Source of the DNA: a virus
DNA: 64,000 nucleotides
IMG/VR virus record: IMGVR_UViG_3300042197_002946
Location: 86,337 to 150,336 of that record
Strand: one strand, 5' to 3'
Shown here: in pieces, positions 1 through 64,000 of the stretch
Layout of the letters: every line of letters begins with the position of its first letter
Position numbering within the stretch: the first letter of the stretch is position 1
Program-made: the position numbers and the translations under genes
The notes under the pieces: model-generated
Told to the model about the DNA's origin: nothing
The model's database searches: none
The model's input: only the letters and a program-made list of their open reading frames with translations

Positions 1-2538
1 TTTACAGGATCAACCACTACTCCCAGATTTACTGATAAGATTACTAACATATATCGCTCAGCAGCGCTGGGTCAAAATCATATGTTGTTGGTCAACGCTT
101 CGGGAGTTTTAGAGGGTTATGGTGTTAATACACTAAGTCAATCTCTAGGAACCAACACCACAAATATAGTTAAAGTTGCAACAAAATATAATCATAATTT
201 AGCGATTAAAAAAGAAACAGTAGGATCTTCTACAATAGACAGGTTATATTCTTGGGGGGCCAACTTATATGGTCAGTGCGGCCAAGGAACAACATCAGCA
301 TCAATAAATTCAGTAACAGCCATAACTAGCGATAGTAATTCTTATATTGATATTGCTACCGGAGAAAATCATAGTTTAGCTGTTAGATCCAATGGTATGA
401 TGGTAGCTTGTGGGAGAAATGACTTTGGTCAATTAGGCTTAGGCAATACTAATAATCAAACGTCTTTTGTTACTGTGAGTGGCAATATATCTAGTGTTGC
501 TTGTGGGCAATCTCATTCTGCTGCTATTGCTACTGATGGTAAATTGTATACATGGGGCAATAATGGGGTTGGCCAATTAGGTCGAGACCCATCAGTCAGT
601 CCCACAGATACTAATCCAATTGCTGTAAGTGGTTCATCATGGGTCAAAGTTGTTTGTGGCCAGAATTTCACAGCAGCATTAAACAATAGCAACGAGGTAT
701 ACACATGGGGAGATAATACTGTAGGACAATTGGGTAGGAGCGCCTTGGGATCATCTGCTTATACTCCAACTAAAATTAGTGGAGTATGGAATGATATTAG
801 CGCTGGCAATTTGCATATGATAGGAATACAAACAGATGGCACTTTATGGGCTTGGGGATCTAATGTACAATCTCAAGTAGGAGATGGTACCTCTGTTAAT
901 AAAACATCTCCGGTACAGATTGGAGCATATCCTGATAATCAGTGGGAAAGAGTGTTTGCTGGAGGAAATAGTTCGGCGGCCACTAGATCAGGAGCAGTTA
1001 TTGTTATAACATCTCAACCAGCCAACATTGTTGAGTCCAATGATGGTTCTGCTTCTTTCACGATTACTGCTACTATTACTGGTGGAGGATTATTATCATA
1101 TCAGTGGCAAAGAAGCGTTGATGCTGGGCTAACGTTCTCTAATATTGCTGGAGCAACAAACTCAACACTTAGTCTTACCGGACTTAATAATAGTTTTGAT
1201 AACTATAGATATCGTTGTTTAATTACGGGTACCGAAGGTGCATATCCAGTAACATCATCTGCTGCCGTACTCATCGAAAAGAGTGCTTCAGTATACTTTA
1301 GGGGCTTCCAAGCTGCTGATGGGGCAATACCATATAGCATTGGTTCACCTTGGGTTGAGTGGAACGTTGCTAATGACTCATGGAACTATAATTCCACCTC
1401 TGTGCGTAGATCCGGGAGCGCCTCTGATGTATTTGCTAAGAATAGCGGAACAACCTTAAAACAAGTAGTAAGATGTGGCCCTTCGACAGTCGCATTCTTA
1501 TCTTCTGACGGGAGGGTTTGGGTCACAACAACTGGCAACCAATATAACATTTTAACCGCAAGCTATAGTTTCGTAGCAACTATCAACAATCCAGCCGGGG
1601 AGACTATAGTAAAACTAATTGGTAACTATGGCATTTATAGCAGTGCTAGCATATTTGGTAGGGCTTTTTTATGGGGAATAAGCGCTAGTGGTAAACTATA
1701 CGGAATTACCTCCCAATGGCCAGGATCGACTTCGGGATGGAACAGAATAGGTAATGATCTGGTAGTTACTGATGCTGCTGCTTGTCAATATAATGGAACG
1801 CATTATCCAACTGTATATGCTATTTCTGCTATTGATGGAACTTTGTGGGCATGGGGAGACAATAGGCTAATAAACAGCACAACAACGCCTTCTGCTATAC
1901 AAAATGCTACAACTCAGCCAGTTAGAGTAAGTACTGATACATGGTCAGCTGTAGCGGGTAATATTGGAGGCTTCTTTGGTATCAAGAGTGATGGTGCGGT
2001 GTATCGTATAGTAGGACAATGGGGTGGAGGAACAGTGAGCGGACGTAATGGTAGCAATACTACCTCTTTTAATAGCGGAACCCTTGGACTGACTAGCAAT
2101 ACTGTTGTGCCAGTATTAGTAGATAATAGTGTTGCTTATAGCAAGTTAGCTGCTAATAATAGTCTATTGATTGGCTATGATGTTAATAATAAATTACATA
2201 TTAATCCTAATTTTAATGTTGCAAGAGATCTGCCAGTTGGTTGGAATAATATTAGCGATATTTTATTAGGAACAAATACGGCTACCACTCAAGGAGCAGT
2301 TATATTAACAGACAATTATACCAGTAACACAAATATTGCCATGATGCTCACTATTGCAACCTTAACATCTTCCGCCACATACTACCAGTATGGTGCCAAT
2401 AATGCCAACATTTTATGGACCTCAAATACAACAACACCTTGGGGCAACGGAACAACAGCACCAGTAAATGTTAGAGCAGAATTTAAAAATGTAATTCCAG
2501 ACTTTCCAGGTTACTGGCTAGCCATAAAGGATGACTAA
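1..2538 (+). CDS. RCC1 beta-propeller virion-like protein with Ig-like domain (5' end cut by window)
   Basis: The frame is open from base 1 and the residues before the first ATG (base 82) already belong to an RCC1 repeat, so the gene starts left of the window. Typical RCC1 blades (G-x-x-H-S-x-A-x-x-x-G-x-L-x-x-W-G-x-N-x-x-G-Q-L-G) run to about base 1000, for example [18 protein letters not shown]. An Ig-like domain follows at about 1006-1278 ([20 protein letters not shown]). After it comes a second, more degenerate RCC1-like array with GTLWAWGDN near 1850. Known family: RCC1 propellers are interaction modules. Inference: a tail or fibre protein for receptor binding, given size, domain mix and the virion-like genes that follow. 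It ends in TAATG, sharing one base with the next gene. The RCC1 call is firm; the virion role is likely, not proven. Confidence 0.8.
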
Positions 2539-5500
2539 TGAGAATAGCAGTAAATTATAATGATCTTATACAATATCCATTAACTATTTATAGAGTTGGT
2601 GGAGAATTTACACTAAGAAATGTATCTAATGGTACATTAATTACTCTACCTATAGGATACTCAGATAATTTATCTATTTCTAGTCCTATACTGGTTGGTA
2701 CCGTAGAAGACACATTTAATAATTTTACATATTCCTACGAAGATATTATTGAAAAAGCTCAATTTGAGCATCCTGGCTATACTCAATTAGTATATGCTAG
2801 CTTAGAGTTGGTAATGTTAGATGCTTACTATAAGGTTGTTGCTTATTTAACAACCAATAATACCGGAGCATATGCTCCCACACTTATAGGTCCAGGATAT
2901 CGTGCAACCATCGAATTCGGTAACTTACCACAGATAGATAGCTGTTATGGTCCTGATGACTATTGGGTAATAGGAAAAAAAGATGACAGTAGTGTTTTTA
3001 ATAATATTACGCCATATTCGGTTATAGAACCTGTTTTATTGGTTACGCCCACGCCCACTCCCAGTGCTACCCCCACACTAACGCCAACGATTACACAAAC
3101 CACAACACCTACTTTAACTGCTACTAGTACTCAGACTCCTACGCGAACTCCGGGACCTACCAGATCTCCTACAACAACACCGACAGCATCTATTACTCCA
3201 ACTCGCACTCAAACCACAACGCCCACATCTACTAGTACAGTTACTCCCACCCCAACTACTACAACTACATTAACTCAGTCCAGCACCCCGACTCTCACAC
3301 CAACGCCAACATCCACAACCACACTTACTGCAACACAAACTACCACACCAACACCGACTACCACACCCACATTAACTCCTAGTTTAACTGCTACATCTAC
3401 TCCTACTCCTAGTATTACCACTACTCACACACCCACACAAACTCGTACACCTACTGTTACTCCCACTCCAACAGCATTAGAATCTAACGTACTAGTATGG
3501 GGAGATAATTCTTATAGTCAATTAGGTATGGGGTATTTGCTCAACGATAGGTTTATTGATCCTCCACGCTTAGGAGAACAAACTAATAATAGACTAGCCA
3601 ACTATCAGAATATTTTGAATTATAGAGAAGACGGCACAGATAGTGTTGTTTATTTTAATGCAGTATCCGCGGGTTCTAATTTTAGCGTAGGCATAGATGT
3701 CAGCGGTTCTTTGCATAGCGTTGGGGTTAATGCATGGGGGCAATTAGGATTAGGTAACTTTGAAAGCAAATCAATGTTTACTCGTATCTCCGACCCTTCA
3801 CTTAATGGTGTAGTATTCAAACAAATTAGTTTAGGTAATATGCACGCCATAGCATTAGATTCTGATGGTAATGCATGGTCATGGGGTCGTAATTCCGATG
3901 GTCAATTAGGTAATCATTATTTACCAAGACCAATTAACTCTATGACTACTATTGATTCGGATATTAATTTGTATGATTTTGTAATCAGCTACGATGTAAC
4001 AGATGAGTTTTCATTAAATGACGAAGTTCTGATTGATTATTATAGCGGATCCATACATAAAACTAGTGTTGGTAGAGTATGGACATCTCCTACCTTCAGC
4101 AATAATGAAACAACGATTAGAGTACAGTGGGAAAATTATGAATCTATAGATTTCAGTATAGTCCCTACATTATTATCAAAAACCAAAGTAGATATTGATC
4201 CTGGTTTATTGGCCAACCCTACTCCTAGAAAAATATATGCTTATAAAGAATACAGATATTGCATAGATAATGATACTGTATTTTTTGCTACTCCAACACC
4301 CACACCCACCGTTAGTTACACTACAACAACCACCCCCACCATAACAGCAACGACTACTCCGTCCACAACCACGACGCTTACAGCTACTCCTACCAATACT
4401 TCCACCAATACTCTAACTCCAACTCCTACAGTTAGTCAATCTCCTTCACCGTCGGCATCTCCTGGTCAAACACCCACACCAACGGCCACGCCTACTTCTA
4501 CAACAACTTTGACAGCTACTCCTACAGCTACTTTGACTCTTAGTGCTACTCGTACACAAACCCCCACCAATAGTCCCACGCCGTCTACAACAGTCAGTGT
4601 TACTCCAACAAGCTCAGTAACTCCCACAAATACATCGACTGTTACTCCAACGATGACGGTTACTCCGACCAAGGAAGCTTTCCCTGTGTTAACAATATAT
4701 GGAGACATTAGATCTATTTTAACTAATAGCAATAAATCTACTGTCATGTTGAATGTATACGATGAAAATTCTAGTCCTGCATTGTTATATAAAGCTAAAA
4801 TTCTGGATGTTGAGTGGTTATCAAATTTTGGAATAACCAAAGTTCGTATCGATCATCCAATGATATCAACTATTGATCCCAAAAAGATGAAATATGTTTC
4901 TATTGTTCGCTTTAATAATGGATCCTCTTACGAATACGAATCTTTTGCTAGAGTACATGCCGGAGAGTCACACTCCATGGCTCTTGATACTAATGGCCGT
5001 TTGTTTGTATGCGGTAGTAACAAGTATGGGCAGCTGGGTCTTGGTTTAATTCAAGAGCTAGACGACGCTAGAGAACTACGCCTAGTGAATGGCAAACCAG
5101 TAGTTCGTATTGGATTAACTACAACAATGAAATTAGTGAATCCTCCTCCTGGACGAGGCTATTGTTATAATAGAGGATTTAAATGGAAAAAGATATCCTT
5201 GGGTCGTTTTCATACGCTAGCTTTAGATGCTTTAGGTCAATTATGGGTCTGGGGAGACAATGATTTCGGACAGCTAGGCTTGGGAGACTCTACAACACTA
5301 TTAGCCAAGGCTATTGTGGTACAGGAAAATTATCCTTCTATTGGAAGCATAGGAGAAAGAGACTTGCCAGATAGAGCTAATGTTGTTATTCCATATTCTC
5401 CATTACCATTTAAAATTTATGTATTGCAAGACAACTATTCTGATGTACAAAACCAAAGCATTGAAACAGACTATTGGTTGGATATTGCTGCAGGAGCTTA

Positions 5501-6062
5501 TCATAATCTAGCTATTAAGAAAGAATTTTCTAGTATAACATCTTACGGTTCATTATGGGCGTGGGGCGATAATACTTTTGGTCAATTAGCTAGAGTAAAT
5601 ACTTCTCCCAAGATTGTAGCTACCAACGCTAACGAAATAGATATATCTCAAGTAGATTTCGGTTTTGTTAACAACGATAATAGTCGTAACTATTGGAAGA
5701 GGGTTTATGCTGGTCGTATAACATCATTTGCTTTGAAATCAACTGATGGTAAACTATATTCTTGGGGCGAAAGTAATCTAGGTCAAACCGGTAATGTTAC
5801 ATCTAGAGCAGCTTTAGCTAGTTCTATACGTAATATTCCATCGGTTGTGAATCTGCCAAGAATACCTTTTGAATTACCCACCAGCGCTAGCGGCCCATGG
5901 GGTATTATTAATGTAAGCAATGATGTGGATCAAATAGATAATATTGGTATAGGACATTTGGCTAATCATATATTAGTGATACCAAATAGATTATTTCCCA
6001 CGCCAACACCGACGCCTAGTGTGACGGCATCGATCACGCCCACGCCGTCATCTAGTGGATAG
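2538..6062 (+). CDS. RCC1 propeller protein interrupted by Pro/Thr-rich linkers
   Basis: The protein has 1174 residues. ATG is in a TAATG overlap with the previous gene, with AAAGGA six bases upstream. Residues 1-168 are an unrecognised N-terminal domain, followed by a Pro/Thr linker (about 170-312). Seven RCC1 blades can then be counted, but they are split 3+4: after GRNSDGQLG an insertion of about 360 residues carries a beta-rich segment, a second Pro/Thr linker and another small domain, before blades resume at [18 protein letters not shown]. Seven blades would close one RCC1 propeller, so the insertion probably projects from its face. A short third Pro/Thr tract ends the protein. Inference: a long, probably surface-exposed tail protein that may be glycosylated on its many Thr residues. 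No enzyme motif was seen. Confidence 0.8.
3045..3472 (+). repeat. Pro/Thr-rich low-complexity linker, copy 1
   Basis: About 143 codons of Thr and Pro in [10 protein letters not shown] and TATST patterns, with Ser, Gln, Arg and Val interspersed. Codons for the same residues vary (act, aca, acg, acc; ccc, cct, cca, ccg), so this is a protein-level repeat and not simple DNA slippage. It links the N-terminal domain to the first RCC1 blade. Confidence 0.9.
4290..4671 (+). repeat. Pro/Thr-rich low-complexity linker, copy 2
   Basis: About 127 codons of the same Thr/Pro character as the tract at 3045-3472, lying within the insertion that interrupts the RCC1 propeller. Codon choice is mixed, as in copy 1. 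Confidence 0.9.
5997..6059 (+). repeat. Pro/Thr-rich C-terminal tail, copy 3
   Basis: Twenty-one codons ([20 protein letters not shown]) close the protein just before its stop. Third positions are richer in G and C (acg, ccg, gcg) than in the two longer tracts. Confidence 0.8.
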
Positions 6063-6097
6063 TATATAATTTACAAATTATTATATAGGATATAATT

Positions 6098-8164
6098 ATG
6101 GGAGTAAAGATATGGTATGATGGAGTAGATCTGAGTAAGTTCGGACCTACACCATTTATCAACATGAGTAAAACAACCAATAGAGATAGTGCTAATGTAC
6201 ATATCTTATCAGAGACTATTAATATTACCATAGAGGGTAAAATCACTGCTTATAAAAAAGGAGTAAGTGAAGCGAGCCATAAGCCAGGAATAGATCGATT
6301 ATTAGAAGATGAAAAACAATTACGTCATTTATTTAGTAGAGATGGGGTTTTGGTGGTCTCGTGCGCTCCTGATAATACAACTCAAACTTTTGCTACCGCT
6401 TTTTCTGCTGGAAAATTTGGATTTAATTGGGATGACCAAGTTCGTTCTGCTACTGGTGCTATTGGCAAAGGTTTAGTATGCAAGGTTACCAACTATCAAA
6501 TATCTAAAACAGAAGACAATTGGGTACAGAGTATTGATTATTCTATTGAATTACAATGTAGTCATTCTAAAAACGCCACTCTACCACATGCTCTCAGCTA
6601 TACTATTAGTAGTTATAGTGACGAATGGACGATAGAGCCAATAGAAGACACTTCTTACTATCATTTACAAGTACTCAACAATAACCCTAATACTGCCACA
6701 TCCGCACCTAATTGGCCAGCAGGAGTTAATAAATTGGATAATTTAATTCAGTTTAGAATAAGTCATAGATTAAGTGCTCAGGGCTTGTCTGCTCCTACTG
6801 GACAATATTCGGCCGGAAATGCTCCTGGTTCGACTAGCAACCACAACGAATCTGCCTGGTATAATGCAAAAAGATTTATCGAAGAACATTTAAAAATGCC
6901 CCATAATAATATTAATCATGTATTTTTGGCATATAACAATGGAGGATTTGGTCAACATAGCTATACTACAGAGGGAAATGTTACAGGTGGCAAATCGCAA
7001 GCTGAAGAAATATATTTATATAATCATGTAAGAGCTGTAAATGTAAGCGAATCTAACGGAACTTATGACTTAACAGATACGTGGTTAGCGCTAAGTAAGC
7101 CAACACACTATTTAGAAGATTATAGTGTTGAGGTTACGCAAGACACTAATTTTAATGTTACTGCTAGAATTAATGGTAGTGTACAAGGATTGGAAATTAA
7201 AAAAGCAGGATATCAACAGGGAGCACCTATGGGACAGACAACTAATCATAATGGCTATAATGGTAGCACTACATTAGGATTAGATTTTAGTAAAATTGAT
7301 TTACAAAACATGAATGAGGGTGCTATCTATGCAACTAAATATACTAATGCTTTGGAAGCTTGGAGAAATTATGTGGAACCATTATTATATGCTAGAACTA
7401 ATAGTTTAGCTATGTATATGGTTCAGGGGCATACTACGACTGTTCCTGCTGGTAGTAATGATATAGGTAATACAAAGACCCCATTGGCAAGGAGCGTATG
7501 GAATGGAGCTACTGCTGCGGTGACTGATGGAGGTACCTTTCAGATTAGATATCCTCAGAATAATGCTGGTACGTGTGATTATATAGACAAAAAAGAAAAT
7601 ATTATTCTAGATACGCGATTTGTTAATAAAACTATAGGTAGCGATCCTAGTCGAGGCACCATAACATATAGTTGTGAATTTAATAATAGACGAGGAGCTA
7701 ACCAGCTCAAAGGAGCTACTATTTTATCTATGAGTATCCAAGACAGTAAACCGGCTGATGTTGTGGCAGAAATGTTTGTGTTAGGACGCAAAAGAGGGCC
7801 AATATTACAAGATACAGGAAGTAAAACAGCCAAAACACGACAAGTAAGTATTGAAGTACAAACACCAATACCAAGAAATATGGCAGAATTTGATATGAGA
7901 TATAGTGCTTGTCCAATGTGGACAGGAGGTATTGTTTATAAAGATCTTATGAATATTATAGATATGTTAAGACCAGTATTACCGGATACATGGACCCCTG
8001 TTAAATTAGAGGAACTAGCAGCAAAAGAGGCTGCTGCCGGTAGGTCTATTGCTTTGATTAATGGCTCGTATGCCGGACAGGTGTATATTAAATCAGACGA
8101 TGAAACATGGAACCCAATTGAAGGACGTTTTTCCAAGAATATTACTTGGGTTTATGATGCTTAA
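6098..8164 (+). CDS. Putative virion structural protein, 688 aa
   Basis: AGGA sits seven bases before the ATG, and the gene lies 35 bases after the RCC1 protein on the same strand. The N-terminus (GVKIWYDGVDLSKFGPTPF) reads like a beta-rich tail or baseplate component. Residues 30-165 contain alternating beta-type segments ending in SIDYSIELQCS. There are no membrane segments, signal peptide or catalytic motifs. Its position among very large proteins of one late-type operon is the main argument for a virion role. I do not recognise the family. Coding itself is clear; function is inference. Confidence 0.65.
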   Translation: MGVKIWYDGVDLSKFGPTPFINMSKTTNRDSANVHILSETINITIEGKITAYKKGVSEASHKPGIDRLLEDEKQLRHLFSRDGVLVVSCAPDNTTQTFATAFSAGKFGFNWDDQVRSATGAIGKGLVCKVTNYQISKTEDNWVQSIDYSIELQCSHSKNATLPHALSYTISSYSDEWTIEPIEDTSYYHLQVLNNNPNTATSAPNWPAGVNKLDNLIQFRISHRLSAQGLSAPTGQYSAGNAPGSTSNHNESAWYNAKRFIEEHLKMPHNNINHVFLAYNNGGFGQHSYTTEGNVTGGKSQAEEIYLYNHVRAVNVSESNGTYDLTDTWLALSKPTHYLEDYSVEVTQDTNFNVTARINGSVQGLEIKKAGYQQGAPMGQTTNHNGYNGSTTLGLDFSKIDLQNMNEGAIYATKYTNALEAWRNYVEPLLYARTNSLAMYMVQGHTTTVPAGSNDIGNTKTPLARSVWNGATAAVTDGGTFQIRYPQNNAGTCDYIDKKENIILDTRFVNKTIGSDPSRGTITYSCEFNNRRGANQLKGATILSMSIQDSKPADVVAEMFVLGRKRGPILQDTGSKTAKTRQVSIEVQTPIPRNMAEFDMRYSACPMWTGGIVYKDLMNIIDMLRPVLPDTWTPVKLEELAAKEAAAGRSIALINGSYAGQVYIKSDDETWNPIEGRFSKNITWVYDA

Positions 8165-8178
8165 TAAAAGGACAAGAC

Positions 8179-11100
8179 ATGACCTATGTGCCTCCGCCAG
8201 ATCCTCAGTGTAGCCCTGTTCCTTTAGGGGTACAACAGCCAGGACCTAATAACAATTATAGAACACATATTAGTAATTTTATGGCACCAGAAGGTGTTGA
8301 TCGGGTAACTCCTACGAAAACACCTGCCGTCCCCGCTCCTACGCCTACGCCAGGATCGCGCACTGCTCTAAATTTATGGGGTAATAATCCTAAACCACCT
8401 ATTGTTACTAAAACAGCAACTCAGACAGCTACTGCTTCTAATCCTATTAATCCTGTTGATGATCCAGCATCTATTGTTCCGCGAGGCAATATTGATACTG
8501 GCTTAGCTCTACCTAGTAATATATATGGGCCATATCCTCAAACTTTATTTTTAGGATGCAGCGTGGCTAGTTTTAATGTGAGTTTAGGTTGGGGTAATCA
8601 ACCATCCCAACTATCTGTAACACTGGTAGAAGACCCAAGTCCTCATTATACGATGACATACGATGGTGGCATATACCGTACAGCAGCAATAGCTCAGCAG
8701 TCTTCCGTAAATCACTACTATCAAACACTAAAACCATTAAGAAATGCTCAAGGAGTAGTCATAGAAGATGCTAAGGCTTATAAAACTAGAATAGCTTCTT
8801 TTTTAGACACAAATGGAAATGTAATAATTCCTGGCAAATTATTTTATCATTATAATACTACTTTAGGAAAAATCGAACAAAAATATTGGTTAGGACCAGA
8901 CCCAGGATTTATCGGTGGTCGTAATAAATTTCGTCGTGAAAACAGAGTAGTTACTGGTACAGATCCTATCACTGGTCAAACAAATGTTGAACTTGGCGAA
9001 ACTGTGGATATTATAGGATGTCCAGTATACTTTCAATTAGATGACTTCGTTTTTTGTGGCATTATTAAATCATGGAAGAGTATTAATTCTGGAACAGGTG
9101 GACGATCTTATACCGTAGATATAGAAGGTGCTAATGATATTGTTAATCAAGCTCAATTAATACTTAGTAATTATGCTGGTGGAGTATTTGTAAAAAGCAA
9201 TGATTCTCCACCTGCAGATGGAGATAGTAGACCCGCTATATCTGGACCATCTAACGATTTTTGGAATAGTGACGTAGATTTGGATACAGCTTTTCAGGGA
9301 AATGTGGGCTTGGATGGCAATATTCCTAATATTATAAATATATATGGCTTTTTGGAGGCTATGGCTCCAGGGGGTTTTGGAGGAGCAAATATTAATGATA
9401 GTGGAATTAAAACTAATAGTGTGATATATGCTTTAAATTATCTATTGGGTATACCCGTCACTTCGACCAATAAACCAGGAGAAACTACTCGCAGTGTGTT
9501 TAGTCCTTTTGGAGCTTTGGTTGGTCGTAGTCCAATGAGTGCTACGCCACGAGAAACTCCGGTTGATACTTTGCCCATGGTCATTTATACTACTAGCGGA
9601 GATGTGCCCAAGGCGAGAAACTCTATTCATCCCGTTAACCTTGGTCCTACTGGTAGCGCCCTAAGCTTTCCTCAAAGTAGAGTTAGAGAATCCTCTGCAA
9701 CAGGCAAATCTGTAGCTGGTACAGTATCGGGCTTTTTAGAGATCGGAGATGATGGCACAGTTTATAGAAACAGTGCTCCAGTTTCCGCAGACAATAGCGG
9801 TATAGAATATAACATTTTCGATTTTGGTCTTATACCGCCAGACGATATTAGTGCCACTATTCCTGTTGGCGGTAATAATGCTATTGTTAATCAGCAATAT
9901 AAACAATTATATTATTTGGATCTAGGGGAGCTACCTGTTGTACCCACGCAATTACGTACCGATTGTTCTCAGTCAGTTATAGATTTGAACTCTTTTATTA
10001 CTGAAATTTGTGATAAGTCTGGAGTGGACTTTTTTTATGAAATGTTATTTTTAAAGGTCTACAACAATTATCCTGCAATTAAAATTATCAAGCTACGCAC
10101 AGTATCTCGTAGGGTACAACCTTCGGATAGGAAGATATCTGATTATATAGCTAGACTAAGAGAGCAGAAGGTTGCTGTTAGTTCGGTGAGTTTAGGCAAA
10201 GAATACAATTCCTCCGCTAAGCCACGCACCATGTTAATAGGAGCTAAACAACAACGATTATTTCAAACCAAAAATTATGGATTGGCTTATAGAGCTAGTA
10301 ATTATCTATATGACACTATCAACAAAAGATTTATCAGCTACTCTGATAATGTTCGCAGTCATCCTCATGGTAAATTGCGTAACTATTATAGGATACCCAA
10401 TCCATCTTCTGTTCGAGATCCATTAGCCTTAAACAGAACCACAACAATCACTAGGTCTAATGAGAGACCAGTATCTAATTTTTATCTACAAGAGTCTTCT
10501 TGGAATTCTATTGATGGAGACAACGATATTTTTCCCGCTCGTGGCAATTATTATTTATCGAATTCTAATATTAGCACAACAACTACAGATACTTCAAATA
10601 TACCAACTAAATTAACTCTATCCAGCATAAAATACTCTGATGTGTTTATAGAACACATAGCTAAAACACTATTCTCATGGGCGCACTCCTCTTTCGTAAG
10701 CTCCTCACAGGATCATACTCTGACCCGTACTCTTCATCAGGCCCTAGCTTTTTGGATTACCTCATATACCGGAGCTAGTCCGTTCGAAACATCATCATCC
10801 AATAATAGTCGTAATGCTGGAACAGAAGCTACTATTTTATCTAACTTTGCTCGCGCCATAGCAGAAATAGGATATAATGTTTGGAATACTAGAAATAACA
10901 GTCATTATTTTAAAAATAGACTACAGTATTTAGTTAATAAAGATGTGCCATGGTTTAGAGATGATGGATTTACCAGATTCTTCCCTATTATGTATAATAG
11001 TATTTGTCCATATTTTGGCACTGTGGATTATATCGATAAAACCAAAACCCAATACGTTACTGTTGATAAAACGCGCAAGCCTCGTCCAGTTTGGTTTGAT

Positions 11101-12288
11101 ACTTGGCTTAATGGATTAGTGATAGAATTTAATGTTAAAGAATTACCTATTACGCGATTAGAACTACAAGGTATTTATAATGGTGGTACTTTTATAGTGC
11201 ATGAAACTGAGATCAGGGCGGCAATGGCTGGTTATGATAATTGGATGGCTTATTTAAGTATGAGAATTCATGATCCTCATATAAAACAAATGGTAAAAAA
11301 TGCCGTTTGTGGGAATGGAAACATTCCTCCTGTTCCCAAAAAAGAACGACAAGCAACTAGAAGGAATGAACCATCTGCTCCTGGAGCGGCAGATGTAGGG
11401 GACACTTCTACTAATTTTGGAGGACAAGGAGCAAACAAGCCACAGCAAAAAGATACTCGCTCAGATTGGCAAACCACATCAGACAATGACTGGGATGCTT
11501 GTGCTATTTTTTGTGCATTATTTAATATACAAACATCTCTGAATAACAAAACTAAAAGTGCTAATGCTGGAGCAGCTACTCCTAAGAATAGGAGATCTGG
11601 TTTACAAAGCGCTCTATATGACGACCTCAATACTCTTCATTCTTTTTTTAAGAAAATCGGTGACGAGTACTATGGCAAAAAATTTATGGTAAGATTACCC
11701 ATGATATTATCATATAGAGATAGAGACACTATGATTAATATGGATCCAAGACCAACGCCAACACCCGCTCCTAATGCAGCTAATACCGGATCTACTACCC
11801 CTCCTTCTGGCGGCCCAAATCCGGGAACAAGTAATCCTGGCAGCGATCCATCATCTAATCCTAATGCTGGTTCGATTCCATCTGCAAACTATACTTATAT
11901 TAATATTGGATCATCGGAGAATCCAAGATATATCACAGAAGGTAGTGGCAAAGTGTACTCCAATTATAACATTAGTCCAGAAGGAGCTTGGGAAGAGTAT
12001 GGCAATAGTATAGACGATTGTATCATGGTTGGAGGATATGCCGCTTCTATTTTTACAGATGATAGTGGCAGAATAAAACCCATACTTGGCTATCCGGCTG
12101 ATGATAAGTTTGATCACGAAGCATTTTGGTGTTGTGAATGGGTACGAGATAATGTATGCAAATTAGTAAATGGCCCAAATATGTTTTACTATTATGATAT
12201 ACTTAAAAGATCTAATGCTCTATCCAATGCTTCTAGATATACAGACTTTCCTGGAAATGATGATAACAACTCTAATGCTTGCACTTAA
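8179..12288 (+). CDS. Large virion protein, possible baseplate hub
   Basis: The protein has 1369 residues; AAAGGAC lies just upstream of the ATG. The N-terminus is Pro-rich and disordered-looking, with a short PTPTP tract near residue 55. Residues about 120-330 show a pattern seen in phage hub proteins of the gp27/gpD type: a beta segment (VASFNVSLGWG), then GCPVYFQLDDFVFCGIIKSW and a YTVDIEGANDIV-like segment, meaning a hydrophobic 'G..V.F....F.F.GII' element followed by an element leading to a list of spans. Another Pro/Ser/Gly-rich linker (PTPTPAPN) is near residue 1195, and the C-terminal part has several Cys and Trp residues. The hub assignment is a weak inference; a generic structural protein is the safe reading. 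Confidence 0.6.
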   Translation: MTYVPPPDPQCSPVPLGVQQPGPNNNYRTHISNFMAPEGVDRVTPTKTPAVPAPTPTPGSRTALNLWGNNPKPPIVTKTATQTATASNPINPVDDPASIVPRGNIDTGLALPSNIYGPYPQTLFLGCSVASFNVSLGWGNQPSQLSVTLVEDPSPHYTMTYDGGIYRTAAIAQQSSVNHYYQTLKPLRNAQGVVIEDAKAYKTRIASFLDTNGNVIIPGKLFYHYNTTLGKIEQKYWLGPDPGFIGGRNKFRRENRVVTGTDPITGQTNVELGETVDIIGCPVYFQLDDFVFCGIIKSWKSINSGTGGRSYTVDIEGANDIVNQAQLILSNYAGGVFVKSNDSPPADGDSRPAISGPSNDFWNSDVDLDTAFQGNVGLDGNIPNIINIYGFLEAMAPGGFGGANINDSGIKTNSVIYALNYLLGIPVTSTNKPGETTRSVFSPFGALVGRSPMSATPRETPVDTLPMVIYTTSGDVPKARNSIHPVNLGPTGSALSFPQSRVRESSATGKSVAGTVSGFLEIGDDGTVYRNSAPVSADNSGIEYNIFDFGLIPPDDISATIPVGGNNAIVNQQYKQLYYLDLGELPVVPTQLRTDCSQSVIDLNSFITEICDKSGVDFFYEMLFLKVYNNYPAIKIIKLRTVSRRVQPSDRKISDYIARLREQKVAVSSVSLGKEYNSSAKPRTMLIGAKQQRLFQTKNYGLAYRASNYLYDTINKRFISYSDNVRSHPHGKLRNYYRIPNPSSVRDPLALNRTTTITRSNERPVSNFYLQESSWNSIDGDNDIFPARGNYYLSNSNISTTTTDTSNIPTKLTLSSIKYSDVFIEHIAKTLFSWAHSSFVSSSQDHTLTRTLHQALAFWITSYTGASPFETSSSNNSRNAGTEATILSNFARAIAEIGYNVWNTRNNSHYFKNRLQYLVNKDVPWFRDDGFTRFFPIMYNSICPYFGTVDYIDKTKTQYVTVDKTRKPRPVWFDTWLNGLVIEFNVKELPITRLELQGIYNGGTFIVHETEIRAAMAGYDNWMAYLSMRIHDPHIKQMVKNAVCGNGNIPPVPKKERQATRRNEPSAPGAADVGDTSTNFGGQGANKPQQKDTRSDWQTTSDNDWDACAIFCALFNIQTSLNNKTKSANAGAATPKNRRSGLQSALYDDLNTLHSFFKKIGDEYYGKKFMVRLPMILSYRDRDTMINMDPRPTPTPAPNAANTGSTTPPSGGPNPGTSNPGSDPSSNPNAGSIPSANYTYINIGSSENPRYITEGSGKVYSNYNISPEGAWEEYGNSIDDCIMVGGYAASIFTDDSGRIKPILGYPADDKFDHEAFWCCEWVRDNVCKLVNGPNMFYYYDILKRSNALSNASRYTDFPGNDDNNSNACT

Positions 12289-12304
12289 AAGGCGATAAAA
12301 TATT

Positions 12305-15300
12305 ATGGCAGATCCTAGACCTACTGACGAAACAGGCGGCGCATCGGGAACAAATTCTCCGCCACAAGATACTACTCCACCAACGCCAGATGCTGACACT
12401 CCGGTTGATGAAGCGTCTGGGTCATCAGCAAGCCCACAAGGAGACAAATCAAGTGAAGCCAATACCCCTCCTCCGACTAATAGGAAAATTGCAAAAATAA
12501 AGTGCAACAAACAAGAGTTCTTTTATCCTGCTTTAAAATATCAATTTGGCCCCACAGAGGCTATTCTTATTGAGACTCCGGACCAGTCTGCATATGTAGA
12601 TGCTTTTGGTCTGGTAACCACGGATTATAACGAAGAGTCTAATAGTGGTAAAGTTATTAATAGAATGCGTAAACTATTTGTTAATGCTGATGTTGAAGAT
12701 GATATGGTTTATATGGATCCTGCTAATCTTGGAGATGCGAGAGCTATTTTATATATTAATAGTGTAGTAGCCCTGAATGACACGGGTAGTATGGGCGGAG
12801 ATTCCAATACCAGCCCGTCTTCTAAACTAGTTCCTGTAGCTGCTGCTGAGGAATTTGCTTTATTTACACGAGCAGGAGCATATGGCACTGCTGCTGGACC
12901 AGCATCTGGACTATTAGACATTCTTCTAAAATTAATGTCTCCTCTACAACAGTCTTTTTTAAAAATCGGAAATCAATATATACAAAATAATAGTAATAGT
13001 GCTCCTAATCTAGGTTCTACATCTAGTGTTTTTGATGCTGGTGGTAGAGTTACCCCATCCGATGAGCCCAAAACCCTTGCTGAACAAATTACTCAAAGTT
13101 TTCATACCTCTAAAAACTTATCTTTATCACCTAAGTCCGCTCTGCCAGGATTTGCAGCCGTACCATTAGTATCAAATCAACACGTTTATGGTCCATGGAT
13201 TAATTATCCAGACAAGCAAAAACAAACTATTTTTCCATTTTTGATTAATGATACTAATCGTAATGTTGCTATAGAAAATATGATTGGTCCAATCAATATA
13301 GAAGTTGATAATGATTTAGCTCCTTGGAATTATGGTGGTATGTATGCTCTAGATGTTGCGGTAGAGTTAAAAATACAAGAAAAATCGACCTATCAGCAGT
13401 TTTTAGAAACTGGACAAATTAGTGTACCAGGATATCCTATATTTAGTTTGGGAGATGTATTAACAGAAAGCACTAGTACTATTTTTAATTATCAACCACT
13501 CACCAATTCGTTGGGTGGGGTTAATAGCATCACTATCAATAGAAATCCTAATTTCCAATCACCATCATCTAGTAATATTTCTAATATTCAAGTGAATATT
13601 GGTACACAAAGCGAAACTACATATACTTTTAGAACATATCAATCTAAATTATCGTTATTTAATAAAGACAATTCCGACAGGTTAAAGAAACTCATTGTAG
13701 AATCTAGAAAAAGACAAAAAGAACAACATCAATTAAGCATTGCTCTTTATGATAGGATGAAGAAAAAAAATGATTTAACTTTTAAAACTTCCTTTAGAGA
13801 TTATTTATATGACAGCTTAACTGGTGGTAATAGTCCTGTAGAAATAATGGTAGGGTCTTTTGCTGCATTCGGCAAACAAATTAATACAGATGCATCATCT
13901 GGGAAAGTATCTCCATCAGCAGCGGGGTTGTCGGCCAAGGACAGAACCATAGAAGCTCATCGAGGACAGGTGGGTATTTTCGACGCTAAAGAAATATCGC
14001 GAGAACTAAATAATGCCTATTCGTCTAAATCTATGATGAGCCTGGACGGGTTCTTTTCTCCTGTTTCGTTCTACCCAACACCCCATTCATCAACCATCAG
14101 CTATGTCAAATATGATAGAAAATTCTGTCCTATTTGTAAAGGTAATGGAGTTTATGATAAAGAAGTTAGTCCTACCATGGGCTATCAAAATCAGGTATTT
14201 AAAATAAGATGTGAATACTGCGAAGACAAAAGTAAGCTCCCAGATCTTAAAAACTTCAGCATTGCTGAAAGTTCTCCTCCTTATATTCTTGCTTCTGGTC
14301 TTAGATTAGCGATTCGGGAGCCTACAGGAAATACCACCAATACAGATACTATTATATATGAATATATTAGTGATAAAAGCTTAGTCAACAATCCTAAAAA
14401 ATATTTAGAAGTTTTTGGCAAACGCAATATTAATCTATATAATTTAAATCCTATTATTGTTGCGTCCGGCGAGTTTAGAAATGTTAATGCTTTAGATAAT
14501 GATATGAGTGGGCACGGTATAGAAGTTGTGGCCCGAGGAATGATTGCTCCCAAAAACGCCTTAGATATTGTAGACAATATTGTAGCTGGAGAAGTTATTG
14601 TTAATAATGTTAATGGTAATGTGTTGCACGTATGGAATGATGCTCAAGGAAAGTATGTGCCCAATACCTCGATATTTCCTAATAGGCTTTTAGCCAAAGA
14701 CTTTTTGGATTTAGATTATGAGTTTCGTCGATCATATAATCAAAACGGAGGAGCTGCTGATGCCGGTAATCCTCAACTACCATTATTGAATCAAAGATTT
14801 ATGAGTTTCAGAGGACCAATGGTTGTACATGGCTGGGGTTATGACACCGAAGGTTTCCCCGTACCCAATGCTTCTGGCGAACCCAAGATGGTAGACAGCT
14901 TTGGTCGTCCACACAGAACAAAAGATTTAAAAACATATGGCTCTTTCGATCCTCAAAGTATTGATGCTGGGGATATTATTATTGGTAGAAATCAAGTTTG
15001 GGACGCTGTCAAAAGAGAGTGGTCTAAGCCATACAAAGAAATGGCGTTTTTAGAAAAATGGGGCCAAACTCCGGAAAAATGGCCTGTTGGTCCTATTGAT
15101 TTAAGATGGGATGCTGATAGAAGAGTATGGGTTGCTCCACAGCCCCCAAAAAATGTTTATGTTATTCTAGAAGAAGATTTGGTCCTAGAACGCAATTCTA
15201 GATCAACCTATCCGGCCAGAGGCTTTTTGGACGATATACAATTTTCTAAAGATCCTTTACCAGTAGGCTTAAGGAGAGTGGTCTTTGTAAAGGATTACTC

Positions 15301-15592
15301 AGGATATACTGCTCCACGAGGAGCCAAGCTATATTGTAAATATAACGGAGACACTGGATTTTATGAGCCCATTTCAAAGCCTCAAATTATTGCTTCCGGA
15401 GTTATCCAGCAAGGCTTTAATGCTACTATTTATTCGACATACGCAGTACCTAATAATACAAGAACTCAGGACGTTACCAAAATTAATATACAGTTCGTTA
15501 ATCATTTGAATTTAGAAGCCAAGCCCAATCATAGAGCCCTGTTTATCTATATGGAGGGAGCCTGGAGTTTAATGACTGTAGGAAGACCATGA
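12305..15592 (+). CDS. Large virion protein with a four-cysteine zinc-binding segment
   Basis: The protein has 1095 residues. The first 60 are a low-complexity Pro/Ser/Thr/Asp arm. Near residues 605-645 lie CPICKGNGVYD and CEYCEDKS, two Cys-x2-Cys knuckles about 30 residues apart, like a DnaJ-type or rubredoxin-type zinc site and unusual in a tail protein. The C-terminal part is rich in Trp, Tyr and Gly. The SD is poor: AAGG is about 12 bases from the ATG. The gene overlaps the next one by ATGA. Function unknown; a baseplate or tail component by context. Zinc binding is inferred from the cysteine spacing only. Confidence 0.6.
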   Translation: MADPRPTDETGGASGTNSPPQDTTPPTPDADTPVDEASGSSASPQGDKSSEANTPPPTNRKIAKIKCNKQEFFYPALKYQFGPTEAILIETPDQSAYVDAFGLVTTDYNEESNSGKVINRMRKLFVNADVEDDMVYMDPANLGDARAILYINSVVALNDTGSMGGDSNTSPSSKLVPVAAAEEFALFTRAGAYGTAAGPASGLLDILLKLMSPLQQSFLKIGNQYIQNNSNSAPNLGSTSSVFDAGGRVTPSDEPKTLAEQITQSFHTSKNLSLSPKSALPGFAAVPLVSNQHVYGPWINYPDKQKQTIFPFLINDTNRNVAIENMIGPINIEVDNDLAPWNYGGMYALDVAVELKIQEKSTYQQFLETGQISVPGYPIFSLGDVLTESTSTIFNYQPLTNSLGGVNSITINRNPNFQSPSSSNISNIQVNIGTQSETTYTFRTYQSKLSLFNKDNSDRLKKLIVESRKRQKEQHQLSIALYDRMKKKNDLTFKTSFRDYLYDSLTGGNSPVEIMVGSFAAFGKQINTDASSGKVSPSAAGLSAKDRTIEAHRGQVGIFDAKEISRELNNAYSSKSMMSLDGFFSPVSFYPTPHSSTISYVKYDRKFCPICKGNGVYDKEVSPTMGYQNQVFKIRCEYCEDKSKLPDLKNFSIAESSPPYILASGLRLAIREPTGNTTNTDTIIYEYISDKSLVNNPKKYLEVFGKRNINLYNLNPIIVASGEFRNVNALDNDMSGHGIEVVARGMIAPKNALDIVDNIVAGEVIVNNVNGNVLHVWNDAQGKYVPNTSIFPNRLLAKDFLDLDYEFRRSYNQNGGAADAGNPQLPLLNQRFMSFRGPMVVHGWGYDTEGFPVPNASGEPKMVDSFGRPHRTKDLKTYGSFDPQSIDAGDIIIGRNQVWDAVKREWSKPYKEMAFLEKWGQTPEKWPVGPIDLRWDADRRVWVAPQPPKNVYVILEEDLVLERNSRSTYPARGFLDDIQFSKDPLPVGLRRVVFVKDYSGYTAPRGAKLYCKYNGDTGFYEPISKPQIIASGVIQQGFNATIYSTYAVPNNTRTQDVTKINIQFVNHLNLEAKPNHRALFIYMEGAWSLMTVGRP

Positions 15593-15972
15593 TAGAGAAT
15601 ATAGAATCTATAGCTTATGATAATGTAGAACTATTAAATGATAGTGCTTTTATTATTGAAGCTCATAGATTAATAGATAATCATATTGAAAATATCAAAC
15701 AGCAACTTATTACTGCTATAGCAATTCAAACCAATAAAACTCAAAAATTAGAGTTCAGAGATTTGGTTATATCCGAAACAGAAAATTTCTTGGAACAATT
15801 TAAAAACGAATTCAAACAAGCCATAGCCGTGTTATCTCACTTATCTGATGTAGAGAATAAAGCTAATTTAGCGACTGCTATGGATTGGTATAAAAATATT
15901 AATGAAAAAATCACCAATGAATTGTATCAGGTGCTTACTATATTATTGAATAAAATAAATACGCTGGAATAA
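15589..15972 (+). CDS. Small helical protein between structural genes
   Basis: The protein has 127 residues and is almost entirely helical by composition (Glu, Asn, Ile, Leu, Lys), with heptad-like spacing in NHIENIKQQLITAIAIQTNK and later segments, so a coiled coil or helical bundle is likely. It begins in an ATGA overlap with the 1095-residue gene and ends two bases before the next ATG, which suggests coupled translation. It could be an assembly chaperone or a small structural subunit for the giants on either side. No family recognised. Confidence 0.6.
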   Translation: MIENIESIAYDNVELLNDSAFIIEAHRLIDNHIENIKQQLITAIAIQTNKTQKLEFRDLVISETENFLEQFKNEFKQAIAVLSHLSDVENKANLATAMDWYKNINEKITNELYQVLTILLNKINTLE

Positions 15973-15974
15973 TT

Positions 15975-18900
15975 ATGGCTACTAACCCCGTCAGATTTGA
16001 AGCTACAGCATTTGTTGCTACCGCACAACAATTACTTTCTATAGCCGCACAAAATGTTTATAACTCTTATCCACCATATAATTTAGACATATACAATAGC
16101 TATATTCAGCAAACCAGATTGCCAGCTCCTCCTAGGTTTATTCCTAGACCTATTCCATCTCCTTTATCAGCCGATCAGACTATCCCCATTTTGAAGCCCA
16201 ATATTCAAAATAAAATTGAAGGAGATATGTTATCATATGGGAATCATCATTGTGATATTTTTGCATCAGATTGGGACTATGATCTAGATTGGGATTCTTT
16301 ACAAGAGAATCAAATTACTATTAATCAACTATTACAATCACAAATTACCCAATATAGTCCAGCTATTAGCGGTATATGGAGACCATTCTTTTTATATGTT
16401 GATGCTCAAAATAAATCTATTAAAAATACTTTTGTAACCCGTTCGGCTTCTGCTCAGGAAGATACCTATGAGGCTGGATTAAAATGGGAAAATTTTATTA
16501 CTATACAAAATCCGACATTAAAAAACTGGTTATTAAGCGGAGGCACAACATTTAAGATAGACTGGAAAATAGATAAAGATAATTTTTTAACTGCACCAGT
16601 ATTAGGGCTATTATTTTGGTATAGATATTATGATGTTAATAGAGAGACTAATATTAAAAAAACATATGAAATTAAACCGTATACAGAAACAGTATCTCAG
16701 TTAGATCTACCAGGCATTAGATATAATAATATAGATTATGTAGCACAAACTGGTTTAACAGAATATGCGAATACAGCTTCTCATGTGAATGTAGAAAGAT
16801 ACGGTTTACATTCTGAACTAGTCAGCGGTGACAGAGTATTGATCAAAGAGGCTGGCAAAGATTATATTTATGAAGTTAATGAGGGCTATTGGGAAAATTT
16901 AGGAGAAAAACGATTTATTAACGGGGTGGACATTTATGTTCCGGAAGATCAGTTTACTGTATACTTTGAGAGCGTAGCCGATAAGGACGACTGGTTCGGA
17001 GGAAAACCTGATGAGATAAGTAGTTTTTCCTATCCTAAGACTAGTCTAAAAACAAAAGATATAGATAAATACTCTAATATGCTTAATAAATTATTAAACT
17101 TTGAAGATAATATTGGTTTACAAAATTTATTTCAATTATCTCCAGCAGGCCCAGAAAATGATTCTACAAGCTCTGATGATGACGAAGATGAGGAAGAACC
17201 ATCTTTTATTGCGGGTATTTATTTGGATAAACAACAACAAGCTGATTACATAGCAGTTAAAAACTTAGCAAGATTTTTATGTACAGCACCTGTTGCTAAC
17301 TCAGAATATATTAAAGCTACAACTATTAATCTTAGTAATCTAAATTTTAAAAACTTTGCCAATATTTATGCTGTCAAAACCGACTTAGAAAATATTTTTG
17401 GATACAATATATCTCAACCTTCTGTTACTGTGGGTGATCGTATCACACAACCTATGCTGGGGAATGTTCCCATGAAAGCAGGTAGTGCTGCCCCAAGCAT
17501 TATGACCTCTGAATATACTGCAAATATCAAAGCCCAAAATGGATTATTGAAATCTTTTGATCAAAATTTCATCTATACAAAAAAAGACTTGCTAAGAGCA
17601 TTATTCCAAAAGAATAAAAAGAATAGATTTATAGAATTTCCTAAAGGACAAAAAACCAAACTAGTATCTAAATTTAACATAAACGAGCCTCATTTGCGCA
17701 TCGTAATGGATTTTCAGGATGTCAAAACATTAGGAGTAAGAAACTTCCAGACAGGTGACACGGTAGACGGTGATGGTCTTGGTGGGGTGTGGTACAAACA
17801 AAGAATCAATGTTGCTGGATTAGAATTATATACCAGATTAAAATTTCCTGACGAAAGCGCTCTTGGACCTAATGAAAAAGAAGCGTTGGTGCTGAAATAT
17901 ATAGACAAAAATAATCAGGATGACAATAAAACAGAAGTGCCGATTATTATGGCTAGCGATACTATCAATAGCTCTAAAGAATATTATAATCAAGTTATTA
18001 ATAGCGTATACGAAAAATTTGGTATAGCTAGACTATTTCAACAAAAATATAATTTGGAAAATAGCTTATTAATAAGCGATAATTCTGGTGAGTATTATGA
18101 TGTATTGTTAACTAATAATAATGGTCAATCTCTCAAAATATTTAAAAATACCACTTACCAAGAAAACCAAACTTTTGATAATGCTGTTCGTTTTTTTAAA
18201 TACACAATCGACGAATATGCTAAAAATGTTCCCAAATTTGAAGAGACGAATAGGCTGGTGGAGCAAAGATTCAACGAAAGAGCCACTGGATCCAAAGGCG
18301 GAATATTACCAAATATTAAAGAAGTATACATGCATAGGATTGGTGGGTTTTATTTACAAGATATTTCTTTTTTAACTGTAGGAGTAAATAAATTTTGGAG
18401 GTCTAGGACAGCCCCTGCGCCCATAGGACAAGCACAATACTTTTTACCCAAAAGCATCAGAGCAGACATCGCTGCAAAACCTCTTGATAGTAAAAACATT
18501 ACCATAGAATTTGAATGTGGTAAAGACACAACAATAGAATTATATGGAATTAATGTTACTAGCCTTAGGGACGACACCTTGGAAAGAGCCTCTTGCAGAC
18601 CATTTCCTAATAAAATTCCAGTTTATGGTGATGAGATTAGCGTTTACAATGCTGCCATAGGTTTTGATTTTAATGAATCTAGTCATTTATTAAGCACACA
18701 ATTTGCACCACCCATAGTAGCATACGGTGGACATAGATCGGAAGATATTGATGTGCTAGGATTAAATATACCAGGACATCCCAAACCAATTAGTGCCACT
18801 AACAGTAACTATTTGATCAAACAAGAAAATATTCTACCACAAGCCGCTAAAAATTCATCCTACTATAATCGCAATCAAGATCAATTAACTACAGCGGCTA

Positions 18901-21900
18901 GATCTATTGGTAGAAGTGTTTTGAGAGATAAATCTTTAGTAAAATGTTTTTTAACACCAACCAATTTTACTAACGAAATTACATTTAGAAAAGGTTTTTT
19001 TCATCCAAATAAAGGATGGATCGACTATACCGTACTTCCGCCTGATTTGCAAAATAAAACTGCAGCCAAGAGCATAAGCGATTCTCCTTGTAGGATATAT
19101 ACTGGCGCAGGAGCTTTGTTTAGAGAATTAACTCTGACCGTAGCAGACGACAATGCTAAACCAGACATTCCTACGAAAGGTAAAGACTACAGTATTATTA
19201 CTAGAGACCCTATGGAAATATACGGCGATGGAAATAGGGCTGCGAGAGCTTTTCCTAATATATTGACTATAGATCTTGATCCAAATACTAATTTTATTAC
19301 ACATATAAGCGCTACGCTTAAAAATTTAACACATCCTGTACCCAAAGAATTAAAAATTGCATTATTTGATTCTCTGGAACAACGATGGATAGCTTTCAAT
19401 TATATTAAGGCTGAGTTAGAAGCTAGAATGAATAATAAGGCTGCTCAAGAAGATCCAAACTTTCAGGCCAAAATACAAAAACAAATTGCCAGAGAAAAAA
19501 ACGCATGGATCGGATCATGGGAAACTAAGCCTCGAACATCTCCTAGGCATTTATTATTTCATTCGTCTCTATTAAATTATAGTAGTAATTTTAATGCATT
19601 CTTTACTAATTTTTCACGCAAAAATATAGATTATGCTTTTAGTAATGATTTTATAGCCCCGGCACAAAGTTTAGACTATTATATTGGTACTAGCGCTACA
19701 TATACTGGTTTTTGGAATTATGATGGGCCAATCCCTGATGGAATTAACCCTGATGATATAGATGCAGGAACGCCGCCTCCTGAAGCCCCTCCATTTGTAG
19801 GAGAACCCTCCACAGAGGTAGGTAAAACATGGGGTATATCTGCATCCGATATGGGAGCCGAGGACGAAGGCGGTTCGTGTTTGGACTTACAAGTATGTAC
19901 CGGATGTCCTGTGGCTGGATATACTCAATCTTATATTTTTAATCGTTTTCATTACAATAATGAAACATTTAATATGGGTTATCCTGCTGGATATAATTTT
20001 ATTGCTAATTTTAGAAATAAAAAACATCTGTTACCACCCATCAATTTAGATGCTCCATACACTACTATAAATCCAGAATACCCAAAACAGAATGTTGGAT
20101 CTTCTTCAGCTTATGGAGTGCAATTAGGATGTATCCCACAACCGGATCCTCCTAGGCCACGAGAAACTGTTTTACCAGAATTTAAGCCAGAGCCTATTTT
20201 TGTACCTCCCTTTCATCCATCTATTGTTGGACTCTTAACCTATATGGGTATCGCAAATGCTCTACAGGCTCAAGGCTATGGCTGGGATTTGGGTTTTTTA
20301 ACTGGTGTATTTTTTCCAAGCCCATTTTATTTTGGTACTACCAGAAGAGAAAAATTGGGCAGATATATGGAGAATAAGGGATATCTTCAAATCGAAGGAT
20401 CGACAGACGATGCTAAACAGCTTTTTGGCTTTCAGGTTCGTGATATAGGCTTGTACGACGATGCTCCATTTGGCCAAGCAGACAAAGTTCAGCTAGAAAT
20501 CAAACATCCTAATGGATTATGGTATAATGTAGAAGCTGATATATTTAAGTATTCTTCTCATTGTTCCCCGGTATTGGAGAATACTAAATTCAATTATTTG
20601 AAACATAATAAATATTTAACAGAGGATGAGTCCGAAGACCAGAATTTTACCAAACCATTGAGTTATCCAGGCTTTGATTTTCATGTTAATTCTATGCTTA
20701 ATACTGACAGAATGAGTATAGATGGAGTAAGAGCATATTATAGTTTTATGAAGGGAGAGGTAGTGGAGCTGAACTACAAAACTATTTATACTGCTATTAC
20801 ATCGCAAGATCAAGGGAATTGTGTTGAATGTAAGAAAACCGAGAAGATAGAATCTCATAAAATTAATATTACTATTAAAGATATTTATATTGAAACTATT
20901 AATAATCCATGGTATAAGGAAACAGAGATTAAAGTACAAGACCCTTCTGTAATAGAAGTTAGCTTAAAACCACCAGAAATACTATATCCTGACGACTTCA
21001 TTGATGAAACATCTAATGTTTCTAAAATTGTCAATCCTAGAGTTATTATTCAATTTGAACCACCTATAGATTTAACCAATAATGATCCTAATTCCGTTGG
21101 ACCAAAAGCCTATTTAGAAGGGGTTATTCACAAAGCTGCTACAGGGAGTCAATGTACGTCCTTTTTATTATTTGACCCTATCGTGACAGATGGTAAAATT
21201 GCACCTAGTGGAAACATTAATTATAAAAGAGGAGAAAACGATACTTCTGAACCATTTATGTATGCTGGAGACAAAGAAATTGGAGGGCTAACATATAGCA
21301 ATAATGCTGATATAGTCAACTTTGGTAAATGGTCAAATGTTAGGGACAGGAATTTGGGCACTTTTACATCATCATATATTTTTGATCAATTATATGCTGA
21401 GGGAGGACTAGGCTGGGGTACTAATTTAATCAAACCGGAGTCTTTACCAGTCATAGGGAATCAAGAAAAATATCCTACATTATTAGATTTAGATTATCAC
21501 TATAGCAAAACAAATTATTGTGGTAGGGTTAAATTTACAAAAGGCTATGACCCAACAAAAACACATACAGGATATGTTAAATTTAATCCTAGATTAGTAT
21601 ACAACGGTATGGCTAAGCACCCATATACTCAAACCAGAGAAGATAATTTAATTTCATTTACTGGCTATCCTAGACCTCTGGATATTATTCCTAATAGAAT
21701 TTATGCGCATAATGTTTTAAATATATCTGAACAAAATGCTTCTGTTTTAAATATAGATGCTGGAGAAATGCATCAAAGATATAAGTATAATCCAGAAACA
21801 TTAGATTATTATCTACCTTTCTATGACTTAACTTTAGACAATCAGATTTTAGACGAGGATTTGGCATCTCAGAAACCAGCCAAACAAGGACAGATATCAG

Positions 21901-22700
21901 CATCTAGCGGTATTATACAAATAGAAAATATATTTAATAATAAAAAAGCTATAATTTATGATAATAATTATTATTGGATTAGTATTCCTGCTGAAGCCAC
22001 CGGAGTTATTAGTGGATCATCTAAAATACCAGTAGCTGTGATACAAAAATGTTTTCATTCTAAAGCCACATTCTCTTTCTGTTCAAATATGTGTAATACC
22101 GAAGGTCGTGGTCCTGTATGGCCTGATTTTGATAAAACAGATACCAATTCACATGAAAGTATTTATAAACTTCCAAGCGAGTCCGTACCAAGAGCCACAG
22201 ACGTTACATACGAAGAAAGACAAACCAAACAAACCTACTACGTTGGTTGTGGAGAGACATCTAACGATTCTCTGGTTAGAATGGATGTTATACAGGTCTA
22301 TGAGGTTCCTGTGCAGAGCCATACATATGTGCCGGTTTCTGAGCTATTAGCCGAACCCAATGAGATCACTGTAAGATTTAAATATTTGCCACGTAAAATA
22401 CCAACAGATTTTAAGGTTACATTAGGCAATAATATTGTTAATCAAAGCCAGCTATATTTATGGGAATGTCATAAAACTAATGTCAGACACTTGTATAATT
22501 CTACAACAATTACCAATACTCCTCCGTTCTATCAGATTCTTAATGAGATGATTTTTCGATCATGGTTTGGAGAAAGACAAAAAATATCATTACAAGAAAC
22601 CTATGATAGACAAATTTTTATGACACAGAACCATTACAAATGGGTTCCTTACGATTATGATGATAGTGGAAAGTTTACCAGTGAGAGAAATATTCAATGA
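15975..22700 (+). CDS. Giant virion protein, 2241 aa
   Basis: This is the largest gene in the window. It is not tape-measure-like: there is no long coiled coil and no hydrophobic trans-membrane stretch, but mostly mixed beta and loop sequence rich in Asn, Tyr and Asp. An acidic patch (SSDDDEDEEEPS) lies near residue 395, and a Cys cluster (CLDLQVCTGCPVAG) near 1305. A Pro-rich junction follows near residues 1390-1410. The length and position suggest a baseplate wedge, tail-fibre attachment or host-contact protein. It could be a fusion of several modules. The ATG has GGA eight bases upstream, and the stop overlaps the next gene by ATGA. I do not recognise the family. Confidence 0.6.
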   Translation: MATNPVRFEATAFVATAQQLLSIAAQNVYNSYPPYNLDIYNSYIQQTRLPAPPRFIPRPIPSPLSADQTIPILKPNIQNKIEGDMLSYGNHHCDIFASDWDYDLDWDSLQENQITINQLLQSQITQYSPAISGIWRPFFLYVDAQNKSIKNTFVTRSASAQEDTYEAGLKWENFITIQNPTLKNWLLSGGTTFKIDWKIDKDNFLTAPVLGLLFWYRYYDVNRETNIKKTYEIKPYTETVSQLDLPGIRYNNIDYVAQTGLTEYANTASHVNVERYGLHSELVSGDRVLIKEAGKDYIYEVNEGYWENLGEKRFINGVDIYVPEDQFTVYFESVADKDDWFGGKPDEISSFSYPKTSLKTKDIDKYSNMLNKLLNFEDNIGLQNLFQLSPAGPENDSTSSDDDEDEEEPSFIAGIYLDKQQQADYIAVKNLARFLCTAPVANSEYIKATTINLSNLNFKNFANIYAVKTDLENIFGYNISQPSVTVGDRITQPMLGNVPMKAGSAAPSIMTSEYTANIKAQNGLLKSFDQNFIYTKKDLLRALFQKNKKNRFIEFPKGQKTKLVSKFNINEPHLRIVMDFQDVKTLGVRNFQTGDTVDGDGLGGVWYKQRINVAGLELYTRLKFPDESALGPNEKEALVLKYIDKNNQDDNKTEVPIIMASDTINSSKEYYNQVINSVYEKFGIARLFQQKYNLENSLLISDNSGEYYDVLLTNNNGQSLKIFKNTTYQENQTFDNAVRFFKYTIDEYAKNVPKFEETNRLVEQRFNERATGSKGGILPNIKEVYMHRIGGFYLQDISFLTVGVNKFWRSRTAPAPIGQAQYFLPKSIRADIAAKPLDSKNITIEFECGKDTTIELYGINVTSLRDDTLERASCRPFPNKIPVYGDEISVYNAAIGFDFNESSHLLSTQFAPPIVAYGGHRSEDIDVLGLNIPGHPKPISATNSNYLIKQENILPQAAKNSSYYNRNQDQLTTAARSIGRSVLRDKSLVKCFLTPTNFTNEITFRKGFFHPNKGWIDYTVLPPDLQNKTAAKSISDSPCRIYTGAGALFRELTLTVADDNAKPDIPTKGKDYSIITRDPMEIYGDGNRAARAFPNILTIDLDPNTNFITHISATLKNLTHPVPKELKIALFDSLEQRWIAFNYIKAELEARMNNKAAQEDPNFQAKIQKQIAREKNAWIGSWETKPRTSPRHLLFHSSLLNYSSNFNAFFTNFSRKNIDYAFSNDFIAPAQSLDYYIGTSATYTGFWNYDGPIPDGINPDDIDAGTPPPEAPPFVGEPSTEVGKTWGISASDMGAEDEGGSCLDLQVCTGCPVAGYTQSYIFNRFHYNNETFNMGYPAGYNFIANFRNKKHLLPPINLDAPYTTINPEYPKQNVGSSSAYGVQLGCIPQPDPPRPRETVLPEFKPEPIFVPPFHPSIVGLLTYMGIANALQAQGYGWDLGFLTGVFFPSPFYFGTTRREKLGRYMENKGYLQIEGSTDDAKQLFGFQVRDIGLYDDAPFGQADKVQLEIKHPNGLWYNVEADIFKYSSHCSPVLENTKFNYLKHNKYLTEDESEDQNFTKPLSYPGFDFHVNSMLNTDRMSIDGVRAYYSFMKGEVVELNYKTIYTAITSQDQGNCVECKKTEKIESHKINITIKDIYIETINNPWYKETEIKVQDPSVIEVSLKPPEILYPDDFIDETSNVSKIVNPRVIIQFEPPIDLTNNDPNSVGPKAYLEGVIHKAATGSQCTSFLLFDPIVTDGKIAPSGNINYKRGENDTSEPFMYAGDKEIGGLTYSNNADIVNFGKWSNVRDRNLGTFTSSYIFDQLYAEGGLGWGTNLIKPESLPVIGNQEKYPTLLDLDYHYSKTNYCGRVKFTKGYDPTKTHTGYVKFNPRLVYNGMAKHPYTQTREDNLISFTGYPRPLDIIPNRIYAHNVLNISEQNASVLNIDAGEMHQRYKYNPETLDYYLPFYDLTLDNQILDEDLASQKPAKQGQISASSGIIQIENIFNNKKAIIYDNNYYWISIPAEATGVISGSSKIPVAVIQKCFHSKATFSFCSNMCNTEGRGPVWPDFDKTDTNSHESIYKLPSESVPRATDVTYEERQTKQTYYVGCGETSNDSLVRMDVIQVYEVPVQSHTYVPVSELLAEPNEITVRFKYLPRKIPTDFKVTLGNNIVNQSQLYLWECHKTNVRHLYNSTTITNTPPFYQILNEMIFRSWFGERQKISLQETYDRQIFMTQNHYKWVPYDYDDSGKFTSERNIQ

Positions 22701-23110
22701 ATGTATATGATTTAATGTGTGAATTTATTAGAATAGAACAATTTAAATACAAGTGTAGACTATGCGGATCTGTTGCTATGAGTTTTGATCCTCTGGAGTA
22801 TCCATCTATTATATGTTCAAAAAAAATAGAGCTATTTCCTCCTGATCAATATGGTATTCAATTCAAACCCATAGATCCCGAAATGAGTACAGAAACCCAA
22901 ATAAAAGAGGATCAGGCTATAGATGATATAAAGAAATGTTTAACAGAAGAAATAGAACATAGATTTACCATATGTTCTAGTTGTGAATATTATAAAAATA
23001 GTACTTGTGAAAAATGTGGATGCTATGCTGTTAGAGATAAAATATATATGAATAAACTTGCATGGAAAGATCAGGAGTGTCCCATTGGTAAGTGGAAAAA
23101 ACTGATCTAA
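22697..23110 (+). CDS. Small zinc-binding protein, DUF6171-like
   Basis: The protein has 137 residues and starts in an ATGA overlap with the giant protein. An N-terminal C-x2-C (CRLCGS) is followed by a C-terminal pattern CSSCEYYKNSTCEKCGC and then CPIGKWKK. The C-x2-C, C-x2-C-x-C and final CP-x-GKW order matches the small DUF6171-type family, often found near phage structural genes. Probably a zinc-stabilised accessory protein; its biochemical role is unknown. Its stop TAA overlaps the stop of the opposite-strand gene in the four bases CTAA. Confidence 0.7.
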   Translation: MNVYDLMCEFIRIEQFKYKCRLCGSVAMSFDPLEYPSIICSKKIELFPPDQYGIQFKPIDPEMSTETQIKEDQAIDDIKKCLTEEIEHRFTICSSCEYYKNSTCEKCGCYAVRDKIYMNKLAWKDQECPIGKWKKLI

Positions 23111-23808
23111 ATATATTTTGGATTTTGTTGTATTAGGGCTGGCATCAGCCAATATGATTTAATTTGAGGATATTTACTTAGCAAATAATTAAATTCCCAA
23201 TCTATCGGCAAGCCTATTTTATGTTCAACTAGTTTGTCTTGTAAAAATTTAGCAGTATCTCTTTTAAGTAGGATGCAGTCTGTGTATCTTGATTTTTGAA
23301 TATGGAAAAATCTAGTATTGACACACTCTAGTGGGGTGGGACTATCGTATCCACAAACATCACGATAAGTACAATCTAGCGGTTTTTTTCCAGTAGACAC
23401 CCATACGATATCAGCATCGTGCGGTATTTCATTAATCATAACAGCAAACTCTGTATCGAAGCTATCTTTGTTTGGAATATAGATATCATCTTCACATATC
23501 AAAGACCAATTGTTGTCATTATTGTTTGAGATACGAGATAGACAAGATAAATGATTTAAGCATAAAGAAAATTGCTTTTTATTTATCATTATATTACCTT
23601 CATTCCAACCAGTTACGGATATTCTCTCATCTGGCCATGTCCAAAAAGAATAGTAGTGATCATCAGAGATGTTTTTTGTATGATATGGATATCTGTATCG
23701 TATTTTATCTGGGCTAGAAACAAAACGAGCTAGACAAGCTAGCTCGCTCTGTAAATCTTGATATCTGTCTGACAATGTGTCAGCAATAATATAGATATTC
23801 TCTAACAT
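23107..23808 (-). CDS. Glycosyltransferase, GT25-like
   Basis: The protein has 233 residues. SLICEDDIYIP is the metal-binding acidic motif of GT-A enzymes, and the later pattern (YTDCILLKRDTAKFL, then PIDWEFNYLL and PALIQQ) follows the order seen in GT25 lipooligosaccharide transferases: donor site, then a small-to-large residue switch, then a 'P-x-hydrophobic-x-Q' end. It is expected to move a nucleotide-sugar-bound hexose to an acceptor glycan in the cytoplasm. It is convergent with the structural block and its start shares one base with the next gene (TAATG). The family call is fairly good; donor and acceptor cannot be read. Confidence 0.7.
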   Translation of the reverse strand: MLENIYIIADTLSDRYQDLQSELACLARFVSSPDKIRYRYPYHTKNISDDHYYSFWTWPDERISVTGWNEGNIMINKKQFSLCLNHLSCLSRISNNNDNNWSLICEDDIYIPNKDSFDTEFAVMINEIPHDADIVWVSTGKKPLDCTYRDVCGYDSPTPLECVNTRFFHIQKSRYTDCILLKRDTAKFLQDKLVEHKIGLPIDWEFNYLLSKYPQIKSYWLMPALIQQNPKYI

Positions 23809-24155
23809 TACTTTTTCTTGGTGTCTTTTTCAGACTTATCGTCCTTTGCCCACTTATGCCAACCTTTATTCGGCAAATAATTGCCGTCATCATCCTTACG
23901 CTTAGGAAATAGCGTTCCGCCCTTTTTGTGTTGTCCGAATGATAGTATTGCACCACAGTCGGCACATCGGAGTTCGAAATAATCGTTACCATCCACATTA
24001 CGTACTATAAACTTAATATTAGTACTTCCGCATAGTCCGCACTTTTCTTCACCGAAAATTTCTTGTATCGAAGCAAGTTCCTTAAAAACTTCCTTCTGAC
24101 CAGCGCCCTCAACTTCAAACTCTAATCTATCGCCAACTTTATATCTTAATTTCAT
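23808..24155 (-). CDS. Zinc-ribbon protein coupled to a candidate annealing protein
   Basis: The protein has 115 residues with good SD AAAGGTG. It has two Cys-x2-Cys knuckles (CGLCGS and CADCG) about 28 residues apart with a beta hairpin between them, then a conserved-looking GGTLFPKRK and NKGWHKW and a Lys-rich tail. A nucleic-acid-binding zinc ribbon fits. The gene overlaps the upstream annealing-protein candidate by ATGA, so the two are probably made together and may act together. No specific function is known to me. Confidence 0.65.
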   Translation of the reverse strand: MKLRYKVGDRLEFEVEGAGQKEVFKELASIQEIFGEEKCGLCGSTNIKFIVRNVDGNDYFELRCADCGAILSFGQHKKGGTLFPKRKDDDGNYLPNKGWHKWAKDDKSEKDTKKK

Positions 24156-24874
24156 GATTCACCTTTCCATGTATCGGAGTAGCCTTTTAGTTCTGACGGA
24201 ATCGTGTCAAGGTTTTGTTGTAACTTTGACAACTCCCTAATAATAGAGATACCATGAGAATAGTCAATATTCTTGATATTCTTTTCCTCTATTCCCAAAC
24301 TAGCCACCACCCTTAATGGATTAATATCTATTCTTTTAGCTATAACATCAATAAAATTAATCTGATTAGAAGTAATCTTAGATACAGTATCTCCATCAGG
24401 ATCGTCCTCAATAGTTGACGATATTTCCTCGGCTGCTACAACTTTACGTAGTTTTAGGGCTCGTCTTAGGGCTCGTCCTTCTGCCCGCGTTTCTGCAACA
24501 GCCACAGGATGATTACGATAAATCTTATCGCAGTTACCCCAATAAACGTCCGCAGAGCCATCCACAGTCTGGATATTAAAACCTTCTGGGTCAGGCTTGT
24601 CTGGATTTAAACGATAGGTGAGAGAATGAACCACCGTGGCTCTTTTCTCATTGTCAGGACTAGGAGACTGAGCTACCGTGGAAGTTGATGACATTAATCT
24701 ACAATTTAAAGCCACCTCGAAAATACGTCTTAAACCATCTGTGGTTGGATTGCCGGCTATTTTTTCATCATCAGATAGTAGAGTGAGTACATAATCTGTC
24801 CATTCCAAATCATGAGGACTTGGTACAGCCGTGCTTTCTGCAACAGTTTCTGTGGGCGCTTTATTTTTAGCCAT
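24152..24874 (-). CDS. Candidate single-strand annealing protein (Erf/Rad52-like)
   Basis: The protein has 240 residues with GGAGA upstream of the ATG. The core runs from about residue 30 to 150 and ends in VAVAETRAEGRALRRALK, close to the 'A-E-T-x-A-x-G-R-A-L' signature of Erf, Sak and other Rad52-like annealing proteins. The tail (SNQINFIDVIAKRIDINPLRV, then SIIRELSKLQ) resembles the small helical C-terminal module often added to phage recombinases. Role: pairing of single strands in recombination-dependent replication. It is coupled to a zinc-ribbon gene, with an endonuclease gene upstream. The alternative is an uncharacterised DNA-binding protein. The motif is clear; the family call is moderate. 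Confidence 0.5.
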   Translation of the reverse strand: MAKNKAPTETVAESTAVPSPHDLEWTDYVLTLLSDDEKIAGNPTTDGLRRIFEVALNCRLMSSTSTVAQSPSPDNEKRATVVHSLTYRLNPDKPDPEGFNIQTVDGSADVYWGNCDKIYRNHPVAVAETRAEGRALRRALKLRKVVAAEEISSTIEDDPDGDTVSKITSNQINFIDVIAKRIDINPLRVVASLGIEEKNIKNIDYSHGISIIRELSKLQQNLDTIPSELKGYSDTWKGES

Positions 24875-24879
24875 AAACT

Positions 24880-25668
24880 TTAATCTCCTATTTCTATAAT
24901 ATTGTCTTGGTTATTAGCTGTGTCCTGTATAATCTTAATTAGATTATTTACTATGATAGATGCTCTAGCTTTTGAAAAATCATGTTTCTGAGTAATCCTG
25001 ATAAGCTTGATCCCTTTACCGATAAGTAATCCTGTTTTTTTGGAATCATAGGCTATATTCCTCTGTAAAGCATCATTTCCCCAAACCGGTTCAAAATGAG
25101 ACGGACCGTCAACTTCTATAGCTATGTTATGCTGTGGCAGAAAGATGTCGAGCTGTAATTTTGTATTTGACAAGAATTGTTCTTTGTGAAAGTCAACCTT
25201 GTATCCAGCATTTAATAGTCCTGACAGTATAAATTTTTCTAATTTGGAACCCTCCTTACTAGATCTTCTTACGGCATCAATAGCCTTTTTTTGCATAGTA
25301 TGTTTTTGATCTTCAGACAAATTTTCCCATTGCTGTTTAGCATTAGCTGATCTGGCCTGTTTTTCCTGCTTACTCAGATCCTCCCAACTCTGCATAACGC
25401 CTAATCCTATTTTCATAGCAGTATCAGCATCTCTTTTTGTTCCTTTGGTTGGATGCTTATGCTTCCCTGTTCTCAAAGCATTTTTTTGCGCTGTGCTTTT
25501 GTCCCTAAGAGGAATATTAAATTTTTTAGCATCCCTACGTACCTTATTGGGGTAGGTCTGAAGCTTTTCTGCCACATCTCCTAAACTCATATTTTTTTGA
25601 ATATATAATTCTTTAATAATTTGTTTTTTTTGAGCTTCTGATAATTGACTATAGTTTAATGTGCTCAT
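24880..25668 (-). CDS. Free-standing endonuclease, EDxHD/Vsr-like (homing type)
   Basis: The protein has 262 residues. The N-terminus (MSLGDVAEKLQTYPNKVRRDA) is an HTH. It is followed by Lys/Gln-rich segments with two W-x-x-L-S-x-x-x-K/Q units near residues 95 and 115, as in DNA-contacting linkers of homing enzymes. The C-terminal nuclease domain has EKFILSGLLNAGY, LQLDIFLP and IAIEVDGPSHF: the E, D and D-G-x-x-H-F pattern of the EDxHD (I-Bth0305I/Vsr-like, DUF559-related) fold. SD AGAGGC sits five bases before the ATG. Inference: a mobile endonuclease inserted beside the annealing-protein gene. No intron or intein was seen around it. A Vsr-like repair nuclease is the alternative. Confidence 0.7.
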   Translation of the reverse strand: MSTLNYSQLSEAQKKQIIKELYIQKNMSLGDVAEKLQTYPNKVRRDAKKFNIPLRDKSTAQKNALRTGKHKHPTKGTKRDADTAMKIGLGVMQSWEDLSKQEKQARSANAKQQWENLSEDQKHTMQKKAIDAVRRSSKEGSKLEKFILSGLLNAGYKVDFHKEQFLSNTKLQLDIFLPQHNIAIEVDGPSHFEPVWGNDALQRNIAYDSKKTGLLIGKGIKLIRITQKHDFSKARASIIVNNLIKIIQDTANNQDNIIEIGD

Positions 25669-26146
25669 ATATAGCCTCTGGGTGTTCTGATGATAATAAA
25701 ACAGACGGTTTCCAACAAATATCCAACAAAGGCTTAAACTCTGGAATGGTAGTACATAATAGATCGTTATTGTTGTTGTAATACCTGCTGAGTTCTTGGT
25801 ATTTAGTAAGATTTAAACTTTGACGATCTGATGGTTGTTGATTGATAAAAGAAGTCCATTCATTTGTATTGCAAAGAAAGATTTTTTGTTTAGATATACA
25901 GCTAGATAAAAAAATCATATCCTGTAAAGAGAAACAAATAATTGGTCCTTTAAAATATTTAGCTTCATTAATGTGTAAGGTAGCAAAATAATTAAAAGAT
26001 GTTATATTGCTAAAATAATAACTGTTAAATAGAATATGATCTAAAAAGGGAGCTGCTAGGCTTAGTCTATTTATGGTATCTAGCACCAATTTAGACTGTT
26101 CATTATTTTCTATATTAAGAGCTAAAAAGCCTACTGTTTTATTCAT
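25649..26146 (-). CDS. Hypothetical protein next to sugar genes
   Basis: The protein has 165 residues. It begins in an ATGA overlap with the gene upstream and overlaps the endonuclease start by 20 bases. The composition is alternating beta/alpha: FLALNIENN, then DHILFNSYYFSN, then KGPIICFSLQDMIFL and KIFLCNT. This resembles half of a Rossmann fold, but no catalytic motif is visible. Placement within a run of glycosyltransferase genes suggests a related or degenerate sugar-transfer subunit. Family not recognised. Confidence 0.55.
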   Translation of the reverse strand: MNKTVGFLALNIENNEQSKLVLDTINRLSLAAPFLDHILFNSYYFSNITSFNYFATLHINEAKYFKGPIICFSLQDMIFLSSCISKQKIFLCNTNEWTSFINQQPSDRQSLNLTKYQELSRYYNNNNDLLCTTIPEFKPLLDICWKPSVLLSSEHPEAIYEHIKL

Positions 26147-26943
26147 AGTAAGTGTTTTTCTATAAAGTTTTTGTATGAACTTTGTTTAATATCCTGAATA
26201 CTGAGTGACGGTTTAGGTAATTGATCAATATTAGTTAATGTCTCCTTGGATATTGTGCTCTTTTTCATCCAATTGTTGCCTTCAACACACAACACAGGTT
26301 TTCCCAAAATAAGAGCATAGGGTACAAATGTATTGTTTAATGCTAATAGCATTTGACAGTTGTTGACCAACTCCATAAAAAAAGGATCGTCTATATAACC
26401 TATATTTTGAGGATGATCTATATACAGACCATCAAATAATTTGATATTAAGATTAGTATTGGGATATAGTACATTGATTAATTCTACAGGCAGTTTTTCT
26501 ACTCCACTAAGATGAGCTACAATGTCAATGTGGTCTATTTTCTTCTTTTTATCAAAAGAATTCAACAGATATTCGCTATAATAGTTGTCCATCTTGATAG
26601 TAGAAGGTTTGATATTTTTTATTCCGATTAAGTCTTTGGCTTGGACTAGACAACGGATATTTCTTTTAGTAGCATCATTATATAGACTTTTGTTCATTCT
26701 ATCAAAGTATAAAAAGATATTTTGTGGGTACTCTGTTTCTTGCATAAAACCAATAGTTTCAGAATTGATAGAAGAAGCACAGAATATATACTTATGATTT
26801 TTTCTAGTATTGTCGTCGTCTTGATAATATTGATCAAATAAATAGCTAGCCATGTACGGTGCAATTTCTCCATACGCAACCAGATCGTATGCTAGGTGCT
26901 GTATCGTTTTTGTTAGCGATGTAAATTCTAAAGTAAATTTCAT
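26143..26943 (-). CDS. Possible GT-B-fold glycosyltransferase
   Basis: The protein has 266 residues. The C-terminal half reads like the donor-binding domain of a GT-B enzyme: YIDDPFFMELVNNCQMLLAL, then NTFVPYALILGKPVLCVEGN, equivalent to the 'strand, acidic, PSx(E), small residues, GKPV' run of GT families 1, 4 and 9. The N-terminal half is shorter than in a typical GT-B enzyme (whole proteins usually 350-400 residues), so it may be reduced or act with a neighbour. ATGA couples it to the gene downstream. Moderate to weak assignment. Confidence 0.5.
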   Translation of the reverse strand: MKFTLEFTSLTKTIQHLAYDLVAYGEIAPYMASYLFDQYYQDDDNTRKNHKYIFCASSINSETIGFMQETEYPQNIFLYFDRMNKSLYNDATKRNIRCLVQAKDLIGIKNIKPSTIKMDNYYSEYLLNSFDKKKKIDHIDIVAHLSGVEKLPVELINVLYPNTNLNIKLFDGLYIDHPQNIGYIDDPFFMELVNNCQMLLALNNTFVPYALILGKPVLCVEGNNWMKKSTISKETLTNIDQLPKPSLSIQDIKQSSYKNFIEKHLL

Positions 26944-26944
26944 A

Positions 26945-27622
26945 TTATTTATGGTTGACTGTAATAAGTGAGTTATTATAAATATAATTATTTATTGTAG
27001 GAAATAGAGGCAGTAACATATTGATACTTTCAAAAAATAACATATTATTATTTGTATCTATGATTGATTCTAATAATGTTTTACTGTTGGCTTGTAGCAT
27101 AAAAATTTCTGACCATTTGGGAGTAAGTTCATAGCATAAGTATTCGACTTGTCCATCGTTGTGTGTGCATCCAATTTTAAAAAATTTATTCGTACAATTT
27201 TTGATACAGAAAATGTGGTTCGAGTTGTTGTTGCATTGTTGAAAAATATTTTTCCGTAGTATAGTATAATTACTAATTATAATCGTTGGATAGTTATTGT
27301 CAATTTGTTTAAGGGCTAAACCTATAGCATATGACTGCCCATAGTCTTCATAATGATCATTTTCTATAACTTTAACATCATTACCAAAATGAATTTTTTT
27401 CTTTAGCTTATCTCTGTCAAACCCTAAAACAACACTAATCGAAGCTATTTTCTTTACGTATTTACGAATACTTGCTAGCTGATGTTTGATAACTGCGTCA
27501 TTATGATTATCTATCTTTATAGACATCAAGCTCTTAGATCCTACCGATTTCATGCCTTTAGTAATTTCGTATGCTAATAAAATTACATTATAATAATTAT
27601 ATGTAGACGACGTTCTTTTCAT
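26945..27622 (-). CDS. Nucleotidyltransferase-like protein (GT-A/sugar-nucleotide fold), probably degenerate
   Basis: The protein has 225 residues. The order VILLAYEITKGMKSVGSKSL, then VIKHQLASIRKYVKKIASIS, VVLGFDRDKL, and a YEDYGQSYAIGLAL segment follows sugar-phosphate nucleotidyltransferases: the first strand and loop, the 'I-x-x-Q' helix, 'VVxGF', and 'N-x-x-Y-x-x-x-N-Q-x-x-S'. However, the usual G-x-G-x-R loop reads YEITKGMKS and the later acidic metal site (the D in 'II-x-x-D') is N in IIISNYTIL. It may bind a nucleotide without full catalysis, or have another substrate. It overlaps the gene upstream by 26 bases. Confidence 0.5.
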   Translation of the reverse strand: MKRTSSTYNYYNVILLAYEITKGMKSVGSKSLMSIKIDNHNDAVIKHQLASIRKYVKKIASISVVLGFDRDKLKKKIHFGNDVKVIENDHYEDYGQSYAIGLALKQIDNNYPTIIISNYTILRKNIFQQCNNNSNHIFCIKNCTNKFFKIGCTHNDGQVEYLCYELTPKWSEIFMLQANSKTLLESIIDTNNNMLFFESINMLLPLFPTINNYIYNNSLITVNHK

Positions 27623-28127
27623 TTTCTACTAATTTGTTAATAAGTGGTTCGTGATTGTTCTTATTAAGAATCATATGTGTAGAAAAAGGTATAACTAGAC
27701 CATTATAAGGATCATTCTGTTTCATAATAGCATCTACATTACGTACTGATTTAAAAATAGGATCTATTTGTGAGATGTAATTAGCGTGGCAATCTATTAT
27801 GTTATCATAAACAATATAATGTGTTGTTTTATTTTTTCTAATGTTAGTATCCAAAACAATGTCAATGCTCTCTGTCAACGGATAATGAGGCAATGTTATC
27901 TCGTGTAGCTTCCATTCATATTTTTTATCTAGCCCCTTAACATATGCAAGCAAATCAGTAAATGCATAACTGTATTCTGGCTTATATATCAAAGAACAAA
28001 ATCCAATAGGTCCATCATGATTTAGTAGCTCATATATTTTGTCTTTATCAAATGTGTCTACAAACACTATATAATAGTATTTATTGCTGTAATCTTTGGA
28101 CTGTAAGCTTAGTGATGTTTCCGTCAT
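27597..28127 (-). CDS. Hypothetical protein, 176 aa
   Basis: It has alternating beta/alpha segments (YYYIVFVDTFDKDKI, then THYIVYDNIIDC). A Y-D-N step after a beta strand could be a weakened D-x-D site of a GT-A fold, and IPFSTHMILNK is a plausible later strand. No confident family. It overlaps both neighbours (26 and 47 bases), which is more than usual here, so the start may be less certain than others. Context: sugar-transfer operon. Confidence 0.45.
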   Translation of the reverse strand: MTETSLSLQSKDYSNKYYYIVFVDTFDKDKIYELLNHDGPIGFCSLIYKPEYSYAFTDLLAYVKGLDKKYEWKLHEITLPHYPLTESIDIVLDTNIRKNKTTHYIVYDNIIDCHANYISQIDPIFKSVRNVDAIMKQNDPYNGLVIPFSTHMILNKNNHEPLINKLVENEKNVVYI

Positions 28128-28497
28128 ATATAACCTGTTTAATAGAAATATTATGTTTACTGATTATCTCACCAAGATCTTTATCAAAAAAATAACAAGA
28201 CTTGTCGGCCAATGCATGGTTTAATTCGTTAATAGATATCTTATTATATGTTATATCGTTGTATATTTTATCAAAATTTAAAAACTCCAAGCACATCATA
28301 CCAGAATTAAGTTTAATTTTTCTGCTCAGGCCCGTAATAATAGCCTCTAGCTGAGCATATGGAGCATTATTCAATTCGTTAAATGATAATACATCGCACG
28401 AGCCATTGGGAATGTGGTTGATTTGTTCTAGCTGAACATTATTAGCTCCTTGTATTTTTTTACTATCGCTAATATATGCGTGGATATGTTTACTCAT
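28081..28497 (-). CDS. Hypothetical protein, possibly the C-terminal half of a methyltransferase fold
   Basis: The protein has 138 residues. CDVLSFNELNNAPYAQLEAI, a following helix with SRKIKLNSGMMCLEF, and the KISINELNHAL segment resemble strands 4 to 6 of a class I SAM-dependent methyltransferase (a 'D-x-hydrophobic' strand, then the K-L-x-x-G-G turn). The glycine-rich SAM-binding N-terminal half is absent, so the protein may be a fragment or an unrelated fold. It starts in an ATGA overlap with the upstream glycosyltransferase. Confidence 0.4.
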   Translation of the reverse strand: MSKHIHAYISDSKKIQGANNVQLEQINHIPNGSCDVLSFNELNNAPYAQLEAIITGLSRKIKLNSGMMCLEFLNFDKIYNDITYNKISINELNHALADKSCYFFDKDLGEIISKHNISIKQVIYDGNITKLTVQRLQQ

Positions 28498-29411
28498 TTG
28501 ATTGCTTTCTGTGTTACTATAGATATAATATTATGTAATTGTGATCGTGCCTGGGTAAAATTATTATCCAATAACAATTTATTTTTTTCCATATTAAGCT
28601 TAGAAAAAACTTGTTGATAGTTAGACAATAGCGGCCCCACACCCTGTATAATTTGCTCTATATTAGAAACCTGATAAACCAACCCAGGATATTGTATCGT
28701 ACGATTATCGCTAGTAAAAATCAAACAGCCAAAACACATAGCATATTTGGCTTCTATAATTGAAGCGGGCTCTGTTGTCAAAATAATTTTAGTTTGAGAT
28801 AGGTAATTCTGAATGCTAGTATTATTTGCATCAGGTGGGATAATATTAGTAACTATATCTGGTAAAGATGTTTGTATAGTAGAAATAATTTGTTCAATTT
28901 TTGAGATATCGTTTGAGTTTTGCAAAATAGCTATATCTACTGTTTTTTGTTTCTCAGATATATTACTAGAAATAAAGTTATCTTGTAATGCAGGACTAAT
29001 TAGGTATGCTTTGGTAATACCTAGTTCTTTTGTGAGTCTCTCATGAGTAATAGCATCATAACATATAAACGTCATATGTCTACATTTTTGTAGTATCTGG
29101 GCATTCATGGTTAGTAAATTATCCACACTAATAATACCCGGCATATGCATTGGATCTAGATGTTGGGCAATAGCTGTGGACCCTATCCAGCAATCATAAT
29201 ACAATGGGGGTGATTCCATTTCTGGTATCACCATAACAGTATCTGGTCTAGACCCATTATCATTGGCTGGCATAACAGCAATAATATCTTCTTGATCTAA
29301 AAGATTAGTAAGAAAATTGTCTACAATACTGTTGTATGGCTGTAAAGCAATGTGTGTATTTTTTGATACTGATCGTTGTATAGTAGATCCTACATTATAC
29401 CCAAAGAACAT
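28494..29411 (-). CDS. Possible GT-B glycosyltransferase, 305 aa
   Basis: The N-terminal half has DIIAVMPANDNGSRPDTVMV and a CRHMTFICYDAITHERL stretch typical of the acceptor domain. The C-terminal half has VDIAILQNSNDISK, then TKIILTTEPASIIEAKYAMC and GCLIFTSDN, like the donor domain of GT-B enzymes, where 'P-x-x-x-E-A-x-x-x-G-x-x-V' contacts the nucleotide sugar. The expected E is present in IIEAKYAMCFGCLI. Overlaps the upstream GT4 enzyme by 22 bases. Fairly likely a glycosyltransferase; substrate unknown. Confidence 0.55.
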   Translation of the reverse strand: MFFGYNVGSTIQRSVSKNTHIALQPYNSIVDNFLTNLLDQEDIIAVMPANDNGSRPDTVMVIPEMESPPLYYDCWIGSTAIAQHLDPMHMPGIISVDNLLTMNAQILQKCRHMTFICYDAITHERLTKELGITKAYLISPALQDNFISSNISEKQKTVDIAILQNSNDISKIEQIISTIQTSLPDIVTNIIPPDANNTSIQNYLSQTKIILTTEPASIIEAKYAMCFGCLIFTSDNRTIQYPGLVYQVSNIEQIIQGVGPLLSNYQQVFSKLNMEKNKLLLDNNFTQARSQLHNIISIVTQKAIK

Positions 29412-30556
29412 AGCTTGTCTCCTATATGCTCAATAGAAAATGTTATGCCATATGAACGTAACTTGTCAGACATGTCTTGTTTCTGTGTTAAAGATAAATT
29501 ATTCTGTATATTATATGCTTTTCTTAAGGTAGCTCTAATATCTAATATAGTAGGTTCGGAAGATATCTCTAATTCGCATTCATGATCTAAACTATTATTA
29601 GCTGGATTTGGTTCTGACATCTCAAATCTGGATGGAATAATCAAACCTCCAACCGATTTATCAATTAGCTCGGCAGCTCCTGTGTTTTGTACGGCTATGG
29701 GCATCTTCCCCATAACAATGGCTTCTGCCAGAGGTCTACAAAAAGCCTCTCCTTTAGATGGACAAACAAATACATCGCAAGCTTCGTGCAGTCTTAATAG
29801 GTTTTGTCTATCCAAAGAATCTGCGATAAAGACCAAATTTGGATTGAGGGTTTTATTGTATTTATTCCTACCAATAGTCTCATTAATGTTTTGAATAATA
29901 GCTTCTCTTTTTTTATTATCCATTTTATCAGTTTTAATTATCAACATAGCGTTCTCTCTATGTTGAAATTCATAATGAAATGCCAAAATTAAATTAACAA
30001 TATTTTTTCTAGGAATAAAAGAGCCAATAAAATAAAACTTAACATAGTCTTTATACTTAGATTTTAGATGTAAAAAATCAACGTCTTCTTTTTTAATAAC
30101 GTCAGACAAAACAGATATCTCATTGGTATTAATGGGTTGAGAAATATTATGGATCGGAGTAGATATACCGCTATCAGTTAGTGTTTGTTTTTCTAACATA
30201 GAAGGTACACAGACATGATCCATGCGACCAAAAACCTGTTTGATATATGAAGAATGAGACAAGTTGCCCTGCTCAAAAACACACAAAGCAATATTTTTAT
30301 ATGGAAATACAGGACAAATAGCTTGAGGTAGAGCTTTCTGAATAATCACATCTATATTTGATAAATTAGTTTCTTCATAAATTTTTAGGTCTTCATCTAG
30401 AGTACGATCTACGCTATTAGATAAAAAAATTGGCCTTGCTTGTATTTTATGCCCTAGTTTATCAGCAGCATATGCCAATGATCTTAGGTAGTCTTTGGAA
30501 GCGGCTCCCCACCCATCATTTTGTCTATATGGAGCAACATATAGAATATTACTCAT
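29390..30556 (-). CDS. Glycosyltransferase family 4
   Basis: The protein has 388 residues, full length for GT4. The N-terminus has the GT-B opening YVAPYRQNDGWGAASKDYL (Gly-rich acceptor loop). The donor domain starts with FYFIGSFIPRKNIVNLILAF and contains CDVFVCPSKGEAFCRPLAEA followed by GKMPIAV, the standard E-x7-E retaining site (E in KGEAF and in LAEA). Retaining transfer from a nucleotide sugar in the cytoplasm is expected. It begins in an ATGA overlap with the zinc-ribbon GT4 protein. High confidence in family, none on substrate. Confidence 0.85.
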   Translation of the reverse strand: MSNILYVAPYRQNDGWGAASKDYLRSLAYAADKLGHKIQARPIFLSNSVDRTLDEDLKIYEETNLSNIDVIIQKALPQAICPVFPYKNIALCVFEQGNLSHSSYIKQVFGRMDHVCVPSMLEKQTLTDSGISTPIHNISQPINTNEISVLSDVIKKEDVDFLHLKSKYKDYVKFYFIGSFIPRKNIVNLILAFHYEFQHRENAMLIIKTDKMDNKKREAIIQNINETIGRNKYNKTLNPNLVFIADSLDRQNLLRLHEACDVFVCPSKGEAFCRPLAEAIVMGKMPIAVQNTGAAELIDKSVGGLIIPSRFEMSEPNPANNSLDHECELEISSEPTILDIRATLRKAYNIQNNLSLTQKQDMSDKLRSYGITFSIEHIGDKLCSLGIM

Positions 30557-32217
30557 GAGCGCTGCCTTTCATTAGCGTATCGGATATAGTCCTCATTGTT
30601 AAGTACTGTTCTGTTTGACATAGCATACTTAATTAGATTTTGATTTTCCATATACTTATTATATATGTCTACTACATTTTGAAAACCAAATTTTTTGATA
30701 TTCATACCATTCATAGTATATCCATAATCGCTGTACTTTAGTAGATTAAGCGTCATCATATTATTGAGTAGATCTTGACTACCTATTCTGTCTTCACAGA
30801 TATATCTCATAGCCTCGTAAGATTTGTTGAACTTTTTGAATTCATTAATATCTAATTTATTGAGGTAATTTGACGATATCTGCGACCAGTGACGCCTGTT
30901 AGGATTGGCCAGCACCTCATCGAATACTCTCATCCATGTGTTGGCTGTAGCATCCCAATTGAAATGTTTTTCTGTTAATTCTCTAACCTTAATTCTAAGC
31001 TTATGGTGCTCTTCTCTGTCTAAATGTAACAGGTTCCATAGGTGGAATATTAGCTGGTCGTTATTGGGGTATACTCGATACGCTTCGGTCTCCATTTCTT
31101 TGAAGAATGTTTGCGGCTGTACAGGACAGCCATCCAAAAGATGTACAATATCAGACATAGCGCTATAATTAACAGATACGATAGGTATACCACAAGCGCC
31201 AGCCTCTACTTGAGGCATACCAAAGCCTTCACATATAGCATATTGTACATATATATCAAACGTATTATAAACACTATTAAGCTGATCTGTAGATATCCCA
31301 TCAGAGACTGAAGGAAATGTTGCTGTTTTTTGACCGCAATGTGGACAATGTTTGACAGCATGATTAAAAGTATGGGCATGAATTTGTGAACAGTTCTTGC
31401 AAAAATAGGTAAATAGAACTCTTTTACCCATATTGTTTTCTTTAAGAACATTTGGTAAATTCCATCCAGCATCAGGATAGCTGGTGTGAAGATATAGATA
31501 GGTATTTTCACCTAGTTTTTTATCTTGTGTTTCTAGTTTGTCTAATAAAATTCTCATAGATTGTATCAGTTCTGGTATGAGTTTTCTTTTTTGGTTTCTC
31601 ATGACCGAACCGATAATTTTCATAGAATTGGGTAGGTTAAGTTTTTCTCTGGCCGCTTCTAACCCGATTGGTCTGAAGGTCGTCAAGTCTACTGCTGGGG
31701 AAGCAGAGCCTTTATGTCTGATACGATTGTTGGTTTGATCCATCAAAACCTTACCACCCCAATCAGAGTATGATAATACTGCATCGGCATTCATATAAAC
31801 ATCTAGCCATTCTTCTTGTTGAGGCTGAGAATCTACTGTCGGCATCACCACCCAACTGTAAAAAGGTCTTAATACAGAAAATCTTTGATATGCATTCATC
31901 CAAAAATCTCTGATATCGAACACTATATCTGGCATAAAATCCAATAATACTCTTTCAAATCTCCATTTGCCAAATGCATTCTCTCCATTACTATTATATT
32001 CGTTAAATCTTGGATCAGTCTCTTTAACAGCATTAGGATAATATTTCCATGGAATGTTTTTATCTCTAGAGTCTCCTATGACTCCATAAGAGGCAAATTC
32101 GGCCAGTTCATACTTATCTGAAGCATATAGTCTGTTAAGAACTTCTTTAGCGTATGTGCTATATCCAGAATGAAGAAAGCTAGCTTCTGAACACATTAGA
32201 ATTTTTGGTTTTGGCAT
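30553..32217 (-). CDS. Glycosyltransferase family 4 with an inserted zinc ribbon
   Basis: I place the start at the ATG at 32217 (MPKPKILMCSEASF), with AGG about six bases upstream. A TTG eight codons earlier has no SD. The protein is about 554 residues, longer than a usual GT4. The GT-B opening ILMCSEASFLHSGYSTYA and the donor site AICEGFGMPQVEAGACGIP are clear. Just before the donor site, about residues 270-300, lie FCKNCSQ and HCPHCGQK, two Cys-x2-Cys knuckles inserted between the nucleotide-binding strands. About 130 residues of extra helical sequence follow the GT domain. The gene starts just below the ssb terminator, so its transcription may rely on read-through. Confidence 0.8.
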   Translation of the reverse strand: MPKPKILMCSEASFLHSGYSTYAKEVLNRLYASDKYELAEFASYGVIGDSRDKNIPWKYYPNAVKETDPRFNEYNSNGENAFGKWRFERVLLDFMPDIVFDIRDFWMNAYQRFSVLRPFYSWVVMPTVDSQPQQEEWLDVYMNADAVLSYSDWGGKVLMDQTNNRIRHKGSASPAVDLTTFRPIGLEAAREKLNLPNSMKIIGSVMRNQKRKLIPELIQSMRILLDKLETQDKKLGENTYLYLHTSYPDAGWNLPNVLKENNMGKRVLFTYFCKNCSQIHAHTFNHAVKHCPHCGQKTATFPSVSDGISTDQLNSVYNTFDIYVQYAICEGFGMPQVEAGACGIPIVSVNYSAMSDIVHLLDGCPVQPQTFFKEMETEAYRVYPNNDQLIFHLWNLLHLDREEHHKLRIKVRELTEKHFNWDATANTWMRVFDEVLANPNRRHWSQISSNYLNKLDINEFKKFNKSYEAMRYICEDRIGSQDLLNNMMTLNLLKYSDYGYTMNGMNIKKFGFQNVVDIYNKYMENQNLIKYAMSNRTVLNNEDYIRYANERQRS

Positions 32218-32230
32218 AAGACCTGTCCGT

Positions 32231-32272
32231 GATAAAAACAAGCAGGAAAGGGGGACAAGCCCCCATTCCTAC
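32231..32272 (-). terminator. Rho-independent terminator after ssb
   Basis: On the minus strand GTAGGAATGGGGG (32272-32260) pairs with CCCCCTTTCCTGC (32254-32242) around a five-base loop, with one T:T mismatch and one G:T pair, and is followed by TTGTTTTTATC. Placed 22 bases after the ssb stop codon, it should end ssb transcripts. Confidence 0.85.
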
Positions 32273-32293
32273 TTTATGAACTAAAACTAAAAA

Positions 32294-32674
32294 TCAGAAC
32301 GCAACAGTTTCTTCTTCCTCAGAAGTTGACGCTGCTGCCTTCTTGGAAATCTTTGTGATCTTAGAAAAATTATTAACTCTAACCTTGAGTGTGCTATGCT
32401 TCACACCGTCCTTTTCCCAAGAATCATTGCGCAGAGTACCTTCCACTAATACCAGGTCACCCTTCTTGAATGATGAGGCAATTGTTTCTGCGCCGCTATC
32501 CCACGCTTCACAAGAGATGAAAGACGTAACTTTATCCTTGCTTCCATTGGCCCTGCTAAACTCTCTAGAAACAGCAACCGTAAAGTTGACAACAGCTGTC
32601 TTTTTATCCGACGCTGTGATATATCTTAGCTCGGGATCTCTTGTTAGATTTCCTCTCAAAATGACAATATTCAT
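32294..32674 (-). CDS. ssb: Single-stranded DNA-binding protein
   Basis: The protein has 126 residues from the ATG at 32674, which has AGGAGA six bases upstream; a TTG two codons earlier has no SD. The OB-fold landmarks are all present: MNIVILRGNLTRDPELRY, VNFTVAVSREF, ISCEAWDSGAETI and GDLVLVEGTLRNDSWEKDG. The tail is short and acidic (SEEEETVAF), ending in a hydrophobic residue like the bacterial SSB tip that docks partner proteins. It coats exposed single strands during replication and recombination. The gene stands alone between a near-consensus promoter and a strong terminator, pointing to separate early expression. Confidence 0.95.
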   Translation of the reverse strand: MNIVILRGNLTRDPELRYITASDKKTAVVNFTVAVSREFSRANGSKDKVTSFISCEAWDSGAETIASSFKKGDLVLVEGTLRNDSWEKDGVKHSTLKVRVNNFSKITKISKKAAASTSEEEETVAF

Positions 32675-32717
32675 ATGCAATCTCCTAAAGTCAAAAAGTT
32701 AAATCGACCACTGGCTT

Positions 32718-32745
32718 ATTATAAGAATGAGGCGTCGAGTGTCAA
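32718..32745 (-). promoter_or_regulatory. Consensus sigma70-type promoter for ssb
   Basis: Reading the minus strand: TTGACA (32745-32740), a 16-base spacer, TATAAT (32723-32718), then the ssb SD and ATG about 45 bases further on. Both hexamers match the bacterial consensus exactly. The -35 box overlaps the end of the polymerase C-terminal gene. Confidence 0.9.
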
Positions 32746-34367
32746 GATTCTGGTATAAAACACTTTTCCACAATCAAACCGCTGCCAGCCTTTTTAGATT
32801 TGGTACCTATAAATACCAACACTTCGTTTTCTTTTAATAGATCTTTAAACTCACCATATTGTTCTGGAAACATTACTACAGAATCCAAACCTCCTGAGCT
32901 ATCAAAAATCTCCAGAAAGGACATATTCGCCCCTTTATTTTTTCCTTGTTTGGTTTTGATCACACTTAACCTACTAATCTCTCCCATGATAGCAACCTTT
33001 TTTCCTCCAGTTACTCCTTGAAAGTCTTTGCAAGATATCAAATTAGACTCATAATTTTGCATATAACAATCTGTTTTAGTGCATGTCAAAGGAATACCTA
33101 ATAATGCTGCTTCGGTCTCTGCTATCCACTGCATATTATCTTTTAATGAATATGGTGGATGGTCTATGCTATTGATAAATTCTTGTATTAGTACTTGTCT
33201 CTTTTTTGTTACTTTACATGTGGTTAATAGTTTGATAAAAACATCTTTAAATTTGATGCTTGTGATATCTATATTATTAGTTGTGATTTGTTCTAATTCT
33301 TTTTTAGTTAGCTTATTAAGCATTTCTAAATAAAATAGTAGCTCTGTTCTAGGTATTTTATAGTCATCGAAAGCCCCTACGGAAACAATCGCCTTTGCTG
33401 CTGCACTATTAACATTGGTCAATAATCTACAAAACGTTGGTATTATTCCAGTTATATTTTTATTTATTAAATCCAAATGCAACTTTTCAATTGCTTCGTA
33501 TACCGATTCCCCCACTCCTTTAATATTAGTAAGTCCAAAATAAATTTTATTATCAATAATAGTAAATTCTTTGTTCATAAATTTAAATTTAGGTAATAAA
33601 ACCTCTATATTCATGGAACTAGCATTGTGTACCAACTCTTTAATTTCTTGATGTGGGTCTATTTTATCTTTAGCAAATCTTAGGTAGGAGACAAAAAAGA
33701 TCTGTGGAAAATGTGCCTTAGCATATGCTGATAAATAACCATTGATAGCATAGCTAATAGCATGACTTTTATTAAAAGAATATCTTTGGCTTTTTTCAAT
33801 CCATCCGAAAATTTCTTCTGCCTCATGAGCATTAACGATACCCTTAGTATTACAGCCATTGATAAAAACTGTTTTCAACTTGGCCATCTCTTCTGGTTTT
33901 TTCTTACCAATGGCTTTTCTTAACATGTCGGCTTCTTGTAAATCAAACCCAGCCAACTCCTGTGCTATTTGCATACTTTGTTCTTGATAAACCATTTCTC
34001 CATATGTGGTTTCGAGAATATTTTTTAGACTGGGGTTATAATAGTCTATACTCTCTTGTCCATTTTTTCTATCAATGAAATGATTACTAACGCTCTTGCC
34101 TTCTCGAATAGCCTCTAGACATCCTGGTCTCATAATGCTAATCAAGCCAGCCAGTTGCTCTATATTTTCTGGCTTTAGCTTTTTCGCCATGCTCTGACCT
34201 AGTCTAGACTCTAATTGAAAACATCCCTTAGTATTACCATCGGATATTAATTCCCAAGTTCTAGAACAGTCTAGAGGAATAGAGTTTACGTCAAACTCTA
34301 ACAATTCTGTATTTTCGCTGTCTACAGGAAACTTACAGCCACAATCAAACTGATAATATTTTGTCAT
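32742..34367 (-). CDS. dnaE: DNA polymerase III alpha, C-terminal piece (split DnaE)
   Basis: The protein has 541 residues. After a leader containing FDCGCKFPV, the sequence enters DnaE at the point just past the palm: NSIPLDCSRTWELISDGNTK, then CFQLESRLGQSMAKKLKPEN, ISIMRPG and MVYQEQSMQIAQELAGF. YSFNKSHAISYAINGYL near residue 195 is the fingers region. A C-terminal OB fold (VAIMGEISRLSVIKTK, then FLEIFDSS) is present near 460-530. It has none of the three palm aspartates, which lie in the piece at 37783-39657. The start is in an ATGA overlap with the exonuclease. The two pieces must associate to make a polymerase. The assignment is firm; assembly is inference. Confidence 0.93.
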   Translation of the reverse strand: MTKYYQFDCGCKFPVDSENTELLEFDVNSIPLDCSRTWELISDGNTKGCFQLESRLGQSMAKKLKPENIEQLAGLISIMRPGCLEAIREGKSVSNHFIDRKNGQESIDYYNPSLKNILETTYGEMVYQEQSMQIAQELAGFDLQEADMLRKAIGKKKPEEMAKLKTVFINGCNTKGIVNAHEAEEIFGWIEKSQRYSFNKSHAISYAINGYLSAYAKAHFPQIFFVSYLRFAKDKIDPHQEIKELVHNASSMNIEVLLPKFKFMNKEFTIIDNKIYFGLTNIKGVGESVYEAIEKLHLDLINKNITGIIPTFCRLLTNVNSAAAKAIVSVGAFDDYKIPRTELLFYLEMLNKLTKKELEQITTNNIDITSIKFKDVFIKLLTTCKVTKKRQVLIQEFINSIDHPPYSLKDNMQWIAETEAALLGIPLTCTKTDCYMQNYESNLISCKDFQGVTGGKKVAIMGEISRLSVIKTKQGKNKGANMSFLEIFDSSGGLDSVVMFPEQYGEFKDLLKENEVLVFIGTKSKKAGSGLIVEKCFIPES

Positions 34368-35053
34368 TGCGTTACAAAAGAGTCCCTAAATTTAATCTTC
34401 TTAGATAAGTTTCTGTGCAATCTCATGAATCGAATCAATAATTCTGCACAGTCTTGTACGTCTTTAAGAGCATCATGAGCGCCGGCTTTGCTAATGCCCA
34501 TATAGTCTCTGATATTATCCAGAGATAGGTTCTTAATGTCTCCGTTGCTTTCAAACCAATAGAATAATAGATTCATCATATCAAGAGTATCTCGTGGATA
34601 GAATAAGCTTGACCCATTCTCATTGTTTACGTATCCTAATTTTCTACTAAATCTCTCAACTATTTTCATATCAAACCGTATAATGTTATACCCAGAAGCA
34701 ACAGGAGCAGAAAACATGCTTTTTTTGCTTCTATTCAGATGATATATTTCTAAATATTGTGCAAACATTGACCACGCTTGTTGCTGGGACATGGAGTTCT
34801 TCCACGATTCCAGTATTTGCTCTTTAGTAGAGTTTCTGACCTTAGCATGAAACTCTAATATGTCCGAATCGCTGTATGTATGATTAGGGTCATTCTCCAG
34901 TTTTTCTGGCTTGACCTGAATATTAAACTCAGAATCTTTCACAATAGATAGATTGTATGGATCTACTATAATAGCGGCTATTTGAACAGGACTACAGGTC
35001 TCTGTATCAATACCGTCTGTTTCAAAATCAAAAACGCATATTTTATTTTTCAT
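34364..35053 (-). CDS. DnaQ-type 3'-5' exonuclease (DEDDh)
   Basis: The protein has 229 residues. Exo I is FDFETDG (D9, E11); exo II is SGYNIIRFDMKIV; exo III is AHDALKDVQDCAELL with the His of the DEDDh subclass. All four metal-binding acidic residues and the general-base His are visible, so the enzyme should be active. As a proofreader for the DnaE-type polymerase it would replace the cellular epsilon subunit. It overlaps by ATGA both the RCC1-like gene upstream and the polymerase C-terminal gene downstream, so the three are likely made from one message. Confidence 0.9.
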   Translation of the reverse strand: MKNKICVFDFETDGIDTETCSPVQIAAIIVDPYNLSIVKDSEFNIQVKPEKLENDPNHTYSDSDILEFHAKVRNSTKEQILESWKNSMSQQQAWSMFAQYLEIYHLNRSKKSMFSAPVASGYNIIRFDMKIVERFSRKLGYVNNENGSSLFYPRDTLDMMNLLFYWFESNGDIKNLSLDNIRDYMGISKAGAHDALKDVQDCAELLIRFMRLHRNLSKKIKFRDSFVTQ

Positions 35054-37599
35054 TGTAGGATACTAGTATCGTCCTGTAGGGCTTCCAGAATAGAGAATGT
35101 ATTATTATAGTATATTTGTAAATCTAACTTAGGTCCGCATACTATCCCGGAATCTGTGCGAACCCTCACACATCCTATAAGATAGTTGGCAGACATGGGT
35201 CTGTCCAGAGTAATTTTTGTAATATTAAGTATTGGATCGTAGACTACTCTTGTCGCATTAAGAGTAGCTGTTTGTTGATAAATATTGTCTATTTCTTCTT
35301 TTGTAGGATCTGGATTAGCTGATCTGAGCCAATAACTAACTTTAACAGCACCAGGCAAAATTTTACCCGTAACATTATATGGAACAATCAATGTTCGCCT
35401 ATCTGGTTTGTATTCATATTTAAATTGATTATTTATAGTGGGAACCAATTCTCTACTAAAATACGTATAGCACACTATCCTATCAATTGGAATATAAATA
35501 TAATGACTACTATCAACTATAGTTACAGAACCGCCGCGATTAGACACATAATTGCGTATAGGATTATACATTTTGATATAACTATCAGTAGATTTAGTGC
35601 TAGCAGAAGTTTTTAATAGAGGGGTGTTAGATTTAGCGTCAAAATATATTTTACCCTGTAGTTGAGTATTAAAAATATCTCTTAAAAAACGAAAAGAATC
35701 GCCGGTAACTTTTTCATATTTAACTGTTTGGGGAGCATTAGGTATATGACCAACACCATCTTCATCAGGAATACCTGTGATAATGGCTTGATATAGCTCA
35801 TCTAATTCTATTTTGGTAATGCCAAAAAATTGTTTAGTTAATTCTGGATTGGTTTTTTCTGCTAAAAAATATTCTATGAGCTGCTTAGCATAAGTACCGA
35901 CATTATATGTGATATATCTACGACCACTCGCGGCAAAATCATCAACAACTACATAACATGCATACAGCCATTCTGTTAAAGACGCATCAATCGGAGGCTC
36001 TTTATTCCACCCATTACAAGTTGGAATCGGATCTTCTGGCTGTTGGGCTCTGATACGAATATAAGGATCAACAAAATTTTGAGCAAATGCACTGCTACCT
36101 TGAGATAACTCGTATCTGATAAGATACGGCTCTGTTAAAAATAAATCTTCGATGATAACTCGGTTGTTTTCGTCTACTGGCCAATTAACAGTCTGGTAAA
36201 CTATCTGTGGATCAGTGGCATCTTTAGGATTGGTCTTAGTATGAAAAAACCCTTTACCAGGAGCCATAAATAAATCAAAAATATTACTTTCTAAAGTATT
36301 AAATGACTCACACAAACCTTGATATAGCCAAAATTTATTAGCAGTACTATATTTGATAGGTTCTTGTTTGTCATTGACTCTGAAAAAGTATAACGGAGCA
36401 CTTCTATCGTACGAATTGACAGGTGGAGGGTTATCGGGATATGTTATAGTACCGCCTCGACCTAGATCTATTCCATGCAAATTAAAAGCATCTCCAGGTA
36501 GCAATTTATATGCACTTATATCTTCAAAATATGATGGAAAAGAAGACTTAGAAAAAATTTCTCTAGCATTTATTTTTTCAACAGGAGTATCTAAGTGTAA
36601 TTCGTCATCCTCATTGTCTGTAAAATGCAAGCCTCCGAACAAGATAATATCTAATAGATTTCTTTTATTTGTAGCCAACATCATACCTTTTAAGGTAAAT
36701 GGGTCTAGCTTATTAGGATACGATGAACCCAAATAGTCTATACCTGCCAGAGCTGAATTAAAAGCAAAGCTTGTCCCATATTGCTCTTGAGCAGATAGTA
36801 CGTTTGGCCTATTATCGGACAATAAGTCTCCTATAGTAAATGTATCTATAGAGGGATATGTGGCCTCTACCTCGCTTAAAAGTTCTTTATATTTTCTATG
36901 CATACACAATGCATTTACTGGACAACAACCAGGAGCTATTTGATATGTGTCTACTTTTTTATAAAGCAGCCTGTCTCTATTGAAGGGGTCGTAAAGGGTA
37001 AAGTAATCTCCTATTGCTAGTCTGCCAAAAGTAGTAAACTCTCTCGGCACTAAATCACCAGACCAATCGGTATAAACTTGCACACCGCTACTAATCCTGG
37101 CGATAATAGTTTTAGGCCCAGTATCGACTGTTAAAAAAAGCTCTCCTTCGGGGTCTTGATAAGACAGAGGGGTGATTTGGCGATATGTTTCAACAAAGTC
37201 TGACCCCAAATTTTGAAAAGTTCCCACGCCGTATGTTTTTTCGCTAGTTTGTGATATTAATGTAAAATATAAACCAATATTAATATCTATATTTTTACTT
37301 GTATTTATTGGAAAATTTATTTGTGTCGGCATTGTTAAATATAGAGTTTCTGCTGGCATAGCCATTTGGCCCTCTACATTAGACCCCCACATCCATATAC
37401 TCTTATCTTGCTTAAGTGCTACTGAATGATTGGCACCAACCTTAGCTTCTATCCAAGGTATAGCATCATATTGAGGGATACCAGTAATAACCTTATAAGT
37501 TTCTGCGGTGTCTTTAACATTTCCTATGCCCAACTGACCATACTGATTATCTCCAGACGAATATAGAATACCTTCTTCTATATACAGAATATGTCCCAT
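35050..37599 (-). CDS. RCC1-repeat virion-like protein inside the replication operon
   Basis: The protein has 849 residues. The N-terminus holds RCC1 blades: LYSSGDNQYGQLGIG, then GANHSVALKQDKSIWMWGSN and a weaker YFTLISQ/YGVGTF blade by residue 130. This resembles the plus-strand tail proteins at 1-6062 and is unlike any replication protein. The remaining 700 residues are beta-rich with Cys near residue 225 (GCCPVNALCMHRK) and no catalytic motif that I recognise. It is translated from the same message as the exonuclease through an ATGA overlap. Inference: a structural or host-interaction protein displaced into the early block, or an RCC1 module used in replication. Which is unclear. Confidence 0.65.
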   Translation of the reverse strand: MGHILYIEEGILYSSGDNQYGQLGIGNVKDTAETYKVITGIPQYDAIPWIEAKVGANHSVALKQDKSIWMWGSNVEGQMAMPAETLYLTMPTQINFPINTSKNIDINIGLYFTLISQTSEKTYGVGTFQNLGSDFVETYRQITPLSYQDPEGELFLTVDTGPKTIIARISSGVQVYTDWSGDLVPREFTTFGRLAIGDYFTLYDPFNRDRLLYKKVDTYQIAPGCCPVNALCMHRKYKELLSEVEATYPSIDTFTIGDLLSDNRPNVLSAQEQYGTSFAFNSALAGIDYLGSSYPNKLDPFTLKGMMLATNKRNLLDIILFGGLHFTDNEDDELHLDTPVEKINAREIFSKSSFPSYFEDISAYKLLPGDAFNLHGIDLGRGGTITYPDNPPPVNSYDRSAPLYFFRVNDKQEPIKYSTANKFWLYQGLCESFNTLESNIFDLFMAPGKGFFHTKTNPKDATDPQIVYQTVNWPVDENNRVIIEDLFLTEPYLIRYELSQGSSAFAQNFVDPYIRIRAQQPEDPIPTCNGWNKEPPIDASLTEWLYACYVVVDDFAASGRRYITYNVGTYAKQLIEYFLAEKTNPELTKQFFGITKIELDELYQAIITGIPDEDGVGHIPNAPQTVKYEKVTGDSFRFLRDIFNTQLQGKIYFDAKSNTPLLKTSASTKSTDSYIKMYNPIRNYVSNRGGSVTIVDSSHYIYIPIDRIVCYTYFSRELVPTINNQFKYEYKPDRRTLIVPYNVTGKILPGAVKVSYWLRSANPDPTKEEIDNIYQQTATLNATRVVYDPILNITKITLDRPMSANYLIGCVRVRTDSGIVCGPKLDLQIYYNNTFSILEALQDDTSILQ

Positions 37600-37628
37600 A
37601 AGCTGTCCTACTTACTAAATGCTACAAG

Positions 37629-37811
37629 CTATTTTATTGTGACAGTAGCATTGTCCGGAATAAAAGTCTTTTCTCCGCTACTCACAACAACAGCATTGAG
37701 CTTTCTACAACAAGATACTCTAACTTCTGGTGTTTTTCTGTATTCAGTATTGTTGTGAATAAAGACGGTGTCTATAGTAATATTAGCAAATGTTGTTTGA
37801 TGTTCCGACAT
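37629..37811 (-). CDS. Small conserved-looking protein, 60 aa
   Basis: AAAGGG stands about eight bases before the ATG, and the start lies 29 bases inside the end of the polymerase N-terminal gene. The sequence is beta-rich (FANITIDTVFIHNNTEYRKT, then CCRKLNAVVVSSGEKTFIP): a hydrophobic core, the Tyr-x-Lys turn and an Asn-Ala-Val strand, as in short phage proteins of unknown function. It is one of the genes separating the two polymerase pieces. Confidence 0.65.
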   Translation of the reverse strand: MSEHQTTFANITIDTVFIHNNTEYRKTPEVRVSCCRKLNAVVVSSGEKTFIPDNATVTIK

Positions 37812-39657
37812 AGTTATTTCCCTTTAATAAAGATTGAATACACATAATTTTATCTAACATACCAATACCTAGAATGTCAAACTTTACTATACCAAGAGAT
37901 TCTAAATCTTGCATTTCCATACCTGCAATACTATTTCCGGTCTTAGAATCATACACCATTGGACATATTCCATCTAGATTATGGGCTGATATCGCAATAC
38001 CGGCTGCGTGTTTAGATTGATTTGATTTGGTTCCTTCTAATCTAATAGCTTGCTCAAAGCGTTTTGCAAACAAGCCCGATATTGAGCCGTCATCATTAAT
38101 TTGGCACCAATCTTTAAATTTATCTGGAGTATTCTCTAAGGCCCATTGAATAATGGAAGATTCTCCTCTATCTTCTTTCATTTCTTGAAGATCATCCGCT
38201 ATCTTCGCTTCGTCCGGAATGTTTTTAGTAATTTGATTCATTTCCTCATAAGATAAACCTCCATATACTCTCAACACCTCTTTTAAGGCGCCTCTTCCTT
38301 TCATAGTATTAAATGTAATCATCTGAGATACCTTATGAGTCCCATACTTATTTTTAATATAGCCAATAACATTATCTCTTGTTGTCATAGGCACATCGAT
38401 ATCAATATCTGGCATAGATATTCTATCAGTAGAATTTCTTCCAGCATTATAGAATCTCTCAAAAAGCAAATCATATTTAATAGGATCTATATTGGTAATT
38501 TCTAATAAATAAGATACCAAACAACCAGCAGCACTTCCTCGACCCGGACCAGGAAGCCAAGAATTTGTTCTAATATAATTTACAATGTCTTGAACGATTA
38601 AAAAATATCCAGACAAGTTAGCCCCTTGTAATACAGATAGTTCCTGTTTGATCCTGTCTGCATAAATTTTTTGGTCTTCTTCGGATATTTTGGTAAAACC
38701 ACGTTTTCTCCATCCATCTCTACATAATTGTCTTAAGTATTCATCCTCATTATCTATAAATTGTGGTAGTTGAGGTCTATTAAGAATATTGTATTCTTCA
38801 CACATATCAGCTACTAAATTAGTATTACGCAATTCTTCTTCTGTGTGTAAATTTCTCATTTCCTCATCAGACAAAATATAGAAATTATCGGACTTAAAAA
38901 AGCAGCCAAGAGGCACATCTTCATTATTAATAATCTTTTTATTAATTTCTGGGAAAGTGGTTTTAAGAGTATTACAAAGCAGAACTCTTTGATCTATAGC
39001 GTCCTCTTTGTTGGCATAGTGGGCATCGGGAGTGGCTACTACTTTTAATTGGTGCTTTTTAGCTAAGCTGCGAATAATATCTGTCAGAGTAATTTGGAAT
39101 GGTAAATGATCTTTATCCATTAATTGGGCTTCTAAAAATAATCCGTCAGACCCAAAAATAGACTTTAATTGATCTATTAATAAACTAGCTGGATTCAAAT
39201 CTGATCCATTATTTATGATATCGGCCAAGTTAGAGCCCATGTGACCAGTAATACAGATCAGTCCGGACGTATCCAGGTCTTCGAGTTCGTTTATGCTGAT
39301 CCTGGGCTTTCTATAAAATCTGCTTGGGTCGTTTGATGCAGAAACTAAACTGATAAGGTTTTTCCAGCCTTGGATGTTTTTTGCCAGCACCAACATGTGA
39401 GATAATTGACCGTTATCTTTGTGCTGATTTGTGGACTTGTCTTTACAAATATATAATTCGCACCCTAGAATAGGCTTAATTCCTTGCTTTTTCATAGCCT
39501 GATAAAATGACACAGCTCCAGAGATAGAGCCGTGATCTGTAATAGCACAGGCTGATGACCCTATGTCAGCGCATCTTTTAGCGATCTGTTCGGGCTTACT
39601 GAGTCCGTCTAATAATGAGTAGTGGGAGTGTGTATGAAGAGAGATATATGATGACAT
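37783..39657 (-). CDS. dnaE: DNA polymerase III alpha, N-terminal piece with PHP domain and complete palm (split DnaE)
   Basis: The protein has 624 residues. The PHP domain opens with SLHTHSHYSLLDG (H8, H10), then ITDHGSI, GCELYI, an internal GHMGSN and TPDAHYA, so most metal ligands are present and the domain may be active. The palm has GRGSAAGCLVSYLL, MPDIDIDVP near residue 415 (first two catalytic Asp) and GIVKFDILGIGMLDKI near 592 (third Asp). The protein stops about 30 residues later, where an ordinary DnaE runs on into the fingers. Added to the 541-residue piece the total is 1165, about the size of E. coli DnaE (1160). No intein splicing motif was seen at the end. Confidence 0.93.
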   Translation of the reverse strand: MSSYISLHTHSHYSLLDGLSKPEQIAKRCADIGSSACAITDHGSISGAVSFYQAMKKQGIKPILGCELYICKDKSTNQHKDNGQLSHMLVLAKNIQGWKNLISLVSASNDPSRFYRKPRISINELEDLDTSGLICITGHMGSNLADIINNGSDLNPASLLIDQLKSIFGSDGLFLEAQLMDKDHLPFQITLTDIIRSLAKKHQLKVVATPDAHYANKEDAIDQRVLLCNTLKTTFPEINKKIINNEDVPLGCFFKSDNFYILSDEEMRNLHTEEELRNTNLVADMCEEYNILNRPQLPQFIDNEDEYLRQLCRDGWRKRGFTKISEEDQKIYADRIKQELSVLQGANLSGYFLIVQDIVNYIRTNSWLPGPGRGSAAGCLVSYLLEITNIDPIKYDLLFERFYNAGRNSTDRISMPDIDIDVPMTTRDNVIGYIKNKYGTHKVSQMITFNTMKGRGALKEVLRVYGGLSYEEMNQITKNIPDEAKIADDLQEMKEDRGESSIIQWALENTPDKFKDWCQINDDGSISGLFAKRFEQAIRLEGTKSNQSKHAAGIAISAHNLDGICPMVYDSKTGNSIAGMEMQDLESLGIVKFDILGIGMLDKIMCIQSLLKGNNYVGTSNNIC

Positions 39658-39669
39658 AAAGTTCCAAAG

Positions 39670-40710
39670 TTATTCTGTGCTTCCGGGAGCCTTGTAGTGC
39701 CCTATATTATGACCTGGGGCGGAGTATTCGTCAATCACCATATCCATACCTTTCAACTCTATGTCGTGCTTTACTTGCTCACACTTGGTCATATTGGTAT
39801 GCTTAGCACATGTTTGGTTATCTCTATACTCTTCTAATGGATAAACATGAGTGTTATCAAATGTGGTTTTCCCAAAATGACATAATTTATTGCACATCCA
39901 ACTCTTTTTTAAAGTTGGTTTACGACTCTTTTTGATAATCTCAAATTTATCTTTAAGCATTTTTTCGGTTTGCGGAATATCTGACTTATCAAATAAAATA
40001 CTAAACGGACCACCATCATTAATAAAAAATATCGTAACTATAATGTGATCATAATCTGGATACAGTTGTTGTACAGCATAGTGATAGATTCTTAATTGAG
40101 GGTCGTTCTCTAATTTTTCCTGAGTTTTTTCTTGTCCTGTCGCCCAGTCCAGTCTTCGTCCGGTTTTCCAATCCACTATCTCTAGGGTATTGTCATCTAT
40201 TTTAGTAATAAGATCTATAGTGCCTTTTAGGGCCAGCGTACCACTAAGATTATTGCCATTAATATTATAATTGTATTCAGCCCACTTTTTGTCGATAGTA
40301 ATATCAAAATGTTGTTCTGGACACATAATATTACGATTGCGAGGATCAAACATCCCATTATTAAATTCAATAGCCTTATAGACCCACTTACGGCAATCAT
40401 CAAAGTCTCTTTCAGTCCATTTGTGATGATGACATTTGGTAATATAGTAGTCATAGACATTTTTTATAATCTGCTCCAAATCATATCCATGCGTGGGTAG
40501 TTCTCCAAGGATATCATCATCTATAGACTTTTCTTTGTTCTGCTCTGCTTGTTTAATTACAGCCAGTATTTCTAATACCTTATGGACTATAGTGCCTTTG
40601 TCTGCCTTTTGACCAGACGGACTTCTCCATCCCAGAACATATTCCATAAAGTATTGCTGTTCACACATGGAATGAGTATTATATGACGAGCTTCTAAAAT
40701 ATGTGATTAT
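39670..40710 (-). CDS. RecB-family PD-(D/E)XK nuclease, probably starting at ATA
   Basis: Core motifs: DKGTIVHKVLE (His), GTIDLI (Asp), LEIVDWKTG (E-x-x-D-W-K, catalytic core) and QLRIYHYA, the order of RecB/Cas4-type exonucleases. Cys residues in MCNKLCHFG and further on (CAKH, TKCEQ) could hold an iron-sulphur cluster, as in AddB-like nucleases. The first ATG is at 40668, but the same frame is open upstream and reads TYFRSSSYNTHSMCEQQYF, which is the usual family N-terminus ('R-x-S-S-x-x-x-x-x-x-C-x-x-x-Y'). I therefore start at ATA 40710, inside ATAA with the previous stop; ATT at 40713 is the alternative. Role: end processing in recombination. Confidence 0.82.
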   Translation of the reverse strand: MITYFRSSSYNTHSMCEQQYFMEYVLGWRSPSGQKADKGTIVHKVLEILAVIKQAEQNKEKSIDDDILGELPTHGYDLEQIIKNVYDYYITKCHHHKWTERDFDDCRKWVYKAIEFNNGMFDPRNRNIMCPEQHFDITIDKKWAEYNYNINGNNLSGTLALKGTIDLITKIDDNTLEIVDWKTGRRLDWATGQEKTQEKLENDPQLRIYHYAVQQLYPDYDHIIVTIFFINDGGPFSILFDKSDIPQTEKMLKDKFEIIKKSRKPTLKKSWMCNKLCHFGKTTFDNTHVYPLEEYRDNQTCAKHTNMTKCEQVKHDIELKGMDMVIDEYSAPGHNIGHYKAPGSTE

Positions 40711-40725
40711 AATAATTCACCTCGT
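40707..40725 (-). promoter_or_regulatory. Strong ribosome-binding site before a near-cognate start (ATAA overlap)
   Basis: On the minus strand GAGGTG (40725-40720) is followed by seven bases and then ATA (40710-40708), which forms ATAA with the TAA stop of the dNMP-kinase gene. No ATG, GTG or TTG lies in the open frame between the upstream stop (TGA at 40719-40717) and the ATG at 40668. The SD is 51 or more bases from that ATG, too far to serve it. Confidence 0.65.
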
Positions 40726-41459
40726 TCGAATATTGATTGAAAAAGATTAAAGAGATACATCGATTGATCATATATTGACATATTTTCATTATCAATAACG
40801 TGATCAAAATTTGACCAATCATATCTGTTCTTATCTAAAATTACTTCGCTTATATGGTCAGAAGAATTGTGTTTATCTCTTGTTAATCGAATAACCAAAC
40901 CACCAGCGCTATGTATGGCTTCAACCTCGTTAGGGAATCGACAATCAGTAATCAGGGCCAATTCTGTATTGTCATCTAGAATTTTACTAATAGTAGCTTC
41001 TGGCCATATATTTGGCTTCATGGATCTGAAAATATCAGTACCAACTACCTGCATTACTTCTCTGGCTGTTAAGTATTTATTTTGCCAGTAAACGTTGGTT
41101 ATATCATTTTTATCCATATCGGATCCATAGCATTGATTGTATGTCAATCCTAGCAAATCCATGCAAATATTTTTTTTGAGTATATCAGCAAAGCTATATA
41201 ATTTAATATATGGATTGAGTTGTTTAACTATCTCAGCCACGTCTTTATCTAATATATTGTTATGATTATTTAAATAATATTGATTAATATCTACAGTAAT
41301 AGACGCTCCATTATGTTTTAAAATGTCTATTGTACCTTGATCATTAATCTTAGCTTTTTGGCATAGGTTTTGATCTGCCAAATAGAGACTATAAATAAAA
41401 TTAGCTGATGTATTTTTGCCAGATTGTTTTTTTCCAGAAAATCCTATAATTTTAGTCAT
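40707..41459 (-). CDS. Deoxynucleoside monophosphate kinase (T4 gp1-like)
   Basis: The protein has 250 residues. The P-loop is GFSGKKQSGKNTSAN at residues 6-20. Further landmarks match phage dNMP kinases: LYSFADILKKNIC, then AREVMQVVGTDIFRSMKPNI and ALITDCRFPNEVEAIHSAGG (a lid-type segment), followed by LVIRLTRD. It should phosphorylate dNMPs with ATP to feed phage DNA synthesis, fitting the ribonucleotide reductase and dCMP deaminase nearby. ATGA couples it to the primase gene. Confidence 0.88.
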   Translation of the reverse strand: MTKIIGFSGKKQSGKNTSANFIYSLYLADQNLCQKAKINDQGTIDILKHNGASITVDINQYYLNNHNNILDKDVAEIVKQLNPYIKLYSFADILKKNICMDLLGLTYNQCYGSDMDKNDITNVYWQNKYLTAREVMQVVGTDIFRSMKPNIWPEATISKILDDNTELALITDCRFPNEVEAIHSAGGLVIRLTRDKHNSSDHISEVILDKNRYDWSNFDHVIDNENMSIYDQSMYLFNLFQSIFERGELL

Positions 41460-42610
41460 TCAAACCTCTCTGTTAATTTCGATAACTCAGATATGATCAC
41501 ATCCTTGTTCATATCCGCTATATCTGTTGTGACAAAATTGGGGGTGTATACATTGTATGTTCTGGAGCATTTCTTAGATATTACTGACGTAGCCTTGTGT
41601 CCAGCTTCGTCGTTATCTAGAAGCAAAACCATTTGCATAGCTCCACTGGTATCGATAAGCATTTTCTGAGTATCAGACATAGACGAGCCAAAAATAGCAA
41701 CACTATTTCTAAAACCACATTCTTCTAGTTTCCAAACATTGCCAGGACTTTCCACTACTATAATAGTTTTGGAGTCTCTGATATAGTCTTTGGCATACCA
41801 CATATTGTATAGATGGTTCTGGGTTTTGAAGCCAAAATTATGTTTCCATTTAGAATATTTCCATTTGTGATCTTCTGATGGACATTCTTCTTCTGAATTG
41901 TGATAGCTACTGCATCGTATGCATTTATCCTGAACACTACGACCAGTACAACCTACCATATACTTATGCTCTAAATCATAAATAGGGGCTACAGCTCTAC
42001 CGTACATTTCTTTACCTATCTTATCACATAAGCCTACATCATACTTATCTAGTATAGCAGCACTAAATCCTCTATCTAAGAAATAAGTCGCTGGAATATT
42101 TAAGCTTTGCCTAATGCTATGTCGAGATACCTTCGGAATATCTTCATTAGTTGTCGTGGTAATGTTAGAAACAAATGAAGTAAAAGTATTTTTTTCTACA
42201 GCCTGTTTAGAAATCTGTATATTATCAAAATTATCTTTAAGCATTTTTTTAGCAAAAGCTAGGGCGGCTGAGAATGTTACCGTAGGATCACCATCTTTGA
42301 CCCATCCCATATGATTATGAGATAGAACGCCACGAATAAAACCAATGATAGAAGATTTAAAGGTTTGTTCGCATCCATGTGTGCGACATTTCCAATTACC
42401 TCTGTAATGGTCTCCGTCCGGATATAAATTCAAGGCAGAGTGATTGTCTCCACCATGAATAGGACAAGCCATCGATATCATTTTAGAGGTTTGTTTGTAC
42501 TCTATATCCAAAGCTCCAAGTACGGCCTCTATATTATCACACAAATGATCACAAATTACTTTGAGTTCATTTTGATTATACGAAACTGATTTCTTCATCA
42601 TTGTTTTCAT
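41456..42610 (-). CDS. DNA primase with zinc finger and Toprim domain
   Basis: The protein has 384 residues. The N-terminal zinc-binding site is built from ACPIHGGDNHSA and WKCRTHGCEQ, of CHC2 type. A second Cys cluster (CTGRSVQDKCIRCSS, later CPSEDHKW) sits near residues 220-245, not typical of the family. The Toprim domain has VVESPGNVWKLEECG (catalytic Glu) and LLLDNDEAGHKAT (D-x-D). The helicase-interaction part of bacterial primases is short or absent, so it may recruit its partner differently. The start is uncertain by four codons (ATG at 42610 or 42601/42598) and overlaps the helicase gene by 35 bases. Confidence 0.87.
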   Translation of the reverse strand: MKTMMKKSVSYNQNELKVICDHLCDNIEAVLGALDIEYKQTSKMISMACPIHGGDNHSALNLYPDGDHYRGNWKCRTHGCEQTFKSSIIGFIRGVLSHNHMGWVKDGDPTVTFSAALAFAKKMLKDNFDNIQISKQAVEKNTFTSFVSNITTTTNEDIPKVSRHSIRQSLNIPATYFLDRGFSAAILDKYDVGLCDKIGKEMYGRAVAPIYDLEHKYMVGCTGRSVQDKCIRCSSYHNSEEECPSEDHKWKYSKWKHNFGFKTQNHLYNMWYAKDYIRDSKTIIVVESPGNVWKLEECGFRNSVAIFGSSMSDTQKMLIDTSGAMQMVLLLDNDEAGHKATSVISKKCSRTYNVYTPNFVTTDIADMNKDVIISELSKLTERFE

Positions 42611-44042
42611 CTATAATAAATCCATTTGACGGTTTTTCTTTACTTCCATTACTAATGAGTTCTAATCTAGTCTTGCCTTCTGTAATTTTAGCACACCAGC
42701 CCTTCATATGACAATTAATATAGTCATTATCATCTAATCCTCCACCGTGCCTGCTAATTAGAGGAACGAGCTTTCTATTACCATTACTAGGACCGTCTTC
42801 AGCAATTTCTTCATCTGACTTCCGCTTAAAGATTGTAAAGTTACTACACAACCAAATAATTCTATCTGATCCTGATGCAGTATCCGTGCTTTCTTTGGTA
42901 ATTCCATCTCGGTTCAACTGCACAAAAGCAACAATAGGTACTTTATATTTTGTTGCAAAATTATGGAGGGAGGTCATCATAAATCCTAGAACTTGATATT
43001 CTTTCATGTCCTGAGAGATACCAGCAGAGTCCATTAGTTTCAGATAGTCGTAGAATATTACGCAATCCTTGGCGGTTCCATCATCATTCAGTCCCACCTC
43101 TTTCATAACCCATCGTCGCATAATAGCCAATTGCTCCTCAAATGACTTACCTGCTATGGATTTATAATATAGTTTGGTTTGTTTTAACTTTTCTACAGCT
43201 TCCGTAATCTTAGTCTTTTTGTCTATTGTTTCAGCAAAAGCTCCTGTTTCGATAGTATTGATTTCTATTTCAGTCATCATGGCCATGACTCTGTGTAGAT
43301 GGTCTTCTTTGGTCATTTCAGTATCCATATTCAATACTGGTATACCATTACTAGCTATATGAAATCCCATGTTGTCCGATAACAAGGTTTTACCAACCTT
43401 TGGCCTAGCAGCAATCACATTTACTGTACTCTTACGCAATCCTCCGCCAATAGCTTGATCATAAATTTTAAATCCAGTAGAAATACCAACCTGATCAATT
43501 TTGTGCTCTTCTAGGTATTTGATATATTCGTCTAGATTGGTACCAATAGATTCTGGACCACTTTCGCTATCGTTGAGCCTATTAGTAAAATCAAAAACAA
43601 CATCCTCTGCGATGCTTAGGATAGAAGTAACAGTTTCTGAACCATTAATATCTAATATTTTGTCTTGGGCAATTTTAAGCTGTTTATGAAGCAGACGCGC
43701 TATATCTAGTTTCTTGATTTTGGCAGCAAATTTACGAATATTGTCAAGGCTAACTGGAAAATCCATAATAGCTTTGAGATGCTGCGCCTCTTCTTTTTTA
43801 GACAAAACGTGTGCTAGATCTAATTCTTGAGCAGATGAGATTATGGAGGCTATGTCTATCTCTGTGGAGTGCCCCTTATCAAATAGGTGTTTGAGACACT
43901 TATAGATAATTATATTACTATCAATAGTAAAACAAGTTTCCGATAAGATGTCCGAGACTTCGTAAAACGCCTTATCAGAATACGCACAAATACCAGCCAG
44001 TACAGCTCTTTCTGCTGCCGGATCACACAGGATCATACTCAA
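42576..44042 (-). CDS. Replicative DnaB-type helicase
   Basis: The protein has 488 residues. The N-terminal helical domain has AAERAVLAGICAYSDKAFYE. The RecA-like motor contains GLRKSTVNVIAARPKVGKT (Walker A) and VLNMDTEMTKEDHLHRVMAM, then DCVIFYDYLKLMDS (Walker B) and FVQLNRDG with the sensor-like Gln. Expected to be hexameric and to unwind the fork ahead of the polymerase. The start is TTG at 44042: AAGGAAG stands seven bases upstream and TTGA overlaps the previous stop by four bases, the same geometry as ATGA elsewhere. An ATG two codons on is possible. Confidence 0.92.
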   Translation of the reverse strand: MSMILCDPAAERAVLAGICAYSDKAFYEVSDILSETCFTIDSNIIIYKCLKHLFDKGHSTEIDIASIISSAQELDLAHVLSKKEEAQHLKAIMDFPVSLDNIRKFAAKIKKLDIARLLHKQLKIAQDKILDINGSETVTSILSIAEDVVFDFTNRLNDSESGPESIGTNLDEYIKYLEEHKIDQVGISTGFKIYDQAIGGGLRKSTVNVIAARPKVGKTLLSDNMGFHIASNGIPVLNMDTEMTKEDHLHRVMAMMTEIEINTIETGAFAETIDKKTKITEAVEKLKQTKLYYKSIAGKSFEEQLAIMRRWVMKEVGLNDDGTAKDCVIFYDYLKLMDSAGISQDMKEYQVLGFMMTSLHNFATKYKVPIVAFVQLNRDGITKESTDTASGSDRIIWLCSNFTIFKRKSDEEIAEDGPSNGNRKLVPLISRHGGGLDDNDYINCHMKGWCAKITEGKTRLELISNGSKEKPSNGFIIDENNDEEISFV

Positions 44043-44470
44043 TTTATTACTTCCTTTGCAGTGTTTTCAAGTGTTGATGTAAATTTTCTAAAAAATGCTT
44101 CTATATATTCTTTGATTTCATTTTGATTAGCTAGTGGTACATGATAGGTCTTGATAAATAATTCATTATGATTAACTATTTCTCCCGAATTATTTTTCTC
44201 AAATACAGAACAATTTACATTAAATACCAATTCCACGGGACTATCCAATAGAGAGCCGCCGTTTTGTATTTCATCATATTGATGAATAGCTTCATACTCT
44301 ATGTGCTCTATGGTCTCATCTACCGAAGGATTGGTTTGTCCCTCATGGTAGTGTATATCGTCAGTTCCCTGAAGTTTATTGTATTCGGCTTCTGTAATTT
44401 TAGCATAGAGCTTGAGAAGCAGTAGTCTTTCGTCTTCTGATAATGATGATATTAATTTGTCGTCGATCAT
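44039..44470 (-). CDS. Hypothetical protein in the helicase-RecA interval
   Basis: The protein has 143 residues from the ATG at 44470, which has AGGA seven bases upstream; an earlier ATG at 44533 has no such site and would overlap the preceding gene by 59 bases. The N-terminus is helical (KLISSLSEDERLLLLKLYAK), the middle is acidic with many His and Glu (DIHYHEGQTN), and the C-terminus has a beta segment (VELVFNVNCSVFEK) followed by a helix. No family recognised. Position suggests a replication accessory role. Confidence 0.6.
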   Translation of the reverse strand: MIDDKLISSLSEDERLLLLKLYAKITEAEYNKLQGTDDIHYHEGQTNPSVDETIEHIEYEAIHQYDEIQNGGSLLDSPVELVFNVNCSVFEKNNSGEIVNHNELFIKTYHVPLANQNEIKEYIEAFFRKFTSTLENTAKEVIN

Positions 44471-44474
44471 TGGG

Positions 44475-44861
44475 TTATCCTGCGTTAGTAGAACATGTAT
44501 TACACTTATATCGACCTCGACTCTCTGAGGCAAGTGACGCTGCCACTGTTTCTTGTTTTCCGCAAACTCTGCAAGTAACGCTGATTAGATTGGCGTCTCT
44601 CTGTCTTGCTGTGGGAGGATGAACCTGTAAAAGCTTATCTATTTGAGTATCTTCTTTATGCATCTTGGCTTCTGGCATGCTTAGAAACTTATTGACAAAA
44701 GTTTTCTTGTTTTGTTTAGCTTTTTTGGTTTTAATTGCGTTCTCTGGCACATCATACTCACCATCTTCGGGCTGGGAGGATTGAGAGGGTAGGAGAGAGC
44801 TTAGTAGATTAATTAATGCTTTTATTTGATCAGGATTTTTTGCTAATTCGTTAAGATCCAT
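44475..44861 (-). CDS. Hypothetical protein with C-terminal zinc ribbon
   Basis: The protein has 128 residues with good SD AAAGGTG. A helical N-terminus (ALINLLSSLLPSQSSQ) leads into a Lys-rich linker (KTKKAKQNKKTFVNKF) and a zinc ribbon made of VTCRVCGKQ and YKCNTCS. Such a layout suits DNA or protein contact within a replication complex. I do not know the family. Confidence 0.6.
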   Translation of the reverse strand: MDLNELAKNPDQIKALINLLSSLLPSQSSQPEDGEYDVPENAIKTKKAKQNKKTFVNKFLSMPEAKMHKEDTQIDKLLQVHPPTARQRDANLISVTCRVCGKQETVAASLASESRGRYKCNTCSTNAG

Positions 44862-45333
44862 GTTTCACCTTTGTTTTTTGCACTGATAGTAGGATATCTG
44901 AAAGATTCTTAATATTGGTGGCCAAATAAGACAGTCTATCACTTCTTTGTTTAGCGTATTTCTTTATTTTATTAAGTGACGATGCTTTATCATTATGTTT
45001 TATTGCTTGTAGAGATTTTTCTATATACCCATAGCCTTTATAATTATTGATATCATCAGCTATTGTTTCCTTAATAGACTCATCTGCCCAATTATATCTT
45101 GCAAGCTCTCGATTAATGGTGCGTTGAATATGGAAAGCAAACTGCCCAAGCCTATATGATATTTGCGCACAGTCTTCGGGAGTCAATTTTTCTATATGAT
45201 CTCTATTCATAGAAAAGTATAAATTTAATTCCTCCTCTGGAATAATTTGAGCACTATACTTGCCCAAACCAATACTAGACTCGTATTCATCTAGCACCTT
45301 ATCCCATTCTTCAACTTGATTTTTTGTGTTCAT
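44851..45333 (-). CDS. Hypothetical helical protein near recA
   Basis: The protein has 160 residues and is almost wholly helical: EEWDKVLDEYESSIGLG, LTPEDCAQISYRLGQFAFHI, YIEKSLQAIKHNDKASSLNK. The acidic N-terminus and basic C-terminus could suit a mediator that loads RecA or helicase (as UvsY does in T4), but nothing in the sequence proves this. It overlaps the next two genes by 11 and 23 bases. Small real gene; function unknown. Confidence 0.6.
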   Translation of the reverse strand: MNTKNQVEEWDKVLDEYESSIGLGKYSAQIIPEEELNLYFSMNRDHIEKLTPEDCAQISYRLGQFAFHIQRTINRELARYNWADESIKETIADDINNYKGYGYIEKSLQAIKHNDKASSLNKIKKYAKQRSDRLSYLATNIKNLSDILLSVQKTKVKHGS

Positions 45334-45736
45334 GTCCTTTAATCCTTGCTATCCATTCCTCGTCTGTTTCATTATATGGCAATGCTATGTATTGGATATT
45401 ATTGATTTTGCACCATTCAGCTTTCTCTCTATCTCTACGCTGATGTTTGAGAAAGCCTAATTTAGTGTGATGATAATGACCTATAAATTTATAGTGCTGT
45501 TCACCATGAGTTTCTATGCATGTTTTTTTAAGAGGCAAATAAAAATCTAGGTACAGTGTCTCTGATCTACGCAAAGGAATAGAAATTTCTTCCAATACTT
45601 GCAGTGTTGGATAAAGTTGACCTATTAGAGTCCTTGCTCTTAAATGCAAAGATGATTTATTTTGCTGTTTAGCATGAGCAATATTGCCAACTAAAGTCCA
45701 ATTATGTTCATTATTGTCTAAGTCTACTATTAACAT
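45311..45736 (-). CDS. Small PD-(D/E)XK-type nuclease next to recA
   Basis: The protein has 141 residues. LYLDFYLPLKKTCIETHGEQ followed by HY is the 'D...(E/H)-x-x-G-x-x-H-Y' core of DUF559/Vsr-like restriction-fold nucleases (Asp on strand 2, Glu on strand 3). A later stretch, QRRDREKAEWCKINNIQYIA, matches the usual helix and last strand. It overlaps the recA end by 7 bases. Could process branched DNA during recombination or act as a mobile nuclease. Family moderate, role unknown. Confidence 0.6.
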   Translation of the reverse strand: MLIVDLDNNEHNWTLVGNIAHAKQQNKSSLHLRARTLIGQLYPTLQVLEEISIPLRRSETLYLDFYLPLKKTCIETHGEQHYKFIGHYHHTKLGFLKHQRRDREKAEWCKINNIQYIALPYNETDEEWIARIKGHEHKKSS

Positions 45737-46749
45737 TTGATACCGATAGTGTTTTTAACGTCTTGGTAGAGCTTATCATAAGCTTGGGGATTATCTAATA
45801 AATATTGTCTAACTTTTTCCGTGCCTTGCAACTTAGGCTTATCTCCATCAATAAAATCCAGAGTATACCACGCCCCTCCTTTATTTATAAGACCCATATC
45901 ACACGCCAAGGTAATGAGTTCCATATGTTTATCTATACCATAGCCATATCTTATATAGCTAGTAATATTTCCGCCAGGAGGACCTAAGGCGGAACATAGT
46001 ACTTGCCATTCTACTTCCTGTCCTATCTGTGTTGCTTCTGTTCCCACTGTCCACGGCTTGAATGATTTGGCTCGTAGCTTAATGTCTGTCTGATAGGCTA
46101 TAGCCTGCCCACTTTTTTCTTTAAATTCTGCTCCGTATCCTGTGGGATTACCCATAAGATGAGTAATACCTATTACGATGTTCCTATTCACAGGAATAAC
46201 ATTAGCTACCTTACGACAGAATTTTGCCAACAGCTTGGCTCCATCTGCTCGTTGCATTTTGTCCATATCACTAGTAATTTCAGCCTCTGTACATAAAGCA
46301 GAATATGAATCTATTATTAATACAGATCCTGGTTCTTCGTTGATGATTCTTTCTGCAATCTGAAGATATTCTTCTGCATGTAAAATTTTCCCTTCTTGAG
46401 AGCCTATTACACTAAAGCGAGTTAGATCTAGATTGGGTATTCCCTCTAGGTCTCTCTTCTTTAATCTTCCTTCTATATTTAGATAATAAACATGTCTGGG
46501 TTTTTTAAGATCTCCTTTGTATAGTTCATTTTGTGCTGTAGCAGAAAAAGTTAATGCAGAGGTTGTTTTACCGCATTTCGGCTGACCAGTAAAGACTACA
46601 AAACTACCCTCTGGAATACCTCCACTTAAGATCATATCCAAGGCAGGACTTACTGGTATAACGATGGACTCTTTGTCTACAATAGCATTACCAGATAGAA
46701 TTACATTAGAACCAAAAGTCTTTGCTATATCTTCTTTAAGTGCCATCAT
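45730..46749 (-). CDS. RecA-family recombinase
   Basis: The protein has 339 residues from the ATG at 46749, with AAAGGA five bases upstream. Walker A is FTGQPKCGKTTSALTF, Walker B VLIIDSYSALCTEAE, followed by the QRADGAKLLAKFCRKV helix and the GITHLMGNPTGYG strand with the loop L1-like segment. The core is complete, but the N-terminal polymerisation helix is short and the C-terminal domain reduced relative to E. coli RecA (352 residues), as in phage UvsX-type proteins. Role: strand exchange in recombination-dependent replication and repair. Confidence 0.9.
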   Translation of the reverse strand: MMALKEDIAKTFGSNVILSGNAIVDKESIVIPVSPALDMILSGGIPEGSFVVFTGQPKCGKTTSALTFSATAQNELYKGDLKKPRHVYYLNIEGRLKKRDLEGIPNLDLTRFSVIGSQEGKILHAEEYLQIAERIINEEPGSVLIIDSYSALCTEAEITSDMDKMQRADGAKLLAKFCRKVANVIPVNRNIVIGITHLMGNPTGYGAEFKEKSGQAIAYQTDIKLRAKSFKPWTVGTEATQIGQEVEWQVLCSALGPPGGNITSYIRYGYGIDKHMELITLACDMGLINKGGAWYTLDFIDGDKPKLQGTEKVRQYLLDNPQAYDKLYQDVKNTIGIKC

Positions 46750-47164
46750 CAATATCCTTTAATTTAGAAAGAAGCGAGTTGGAGGTGTTTCTTATTTGTC
46801 TATAGGTATTTTTATCTGACCTATCCAAAGGTCTGGAGATCTCTTTATTTTCGGTTTGCAATTTCTGGTCTTCTTGCTCTATAATACTTAGTAAATGAGG
46901 TGCTCGCAGGGAATATATTTTTGCAGCTTTCGAGCTATTCAGAGCCCTTACTATGGCTCTAGCGTCGTATTTCTTTACTAATTTATTAGCAGTAGCAATT
47001 TGGTTACGATAATATGCAGACCATTTTTTACTTAGCCAAAATCGCGCATGTAAATCTTCTTTGGATAGTTTAGCTTTTTTCTCACATATTAGTTCTGTAA
47101 TATATTGAGCAGCTGATACTGTTTTTCCATTGGAGTACTTGGACGGAAACTGATTGTTATTCAT
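46736..47164 (-). CDS. Hypothetical basic protein upstream of recA
   Basis: The protein has 142 residues, basic and helical: KYSNGKTVSAAQYITELICE, WLSKKWSAYYRNQIATANKL, then RAIVRALNSSKAAKIYSLRA. The KW-x-x-Y-Y-R-N-Q segment and the later R-A-P-H-L element look conserved. Nucleic-acid binding is plausible. It overlaps recA by 14 bases and the HTH protein by ATGA. No family recognised. Confidence 0.6.
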   Translation of the reverse strand: MNNNQFPSKYSNGKTVSAAQYITELICEKKAKLSKEDLHARFWLSKKWSAYYRNQIATANKLVKKYDARAIVRALNSSKAAKIYSLRAPHLLSIIEQEDQKLQTENKEISRPLDRSDKNTYRQIRNTSNSLLSKLKDIDDGT

Positions 47165-47502
47165 TGGTCTCTGTTTGGTCGAAACACACCCTTCATTTCC
47201 TTGTTCTTGGGCACTAGTTTAGATCTGGCGGCATCATGTACCTCTGACGCCTCTTTAGTCATAATAGCAACAGACTTGCTTTTCTTGGCTGAGGTCTGAT
47301 TAATCATAAGGTTAGGATACTTCCCTACCTTAGATGTTGCAACAGGGATATTTGTATCGGATCCTGCACTAGCTTGTTTTTCTATAACAGACGATACTTG
47401 TTTAGTAGTTATGCCTAACTCTTTAGCTATTTGTTCAATCGATTGTCCCTGGCTATTAAGCCAATGTACCGCATAAGTATTTGATTTGCTCAGCTTGGCC
47501 AT
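47161..47502 (-). CDS. Small HTH protein
   Basis: The protein has 113 residues. YAVHWLNSQGQSIEQIAKEL followed by GITTKQVSSVIEK is a helix-turn-helix of the sigma-70 region 4/LuxR-like kind. The rest is Ser/Lys-rich and looks disordered. Likely DNA-binding, perhaps regulatory for this operon; target unknown. ATGA and TAATG overlaps couple it to both neighbours. Confidence 0.6.
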   Translation of the reverse strand: MAKLSKSNTYAVHWLNSQGQSIEQIAKELGITTKQVSSVIEKQASAGSDTNIPVATSKVGKYPNLMINQTSAKKSKSVAIMTKEASEVHDAARSKLVPKNKEMKGVFRPNRDQ

Positions 47503-47891
47503 TATTGCATCTCTCTTTCTGTATTAAGTAACCATGAAACATTTTTTGTGCGTAAAAAGTTCAAATAGGCGTTAAACGCATTTTGGTTAACGGTAATAAA
47601 TTTAGATGTGGGTCTAGTTTGATCTTTTCCTCTATATGCTGCCCTGTCTCCATATACTGATGCTGGATTGTATGGCTTATACATATGATCAACTCTAATC
47701 ATTAGCTTTTTTGTAGAGTCTTCTCTATACAATACTTTGGCTAGAGTTTTAGCGCTATCTTCACTGTCTGATCGATAGTTATGACTATCGTCAACAAAAT
47801 CATGCTCATCGATAAACGCATAATATTCATTCTCATTGGCTGAGACAGCCTTAGCTCTTTGAAAAATAAAATTGTTTACTTTCTTACTCAT
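47502..47891 (-). CDS. Paralogue A of a tandem pair, hypothetical
   Basis: The protein has 129 residues from the ATG at 47891, which forms ATGA with the previous stop; an ATG at 47921 has no SD. The C-terminus SKFITVNQNAFNAYLNFLRT (and KNVSWLL after it) is nearly the same as in the next gene upstream, and both begin with a short arm followed by an EYY-x(n)-H-D-F-x-D-D/E element. No catalytic motif. A local gene duplication is the simplest reading. Confidence 0.65.
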   Translation of the reverse strand: MSKKVNNFIFQRAKAVSANENEYYAFIDEHDFVDDSHNYRSDSEDSAKTLAKVLYREDSTKKLMIRVDHMYKPYNPASVYGDRAAYRGKDQTRPTSKFITVNQNAFNAYLNFLRTKNVSWLLNTEREMQ

Positions 47892-48286
47892 ATCACTTCT
47901 CTTTCTAGGTCTACTAGCCATCTAGTGTTTTTTGTCTTCAAGAATTCTAAATATTTTTGAAATACGGCTTGATTAACCTCTATAAATTTGGATCCTCCCT
48001 TGCATACCTTATTTACAAATTTATTAGGCTCAGGTATGGTTTCATTACTAATAGGATTGAATGGCTTATTGGATGCATTGACGCAGATATAAAATCTAAA
48101 TTGACTATTGGCTCCAAATGTTTTGGTTAATTTATTACGCAAACACTTGGCATATACTTTGTCAGAATTGTGATTGTTAACCCTTGGAAATCCATCTTCA
48201 TCCAAAAAATCATGATTACCATTTAGAGTATAATATTCACTAATACCATCAGTATTAGAAATATTATGAATTGCGTTTTTTCTCAT
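47888..48286 (-). CDS. Paralogue B of a tandem pair, hypothetical
   Basis: The protein has 132 residues. The start is set at the ATG at 48286 because it lines up with paralogue A; a GTG at 48337 would add 17 residues with no match to the paralogue. SD is weak. SKFIEVNQAVFQKYLEFLKT and TRWLVDLEREV mirror paralogue A, and EYYTLNGNHDFLDEDG mirrors its N-terminal element. Function unknown. Confidence 0.65.
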   Translation of the reverse strand: MRKNAIHNISNTDGISEYYTLNGNHDFLDEDGFPRVNNHNSDKVYAKCLRNKLTKTFGANSQFRFYICVNASNKPFNPISNETIPEPNKFVNKVCKGGSKFIEVNQAVFQKYLEFLKTKNTRWLVDLEREVI

Positions 48287-48662
48287 GAAGTTTTCTTTTC
48301 TTTTTAATAGGCTTATCAGTCCATTTGGTTTTAACACCCCGTTGTATCCGCGACATTCCTTTTGGTAATTCTACATTAGGTTCAGAATCTTTGTAGGAAT
48401 TATGCTTATTATATAAAGCTAGTTTTTCATCATCTGATAACTTATCTCTATTCCTATTTGCGAGATCTCCTATGGTTCTTAGTTCTGAGTCCGATTTTTT
48501 AACACTAGTGTTGATAGTCATAGCATCTTCTACATACAGTCTACGGGTATGCTTGTTGTGACTGCATTCGTCGCATTTAGGAGATTCTTCATATTTTGAG
48601 TAGGTAAAAAATAACTCAAATTTATGCTTGCACTTGTCACATATATAAGAATAGACAGGCAT
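48264..48662 (-). CDS. FmdB-like zinc-ribbon protein
   Basis: The protein has 132 residues from the ATG at 48662, which shares one base with the stop of the HNH gene (TAATG). MPVYSYICDKCKHKFELFF and KCDECSHNKHTRRLY form the two knuckles of the FmdB regulatory zinc ribbon (C-x2-C, about 20 residues, C-x2-C). The tail is basic and disordered (KPIKKKRKLHEKKR), suited to DNA or RNA contact. Confidence 0.7.
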   Translation of the reverse strand: MPVYSYICDKCKHKFELFFTYSKYEESPKCDECSHNKHTRRLYVEDAMTINTSVKKSDSELRTIGDLANRNRDKLSDDEKLALYNKHNSYKDSEPNVELPKGMSRIQRGVKTKWTDKPIKKKRKLHEKKRNS

Positions 48663-49243
48663 TACTGATACGATCCTGGTATGTAGTAAATCCATTCAGA
48701 GGGAATATCGTTCTTTATCTTAGAGAGATAGGACACTATTGGCAAGTAGGTTTCGTTTTTTTTAGGTACGATTGGTAGATTTTTAATAGGCATTCCTGCT
48801 TGCGTAGGTGTTTTATTGCCCTTTTTTCTATTGCACTTAATACAAGCCGTGACTATATTGGTCCAGCATGTTGGAGATGATCTATCGTCCGACCACCTAG
48901 ATTTAGGTATAACATGGTCATATGTTAAATCTGCTAGATCTTTTTTATATCCACAATATTGGCATGTAAAATTATCTCTGATAAAAAGATTTTTTCTAGA
49001 AAATTTAACCTCATGATGAAAAATTTTGAGATATCTTACAGTCCGAGCTACTGCTGGAATAGGATGTTTTTTATTGTTAGTCCCTAGTATATGATCATCT
49101 TTATAAAAGTCTAGTATCTCTATTCCTATCTTGGAATTATAAAGATTCCTGGTAGATAAGACTATAGCTCTCTGCCAACCAATGACAGTTAGCAGAGAGT
49201 AGTCTGAATTAAGAATTAAACAATGCTTATGATCCGTGTCCAT
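48662..49243 (-). CDS. HNH endonuclease
   Basis: The protein has 193 residues. The nuclease core is FTCQYCGYKK, LTYDHVIPKSR and a CIKCNRKKGNKTP end: two zinc Cys pairs, the catalytic D-H and the later N of an HNH motif. The N-terminal part (CLILNSDYSLLTVIGWQRAI) matches the usual arm of stand-alone HNH proteins common in bacteria and phages. It could be a homing-type nuclease or serve packaging or repair. It overlaps phoH by 17 bases. Confidence 0.85.
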   Translation of the reverse strand: MDTDHKHCLILNSDYSLLTVIGWQRAIVLSTRNLYNSKIGIEILDFYKDDHILGTNNKKHPIPAVARTVRYLKIFHHEVKFSRKNLFIRDNFTCQYCGYKKDLADLTYDHVIPKSRWSDDRSSPTCWTNIVTACIKCNRKKGNKTPTQAGMPIKNLPIVPKKNETYLPIVSYLSKIKNDIPSEWIYYIPGSYQ

Positions 49244-49964
49244 TTTGTTCTATCGCATCAAGCCTATACAAAATCTTTTCGATAATAGGATTTCTTACAA
49301 TATCACTATAATCTAACTGTGCTATCCCTACCCCAGCTATATCCGTTAATGCATTGGTGATCGTAGCAAAACCTCCACGAGCATTTCTTAATAAGTCCGA
49401 TTGACTAGTGTCCCCCGTTAAAACCATTTTACTATCCAAACCAATTCTGGTTAATAACATTTTAAGCTGATCATACGAAGCATTTTGGCATTCATCTGCT
49501 ACAATAAAGGTATTATGAAAATTGCGACCTCTCATTAGTCCTAGAGGCACAACTTCTATACGATTATTAGTTTTATGAGCATTATACTCACCAGAGGAAA
49601 TAAAATAGTTGATTTCATCTAGAATAGGCAGTAGGTACGGATGCAGTTTTTCTTCCGCTGTTCCTGGTAAATATCCAATCTTTTCTCCTGACTCTACTAC
49701 TGGTCTAGTGATTACAATTTTTTTTACTTTTTCATCTGATAAGTATTCCAATGCCATGCCTATAGCAATATGCGTCTTACCGCTTCCTGCTACGCCATGA
49801 CACAATGTTATACTATTTTCTGCTATGGTTCTAATATATTCTTGCTGATTTTTACTTCTTGGTTTTAGTCGGTTTCTAAATCCATAAGTAATAGCCGGGG
49901 CATCTATGGGGTTTGTTAAGTCTATAGCACCTCTACGCTTTTTTGTGTTTTTATTTTTTCTCAA
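49227..49964 (-). CDS. phoH: PhoH-like ATPase
   Basis: The protein has 245 residues. Walker A is CHGVAGSGKTHIAIG; then come KIVITRPVVESGEKIGYLPG, the Walker B strand NTFIVADECQNA and MVLTGDTSQSD. The PhoH core is complete. In phages it is a predicted RNA-linked ATPase or helicase whose role is still debated. The start is TTG at 49964, chosen because AGAGGT stands seven bases upstream and no ATG occurs nearby. Confidence 0.92.
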   Translation of the reverse strand: MRKNKNTKKRRGAIDLTNPIDAPAITYGFRNRLKPRSKNQQEYIRTIAENSITLCHGVAGSGKTHIAIGMALEYLSDEKVKKIVITRPVVESGEKIGYLPGTAEEKLHPYLLPILDEINYFISSGEYNAHKTNNRIEVVPLGLMRGRNFHNTFIVADECQNASYDQLKMLLTRIGLDSKMVLTGDTSQSDLLRNARGGFATITNALTDIAGVGIAQLDYSDIVRNPIIEKILYRLDAIEQNGHGS

Positions 49965-49989
49965 CGTATTTACCTCTAGGAGTAAGAAA

Positions 49990-52182
49990 TTAAATTAGAC
50001 ATGCGCCGCCAGCACAACTAATTTCCTCAATTCCTAGTGTATTATCCTCTGTTTCCAGTAGTTGTGTATAATCTACTTTATTGAAACCGTTAAATAAATC
50101 GCAGTAAACTTTCCAATTATATACATCCTTCATACAGTATGTTAGTCTTTTAACATCACTATCGAAATATTTGCCAGCAAAATTTTTCATTTTGGTAACA
50201 AATTTGAGTTTATCTTGATGATCCGTCTCTTTTGCTTGGTTCATAGAAACATAATCACAAGCCGCCCACAGATTATTGTCAAAAGCATTAATACCAAGCT
50301 CGATCAATCCAGAACACCATAATGCAGCGTCTCCGTACTCTTTAACTATTTCTCTACTAGTATAAACAGTAGTAAATGGAGCCTGAGGATAGTCCTTATC
50401 TCCACTTTGAGGGATGAGAGATATACCAGCAAAATATTTGCGATTCTGATAAATATATTTCTTAACTTCATCCCATTCATCAGGCTTCACGGTTACTGTA
50501 TTACTAACATTATGACTTAGATACTGTTGAGTACATAACGATCTATTCTTTCCAGAATAAACCCAGTTCTTCTGGGTGTCTTTTACAATAGCTAACATTT
50601 CTATAGCTGGTAATTGATTCTTTAGCTTTGCCCCGTCTGGTACTTCTATGGGGAATTTAATAACCTCATCGGTATTGTTGGCAGACCATGAGGATTTTTC
50701 ACAAGCCTGAGGGTTTACTTTCTTAAAGTGCTGATAGGGGGCTTCTAATACGTTGGCTTGTACATGGCGTATATATCGTTTGGCATGATGGGGATGGATG
50801 CCTGAGCTTGTGCCTAGCATACTCGAAGAGGTTCCTTCCGGTTTGAGACACGTGACCCTAGCCGCTTGATTAATGTTAAGCTTGGCAGCAAACTCTTTAT
50901 TGGTTTCTACCGCAATTTTAGCTCCATTTTTCAAAACCTTTTCTGTTAATACAAGATCATGCTTTTCCATAATACCCGTTAGAGATACTCCTAGCAGAGC
51001 TTCTCTTTCAAAGATTTTTTTACTAATATCTCCCAGATAATCAAGATCTGTAAAGCCTGCTTGTAAAGTTCCAATAATTGCAGCTGCTCTACATCTTTCA
51101 TAGAAATCTTCTTCGTCTACAACACTAGAACAATTAATAGTCGAAAGATTGCAACCTTGCCAACCGCTCTTACCGCTTTCTTCGTCAACAGGCCACATAC
51201 CTACTTCTACACATGGATTAAAAGTCATCTCTGTAGAATCGCTCCAAATAAATCCAGGTTCTCCGAATTCTTTGACGCTTTCCATCAATTGAGAAAATTC
51301 TTCAAATGTTGTTTCTTCTTTGAGTAGTAATGCTGAATTATTACTACGAGCCCTTTGCGGATTTTCTATGTACCAGTTACCTGTTTTGGCTTTGGCCATC
51401 TCATCATCGTCAGCACTAAATAGTGCAAGGGATGCGCTTCTACGAACTCCCCCAGATAATACTGCATCACTACTAAACATCACAATATCATAGGCATCTA
51501 TAGGCCGTAGTTTCTTTTGACCATTAGAGATGCAGCGATCCAATAGGGCTCTAATTTTTTCCAGACCTTTAGCTAATGGCTCAAAACCTGGGGCCTTGCC
51601 CACGCCAGAGCTTAGAGAAGACCCCTTAGTTCTAATTTGAGAATAATCGAAGACTACATAAGAGTTTTTATATTGTTTAAATTCTTCTATCGGTTTACTA
51701 AAATATGAGCTTAATAGCACTCCCAATGCATCCGACCAACCCTCGATACTATCCTCTACGATATATTTTTGACCTTCTTCTGCTGGAGGATCGTGTTCTA
51801 GGGTGGGAAGTTTGGCTACGTGATGCTTTTGAACACTGAAGCCAGTACCACTGCCACATAATAATAACCAAAAACACTCTTGGAAAAAGCGTAAACGATC
51901 ACAATATGAGCTAGTACAATTATAGATTTTAGCATGGCGCTTGAGAATTGGTTCGCCGCCAAATTGCAAAGCCCTTTGACTCCCCAATACTTTCTTTTTA
52001 TGCATTATATCATAGGCCCAATCAATATCCCCAGACACCCCAAAAGCATCATACTTGATATGCATCATATTGCGCACTCTATCAACCGCTTCTTTCCATG
52101 TTTCTCTGCGATTTTTGTCTTCTAGCCAACGAGCATATTTACTAACAAAAGTATAATTCTGTAATTCTTGCAGAGCGGACAT
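49990..52182 (-). CDS. nrdJ: Adenosylcobalamin-dependent (class II) ribonucleotide reductase
   Basis: The protein has 730 residues, close to the monomeric Lactobacillus leichmannii enzyme (739). KIYNCTSSYCD supplies the first redox Cys, FNPCVEVGM the thiyl-radical Cys, GCNLSTINCS the second active-site Cys, and the end EISCAGGAC (C723, C728) the reducing pair. CLKPEGTSSSMLGTSSG is the substrate-phosphate loop. No separate activator or small subunit gene is visible, as expected for class II. SD AAGGAG precedes the ATG. It needs B12 from the host and works aerobically or anaerobically, giving dNTPs for the phage. Confidence 0.95.
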   Translation of the reverse strand: MSALQELQNYTFVSKYARWLEDKNRRETWKEAVDRVRNMMHIKYDAFGVSGDIDWAYDIMHKKKVLGSQRALQFGGEPILKRHAKIYNCTSSYCDRLRFFQECFWLLLCGSGTGFSVQKHHVAKLPTLEHDPPAEEGQKYIVEDSIEGWSDALGVLLSSYFSKPIEEFKQYKNSYVVFDYSQIRTKGSSLSSGVGKAPGFEPLAKGLEKIRALLDRCISNGQKKLRPIDAYDIVMFSSDAVLSGGVRRSASLALFSADDDEMAKAKTGNWYIENPQRARSNNSALLLKEETTFEEFSQLMESVKEFGEPGFIWSDSTEMTFNPCVEVGMWPVDEESGKSGWQGCNLSTINCSSVVDEEDFYERCRAAAIIGTLQAGFTDLDYLGDISKKIFEREALLGVSLTGIMEKHDLVLTEKVLKNGAKIAVETNKEFAAKLNINQAARVTCLKPEGTSSSMLGTSSGIHPHHAKRYIRHVQANVLEAPYQHFKKVNPQACEKSSWSANNTDEVIKFPIEVPDGAKLKNQLPAIEMLAIVKDTQKNWVYSGKNRSLCTQQYLSHNVSNTVTVKPDEWDEVKKYIYQNRKYFAGISLIPQSGDKDYPQAPFTTVYTSREIVKEYGDAALWCSGLIELGINAFDNNLWAACDYVSMNQAKETDHQDKLKFVTKMKNFAGKYFDSDVKRLTYCMKDVYNWKVYCDLFNGFNKVDYTQLLETEDNTLGIEEISCAGGACLI

Positions 52183-52307
52183 ATTTTCTCCTTGATATTA
52201 ATACTATTAGAAGCTGACGATCATCGTGATAAGGGCATCAGCGGTAAAAAGAATGGTATACATACGATATTGATAATGATTGAGTATCAATTGATTTTTC
52301 AGATGCT

Positions 52308-52775
52308 CTATAATACACCAGACAGGGTATCTAGCCAAGATAGATCTGGTTGAATTTTTTCTATTTCTATACAACTCATCTTCACAAATAAATCAAATCT
52401 TTTCTTGGCTTCGTCATCGAATAAATGTGTTCCATGTTGATCAGACATAACTACTTTCGTCACTCCTTCTTGCCACAAGGCCATAATACAATCATTACAA
52501 CTCTGCCCTGTTACATAAGCTATTCCATTATCTGGTCGAACCACACAATTACTTAAAGCATTTCTTTCAGCATGAATCATCCAAGGATATTTTTCTGGTC
52601 GCGAAGTTGGTAGTTGAGTATCATCCAATCCTCGCGGAAAACCGTTATACCCCACACCCAGAATACGATTGTGTCGATCTGTTATAATGCAGCCGTGTTG
52701 GGTGTGTATGTCGTGACTTCTTTTAGAAACGGCTTTGGCTAATCCTAAGAAATAATTATTCCATGAAGGGCGCAT
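52308..52775 (-). CDS. dCMP deaminase
   Basis: The protein has 155 residues. The zinc site is MIHAERNALSNCVV (H-A-E) plus GQSCNDCIMALWQEG (C-x-x-C), the ComEB/dCMP deaminase type. GYNGFPRGLDD is the substrate loop. Deaminates dCMP to dUMP for thymidylate synthesis, in line with the kinase and reductase genes. Preceded by AAGGA and a near-consensus promoter, so it is probably the first gene of its transcript, with nrdJ 125 bases further on. Confidence 0.92.
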   Translation of the reverse strand: MRPSWNNYFLGLAKAVSKRSHDIHTQHGCIITDRHNRILGVGYNGFPRGLDDTQLPTSRPEKYPWMIHAERNALSNCVVRPDNGIAYVTGQSCNDCIMALWQEGVTKVVMSDQHGTHLFDDEAKKRFDLFVKMSCIEIEKIQPDLSWLDTLSGVL

Positions 52776-52811
52776 AAAATCCTTAATGTTCGACTACAAC
52801 GTGACGATATC

Positions 52812-52840
52812 ATTGTAACCTAGACTTCACGACTAGTCAA
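52812..52840 (-). promoter_or_regulatory. Sigma70-type promoter for the dCMP deaminase and nrdJ genes
   Basis: Minus strand: TTGACT (52840-52835), a 17-base spacer, TACAAT (52817-52812), about 37 bases from the deaminase ATG. Five of six bases match in each box. Confidence 0.85.
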
Positions 52841-52848
52841 GACACTGT

Positions 52849-53136
52849 TTAATCTTTGTATGGAATCCAGTGTTTTCGCACAAAAACCATATTGATAAAA
52901 AACCCACAAAAGGCGCTCAAAACATTGCTGACTATTGGCTGAGTCGTATCCTGTAATGGGTTTAACCAAATACTTAACAACAGACTAATCCAGAAACTAG
53001 CACACTCATGGCACAACAAAGGAGTTCGGACGTATGCTATTTTAGCAATAAGGTTACGTAAGGGTCTACTTGCTTCGGTATCACCCCAAGCATAAGACAA
53101 TCCCAAAGAACAAAAAAGATAGATTAAAAAAATCAT
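52849..53136 (-). CDS. Small membrane protein, DUF1360-like
   Basis: The protein has 95 residues. A hydrophobic N-terminus (MIFLIYLFCSLGLSYAW) is followed by LLCHECASFWISLLLSIWL and an NVLSAFCGFFINMVF segment, so two or three membrane spans. The L-x-C-x-x-C-x-S-F-W motif and the preceding 'S-x-x-P-L-R-x-x-I' match the DUF1360 family of small phage and bacterial membrane proteins. Role unknown. It shares one base with the gene upstream (TAATG). Confidence 0.7.
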   Translation of the reverse strand: MIFLIYLFCSLGLSYAWGDTEASRPLRNLIAKIAYVRTPLLCHECASFWISLLLSIWLNPLQDTTQPIVSNVLSAFCGFFINMVFVRKHWIPYKD

Positions 53137-53375
53137 TATATAGGCTCGCAGGCAAAGCAGTACATAGTATTATCAGTCGGCGTAATGGTTGGAGTGCCCG
53201 CCGGAACCCCATATCCTGGAGAACAATAATTAGCTACAAATTCCCAAGAACTTCCACCACCACACGGACAACTACTTGGCCCATGATAAAAGTATTTGTA
53301 AATATTACTACTATTACAATCAGCTTTAGTAGTTAACATACTATAAATTGGACCATCACTATTATTATAAGTCAT
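53136..53375 (-). CDS. Short Cys-rich protein of the PI(F/Y)S family
   Basis: The protein has 79 residues. After a short arm comes DGPIYSMLTTKADC, the N-terminal motif shared with the proteins at 54273 and 54914. CPCGGGSSWEFVANYC and CFACEPI hold most of its seven Cys; a PTITPTDN stretch recalls the Thr/Pro linkers. No signal peptide. Possibly a minor virion decoration subunit. The start has AGAGA about nine bases upstream. Confidence 0.55.
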   Translation of the reverse strand: MTYNNSDGPIYSMLTTKADCNSSNIYKYFYHGPSSCPCGGGSSWEFVANYCSPGYGVPAGTPTITPTDNTMYCFACEPI

Positions 53376-53406
53376 AGGTGATATCTCTTTAGTTGGTGTC
53401 TAATAA

Positions 53407-53811
53407 CTATAAGAAATACACCACGACTCCATCATCTCGTTCTACAATGCTAAACATTCTAAACATCTTTCCTGGCAAAGTTGAGGCAAAATTCTGCCAA
53501 GATTCCTCACCTTTTGGAATAACAAACATTCGACCAGCATAATTATTGTTTTGTCTTTCTGCTTTAATTTTATCCATTTCTGTTTTTAAAGCATTAGGAT
53601 CCTTAACGTATTTATTCATTACTAAAGGATCTTTTTCTAGCTGTTCTGTAAAAAATTTGATTACTCGTCCTCGACATGTGCAGTTGGGATTATTTTTAAA
53701 TGTTACCAGATCAGCTAATATTGTTGAAAAATCATTTTGTAGTTGATTAAAAACACTGTCATCTTTAATAATAAAAGATAATGCGTCTCCTAATTGATCC
53801 ATAGAAATCAT
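53407..53811 (-). CDS. Hypothetical protein, 134 aa
   Basis: AGAGGA stands eight bases before the ATG. Mostly helical at the N-terminus (LGDALSFIIKDDSVFNQLQN), with a single CTC Cys pair in the middle, and beta-rich at the end (MFRMFSIVERDDGVVVYFL). The upstream region has a weak promoter-like pair. Unrecognised; coding looks real from the SD and length. Confidence 0.5.
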   Translation of the reverse strand: MISMDQLGDALSFIIKDDSVFNQLQNDFSTILADLVTFKNNPNCTCRGRVIKFFTEQLEKDPLVMNKYVKDPNALKTEMDKIKAERQNNNYAGRMFVIPKGEESWQNFASTLPGKMFRMFSIVERDDGVVVYFL

Positions 53812-53859
53812 AAATAAAATCCTCTTATAAGAATGTTAATGGTCACATCACCTAGAACT

Positions 53860-53887
53860 ATTATATGTGTCTGTGTACCGAACACAA
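53860..53887 (-). promoter_or_regulatory. Possible promoter for the 134-aa gene
   Basis: Minus strand: TTGTGT (53887-53882), 16 bases, TATAAT (53865-53860), about 50 bases from the ATG. The -10 box is perfect; the -35 matches at three of six positions. The 134-base intergenic space around it holds no ORF I can support. Confidence 0.5.
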
Positions 53888-53945
53888 GCGGTATCTTTAA
53901 TTATGAGTTTCTGTATTAGTTCCGTTCTTAATTAAATGGTAAAAA

Positions 53946-54260
53946 TTAGCATGGAGCAGAAGGACAAGTCCCGTTACAGCACCCTGTGCGTATATTCGTT
54001 CCCCCCAGACCATAACAATAAGAACTATAATCCTCTTCTTCAGTCAAAAGGACATATGAATAGGTTTCTGGGGTACACGCAAAATATTTTCCGTCCTCGC
54101 GACTAAAATCTGCTCCAGTGTTTATGTACCCTGGCGGACAAGGATAATCAGCAAACCATTCAACTAAATATATAAAATTAGATGCGGAACTAGCAAGAAA
54201 AATATTAATTTTAGGCATTCCTGATTTTGAATAATTAACAACCACATACCACTGTTGCAT
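53946..54260 (-). CDS. Cys-rich small protein
   Basis: The protein has 104 residues. The N-terminal third is hydrophobic-polar beta (MQQWYVVVNYSKSGMPKINI), then a Cys-rich part (YPCPPGYINTG, CTPETYSYVLL) and a terminal CCNGTCPSAPC. No PI(F/Y)S motif, but composition and position match the neighbouring family. It lies 12 bases after, and in frame with, the stop of the 59-residue gene. Only a G-run sits directly before its ATG, so translation may depend on coupling. Confidence 0.5.
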   Translation of the reverse strand: MQQWYVVVNYSKSGMPKINIFLASSASNFIYLVEWFADYPCPPGYINTGADFSREDGKYFACTPETYSYVLLTEEEDYSSYCYGLGGTNIRTGCCNGTCPSAPC

Positions 54261-54272
54261 TCCCCCCGCCCG

Positions 54273-54452
54273 CTATTGGGGGCAGGCGCAGCAATACTCT
54301 GCGGCAAGATGATCCATGGCCTCGCTGACCCAAAAATTATAGCACTGTTGGTACGACGCGAAGGCCTGCGGCGCATTCGGATCCGTTGGCCAGTAAGAGC
54401 AGGAATACTGGCACTTCGCATCCAAATTACTAAAAATTGGTTCATCACTCAT
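54273..54452 (-). CDS. Very short Cys-rich protein of the PI(F/Y)S family, 59 aa
   Basis: ATG at 54452 has a strong SD (GGAGG, six bases away). The product begins SDEPIFSNLDAKCQYSC and ends in EYCCACPQ, with seven Cys and several Tyr and Trp. Its first codons share 14 identical bases with the gene at 54914-55324, so the family relation is visible in DNA. The in-frame stop is TAG at 54273-54275. Function unknown. Confidence 0.7.
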   Translation of the reverse strand: MSDEPIFSNLDAKCQYSCSYWPTDPNAPQAFASYQQCYNFWVSEAMDHLAAEYCCACPQ

Positions 54453-54558
54453 AAAATACCTCCATTATATGTACGTAATAATATTTACTAAATTTACCAA
54501 ATAATATTTTCACTAAACATTTATCCTAAACTCAGAATAAATAAAAATAATTTCTCAG

Positions 54559-54564
54559 TATAAT
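54559..54564 (+). promoter_or_regulatory. Possible -10 box for the plus-strand HTH gene
   Basis: TATAAT lies 48 bases before the ATG at 54613. No good -35 box is visible at 16-18 bases, so another factor or an extended element may be needed. The 160-base divergent region 54453-54612 is very AT-rich and contains no other supported feature. Confidence 0.4.
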
Positions 54565-54612
54565 CGTATAACAATGTCAGCAATTGAGACTGACTAACCC
54601 ACGGATGAAAAC

Positions 54613-54876
54613 ATGAAAACCATCACTTGTAAAGAACTGGCTAAGGGTCTTGGCTGCAACTACGTTATCGCCGCCGGAATCATGAACCTACTCGTCAAAA
54701 CAGGACAAGCAAAAGTCGTAGCCAAAGTTTTTCACGAAAGCGGACGCGGAAAGCCAACTAGAATCTATATGCTCCCCAAACAAGTCAAACTCAACATTCC
54801 CACCACTAAACCCAGCCCAGTCTATAAACTCGTAGGAAATAAACTCATCCAAGCAAAATACCGAAAAACAGCCTAA
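54613..54876 (+). CDS. Lone plus-strand HTH DNA-binding protein
   Basis: The protein has 87 residues. KTITCKELAKGLGCNYVIAA, then GIMNLLVKTGQAKVV and GRGKPTRIYMLPK form a winged-helix layout: recognition helix followed by a beta wing. The tail is Pro/Lys-rich. Codons differ from neighbours, with ATC, CTC, GTC, AAC and TAC frequent where nearby genes prefer ATT, TTA and GTT/GTA. It has its own -10-like box and terminator inside a minus-strand region. Probably a small regulator, strongly expressed or recently acquired; target unknown. Confidence 0.7.
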   Translation: MKTITCKELAKGLGCNYVIAAGIMNLLVKTGQAKVVAKVFHESGRGKPTRIYMLPKQVKLNIPTTKPSPVYKLVGNKLIQAKYRKTA

Positions 54877-54887
54877 ATAACCCAAAC

Positions 54888-54915
54888 CTCTCCCTATCTG
54901 TAGGGAGAGTTTTTT
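54888..54915 (+). terminator. Rho-independent terminator of the HTH gene
   Basis: A perfect 9-bp stem CTCTCCCTA / TAGGGAGAG with loop TCTG is followed by six T. It begins 12 bases after the HTH stop. The T tract touches the stop codon of the opposite-strand gene at 54914. Confidence 0.93.
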
Positions 54916-55324
54916 ATACAGGAGTAAAAGTCAAACTTATACTCTGACTACCGCCGCCACAAGCAGAAATATTATTATTAGAACAGTCTGCTGAATAGCC
55001 CCATGTTTGCCAGCCACTTGAAGGAGGTGGAGAGTCTGGAGAACCAGAAACAAATGCTGCTGGGCCATATCCGCCCCAAAAAAACCATCCACTGATCAAA
55101 GGATAGATGCCACAATTACAAGGCCAATCTGTGAGATAAATAAAATAATAGTCTCCATAATCATTATCGCACCAACTCCCCCCAGGACAATAGCCATATG
55201 TATTATAAGTTAGATTGTTTGGATTGGTACTTTGAAGTTGATTCCAACCACTAGGAATCCCAGTCGCCACAAATCCATTAGGATATTTCCCACTCAAAAC
55301 GCTAAAAATTGGTTCGTTATTCAT
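54914..55324 (-). CDS. Cys/aromatic-rich protein of the PI(F/Y)S family, 136 aa
   Basis: The N-terminus NNEPIFSVLSGKY carries the family motif. The rest is rich in Gly, Ser, Trp, Tyr and Cys (YGYCPGGSWCDNDYG, DWPCNCGIYPLISG, WFFWGGYGPAAF), suggesting a compact disulphide- or stacking-stabilised fold. SD is weak and the gene overlaps the adenylate-forming-enzyme gene end by eight bases. No enzyme motif. A virion surface role is guesswork. Confidence 0.6.
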   Translation of the reverse strand: MNNEPIFSVLSGKYPNGFVATGIPSGWNQLQSTNPNNLTYNTYGYCPGGSWCDNDYGDYYFIYLTDWPCNCGIYPLISGWFFWGGYGPAAFVSGSPDSPPPSSGWQTWGYSADCSNNNISACGGGSQSISLTFTPV

Positions 55325-56519
55325 AAAAATTTATCTTATAATCTTGTACAATATGTTGTAAAGTCTGTTTTTCATCATCACTCAGCTTGTCTTTTATATA
55401 GATATTGGCACTCAAATTTTCAAACTGAACTTGGTCAATTTTACCTTTATACTCTAATACACCTATTTGTTTTTTTATTTCAGTTAGTTTTGTTGGCCCT
55501 TTTAGCGCAAATGGGCGATTTGCTAACATTTTGAACGGTCTATAATATCTTCCACATTCACACAATTTATAGTTGTTTTCTATCTCACATAGATCTCCGT
55601 TCCAATAGTTGATAAATGGAGCGCTCATATTGAAATAGTCTGTACTAATCATTTTATTATCTGGTCCTTGAGTTACCCAGCTTAAATTATCTAATAAATG
55701 ATATGTATGATATTTACATGTAAAGAATGTTGCTCCTCCATCCCAACACCTCATGTGATCACAAACATAATTAGCATATCCTCCATCCAGCATAATCTGT
55801 CGATCAGACTGTCTCATAAACTCACCAGTTTGACTAAATAAATAGCCTATTTTCATTTGTATATTATGTTTAACTAAATAATGAGATAAAAAACTCATAA
55901 TAGGACCAGTGATCATAACAATATCAAACGGCACCAAATCCCGTATATGTAACAATAATTTTTCTATCCATTGACTAGGATTTTCCATGTAATCATCAAA
56001 TCTCACAAAATATCTGGTACTATCTATACTTTTATGAGTATGTAGAGTGTATGGAGATGGTTCTTTTTGTTCATATATAAAATCTACATGATGTGGGTTA
56101 TATGCTAATTTTTTTAATATCAGTATGCGAGGATTCTTTTTTGTAATACCAAATTCGTCTAAGATCATGCCATAATGACACTCATCCTCTAGGAAATCTA
56201 TATGAGGTCTATAAACACCATAACTGAACGGCTCCCCAGAAGAGCTACCACTTGTATGGAAAAGTTGATTGTCTCTTTTTAAAGACTCTACAAACCATAG
56301 CTCTTTTTTCAGATTAGTTCTACTATACATATTTTGTATACTACTATAAACAGGGCTATGGATAGTAGCATAATTTGTTATATTGTGTATTAATTTATTG
56401 GCTATCTGTTTAATAATATCTGGATGATAGAATAATACTTTATTACATATTGCATAATATTGTGGTATTAGGTCGGGGCCGGTGTTGGGTAAAGATAAAA
56501 ATTGAGTAATTTCATTCAT
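55317..56519 (-). CDS. PaaK/CapK-like adenylate-forming enzyme
   Basis: The protein has 400 residues. LFHTSGSSSGEPFSYGVYR is the Thr/Ser-Gly P-loop of phenylacetate-CoA-ligase-type ANL enzymes. Further on, FINYWNGDLCEIENNYKL and CECGRYYRP match the 'Y-x-x-G-D-x...C-x-C-G-R' signature of PaaK and of CapK, a capsule-gene relative. It would activate a carboxylic acid with ATP. The C-terminal lid domain is shorter than usual. It is coupled by ATGA to a glycosyltransferase, so the acid may be attached to a sugar polymer. Unusual in a phage; motif evidence is good, substrate unknown. Confidence 0.75.
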   Translation of the reverse strand: MNEITQFLSLPNTGPDLIPQYYAICNKVLFYHPDIIKQIANKLIHNITNYATIHSPVYSSIQNMYSRTNLKKELWFVESLKRDNQLFHTSGSSSGEPFSYGVYRPHIDFLEDECHYGMILDEFGITKKNPRILILKKLAYNPHHVDFIYEQKEPSPYTLHTHKSIDSTRYFVRFDDYMENPSQWIEKLLLHIRDLVPFDIVMITGPIMSFLSHYLVKHNIQMKIGYLFSQTGEFMRQSDRQIMLDGGYANYVCDHMRCWDGGATFFTCKYHTYHLLDNLSWVTQGPDNKMISTDYFNMSAPFINYWNGDLCEIENNYKLCECGRYYRPFKMLANRPFALKGPTKLTEIKKQIGVLEYKGKIDQVQFENLSANIYIKDKLSDDEKQTLQHIVQDYKINFYE

Positions 56520-57793
56520 AGAACATCTGTCAAGCTATAAGTTTCCCATACCTCTTCTGTATTATTAGATACGTTGGATACGATATTGATAGAGCTAATA
56601 AATAGTCCCAATTCTCTACGATCCAATGGGGCGTCCATGCTTTTAGAACATTCGATACTGATACAGTAAGGGTCGTTATAGCTTAGGGTTTGTTCGCCGG
56701 ACTCTGCTAATTGAGAAATATTTATCAACTGGTTATTAATAAAGATTTCTATATTGCCTATGTCTTGTTGTCTATGTAGAGCCAGCCTTATTTTTTTAAT
56801 ATTATAGCAGTATATTGTTGTGTTGGGGGAGGTCCATAGAACCGTGGCGCTGTCAGGCGTATATTTAGATGATAATACAATAATTGGCTTGTCCTGTTTG
56901 GATATAGAGAGTCTATCTATAAAGAATTGTTTAAGTTGTTGTTGAGTAGATTCTTCGATAGTGTCATATAAATGATCCGCGTTCTGTTCAAAGGATGCAT
57001 TGCTTAAATTAGTTAATAAAGAATATCTATCGGTATAATTTCTATCATTCCAATACCCATGAAATAAATGGGTAATTTGATGATTTGCGTCAAAAGCAAT
57101 GTATGGAGATGTTTGCTGTTTCAAAAACTGATAACCTTTCGAAATATAGTCTATCATATCAGGGATAGTATCCTTTGTTACAGCATTAAACATATTAAAC
57201 GGTATCCCATGCGTACCAATATAAAACGGAGCTATATTGATGACGTCTCCCCCTCCTACAAAACAGCGATCAAAAAACCCTCCAGTATGCTTGAGATATT
57301 CTCTTCTATAAGCAACCAACAAGCCAGGATTACCGCCAGTCATTGTTGAGCTTGTACTACATATATCCACCAATCCATGATCTATTAAATCTATACCAAG
57401 AGTATCTAATAATAAATATTCAATAGTAGAATAGGGTTGCACCGCTACATATGTTGATAGTAGATTACAGGTATCGCTATACCAATTATTATTATTGCAT
57501 ATAATATCATTATCCATAGCTATAATGCCATCGTAGCTTGAAGGGATATTATTTAATAAATAGTTTAATGCAGCTTCTTTATGCCATAGATAGCTGTTAT
57601 TGCGCACTATCCAGTGATTGAAGTTAGAGCCATCAATCATAGACGGCATATTATCTGGCAATACTTCACAAACAAACAAATGTTTTAACAGATTTCGTTG
57701 TCTGAGTGAATATATAAAATGTTGCCAGTTGTTTTGGAAATATGGACTATCTCCATGATTAAATAATGTAGTTATAATCGCAGATCTGTACAT
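56516..57793 (-). CDS. GT-A glycosyltransferase with C-terminal extension
   Basis: The protein has 425 residues. The GT-A core has the first strand ITTLFNHGDSPYFQNNW, the metal-binding IIAMDNDIICNN (D-x-D), and the galactosyltransferase-like GNPGLLVAYRREYLKHTGGF followed by CFVGGGDVI. Residues about 300-425 form a separate beta-rich domain (YCYNIKKIRLALHRQQ, NIEIFINNQLINI) that may bind glycan. Coupled to the PaaK-like gene. Confidence 0.75.
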   Translation of the reverse strand: MYRSAIITTLFNHGDSPYFQNNWQHFIYSLRQRNLLKHLFVCEVLPDNMPSMIDGSNFNHWIVRNNSYLWHKEAALNYLLNNIPSSYDGIIAMDNDIICNNNNWYSDTCNLLSTYVAVQPYSTIEYLLLDTLGIDLIDHGLVDICSTSSTMTGGNPGLLVAYRREYLKHTGGFFDRCFVGGGDVINIAPFYIGTHGIPFNMFNAVTKDTIPDMIDYISKGYQFLKQQTSPYIAFDANHQITHLFHGYWNDRNYTDRYSLLTNLSNASFEQNADHLYDTIEESTQQQLKQFFIDRLSISKQDKPIIVLSSKYTPDSATVLWTSPNTTIYCYNIKKIRLALHRQQDIGNIEIFINNQLINISQLAESGEQTLSYNDPYCISIECSKSMDAPLDRRELGLFISSINIVSNVSNNTEEVWETYSLTDVL

Positions 57794-57796
57794 ATA

Positions 57797-58804
57797 CTAA
57801 TATCTAACGCCTGGATAATAGGGTGGTTTTTGATGAAGAATGGCTGGGTCACACATTTGTTGTATTATTTTAGGATTAAAATCATTATATGTAGTATCAC
57901 TCCAATTAAAAATTAAGCTATTGTATAAATAATGTTTTTTAATATACGACCAAATAATATGATCGGTATCGGTTTTGGATTCGTTGAAATAGTTTTGTAT
58001 CGTCAATAATATAATGTAATCATATGGCAGATCTGAGCCATAATATTTAATATATCTCGGCCACAACTTTTCACATAATGACATAAACTTTTGAAATAGC
58101 ATATGGCCTGTAGCATATAAGGCGGTACCTCCATTAATATGCTGATTTCGCAAATCATCGTAAGGCTTATCGTTAGGACTGTCTGAATGAGAACCGCTAA
58201 TAAGGAAGCTCTGTGTGGAGACATATTGATGTAATCTTTCCATCCAATGTCTGGATAAAAGACAGTCACATTCTAGCAATAAAGACGTATTGTATTCTTT
58301 AATTTGTTTCATGGTCTCAAAAAATACAACGTTAGGACCGTATTTAGAACCATATTTTTCTATCATAGATAGACTTGTTTTTGTTTCTGTCTTGTCGTCA
58401 TAAATGTCGATCTCGTCAGGTATGTCGATAATTAGATAGTCTGCTGTTAAAAATTTATGATTAATACTGTCAGGTATTGTATACTTCTCTATATCTTTAG
58501 ATTTAATAACTAACTTGAAATGTATATTAGATGCTAGTTCGGTATCGGTAGTATCTTCTAGGTGCTGTAAAAATTTTAAGTAAATATCATTTATGTATTC
58601 TTGTCCAGTACATAATAAACAAATACAGTCCCACTGATTGCTAATAGGTTTTATATCATGAATATCTATATCGTATGAAATATCATCCGTGCTCCACTTT
58701 GAGAATCCGTGTAATTGTCTCCAATGAATAATGGCTGATTCGTCTATCAGATTTTCAGGACTATACTTTTCTAAAAATTGTTGTTTTAGTTTTTGTATTT
58801 CCAC
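57797..58804 (-). CDS. GT-A-like glycosyltransferase, 335 aa
   Basis: The start is GTG at 58804; only a weak SD is present. WDCICLLCTGQEYINDIYLK is a GT-A opening, and LLLECDCLLSRHWMERLHQY carries an acidic metal-binding pair (E-C-D), followed by FLISGSHSDS and HINGGTALYATGHMLF, the 'G-G-x-x-hydrophobic' acceptor strand. Distinct from the other GT-A proteins here. Fairly likely a transferase; details unknown. Confidence 0.6.
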   Translation of the reverse strand: MEIQKLKQQFLEKYSPENLIDESAIIHWRQLHGFSKWSTDDISYDIDIHDIKPISNQWDCICLLCTGQEYINDIYLKFLQHLEDTTDTELASNIHFKLVIKSKDIEKYTIPDSINHKFLTADYLIIDIPDEIDIYDDKTETKTSLSMIEKYGSKYGPNVVFFETMKQIKEYNTSLLLECDCLLSRHWMERLHQYVSTQSFLISGSHSDSPNDKPYDDLRNQHINGGTALYATGHMLFQKFMSLCEKLWPRYIKYYGSDLPYDYIILLTIQNYFNESKTDTDHIIWSYIKKHYLYNSLIFNWSDTTYNDFNPKIIQQMCDPAILHQKPPYYPGVRY

Positions 58805-58813
58805 ACTATATCT

Positions 58814-59053
58814 TTATATCAAATTAATATAATACCACTCTGTTACTTTGATATGTTTGGTTGCTCTAATTAGATCAATGGCCTCATCGTTGTCTTCGGT
58901 TATACTAGCTAATAGAAAATACGGCCAAGGTCTGTTGGGACCTAAAGATATGCTTTGTAACAGATACTCTTTTGCTGAATCTATATTGCCACTAAGAATA
59001 CATGCCTCTGCTTTTAGTCCTAGAGCAATCCATTCATTATTGGTATTATCCAT
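58814..59053 (-). CDS. TPR-like small protein
   Basis: The protein has 79 residues. It reads as two TPR helices pairs: EWIALGLKAEACILSGNIDS, AKEYLLQSISLGPNRPWPYF and LLASITEDNDEAI, with the typical 'G-x-x-x-x-A ... A-x-x-x-x-P' positions. It starts in an eight-base overlap with the fused glycosyltransferase. TPR modules are common partners of glycosyltransferases, so it may guide them. Role inferred. Confidence 0.6.
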   Translation of the reverse strand: MDNTNNEWIALGLKAEACILSGNIDSAKEYLLQSISLGPNRPWPYFLLASITEDNDEAIDLIRATKHIKVTEWYYINLI

Positions 59054-61211
59054 TATTAAAAATTTCTATATTAGATATTTTAAGCTGTTTCATATTAGCC
59101 AGAAAAATTTGTCTATTAATTTGTTGATATTTTTTAGGTCCAACATTGATATCCGTACCAGACGTTGCTCCTTCGTGATGAATAGCCCAACATCTAGGAT
59201 CATAAATAGTTTTAAGACCATATGCATGAGATCTATATTGCCAATCACTATCCTCATAGTATAGTTTTTCTAGTTTTGTGCTAAAAACACCAATTTTATT
59301 TATTGCATCATGCCTCATATATAATAAACAACCAGAACAATAACCAACATATTTGATTTTGTTAAAGTCTATGTGCGTTGGGTCTTGATATCTACCAATA
59401 TTTCTGCCAGACCCATCAGCATACAATTCGGCTCCTGCTTCTGCCAATCTACCATCTGGATATATCGTTTTGCCTCCAGCAGCAGCAATATAGTCAGCAG
59501 AATATGCACTAGAATATAAATACGATAACCAATATTCATCTTCTATTTCAATATCGTCATTCACTAGTACAAAATCAGAATTCTTATATTTACGTTTTTT
59601 AAATAGTTTGTTGTTGGGTTTTATAAAATAATCATTTGTAGCATTTTTGCGATATATAATTTGACCAGTAGAGATATAGTTTGTATATTTAGATTGAATA
59701 TGTTTTTGGGTTTTATTATTTGTGCCATTATCAGAAATATAAATAGTATAATTAGGATACTTAGTAAGAGATAAAATTTGTTTTAAGCATATATCTAGCT
59801 TTTCTGTTTGGTTATATGTTACTATGCTAATTACGATATGCTGATCTTGAAGTGTGTGTTTTAAAATATTTACTGCTGCTGGTACCGATACTATCTTGGA
59901 TAAATGGTTTTGTCCCGATATGCCGAGAGACCTTTTCTCTTTTTTCGTTAGACTATAAAAATAAATTAGCTGATCAACAAATTCTGTGATAGTATTAGCT
60001 ATTAAAGCATTTGTTTTGTGAATAAAATTAATACCTTCATTGCCAATGTCCGATGTTAATATAGGCATACCACACATACCAGCATCACAAATTTTGCCCT
60101 TTATACCAGCTCCCCAGTTTAATGGACTAATCAACAAATTACTTTTTTGGTATAACGTTTCTATGTTTGGAATATATCCTAAATAATCTATATAATTTAA
60201 GTTTAAAATACGTTGTTGTATATCTGATGCTAGATGCGGACCTGCTATTAATAGCCTTGGTTTTTTACGTAGTTTTTTAAAGAGTTCTGTTTTTTGAAAT
60301 AAACTATGGATTTCTATACAAGATTGTACGGCATCAATATTAGGGCCATGATTAAAATTACCGATAAACATCATATGATCACCAAGCTTGATTTGTTTTT
60401 GTTCGTGAATATTACTCAGAATTTTAATATTGCCCCCATAGCCTATTTCTTGCTGAATATATTCTTTATCTTTTTCAGTAATGGCAAAGACCACATCTGA
60501 TTGATTATAAATATTTTTTTCGATATTTTTTCTAAAATCTAAAGACTCTTGAGGAATATTAAGCTGTCCTGAATCTTTACCTCTTTGTTCTCTTATCCAG
60601 TGAACATCGACGCTATCTGTAATAATTTTAATATCGGGATAAATAGATTTTACGATATGTATATATTGATGACCTATATCATACCAAGAAAAAATAGCGT
60701 TATCAAAATAAATATGATTTTGTTTTGCTTCTTTAAGATATTTGTCTAAATACTCTTGTTTGTCAATATTTGGTAAAAAGACGGATATCCCTAGACTTTT
60801 TAACATATCAATATATTGAATTTTATGTGTTCCATTACAAAGAAACCATATGTTATAACCTAAATCTAATTTGAGAATTTTAAGAATTTGCAGCAACCTA
60901 TTACCACCACTACTATGATCATAGTCTGGGGCCATTGGAGAAAAGTATAATAGGTTTTTCCCATTATTCCAGAATTCGGCCTTGGGTACTGCTTGGGGCT
61001 GGATGGTAGGCACAACTACTTTTTTGTAGAGGCGATTTTCTTTTCGTCCAAATAAGAGATAATGCTCTTTGGCTTTTTGTTCATTGTCTATGCCAGCTGC
61101 AATCAAGTCTGGATGTAATAAAATATATTCCATGGGATGAAAATCACTAGGAATTAAATATTCTAATTGCTTGACTATCTCTACAAAACGATTATCAGAT
61201 ATCCATTTCAT
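59046..61211 (-). CDS. Two-domain glycosyltransferase (GT4 then GT2)
   Basis: The protein has 721 residues. The first 60 form a small module (FHPMEYILLHPDLIAAGIDN then HYLLFGRKENR) of the 'Y-x-x-x-x-P-D-x ... H-Y-x-x-x-G-x-x-E-x-R' type found in sugar enzymes. Next is a GT-B domain (YFSPMAPDYDHSSGGNRLLQ, then ISPLNWGAGIKGKICDAGMC). A GT2 domain occupies the last 270 residues: VISIVTYNQTEKLDICLKQI, FVLVNDDIEIEDEYWL, and YYEDSDWQYRSHAYG. Both catalytic sites look intact, so it could add two sugars in sequence. Confidence 0.85.
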   Translation of the reverse strand: MKWISDNRFVEIVKQLEYLIPSDFHPMEYILLHPDLIAAGIDNEQKAKEHYLLFGRKENRLYKKVVVPTIQPQAVPKAEFWNNGKNLLYFSPMAPDYDHSSGGNRLLQILKILKLDLGYNIWFLCNGTHKIQYIDMLKSLGISVFLPNIDKQEYLDKYLKEAKQNHIYFDNAIFSWYDIGHQYIHIVKSIYPDIKIITDSVDVHWIREQRGKDSGQLNIPQESLDFRKNIEKNIYNQSDVVFAITEKDKEYIQQEIGYGGNIKILSNIHEQKQIKLGDHMMFIGNFNHGPNIDAVQSCIEIHSLFQKTELFKKLRKKPRLLIAGPHLASDIQQRILNLNYIDYLGYIPNIETLYQKSNLLISPLNWGAGIKGKICDAGMCGMPILTSDIGNEGINFIHKTNALIANTITEFVDQLIYFYSLTKKEKRSLGISGQNHLSKIVSVPAAVNILKHTLQDQHIVISIVTYNQTEKLDICLKQILSLTKYPNYTIYISDNGTNNKTQKHIQSKYTNYISTGQIIYRKNATNDYFIKPNNKLFKKRKYKNSDFVLVNDDIEIEDEYWLSYLYSSAYSADYIAAAGGKTIYPDGRLAEAGAELYADGSGRNIGRYQDPTHIDFNKIKYVGYCSGCLLYMRHDAINKIGVFSTKLEKLYYEDSDWQYRSHAYGLKTIYDPRCWAIHHEGATSGTDINVGPKKYQQINRQIFLANMKQLKISNIEIFNNG

Positions 61212-61875
61212 AATAGTCTTCTAATAGCTGTATTTCTAATTTAGCTTGATTATGTATAATATTTTTCACTGAATGAGTGATTTCTAGCAACGAGTCTACA
61301 GGAGATGCATTAAGATGATAGTTAGGAATATGTAGTTCAAATGGATTGGTATCATTAAAAATTTCACATAGTTTTTGATCCTCAATCTTAAAGTAAAATT
61401 GATAGTCTTTGATAATAGATTTAGCTAAACTAAATTTTTCATTTAATGACTTGTCTTTATATTTATATGTAGTTAAATAATCTATCGTTAAATGACCATA
61501 TCTGTTTAAATAATTTTTTAAAATAACCGGAGACAAAGAGTCTATATGTCTACCATAAAAAAAATGAATATGACTAATAATACGAGAGACAGGATGTCTG
61601 AGAGTTAATACTCTATAAGCTTCTGATAGATTGATATTAAAATAATCTTCTATACAAAAGGTAGGACTATGATCAATAAATAACAAAGTATTAGGATGAA
61701 TAGCATCAAATAGATGTGGTTGTTCATACAAACAGATATTTGCGTGCGTATATTGAGATATGTAAGCCGGAGATTGCTGAAAATAAGAGTTGCTTTTGAT
61801 GCCTTCATATATAGATTTCCTGAAGCTTGATCCGCCACATCTAGGTATATGATTTAAAATTAAGTATTTATACAT
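61195..61875 (-). CDS. Sulfotransferase-like protein
   Basis: The protein has 226 residues. LNHIPRCGGSSFRKSI lies at the position of the PAPS 5'-phosphosulphate loop (usually H-I-P-K-T-G-G-T-S), and YRVLTLRHPVSRIISHIHFF matches the 3'-phosphate motif R-x-P-x-x-R-x-x-S. The loop Lys that usually acts in catalysis is Arg (R12), so activity or substrate may differ. No membrane anchor. It likely transfers sulphate to a sugar, given the neighbours. Good family call, function unproven. Confidence 0.7.
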   Translation of the reverse strand: MYKYLILNHIPRCGGSSFRKSIYEGIKSNSYFQQSPAYISQYTHANICLYEQPHLFDAIHPNTLLFIDHSPTFCIEDYFNINLSEAYRVLTLRHPVSRIISHIHFFYGRHIDSLSPVILKNYLNRYGHLTIDYLTTYKYKDKSLNEKFSLAKSIIKDYQFYFKIEDQKLCEIFNDTNPFELHIPNYHLNASPVDSLLEITHSVKNIIHNQAKLEIQLLEDYYEMDI

Positions 61876-61876
61876 T

Positions 61877-62123
61877 TTATATCAAATCTATTTCTTTAGA
61901 TAGAATGCTCCAATGTTTATTATTAGTTCTAGTGTTATTGTTGGTGAAGATTGCCGACTGATAATTTTTAACAACAACTTTATCCATTAAATTAATTTCA
62001 TAGTCGGGATTATTTTTTTCTGTATGCCGACAAAACCTTGTAGACTAATTCTAGACCACCGCCATCATCCCAGTAAATGTGTAATTTTTTGATTATATCT
62101 GTAGTGTCTGATAGTTTTGTCAT
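61877..62123 (-). pseudogene. Small gene split by a one-base shift in an A7 run
   Basis: From ATG at 62123 the frame reads MTKLSDTTDIIKKLHIYWDD and ends at TAA directly after AGAAAAAAA. One base forward, the text continues NNPDYEINLMDKVVVKNYQS to a stop at 61877, two bases before the sulfotransferase start. Removing one A gives a continuous 82-residue protein fitting the gap exactly. Either a real inactivating indel or a homopolymer sequencing error. No family known. SD is weak. Confidence 0.6.
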
Positions 62124-62129
62124 ATATAA

Positions 62130-62915
62130 TTATTTGTAGTAGTTCATTATTTCTGTTTGTTTGTATTTTTCTGGGATATTGGGTATGTATTCTTGAGGTA
62201 TTTTGTTAATCCATAATGGGTTATCATTTTTTGGATCTATGCCAAACATGCTATGCATCCTAGACCCTATACAAATGCCGGTACGACCTATACTATTACA
62301 GTAATCGCATAACAATGCGGCGTATGCTCCACATGATATTATAGCAATATCAAAATCCATAACAACAATTTGTTGTTTTATATTTTCTAAGGTTTCAAAA
62401 AAATTGGAATCTGGGCCGGTATTAAAAAATGAATATGGAGTACGAACATTCTTTATATCGGATACTATTGGGAAATTTGGATCTATCTTGTGTAGATTGC
62501 CGTTCTCATATTGATGTTGCATTAAAGGAGAGAAGCCGTTAACTAGTAGTACTTTTTTGTCTTTTAACACCATATACCAATTTTTATAATCACACCAGTC
62601 AAAGAGGGATGTTGGTTGTAGATATTCGATAAATTCTTTTCTTTTGTGATCAAAATTCGTTTTATGAAATAATGGGCATAGCTTATCTGAATTCTTTAGT
62701 GATTTAGTATACTGTGCTATAAAATTTTTGTAATTTTCAGACTCTAGTATTTTTTTTGTTTCATACTCCCAAAAATAAGATCCTTTAATCTGTTTATCAT
62801 AAAAACCACTGGTGGTGTAGAGCCAGTTTATCCATTCTATTCTTGGTTTGTCTACTTTTAGATATTCACAAAACATTAGGGTTGTTTCGGTATATCCTGG
62901 TCTTTGGTATTTCAT
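62130..62915 (-). CDS. GT-D-like glycosyltransferase (DUF1792 type)
   Basis: The protein has 261 residues. VLLVNGFSPLMQHQYENG, TPYSFFNTGPDSNFFETLEN and FDIAIISCGAYAALLCDYCN, then GRTGICIGSRMHSMFGI are the order found in GT-D fold transferases: the last segment, 'I-x-x-G-x-x-x-x-x-x-F-G-I', follows the conserved Gly-Ala-Tyr helix. The gene shares one base with its upstream neighbour (TAATG). Fairly good family call, substrate unknown. Confidence 0.65.
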   Translation of the reverse strand: MKYQRPGYTETTLMFCEYLKVDKPRIEWINWLYTTSGFYDKQIKGSYFWEYETKKILESENYKNFIAQYTKSLKNSDKLCPLFHKTNFDHKRKEFIEYLQPTSLFDWCDYKNWYMVLKDKKVLLVNGFSPLMQHQYENGNLHKIDPNFPIVSDIKNVRTPYSFFNTGPDSNFFETLENIKQQIVVMDFDIAIISCGAYAALLCDYCNSIGRTGICIGSRMHSMFGIDPKNDNPLWINKIPQEYIPNIPEKYKQTEIMNYYK

Positions 62916-63766
62916 TATAAGTCGTACTCCAACTTGGTAAAATTTATATTTGGATTAAAATCCCAAAAATAGTTTGAATTTTTATTCTGATTTAATTCTC
63001 TTAATTTCTCTCCAGATAAACAATTTGTTTTGAGAAACTGATACAGTTCGTCATGGGTTAAAGGCTTTTCAAATAGCGCATTTTGTCCTTCGTGGGATAT
63101 CTTTTGGAAGCAAGTGGCACTCCATCCATATACTCCTATATGAGCATGACGATTAGTTTCTGGGGCTATAGGGGTCATATTATGATCTTTTAAAACGTTA
63201 TTCAGCATGTGGTCGTTATCTTTGATCGTCCGCATTGGATCGTAGTCTTGTGCGTTTTTTTTCTTCTCTATCCATTTTTTGATAATTTCGAATTTTTGCC
63301 AACAGATTAGTATAGATCTGCTAGAAACTCCGCTTCTAACTATTTTATTTGGATTTCCCTTTGGTTTTTCCCACGCTCCGACATGAAAATATAATATATT
63401 ATCTTCTTTACATAGTGCCGTGTCATGAACTAGCTGCTCACAAAGTCTTAAATAGTCTTTACTAATCAATACATCGTCTTCTATAGTTAAAACATAATTA
63501 TAATTTGTATTATCAAATATGTACTTTACACTATCATACCAAGAGTATTTACCACTATTTTTGGGCCAATTTATTCTATTATACTCATCGGTTATAACCT
63601 TGTCATAATCTGATACTATTCCGTGTTCTGGGTGAGGATCAACAAAAATGTAGGTTTCAAAATTTTCACTATTGGTACTATCTTTCTGATACTCTAAAGA
63701 GAGCTGTAGCATTGCTGATCGGTCATAGTATGTTGGTCTAACTATGCAAATGTTTGTATTTTTCAT
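62915..63766 (-). CDS. GT-A glycosyltransferase (GNT-I/GT13-like)
   Basis: The protein has 283 residues. NICIVRPTYYDRSAMLQLSL and FETYIFVDPHPEHGIVSD open a GT-A fold. YNYVLTIEDDVLISKDYLRL has the E-D-D metal site in the form seen in GT13 and related enzymes, followed by ILYFHVGAWE and a TNRHAHIGVYGWSATCF region that could close over the donor. Overlaps the next gene by 29 bases. Confidence 0.7.
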   Translation of the reverse strand: MKNTNICIVRPTYYDRSAMLQLSLEYQKDSTNSENFETYIFVDPHPEHGIVSDYDKVITDEYNRINWPKNSGKYSWYDSVKYIFDNTNYNYVLTIEDDVLISKDYLRLCEQLVHDTALCKEDNILYFHVGAWEKPKGNPNKIVRSGVSSRSILICWQKFEIIKKWIEKKKNAQDYDPMRTIKDNDHMLNNVLKDHNMTPIAPETNRHAHIGVYGWSATCFQKISHEGQNALFEKPLTHDELYQFLKTNCLSGEKLRELNQNKNSNYFWDFNPNINFTKLEYDL

Positions 63767-64000
63767 AAAAGTTTTTGTACTCGTTTATAATACTTGTTTC
63801 TGGTATATCTGAATCTTCACCCGTCTGAAAAGCCATGGTGCGATCTAGATTAACAGCGTAAAAATTATCTAAAGATTTAAAATATTTTTCTTCTATACAT
63901 AATTTATTCTTGTTATTTAATACCTTATTTATCCCTCTACTATTAAATAGTACAGCATGATTTCCAAACGTCGGAGATAGTAATTTACATAAATTACCAC
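63738..64000 (-). CDS. Partial protein, 5' end beyond the window
   Basis: An open frame enters from the right edge (first full codon at 63998) and ends at TAG 63738-63740 after 86 codons. The end part (SPTFGNHAVLFNSRGINKVL, later LDNFYAVNLDRTMAFQTGED) looks like the closing section of a GT25-type transferase, where 'G-x-x-A-x-x-x-x-x-G' precedes the acceptor helix. It overlaps the GT-A gene start by 29 bases. Too short to be sure. Confidence 0.55.
   Translation of the reverse strand, partial: GNLCKLLSPTFGNHAVLFNSRGINKVLNNKNKLCIEEKYFKSLDNFYAVNLDRTMAFQTGEDSDIPETSIINEYKNFYEKYKHLHS

What the first reader, a model, noticed from the sequence alone, without database searches (positions are those of the whole stretch)
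55317..57793. PaaK/CapK-like adenylate-forming enzyme coupled to a glycosyltransferase in a phage
The ANL signature (HTSGSSSGEP, YWNGDL, CECGR) is clear and the two genes overlap by ATGA. CapK relatives occur in bacterial capsule loci, so the phage may acylate a sugar polymer on the host or virion.
Basis: partly seen in the sequence, partly recalled or inferred. Interest (0 to 1): 0.65.

Follow-up and report, generated by a model that had tools for sequence, protein, structure and literature searches.

The report
Phage PaaK-fold enzyme with tagged proteins
This large phage, and about 33 related virus contigs, carry a PaaK/CapK-shaped enzyme with a rewritten active site, usually beside a sugar-transfer enzyme and often just before a cysteine-rich, adhesin-like protein with a short shared N-terminal tag, so it probably builds or decorates the virus's own surface glycoproteins, though no activity has been measured.

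Summary
Both genes are real (55317-56519, 56516-57793, minus strand, ATGA overlap). The 400-aa protein has no Pfam, PHROGs or NCBIfam hit, but its ANL (adenylate-forming) fold is secure: the AlphaFold2 model's top 36 PDB matches are all PaaK-type (E down to 1e-16), profile-profile E = 9.5e-14, and the PaaK-family zinc site, P-loop and ribose-binding Asp are kept. Two catalytic elements are not: motif A5 (YGxTE) is replaced in all 23 aligned homologues by MRCWD, and the C-terminal catalytic Lys (A10) is absent. Adenylation is therefore inferred. Homologues: 33 viral contigs; none found in 84,980 bacterial/archaeal species or 50,697 deposited phages. The partner is a GT-A glycosyltransferase; a GT lies directly upstream in 15 of 24 loci, of at least three kinds, and one homologue is fused to a GT9 domain. 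A scan of 2.9 million viral contigs found the first tag only in these phages or probable fragments of them. Best reading: a virion-glycoprotein module; a new variant of a known kind. Host-polymer acylation is not excluded.

The parts
55317..56519 (-). PaaK/CapK-fold (ANL superfamily) protein, 400 aa; zinc ligands C268/H274/C320/C322, P-loop T89-G95, A7 Asp D309, rewritten A5 M256-D260 (MRCWD), no A10 Lys
   Evidence: zinc and nucleotide residues by comparison with NatL2/ClxA (PMC7204872; PMC12519233)
56516..57793 (-). GT-A-fold glycosyltransferase, 425 aa (DxD at D94/D96, GGGD 180-183), with a C-terminal beta domain; overlaps the ANL gene by ATGA
54914..55324 (-). Tagged Cys/Gly-rich protein, 136 aa (MNNEPIFSVLSGK...), start codon inside the 3' end of the ANL gene (8-nt overlap)
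54273..54452 (-). Second tagged Cys-rich protein, 59 aa (MSDEPIFSNLDAKCQYSC...), preceded by ATAATGGAGG (possible ribosome-binding site)
53946..54260 (-). Cys-rich protein, 104 aa, without the tag
53407..53811 (-). 134-aa protein with NPNCTCRGR motif; homologues lie shortly downstream of the ANL gene in L001, L005, L008, L009, L010 (46-62% identity); function unknown
53136..53375 (-). Third tagged Cys-rich protein, 79 aa (MTYNNSDGPIYSMLTTK...)
52849..53136 (-). 95-aa small hydrophobic, putative membrane protein (LLCHECASFW), resembling by eye a protein of the same module in L001, L005, L008, L010
59046..61211 (-). 721-aa tandem glycosyltransferase (GT4-like plus GT2), upstream in the same glycan gene run
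   Evidence: homologues next to the GT-ANL pair in L005 and L007; similar 715-aa proteins next to the GT in L059, L060
61195..61875 (-). 226-aa putative sulfotransferase-like protein (IPRCGGSSFRKSI), judged by eye only; no family hit
   Evidence: similar protein at the same place in L059, L060

Best explanation
The gene encodes a phage-specific, divergent member of the PaaK/CapK branch of the ANL fold that works with a glycosyltransferase on the phage's own surface glycoproteins. Proposed mechanism: the enzyme binds ATP and a carboxylic acid in the retained P-loop/A7 pocket, activates the acid as an acyl-adenylate, and passes it without CoA to a hydroxyl or amine of a sugar or glycoprotein, as NatL2 and ClxA do with aromatic acceptors. 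The neighbouring GT adds the sugar. The likely final substrates are the tagged, usually Cys-rich or lectin-like proteins encoded just downstream; their short N-terminal tag would be the recognition or docking element. Shown by computation: fold, zinc site, P-loop, A7 Asp, GT partnership, GT9 fusion, and restriction of the tag to these phages. Inferred: adenylation, the acid, the acceptor, and virion location.
For: Fold: top 36 PDB matches all PaaK-type, E down to 1e-16; hhalign E = 9.5e-14; the A1 profile matches the CapK-like protein of a Methanohalobium polysaccharide locus at E = 8.5e-5. Zinc site: invariant C268-x5-H274 and C320-x-C322 match NatL2's C248/H254/C308/C310 in spacing. Glycan link: GT directly upstream in 15 of 24 loci, of at least three kinds; in L021 the protein is fused to a GT9 heptosyltransferase domain and followed by a PfkB-kinase/cytidylyltransferase (HldE-like) protein; GlmS-like, GDP-mannose-dehydratase-like and epimerase genes lie nearby in several loci. 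Substrate link: tagged protein is the next gene downstream in 13 of 24 loci, often overlapping; the first tag was found only in these phages or probable fragments of them among 2.9 million viral contigs, and not as a comparable N-terminal tag in 84,980 species genomes. Several tagged or downstream proteins carry LamG, Stig1, DUF285 or PKD domains; the window, L001 and L010 tag proteins do not start with a recognisable signal peptide.
Against: The A10 lysine that contacts the alpha-phosphate in PaaK, NatL2 and ClxA is missing in all 23 homologues, and A5 is replaced by MRCWD, so canonical adenylation may not occur. In the closest relative, L001, the ANL gene has no adjacent GT; its GT homologue lies about 100 kb away. 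Several homologues (L006, L007, L009, L021, L024, L028, L030, L032) lack a tagged or Cys-rich downstream gene. In L018, L003 and L004 the downstream protein is Cys-containing but lacks the tag. There is no proteomic evidence that any tagged protein is in the virion.
Confidence: 0.45

Rival explanations
1. The ANL fold has been repurposed. With A5 rewritten to DHMRCWD and the A10 Lys lost, it binds a nucleotide or nucleotide-sugar but does other chemistry, or acts as a non-catalytic scaffold for the GT and the tagged protein.
For: Loss of A10 in all 23 homologues and replacement of A5, including the phosphate-binding Ser/Thr by Trp. No sequence-level family match.
Against: The P-loop and A7 Asp are kept in nearly all members, and 29 invariant columns, many in the ANL motif regions, argue for catalysis rather than scaffolding. 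The invariant Arg257 might replace the lysine (inference).
Confidence: 0.25
2. One reading: the GT-ANL pair modifies a host surface polymer (capsule or O-antigen), for example for superinfection exclusion.
For: CapK-like relatives occur in archaeal loci with GTs and epimerases; the phages carry sugar-nucleotide genes.
Against: Coupling to a phage-encoded tagged protein in 13 of 24 loci. No integrase or O-antigen flippase was noticed, though neither was searched for specifically. More distant relatives of the GT lie beside capsid-like and collagen-like genes.
Confidence: 0.18
3. Leader-directed protein modification: the ANL-fold enzyme recognises the ~10-residue N-terminal tag and modifies the tagged protein itself, for instance at the conserved tag Lys or the variable Cys/Gly/Ser-rich body.
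For: Tag conserved while the rest varies from 56 to >2,000 aa; different codons encode the same tag residues; multi-gene families per phage; restriction to ANL phages.
Against: Bodies of up to >2,000 aa are far larger than ordinary leader-directed peptides. The tag could equally dock the proteins on the virion.
Confidence: 0.1
4. The gene is bacterial contamination of the assembly.
For: None found.
Against: Gene-to-gene overlaps with phage neighbours; homologues in 33 viral contigs; none found in 84,980 species genomes.
Confidence: 0.01

Closest known systems
PaaK / CapK (COG1541-type) adenylate-forming enzymes, e.g. BT_0428 (4R1M, 4RVN), B. cenocepacia PaaK1 (2Y27)
   Same: Two-domain fold, P-loop, A7 Asp, zinc-type Cys/His pattern; position among glycosyltransferases in CapK-like loci
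   Different: 11-13% structural identity; A5 rewritten, A10 Lys absent, hinge DD lost; below every Pfam/NCBIfam threshold; found only in viruses in these searches
NatL2 / AjiA1 / ClxA PaaK-type ester and amide ligases (6SIX, 6WUQ, 9S3L)
   Same: Similar fold; matching spacing of zinc ligands; CoA-free acyl transfer is the proposed precedent
   Different: They keep the Tyr and Thr of A5 and supply the catalytic Lys from a swapped C-terminal extension (K418, K393); the phage proteins have neither
GT-A glycosyltransferases (GalNAc-T2, WrtF, chondroitin polymerase)
   Same: N-terminal GT-A fold and DxD in the 425-aa partner
   Different: No family hit; low TM-scores (about 0.35); extra C-terminal beta domain; donor and acceptor unknown

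Membership tests
ANL superfamily of adenylate-forming enzymes | Large N-terminal plus small C-terminal domain fold | tested here: met
   AF2 pLDDT 88.4, pTM 0.80; 291 PDB matches with E <= 0.001, top 36 PaaK-type
ANL superfamily of adenylate-forming enzymes | A3 P-loop, (T/S)SG(S/T)TG | tested here: met
   TSGSSSG in the window; kept in 20 of 23; L028 and L030 have a one-residue deletion, L032 is degenerate
ANL superfamily of adenylate-forming enzymes | A5 motif YGxTE | tested here: not met
   Replaced by invariant MRCWD in 23 of 23; only an acidic residue (D260) remains at the E position
ANL superfamily of adenylate-forming enzymes | A7 ribose-binding Asp (YxTGD) | tested here: met
   D309 in NYWNGD, invariant in 23; NatL2 D299 / ClxA D281
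ANL superfamily of adenylate-forming enzymes | A8 hinge GRxDDxIKxxG | tested here: inconclusive
   Arg (R335) in most and Lys in LKG, but DD replaced by PF
ANL superfamily of adenylate-forming enzymes | A10 catalytic Lys near the C-terminus | tested here: not met
   All 23 proteins lack a PRxxGKxxR-type tail; the PaaK set keeps the Lys in nearly all
ANL superfamily of adenylate-forming enzymes | Scores above the curated PF00501 threshold | tested here: not met
   No hit for the window protein; one of 23 homologues at E = 0.1
PaaK/CapK family | Profile similarity over the catalytic domain | tested here: met
   hhalign probability 98.1, E = 9.5e-14, 303 columns
PaaK/CapK family | Structural zinc site C-x5-H + CxC (as described for NatL2) | tested here: met
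   C268, H274, C320, C322 invariant; tested by sequence spacing only, no coordinates available
PaaK/CapK family | Acyl-adenylate formation and CoA or other acceptor ligation | not testable with these tools
   Needs an enzyme assay
NatL2/ClxA-type CoA-independent ligases | C-terminal extension supplying Lys to the partner monomer | tested here: not met
   No such extension in most members
GT-A glycosyltransferases (partner gene) | GT-A fold with DxD | tested here: met
   87 PDB matches with E <= 0.001, best ones mostly GTs; D94xD96 invariant
Leader-directed (RiPP-like) modification systems | Conserved N-terminal leader, short variable core, dedicated modifying enzyme | tested here: inconclusive
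   Leader-like tag and enzyme linkage found, but bodies reach >2,000 aa and no modification was observed

The most novel reading that the evidence does not exclude
A phage-only maturation system: an ANL-fold enzyme with a rewritten active site, working with a GT, recognises a ~10-residue N-terminal tag and covalently modifies or attaches a diverse set of Cys-rich and lectin-like phage surface proteins, including ones over 2,000 residues long.
Probability: 0.22. Interest if true: 0.85.

Novelty: new variant of a known kind. Interest (0 to 1): 0.6.

Why it matters
If right, large phages carry their own acid-activating step for building virion glycoconjugates, a step I found no phage report of in the paper searches made. 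The rewritten A5 and missing A10 Lys offer a natural test of which parts of the ANL active site adenylation really needs. The tag gives a simple sequence handle for finding variable surface proteins in large-phage genomes that homology searches miss.

Tried and rejected
Single-sequence PDB search gave only chance fatty-acid-binding-protein hits. No match in 50,697 phage records. Genome-contig scan for the ANL family found no relative; it relies on two conserved peptide patterns, so distant bacterial relatives could be missed. PaaK itself occurs in six phage records, two annotated paaK and four unannotated fecal contigs; these are hits to E. coli PaaK, not members of this family. Moraphage paper (PMC12619734) read as a possible match: several GTs, but no phenylacetate or AMP-binding mention. 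Jumbo-phage survey (PMC7824862): no AMP-binding mention in the terms searched. A phylum-wide bacterial profile search was not run because the tool needs a genome handle. The 5 tag-pattern hits in bacterial genomes were judged chance: none has the tag at the start of a Cys-rich ORF. Five viral contigs with the tag but no ANL hit carry tagged proteins identical to those of the G008 or L010 phages, so they are probably fragments of the same or near-identical genomes.

Full report
The observation. Two minus-strand ORFs, 55317-56519 (400 aa) and 56516-57793 (425 aa), overlap by ATGA. The record is a 150,336-base virus contig of which the window is the last 64 kb; DNA polymerase III alpha, DnaB, a Toprim-domain primase, RecA, a ribonucleotide reductase and head-protein matches show that it is a tailed-phage-type genome.

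The fold. Neither protein has a significant family hit. A scan of 2.9 million viral contigs found 33 homologues of the 400-aa protein, 31-63% identical, on contigs of up to 511 kb. Alignment A1 of 23 members has 29 invariant columns. The AF2 model (pLDDT 88.4, pTM 0.80) matched PDB entries of the PaaK type in all of its first 36 hits: BT_0428, ClxA, PaaK1, AjiA1, NatL2, PaaK2, 2-HIB-CoA ligase. TM-scores are about 0.5-0.6 and identities 9-17%, so it is a distant relative. Independently, an hhalign comparison with 11 PaaK-family proteins gave probability 98.1 and E = 9.5e-14. The A1 profile also matched a CapK-like protein in a Methanohalobium plasmid locus of glycosyltransferases and an epimerase (E = 8.5e-5).

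The active site. The PaaK-type zinc site is conserved: NatL2 uses C248, H254, C308 and C310 (PMC7204872), and the phage proteins have invariant C268, H274, C320 and C322 with the same C-x5-H and CxC spacing. The P-loop is kept in 20 of 23 and the A7 Asp in all. Two elements are not kept. A5 (YGLSE in PaaK) aligns to M256-R-C-W-D260, as the matching 8-residue distance to the first zinc Cys also suggests; MRCWD is invariant in 23 of 23. The C-terminal Lys that binds the alpha-phosphate (PaaK K422, NatL2 K418, ClxA K393) has no counterpart in the phage proteins, most of which end soon after the last strand of the small domain. So the fold is established; the canonical reaction is not.

The glycosyltransferase. 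The 425-aa partner has a GT-A fold with an invariant D94xD96 and a C-terminal beta domain. A GT lies directly upstream of the ANL gene in 15 of 24 loci (window, L003-L007, L010, L015, L016, L018, L020-L022, L027, L028), of at least three kinds. In L021 the ANL protein is fused to a GT9 heptosyltransferase domain and followed by a PfkB-plus-cytidylyltransferase (HldE-like) protein. These counts are over a locus set with some close relatives, so they are not independent. In the closest relative, L001, the ANL gene has no adjacent GT; its 425-aa GT homologue lies about 100 kb away, and there and in L060 the GT is followed directly by the dCMP deaminase and RNR genes without an ANL gene. This suggests, but does not prove, that the ANL gene and its downstream genes move as a cassette.

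The downstream tagged proteins. The gene immediately after the ANL gene (window 54914-55324, 8-nt overlap) starts MNNEPIFSVLSGK. In 13 of 24 loci the next gene carries such an N-terminal tag, in two forms (GPIYSVLxGK; LFSLxDK and similar), and is usually Cys-rich. L018, L003 and L004 have Cys-containing but untagged downstream proteins. The regular expression was drawn from these same loci, so its count among 2,004 ORFs (26 hits, of which I judge 23 real, all in these phages or fragments of them) is post hoc. The independent check was a DNA-pattern scan for GPIYSVLxGK of all viral contigs: 18 stretches on 12 contigs. Seven are ANL contigs; the other five lack an ANL hit but carry tagged proteins identical to those of the G008 or L010 phages, so they are probably fragments of those genomes. 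This scan samples three distinct phage groups, so the association is clean but rests on few lineages. A second pattern hit two contigs, both with ANL genes. The first pattern in 84,980 species genomes gave 5 hits, none at the start of a Cys-rich ORF. The tag codons differ between copies within L001, so the conservation is at protein level. Some tagged or downstream proteins carry LamG (L018, untagged), Stig1 (L022), or DUF285/PKD (L017) domains.

Interpretation. The fold, the GT pairing, the GT9 fusion and the tagged proteins point to a module for building phage surface glycoproteins. Whether the ANL-fold enzyme acylates a sugar, acylates the protein, or does something else with a nucleotide is open.

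Noticed in passing
L057:1968-3272 (-) and L058:3185-4444 (-), record IMGVR_UViG_3300032334_002567 (G008): This 381-kb record has four ANL-like paralogues; the two divergent ones sit by a methyltransferase-like gene, and by a Radical_SAM protein (L058:1704-3188) with an HTTM-domain protein (L058:64-897) and a 204-aa ORF, an arrangement reminiscent of a peptide-modification cluster.
   Followed up: partly
window 32742-34367 and 37783-39657: DNA polymerase III alpha appears split: an N-terminal PHP/NTPase part (PF02811, PF07733) and a separate part matching phrog_405 positions 622-1074, with two ORFs between, one matching regulator-of-chromosome-condensation PHROGs.
   Followed up: no
L010:12501-14108: A 535-aa protein starting with SLTVESLENRKLLS, resembling N-termini common in Planctomycetes (from memory), might hint at the host of some of these phages.
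   Followed up: no
L068 (IMGVR_UViG_3300024352_000020) 3735-9389: A distant relative of the 425-aa GT lies near a capsid-like protein, a sulfotransferase-like protein (both by eye) and a collagen-like (GxxGxxG) protein.
   Followed up: no
window 53407-53811 and 52849-53136: Two small proteins of unknown function recur shortly downstream of the ANL gene in several related phages.
   Followed up: partly
window 82-6062: Two long proteins match PHROGs labelled regulator of chromosome condensation; the first also matches phrog_25852 and phrog_613 (virion structural and head proteins).
   Followed up: no
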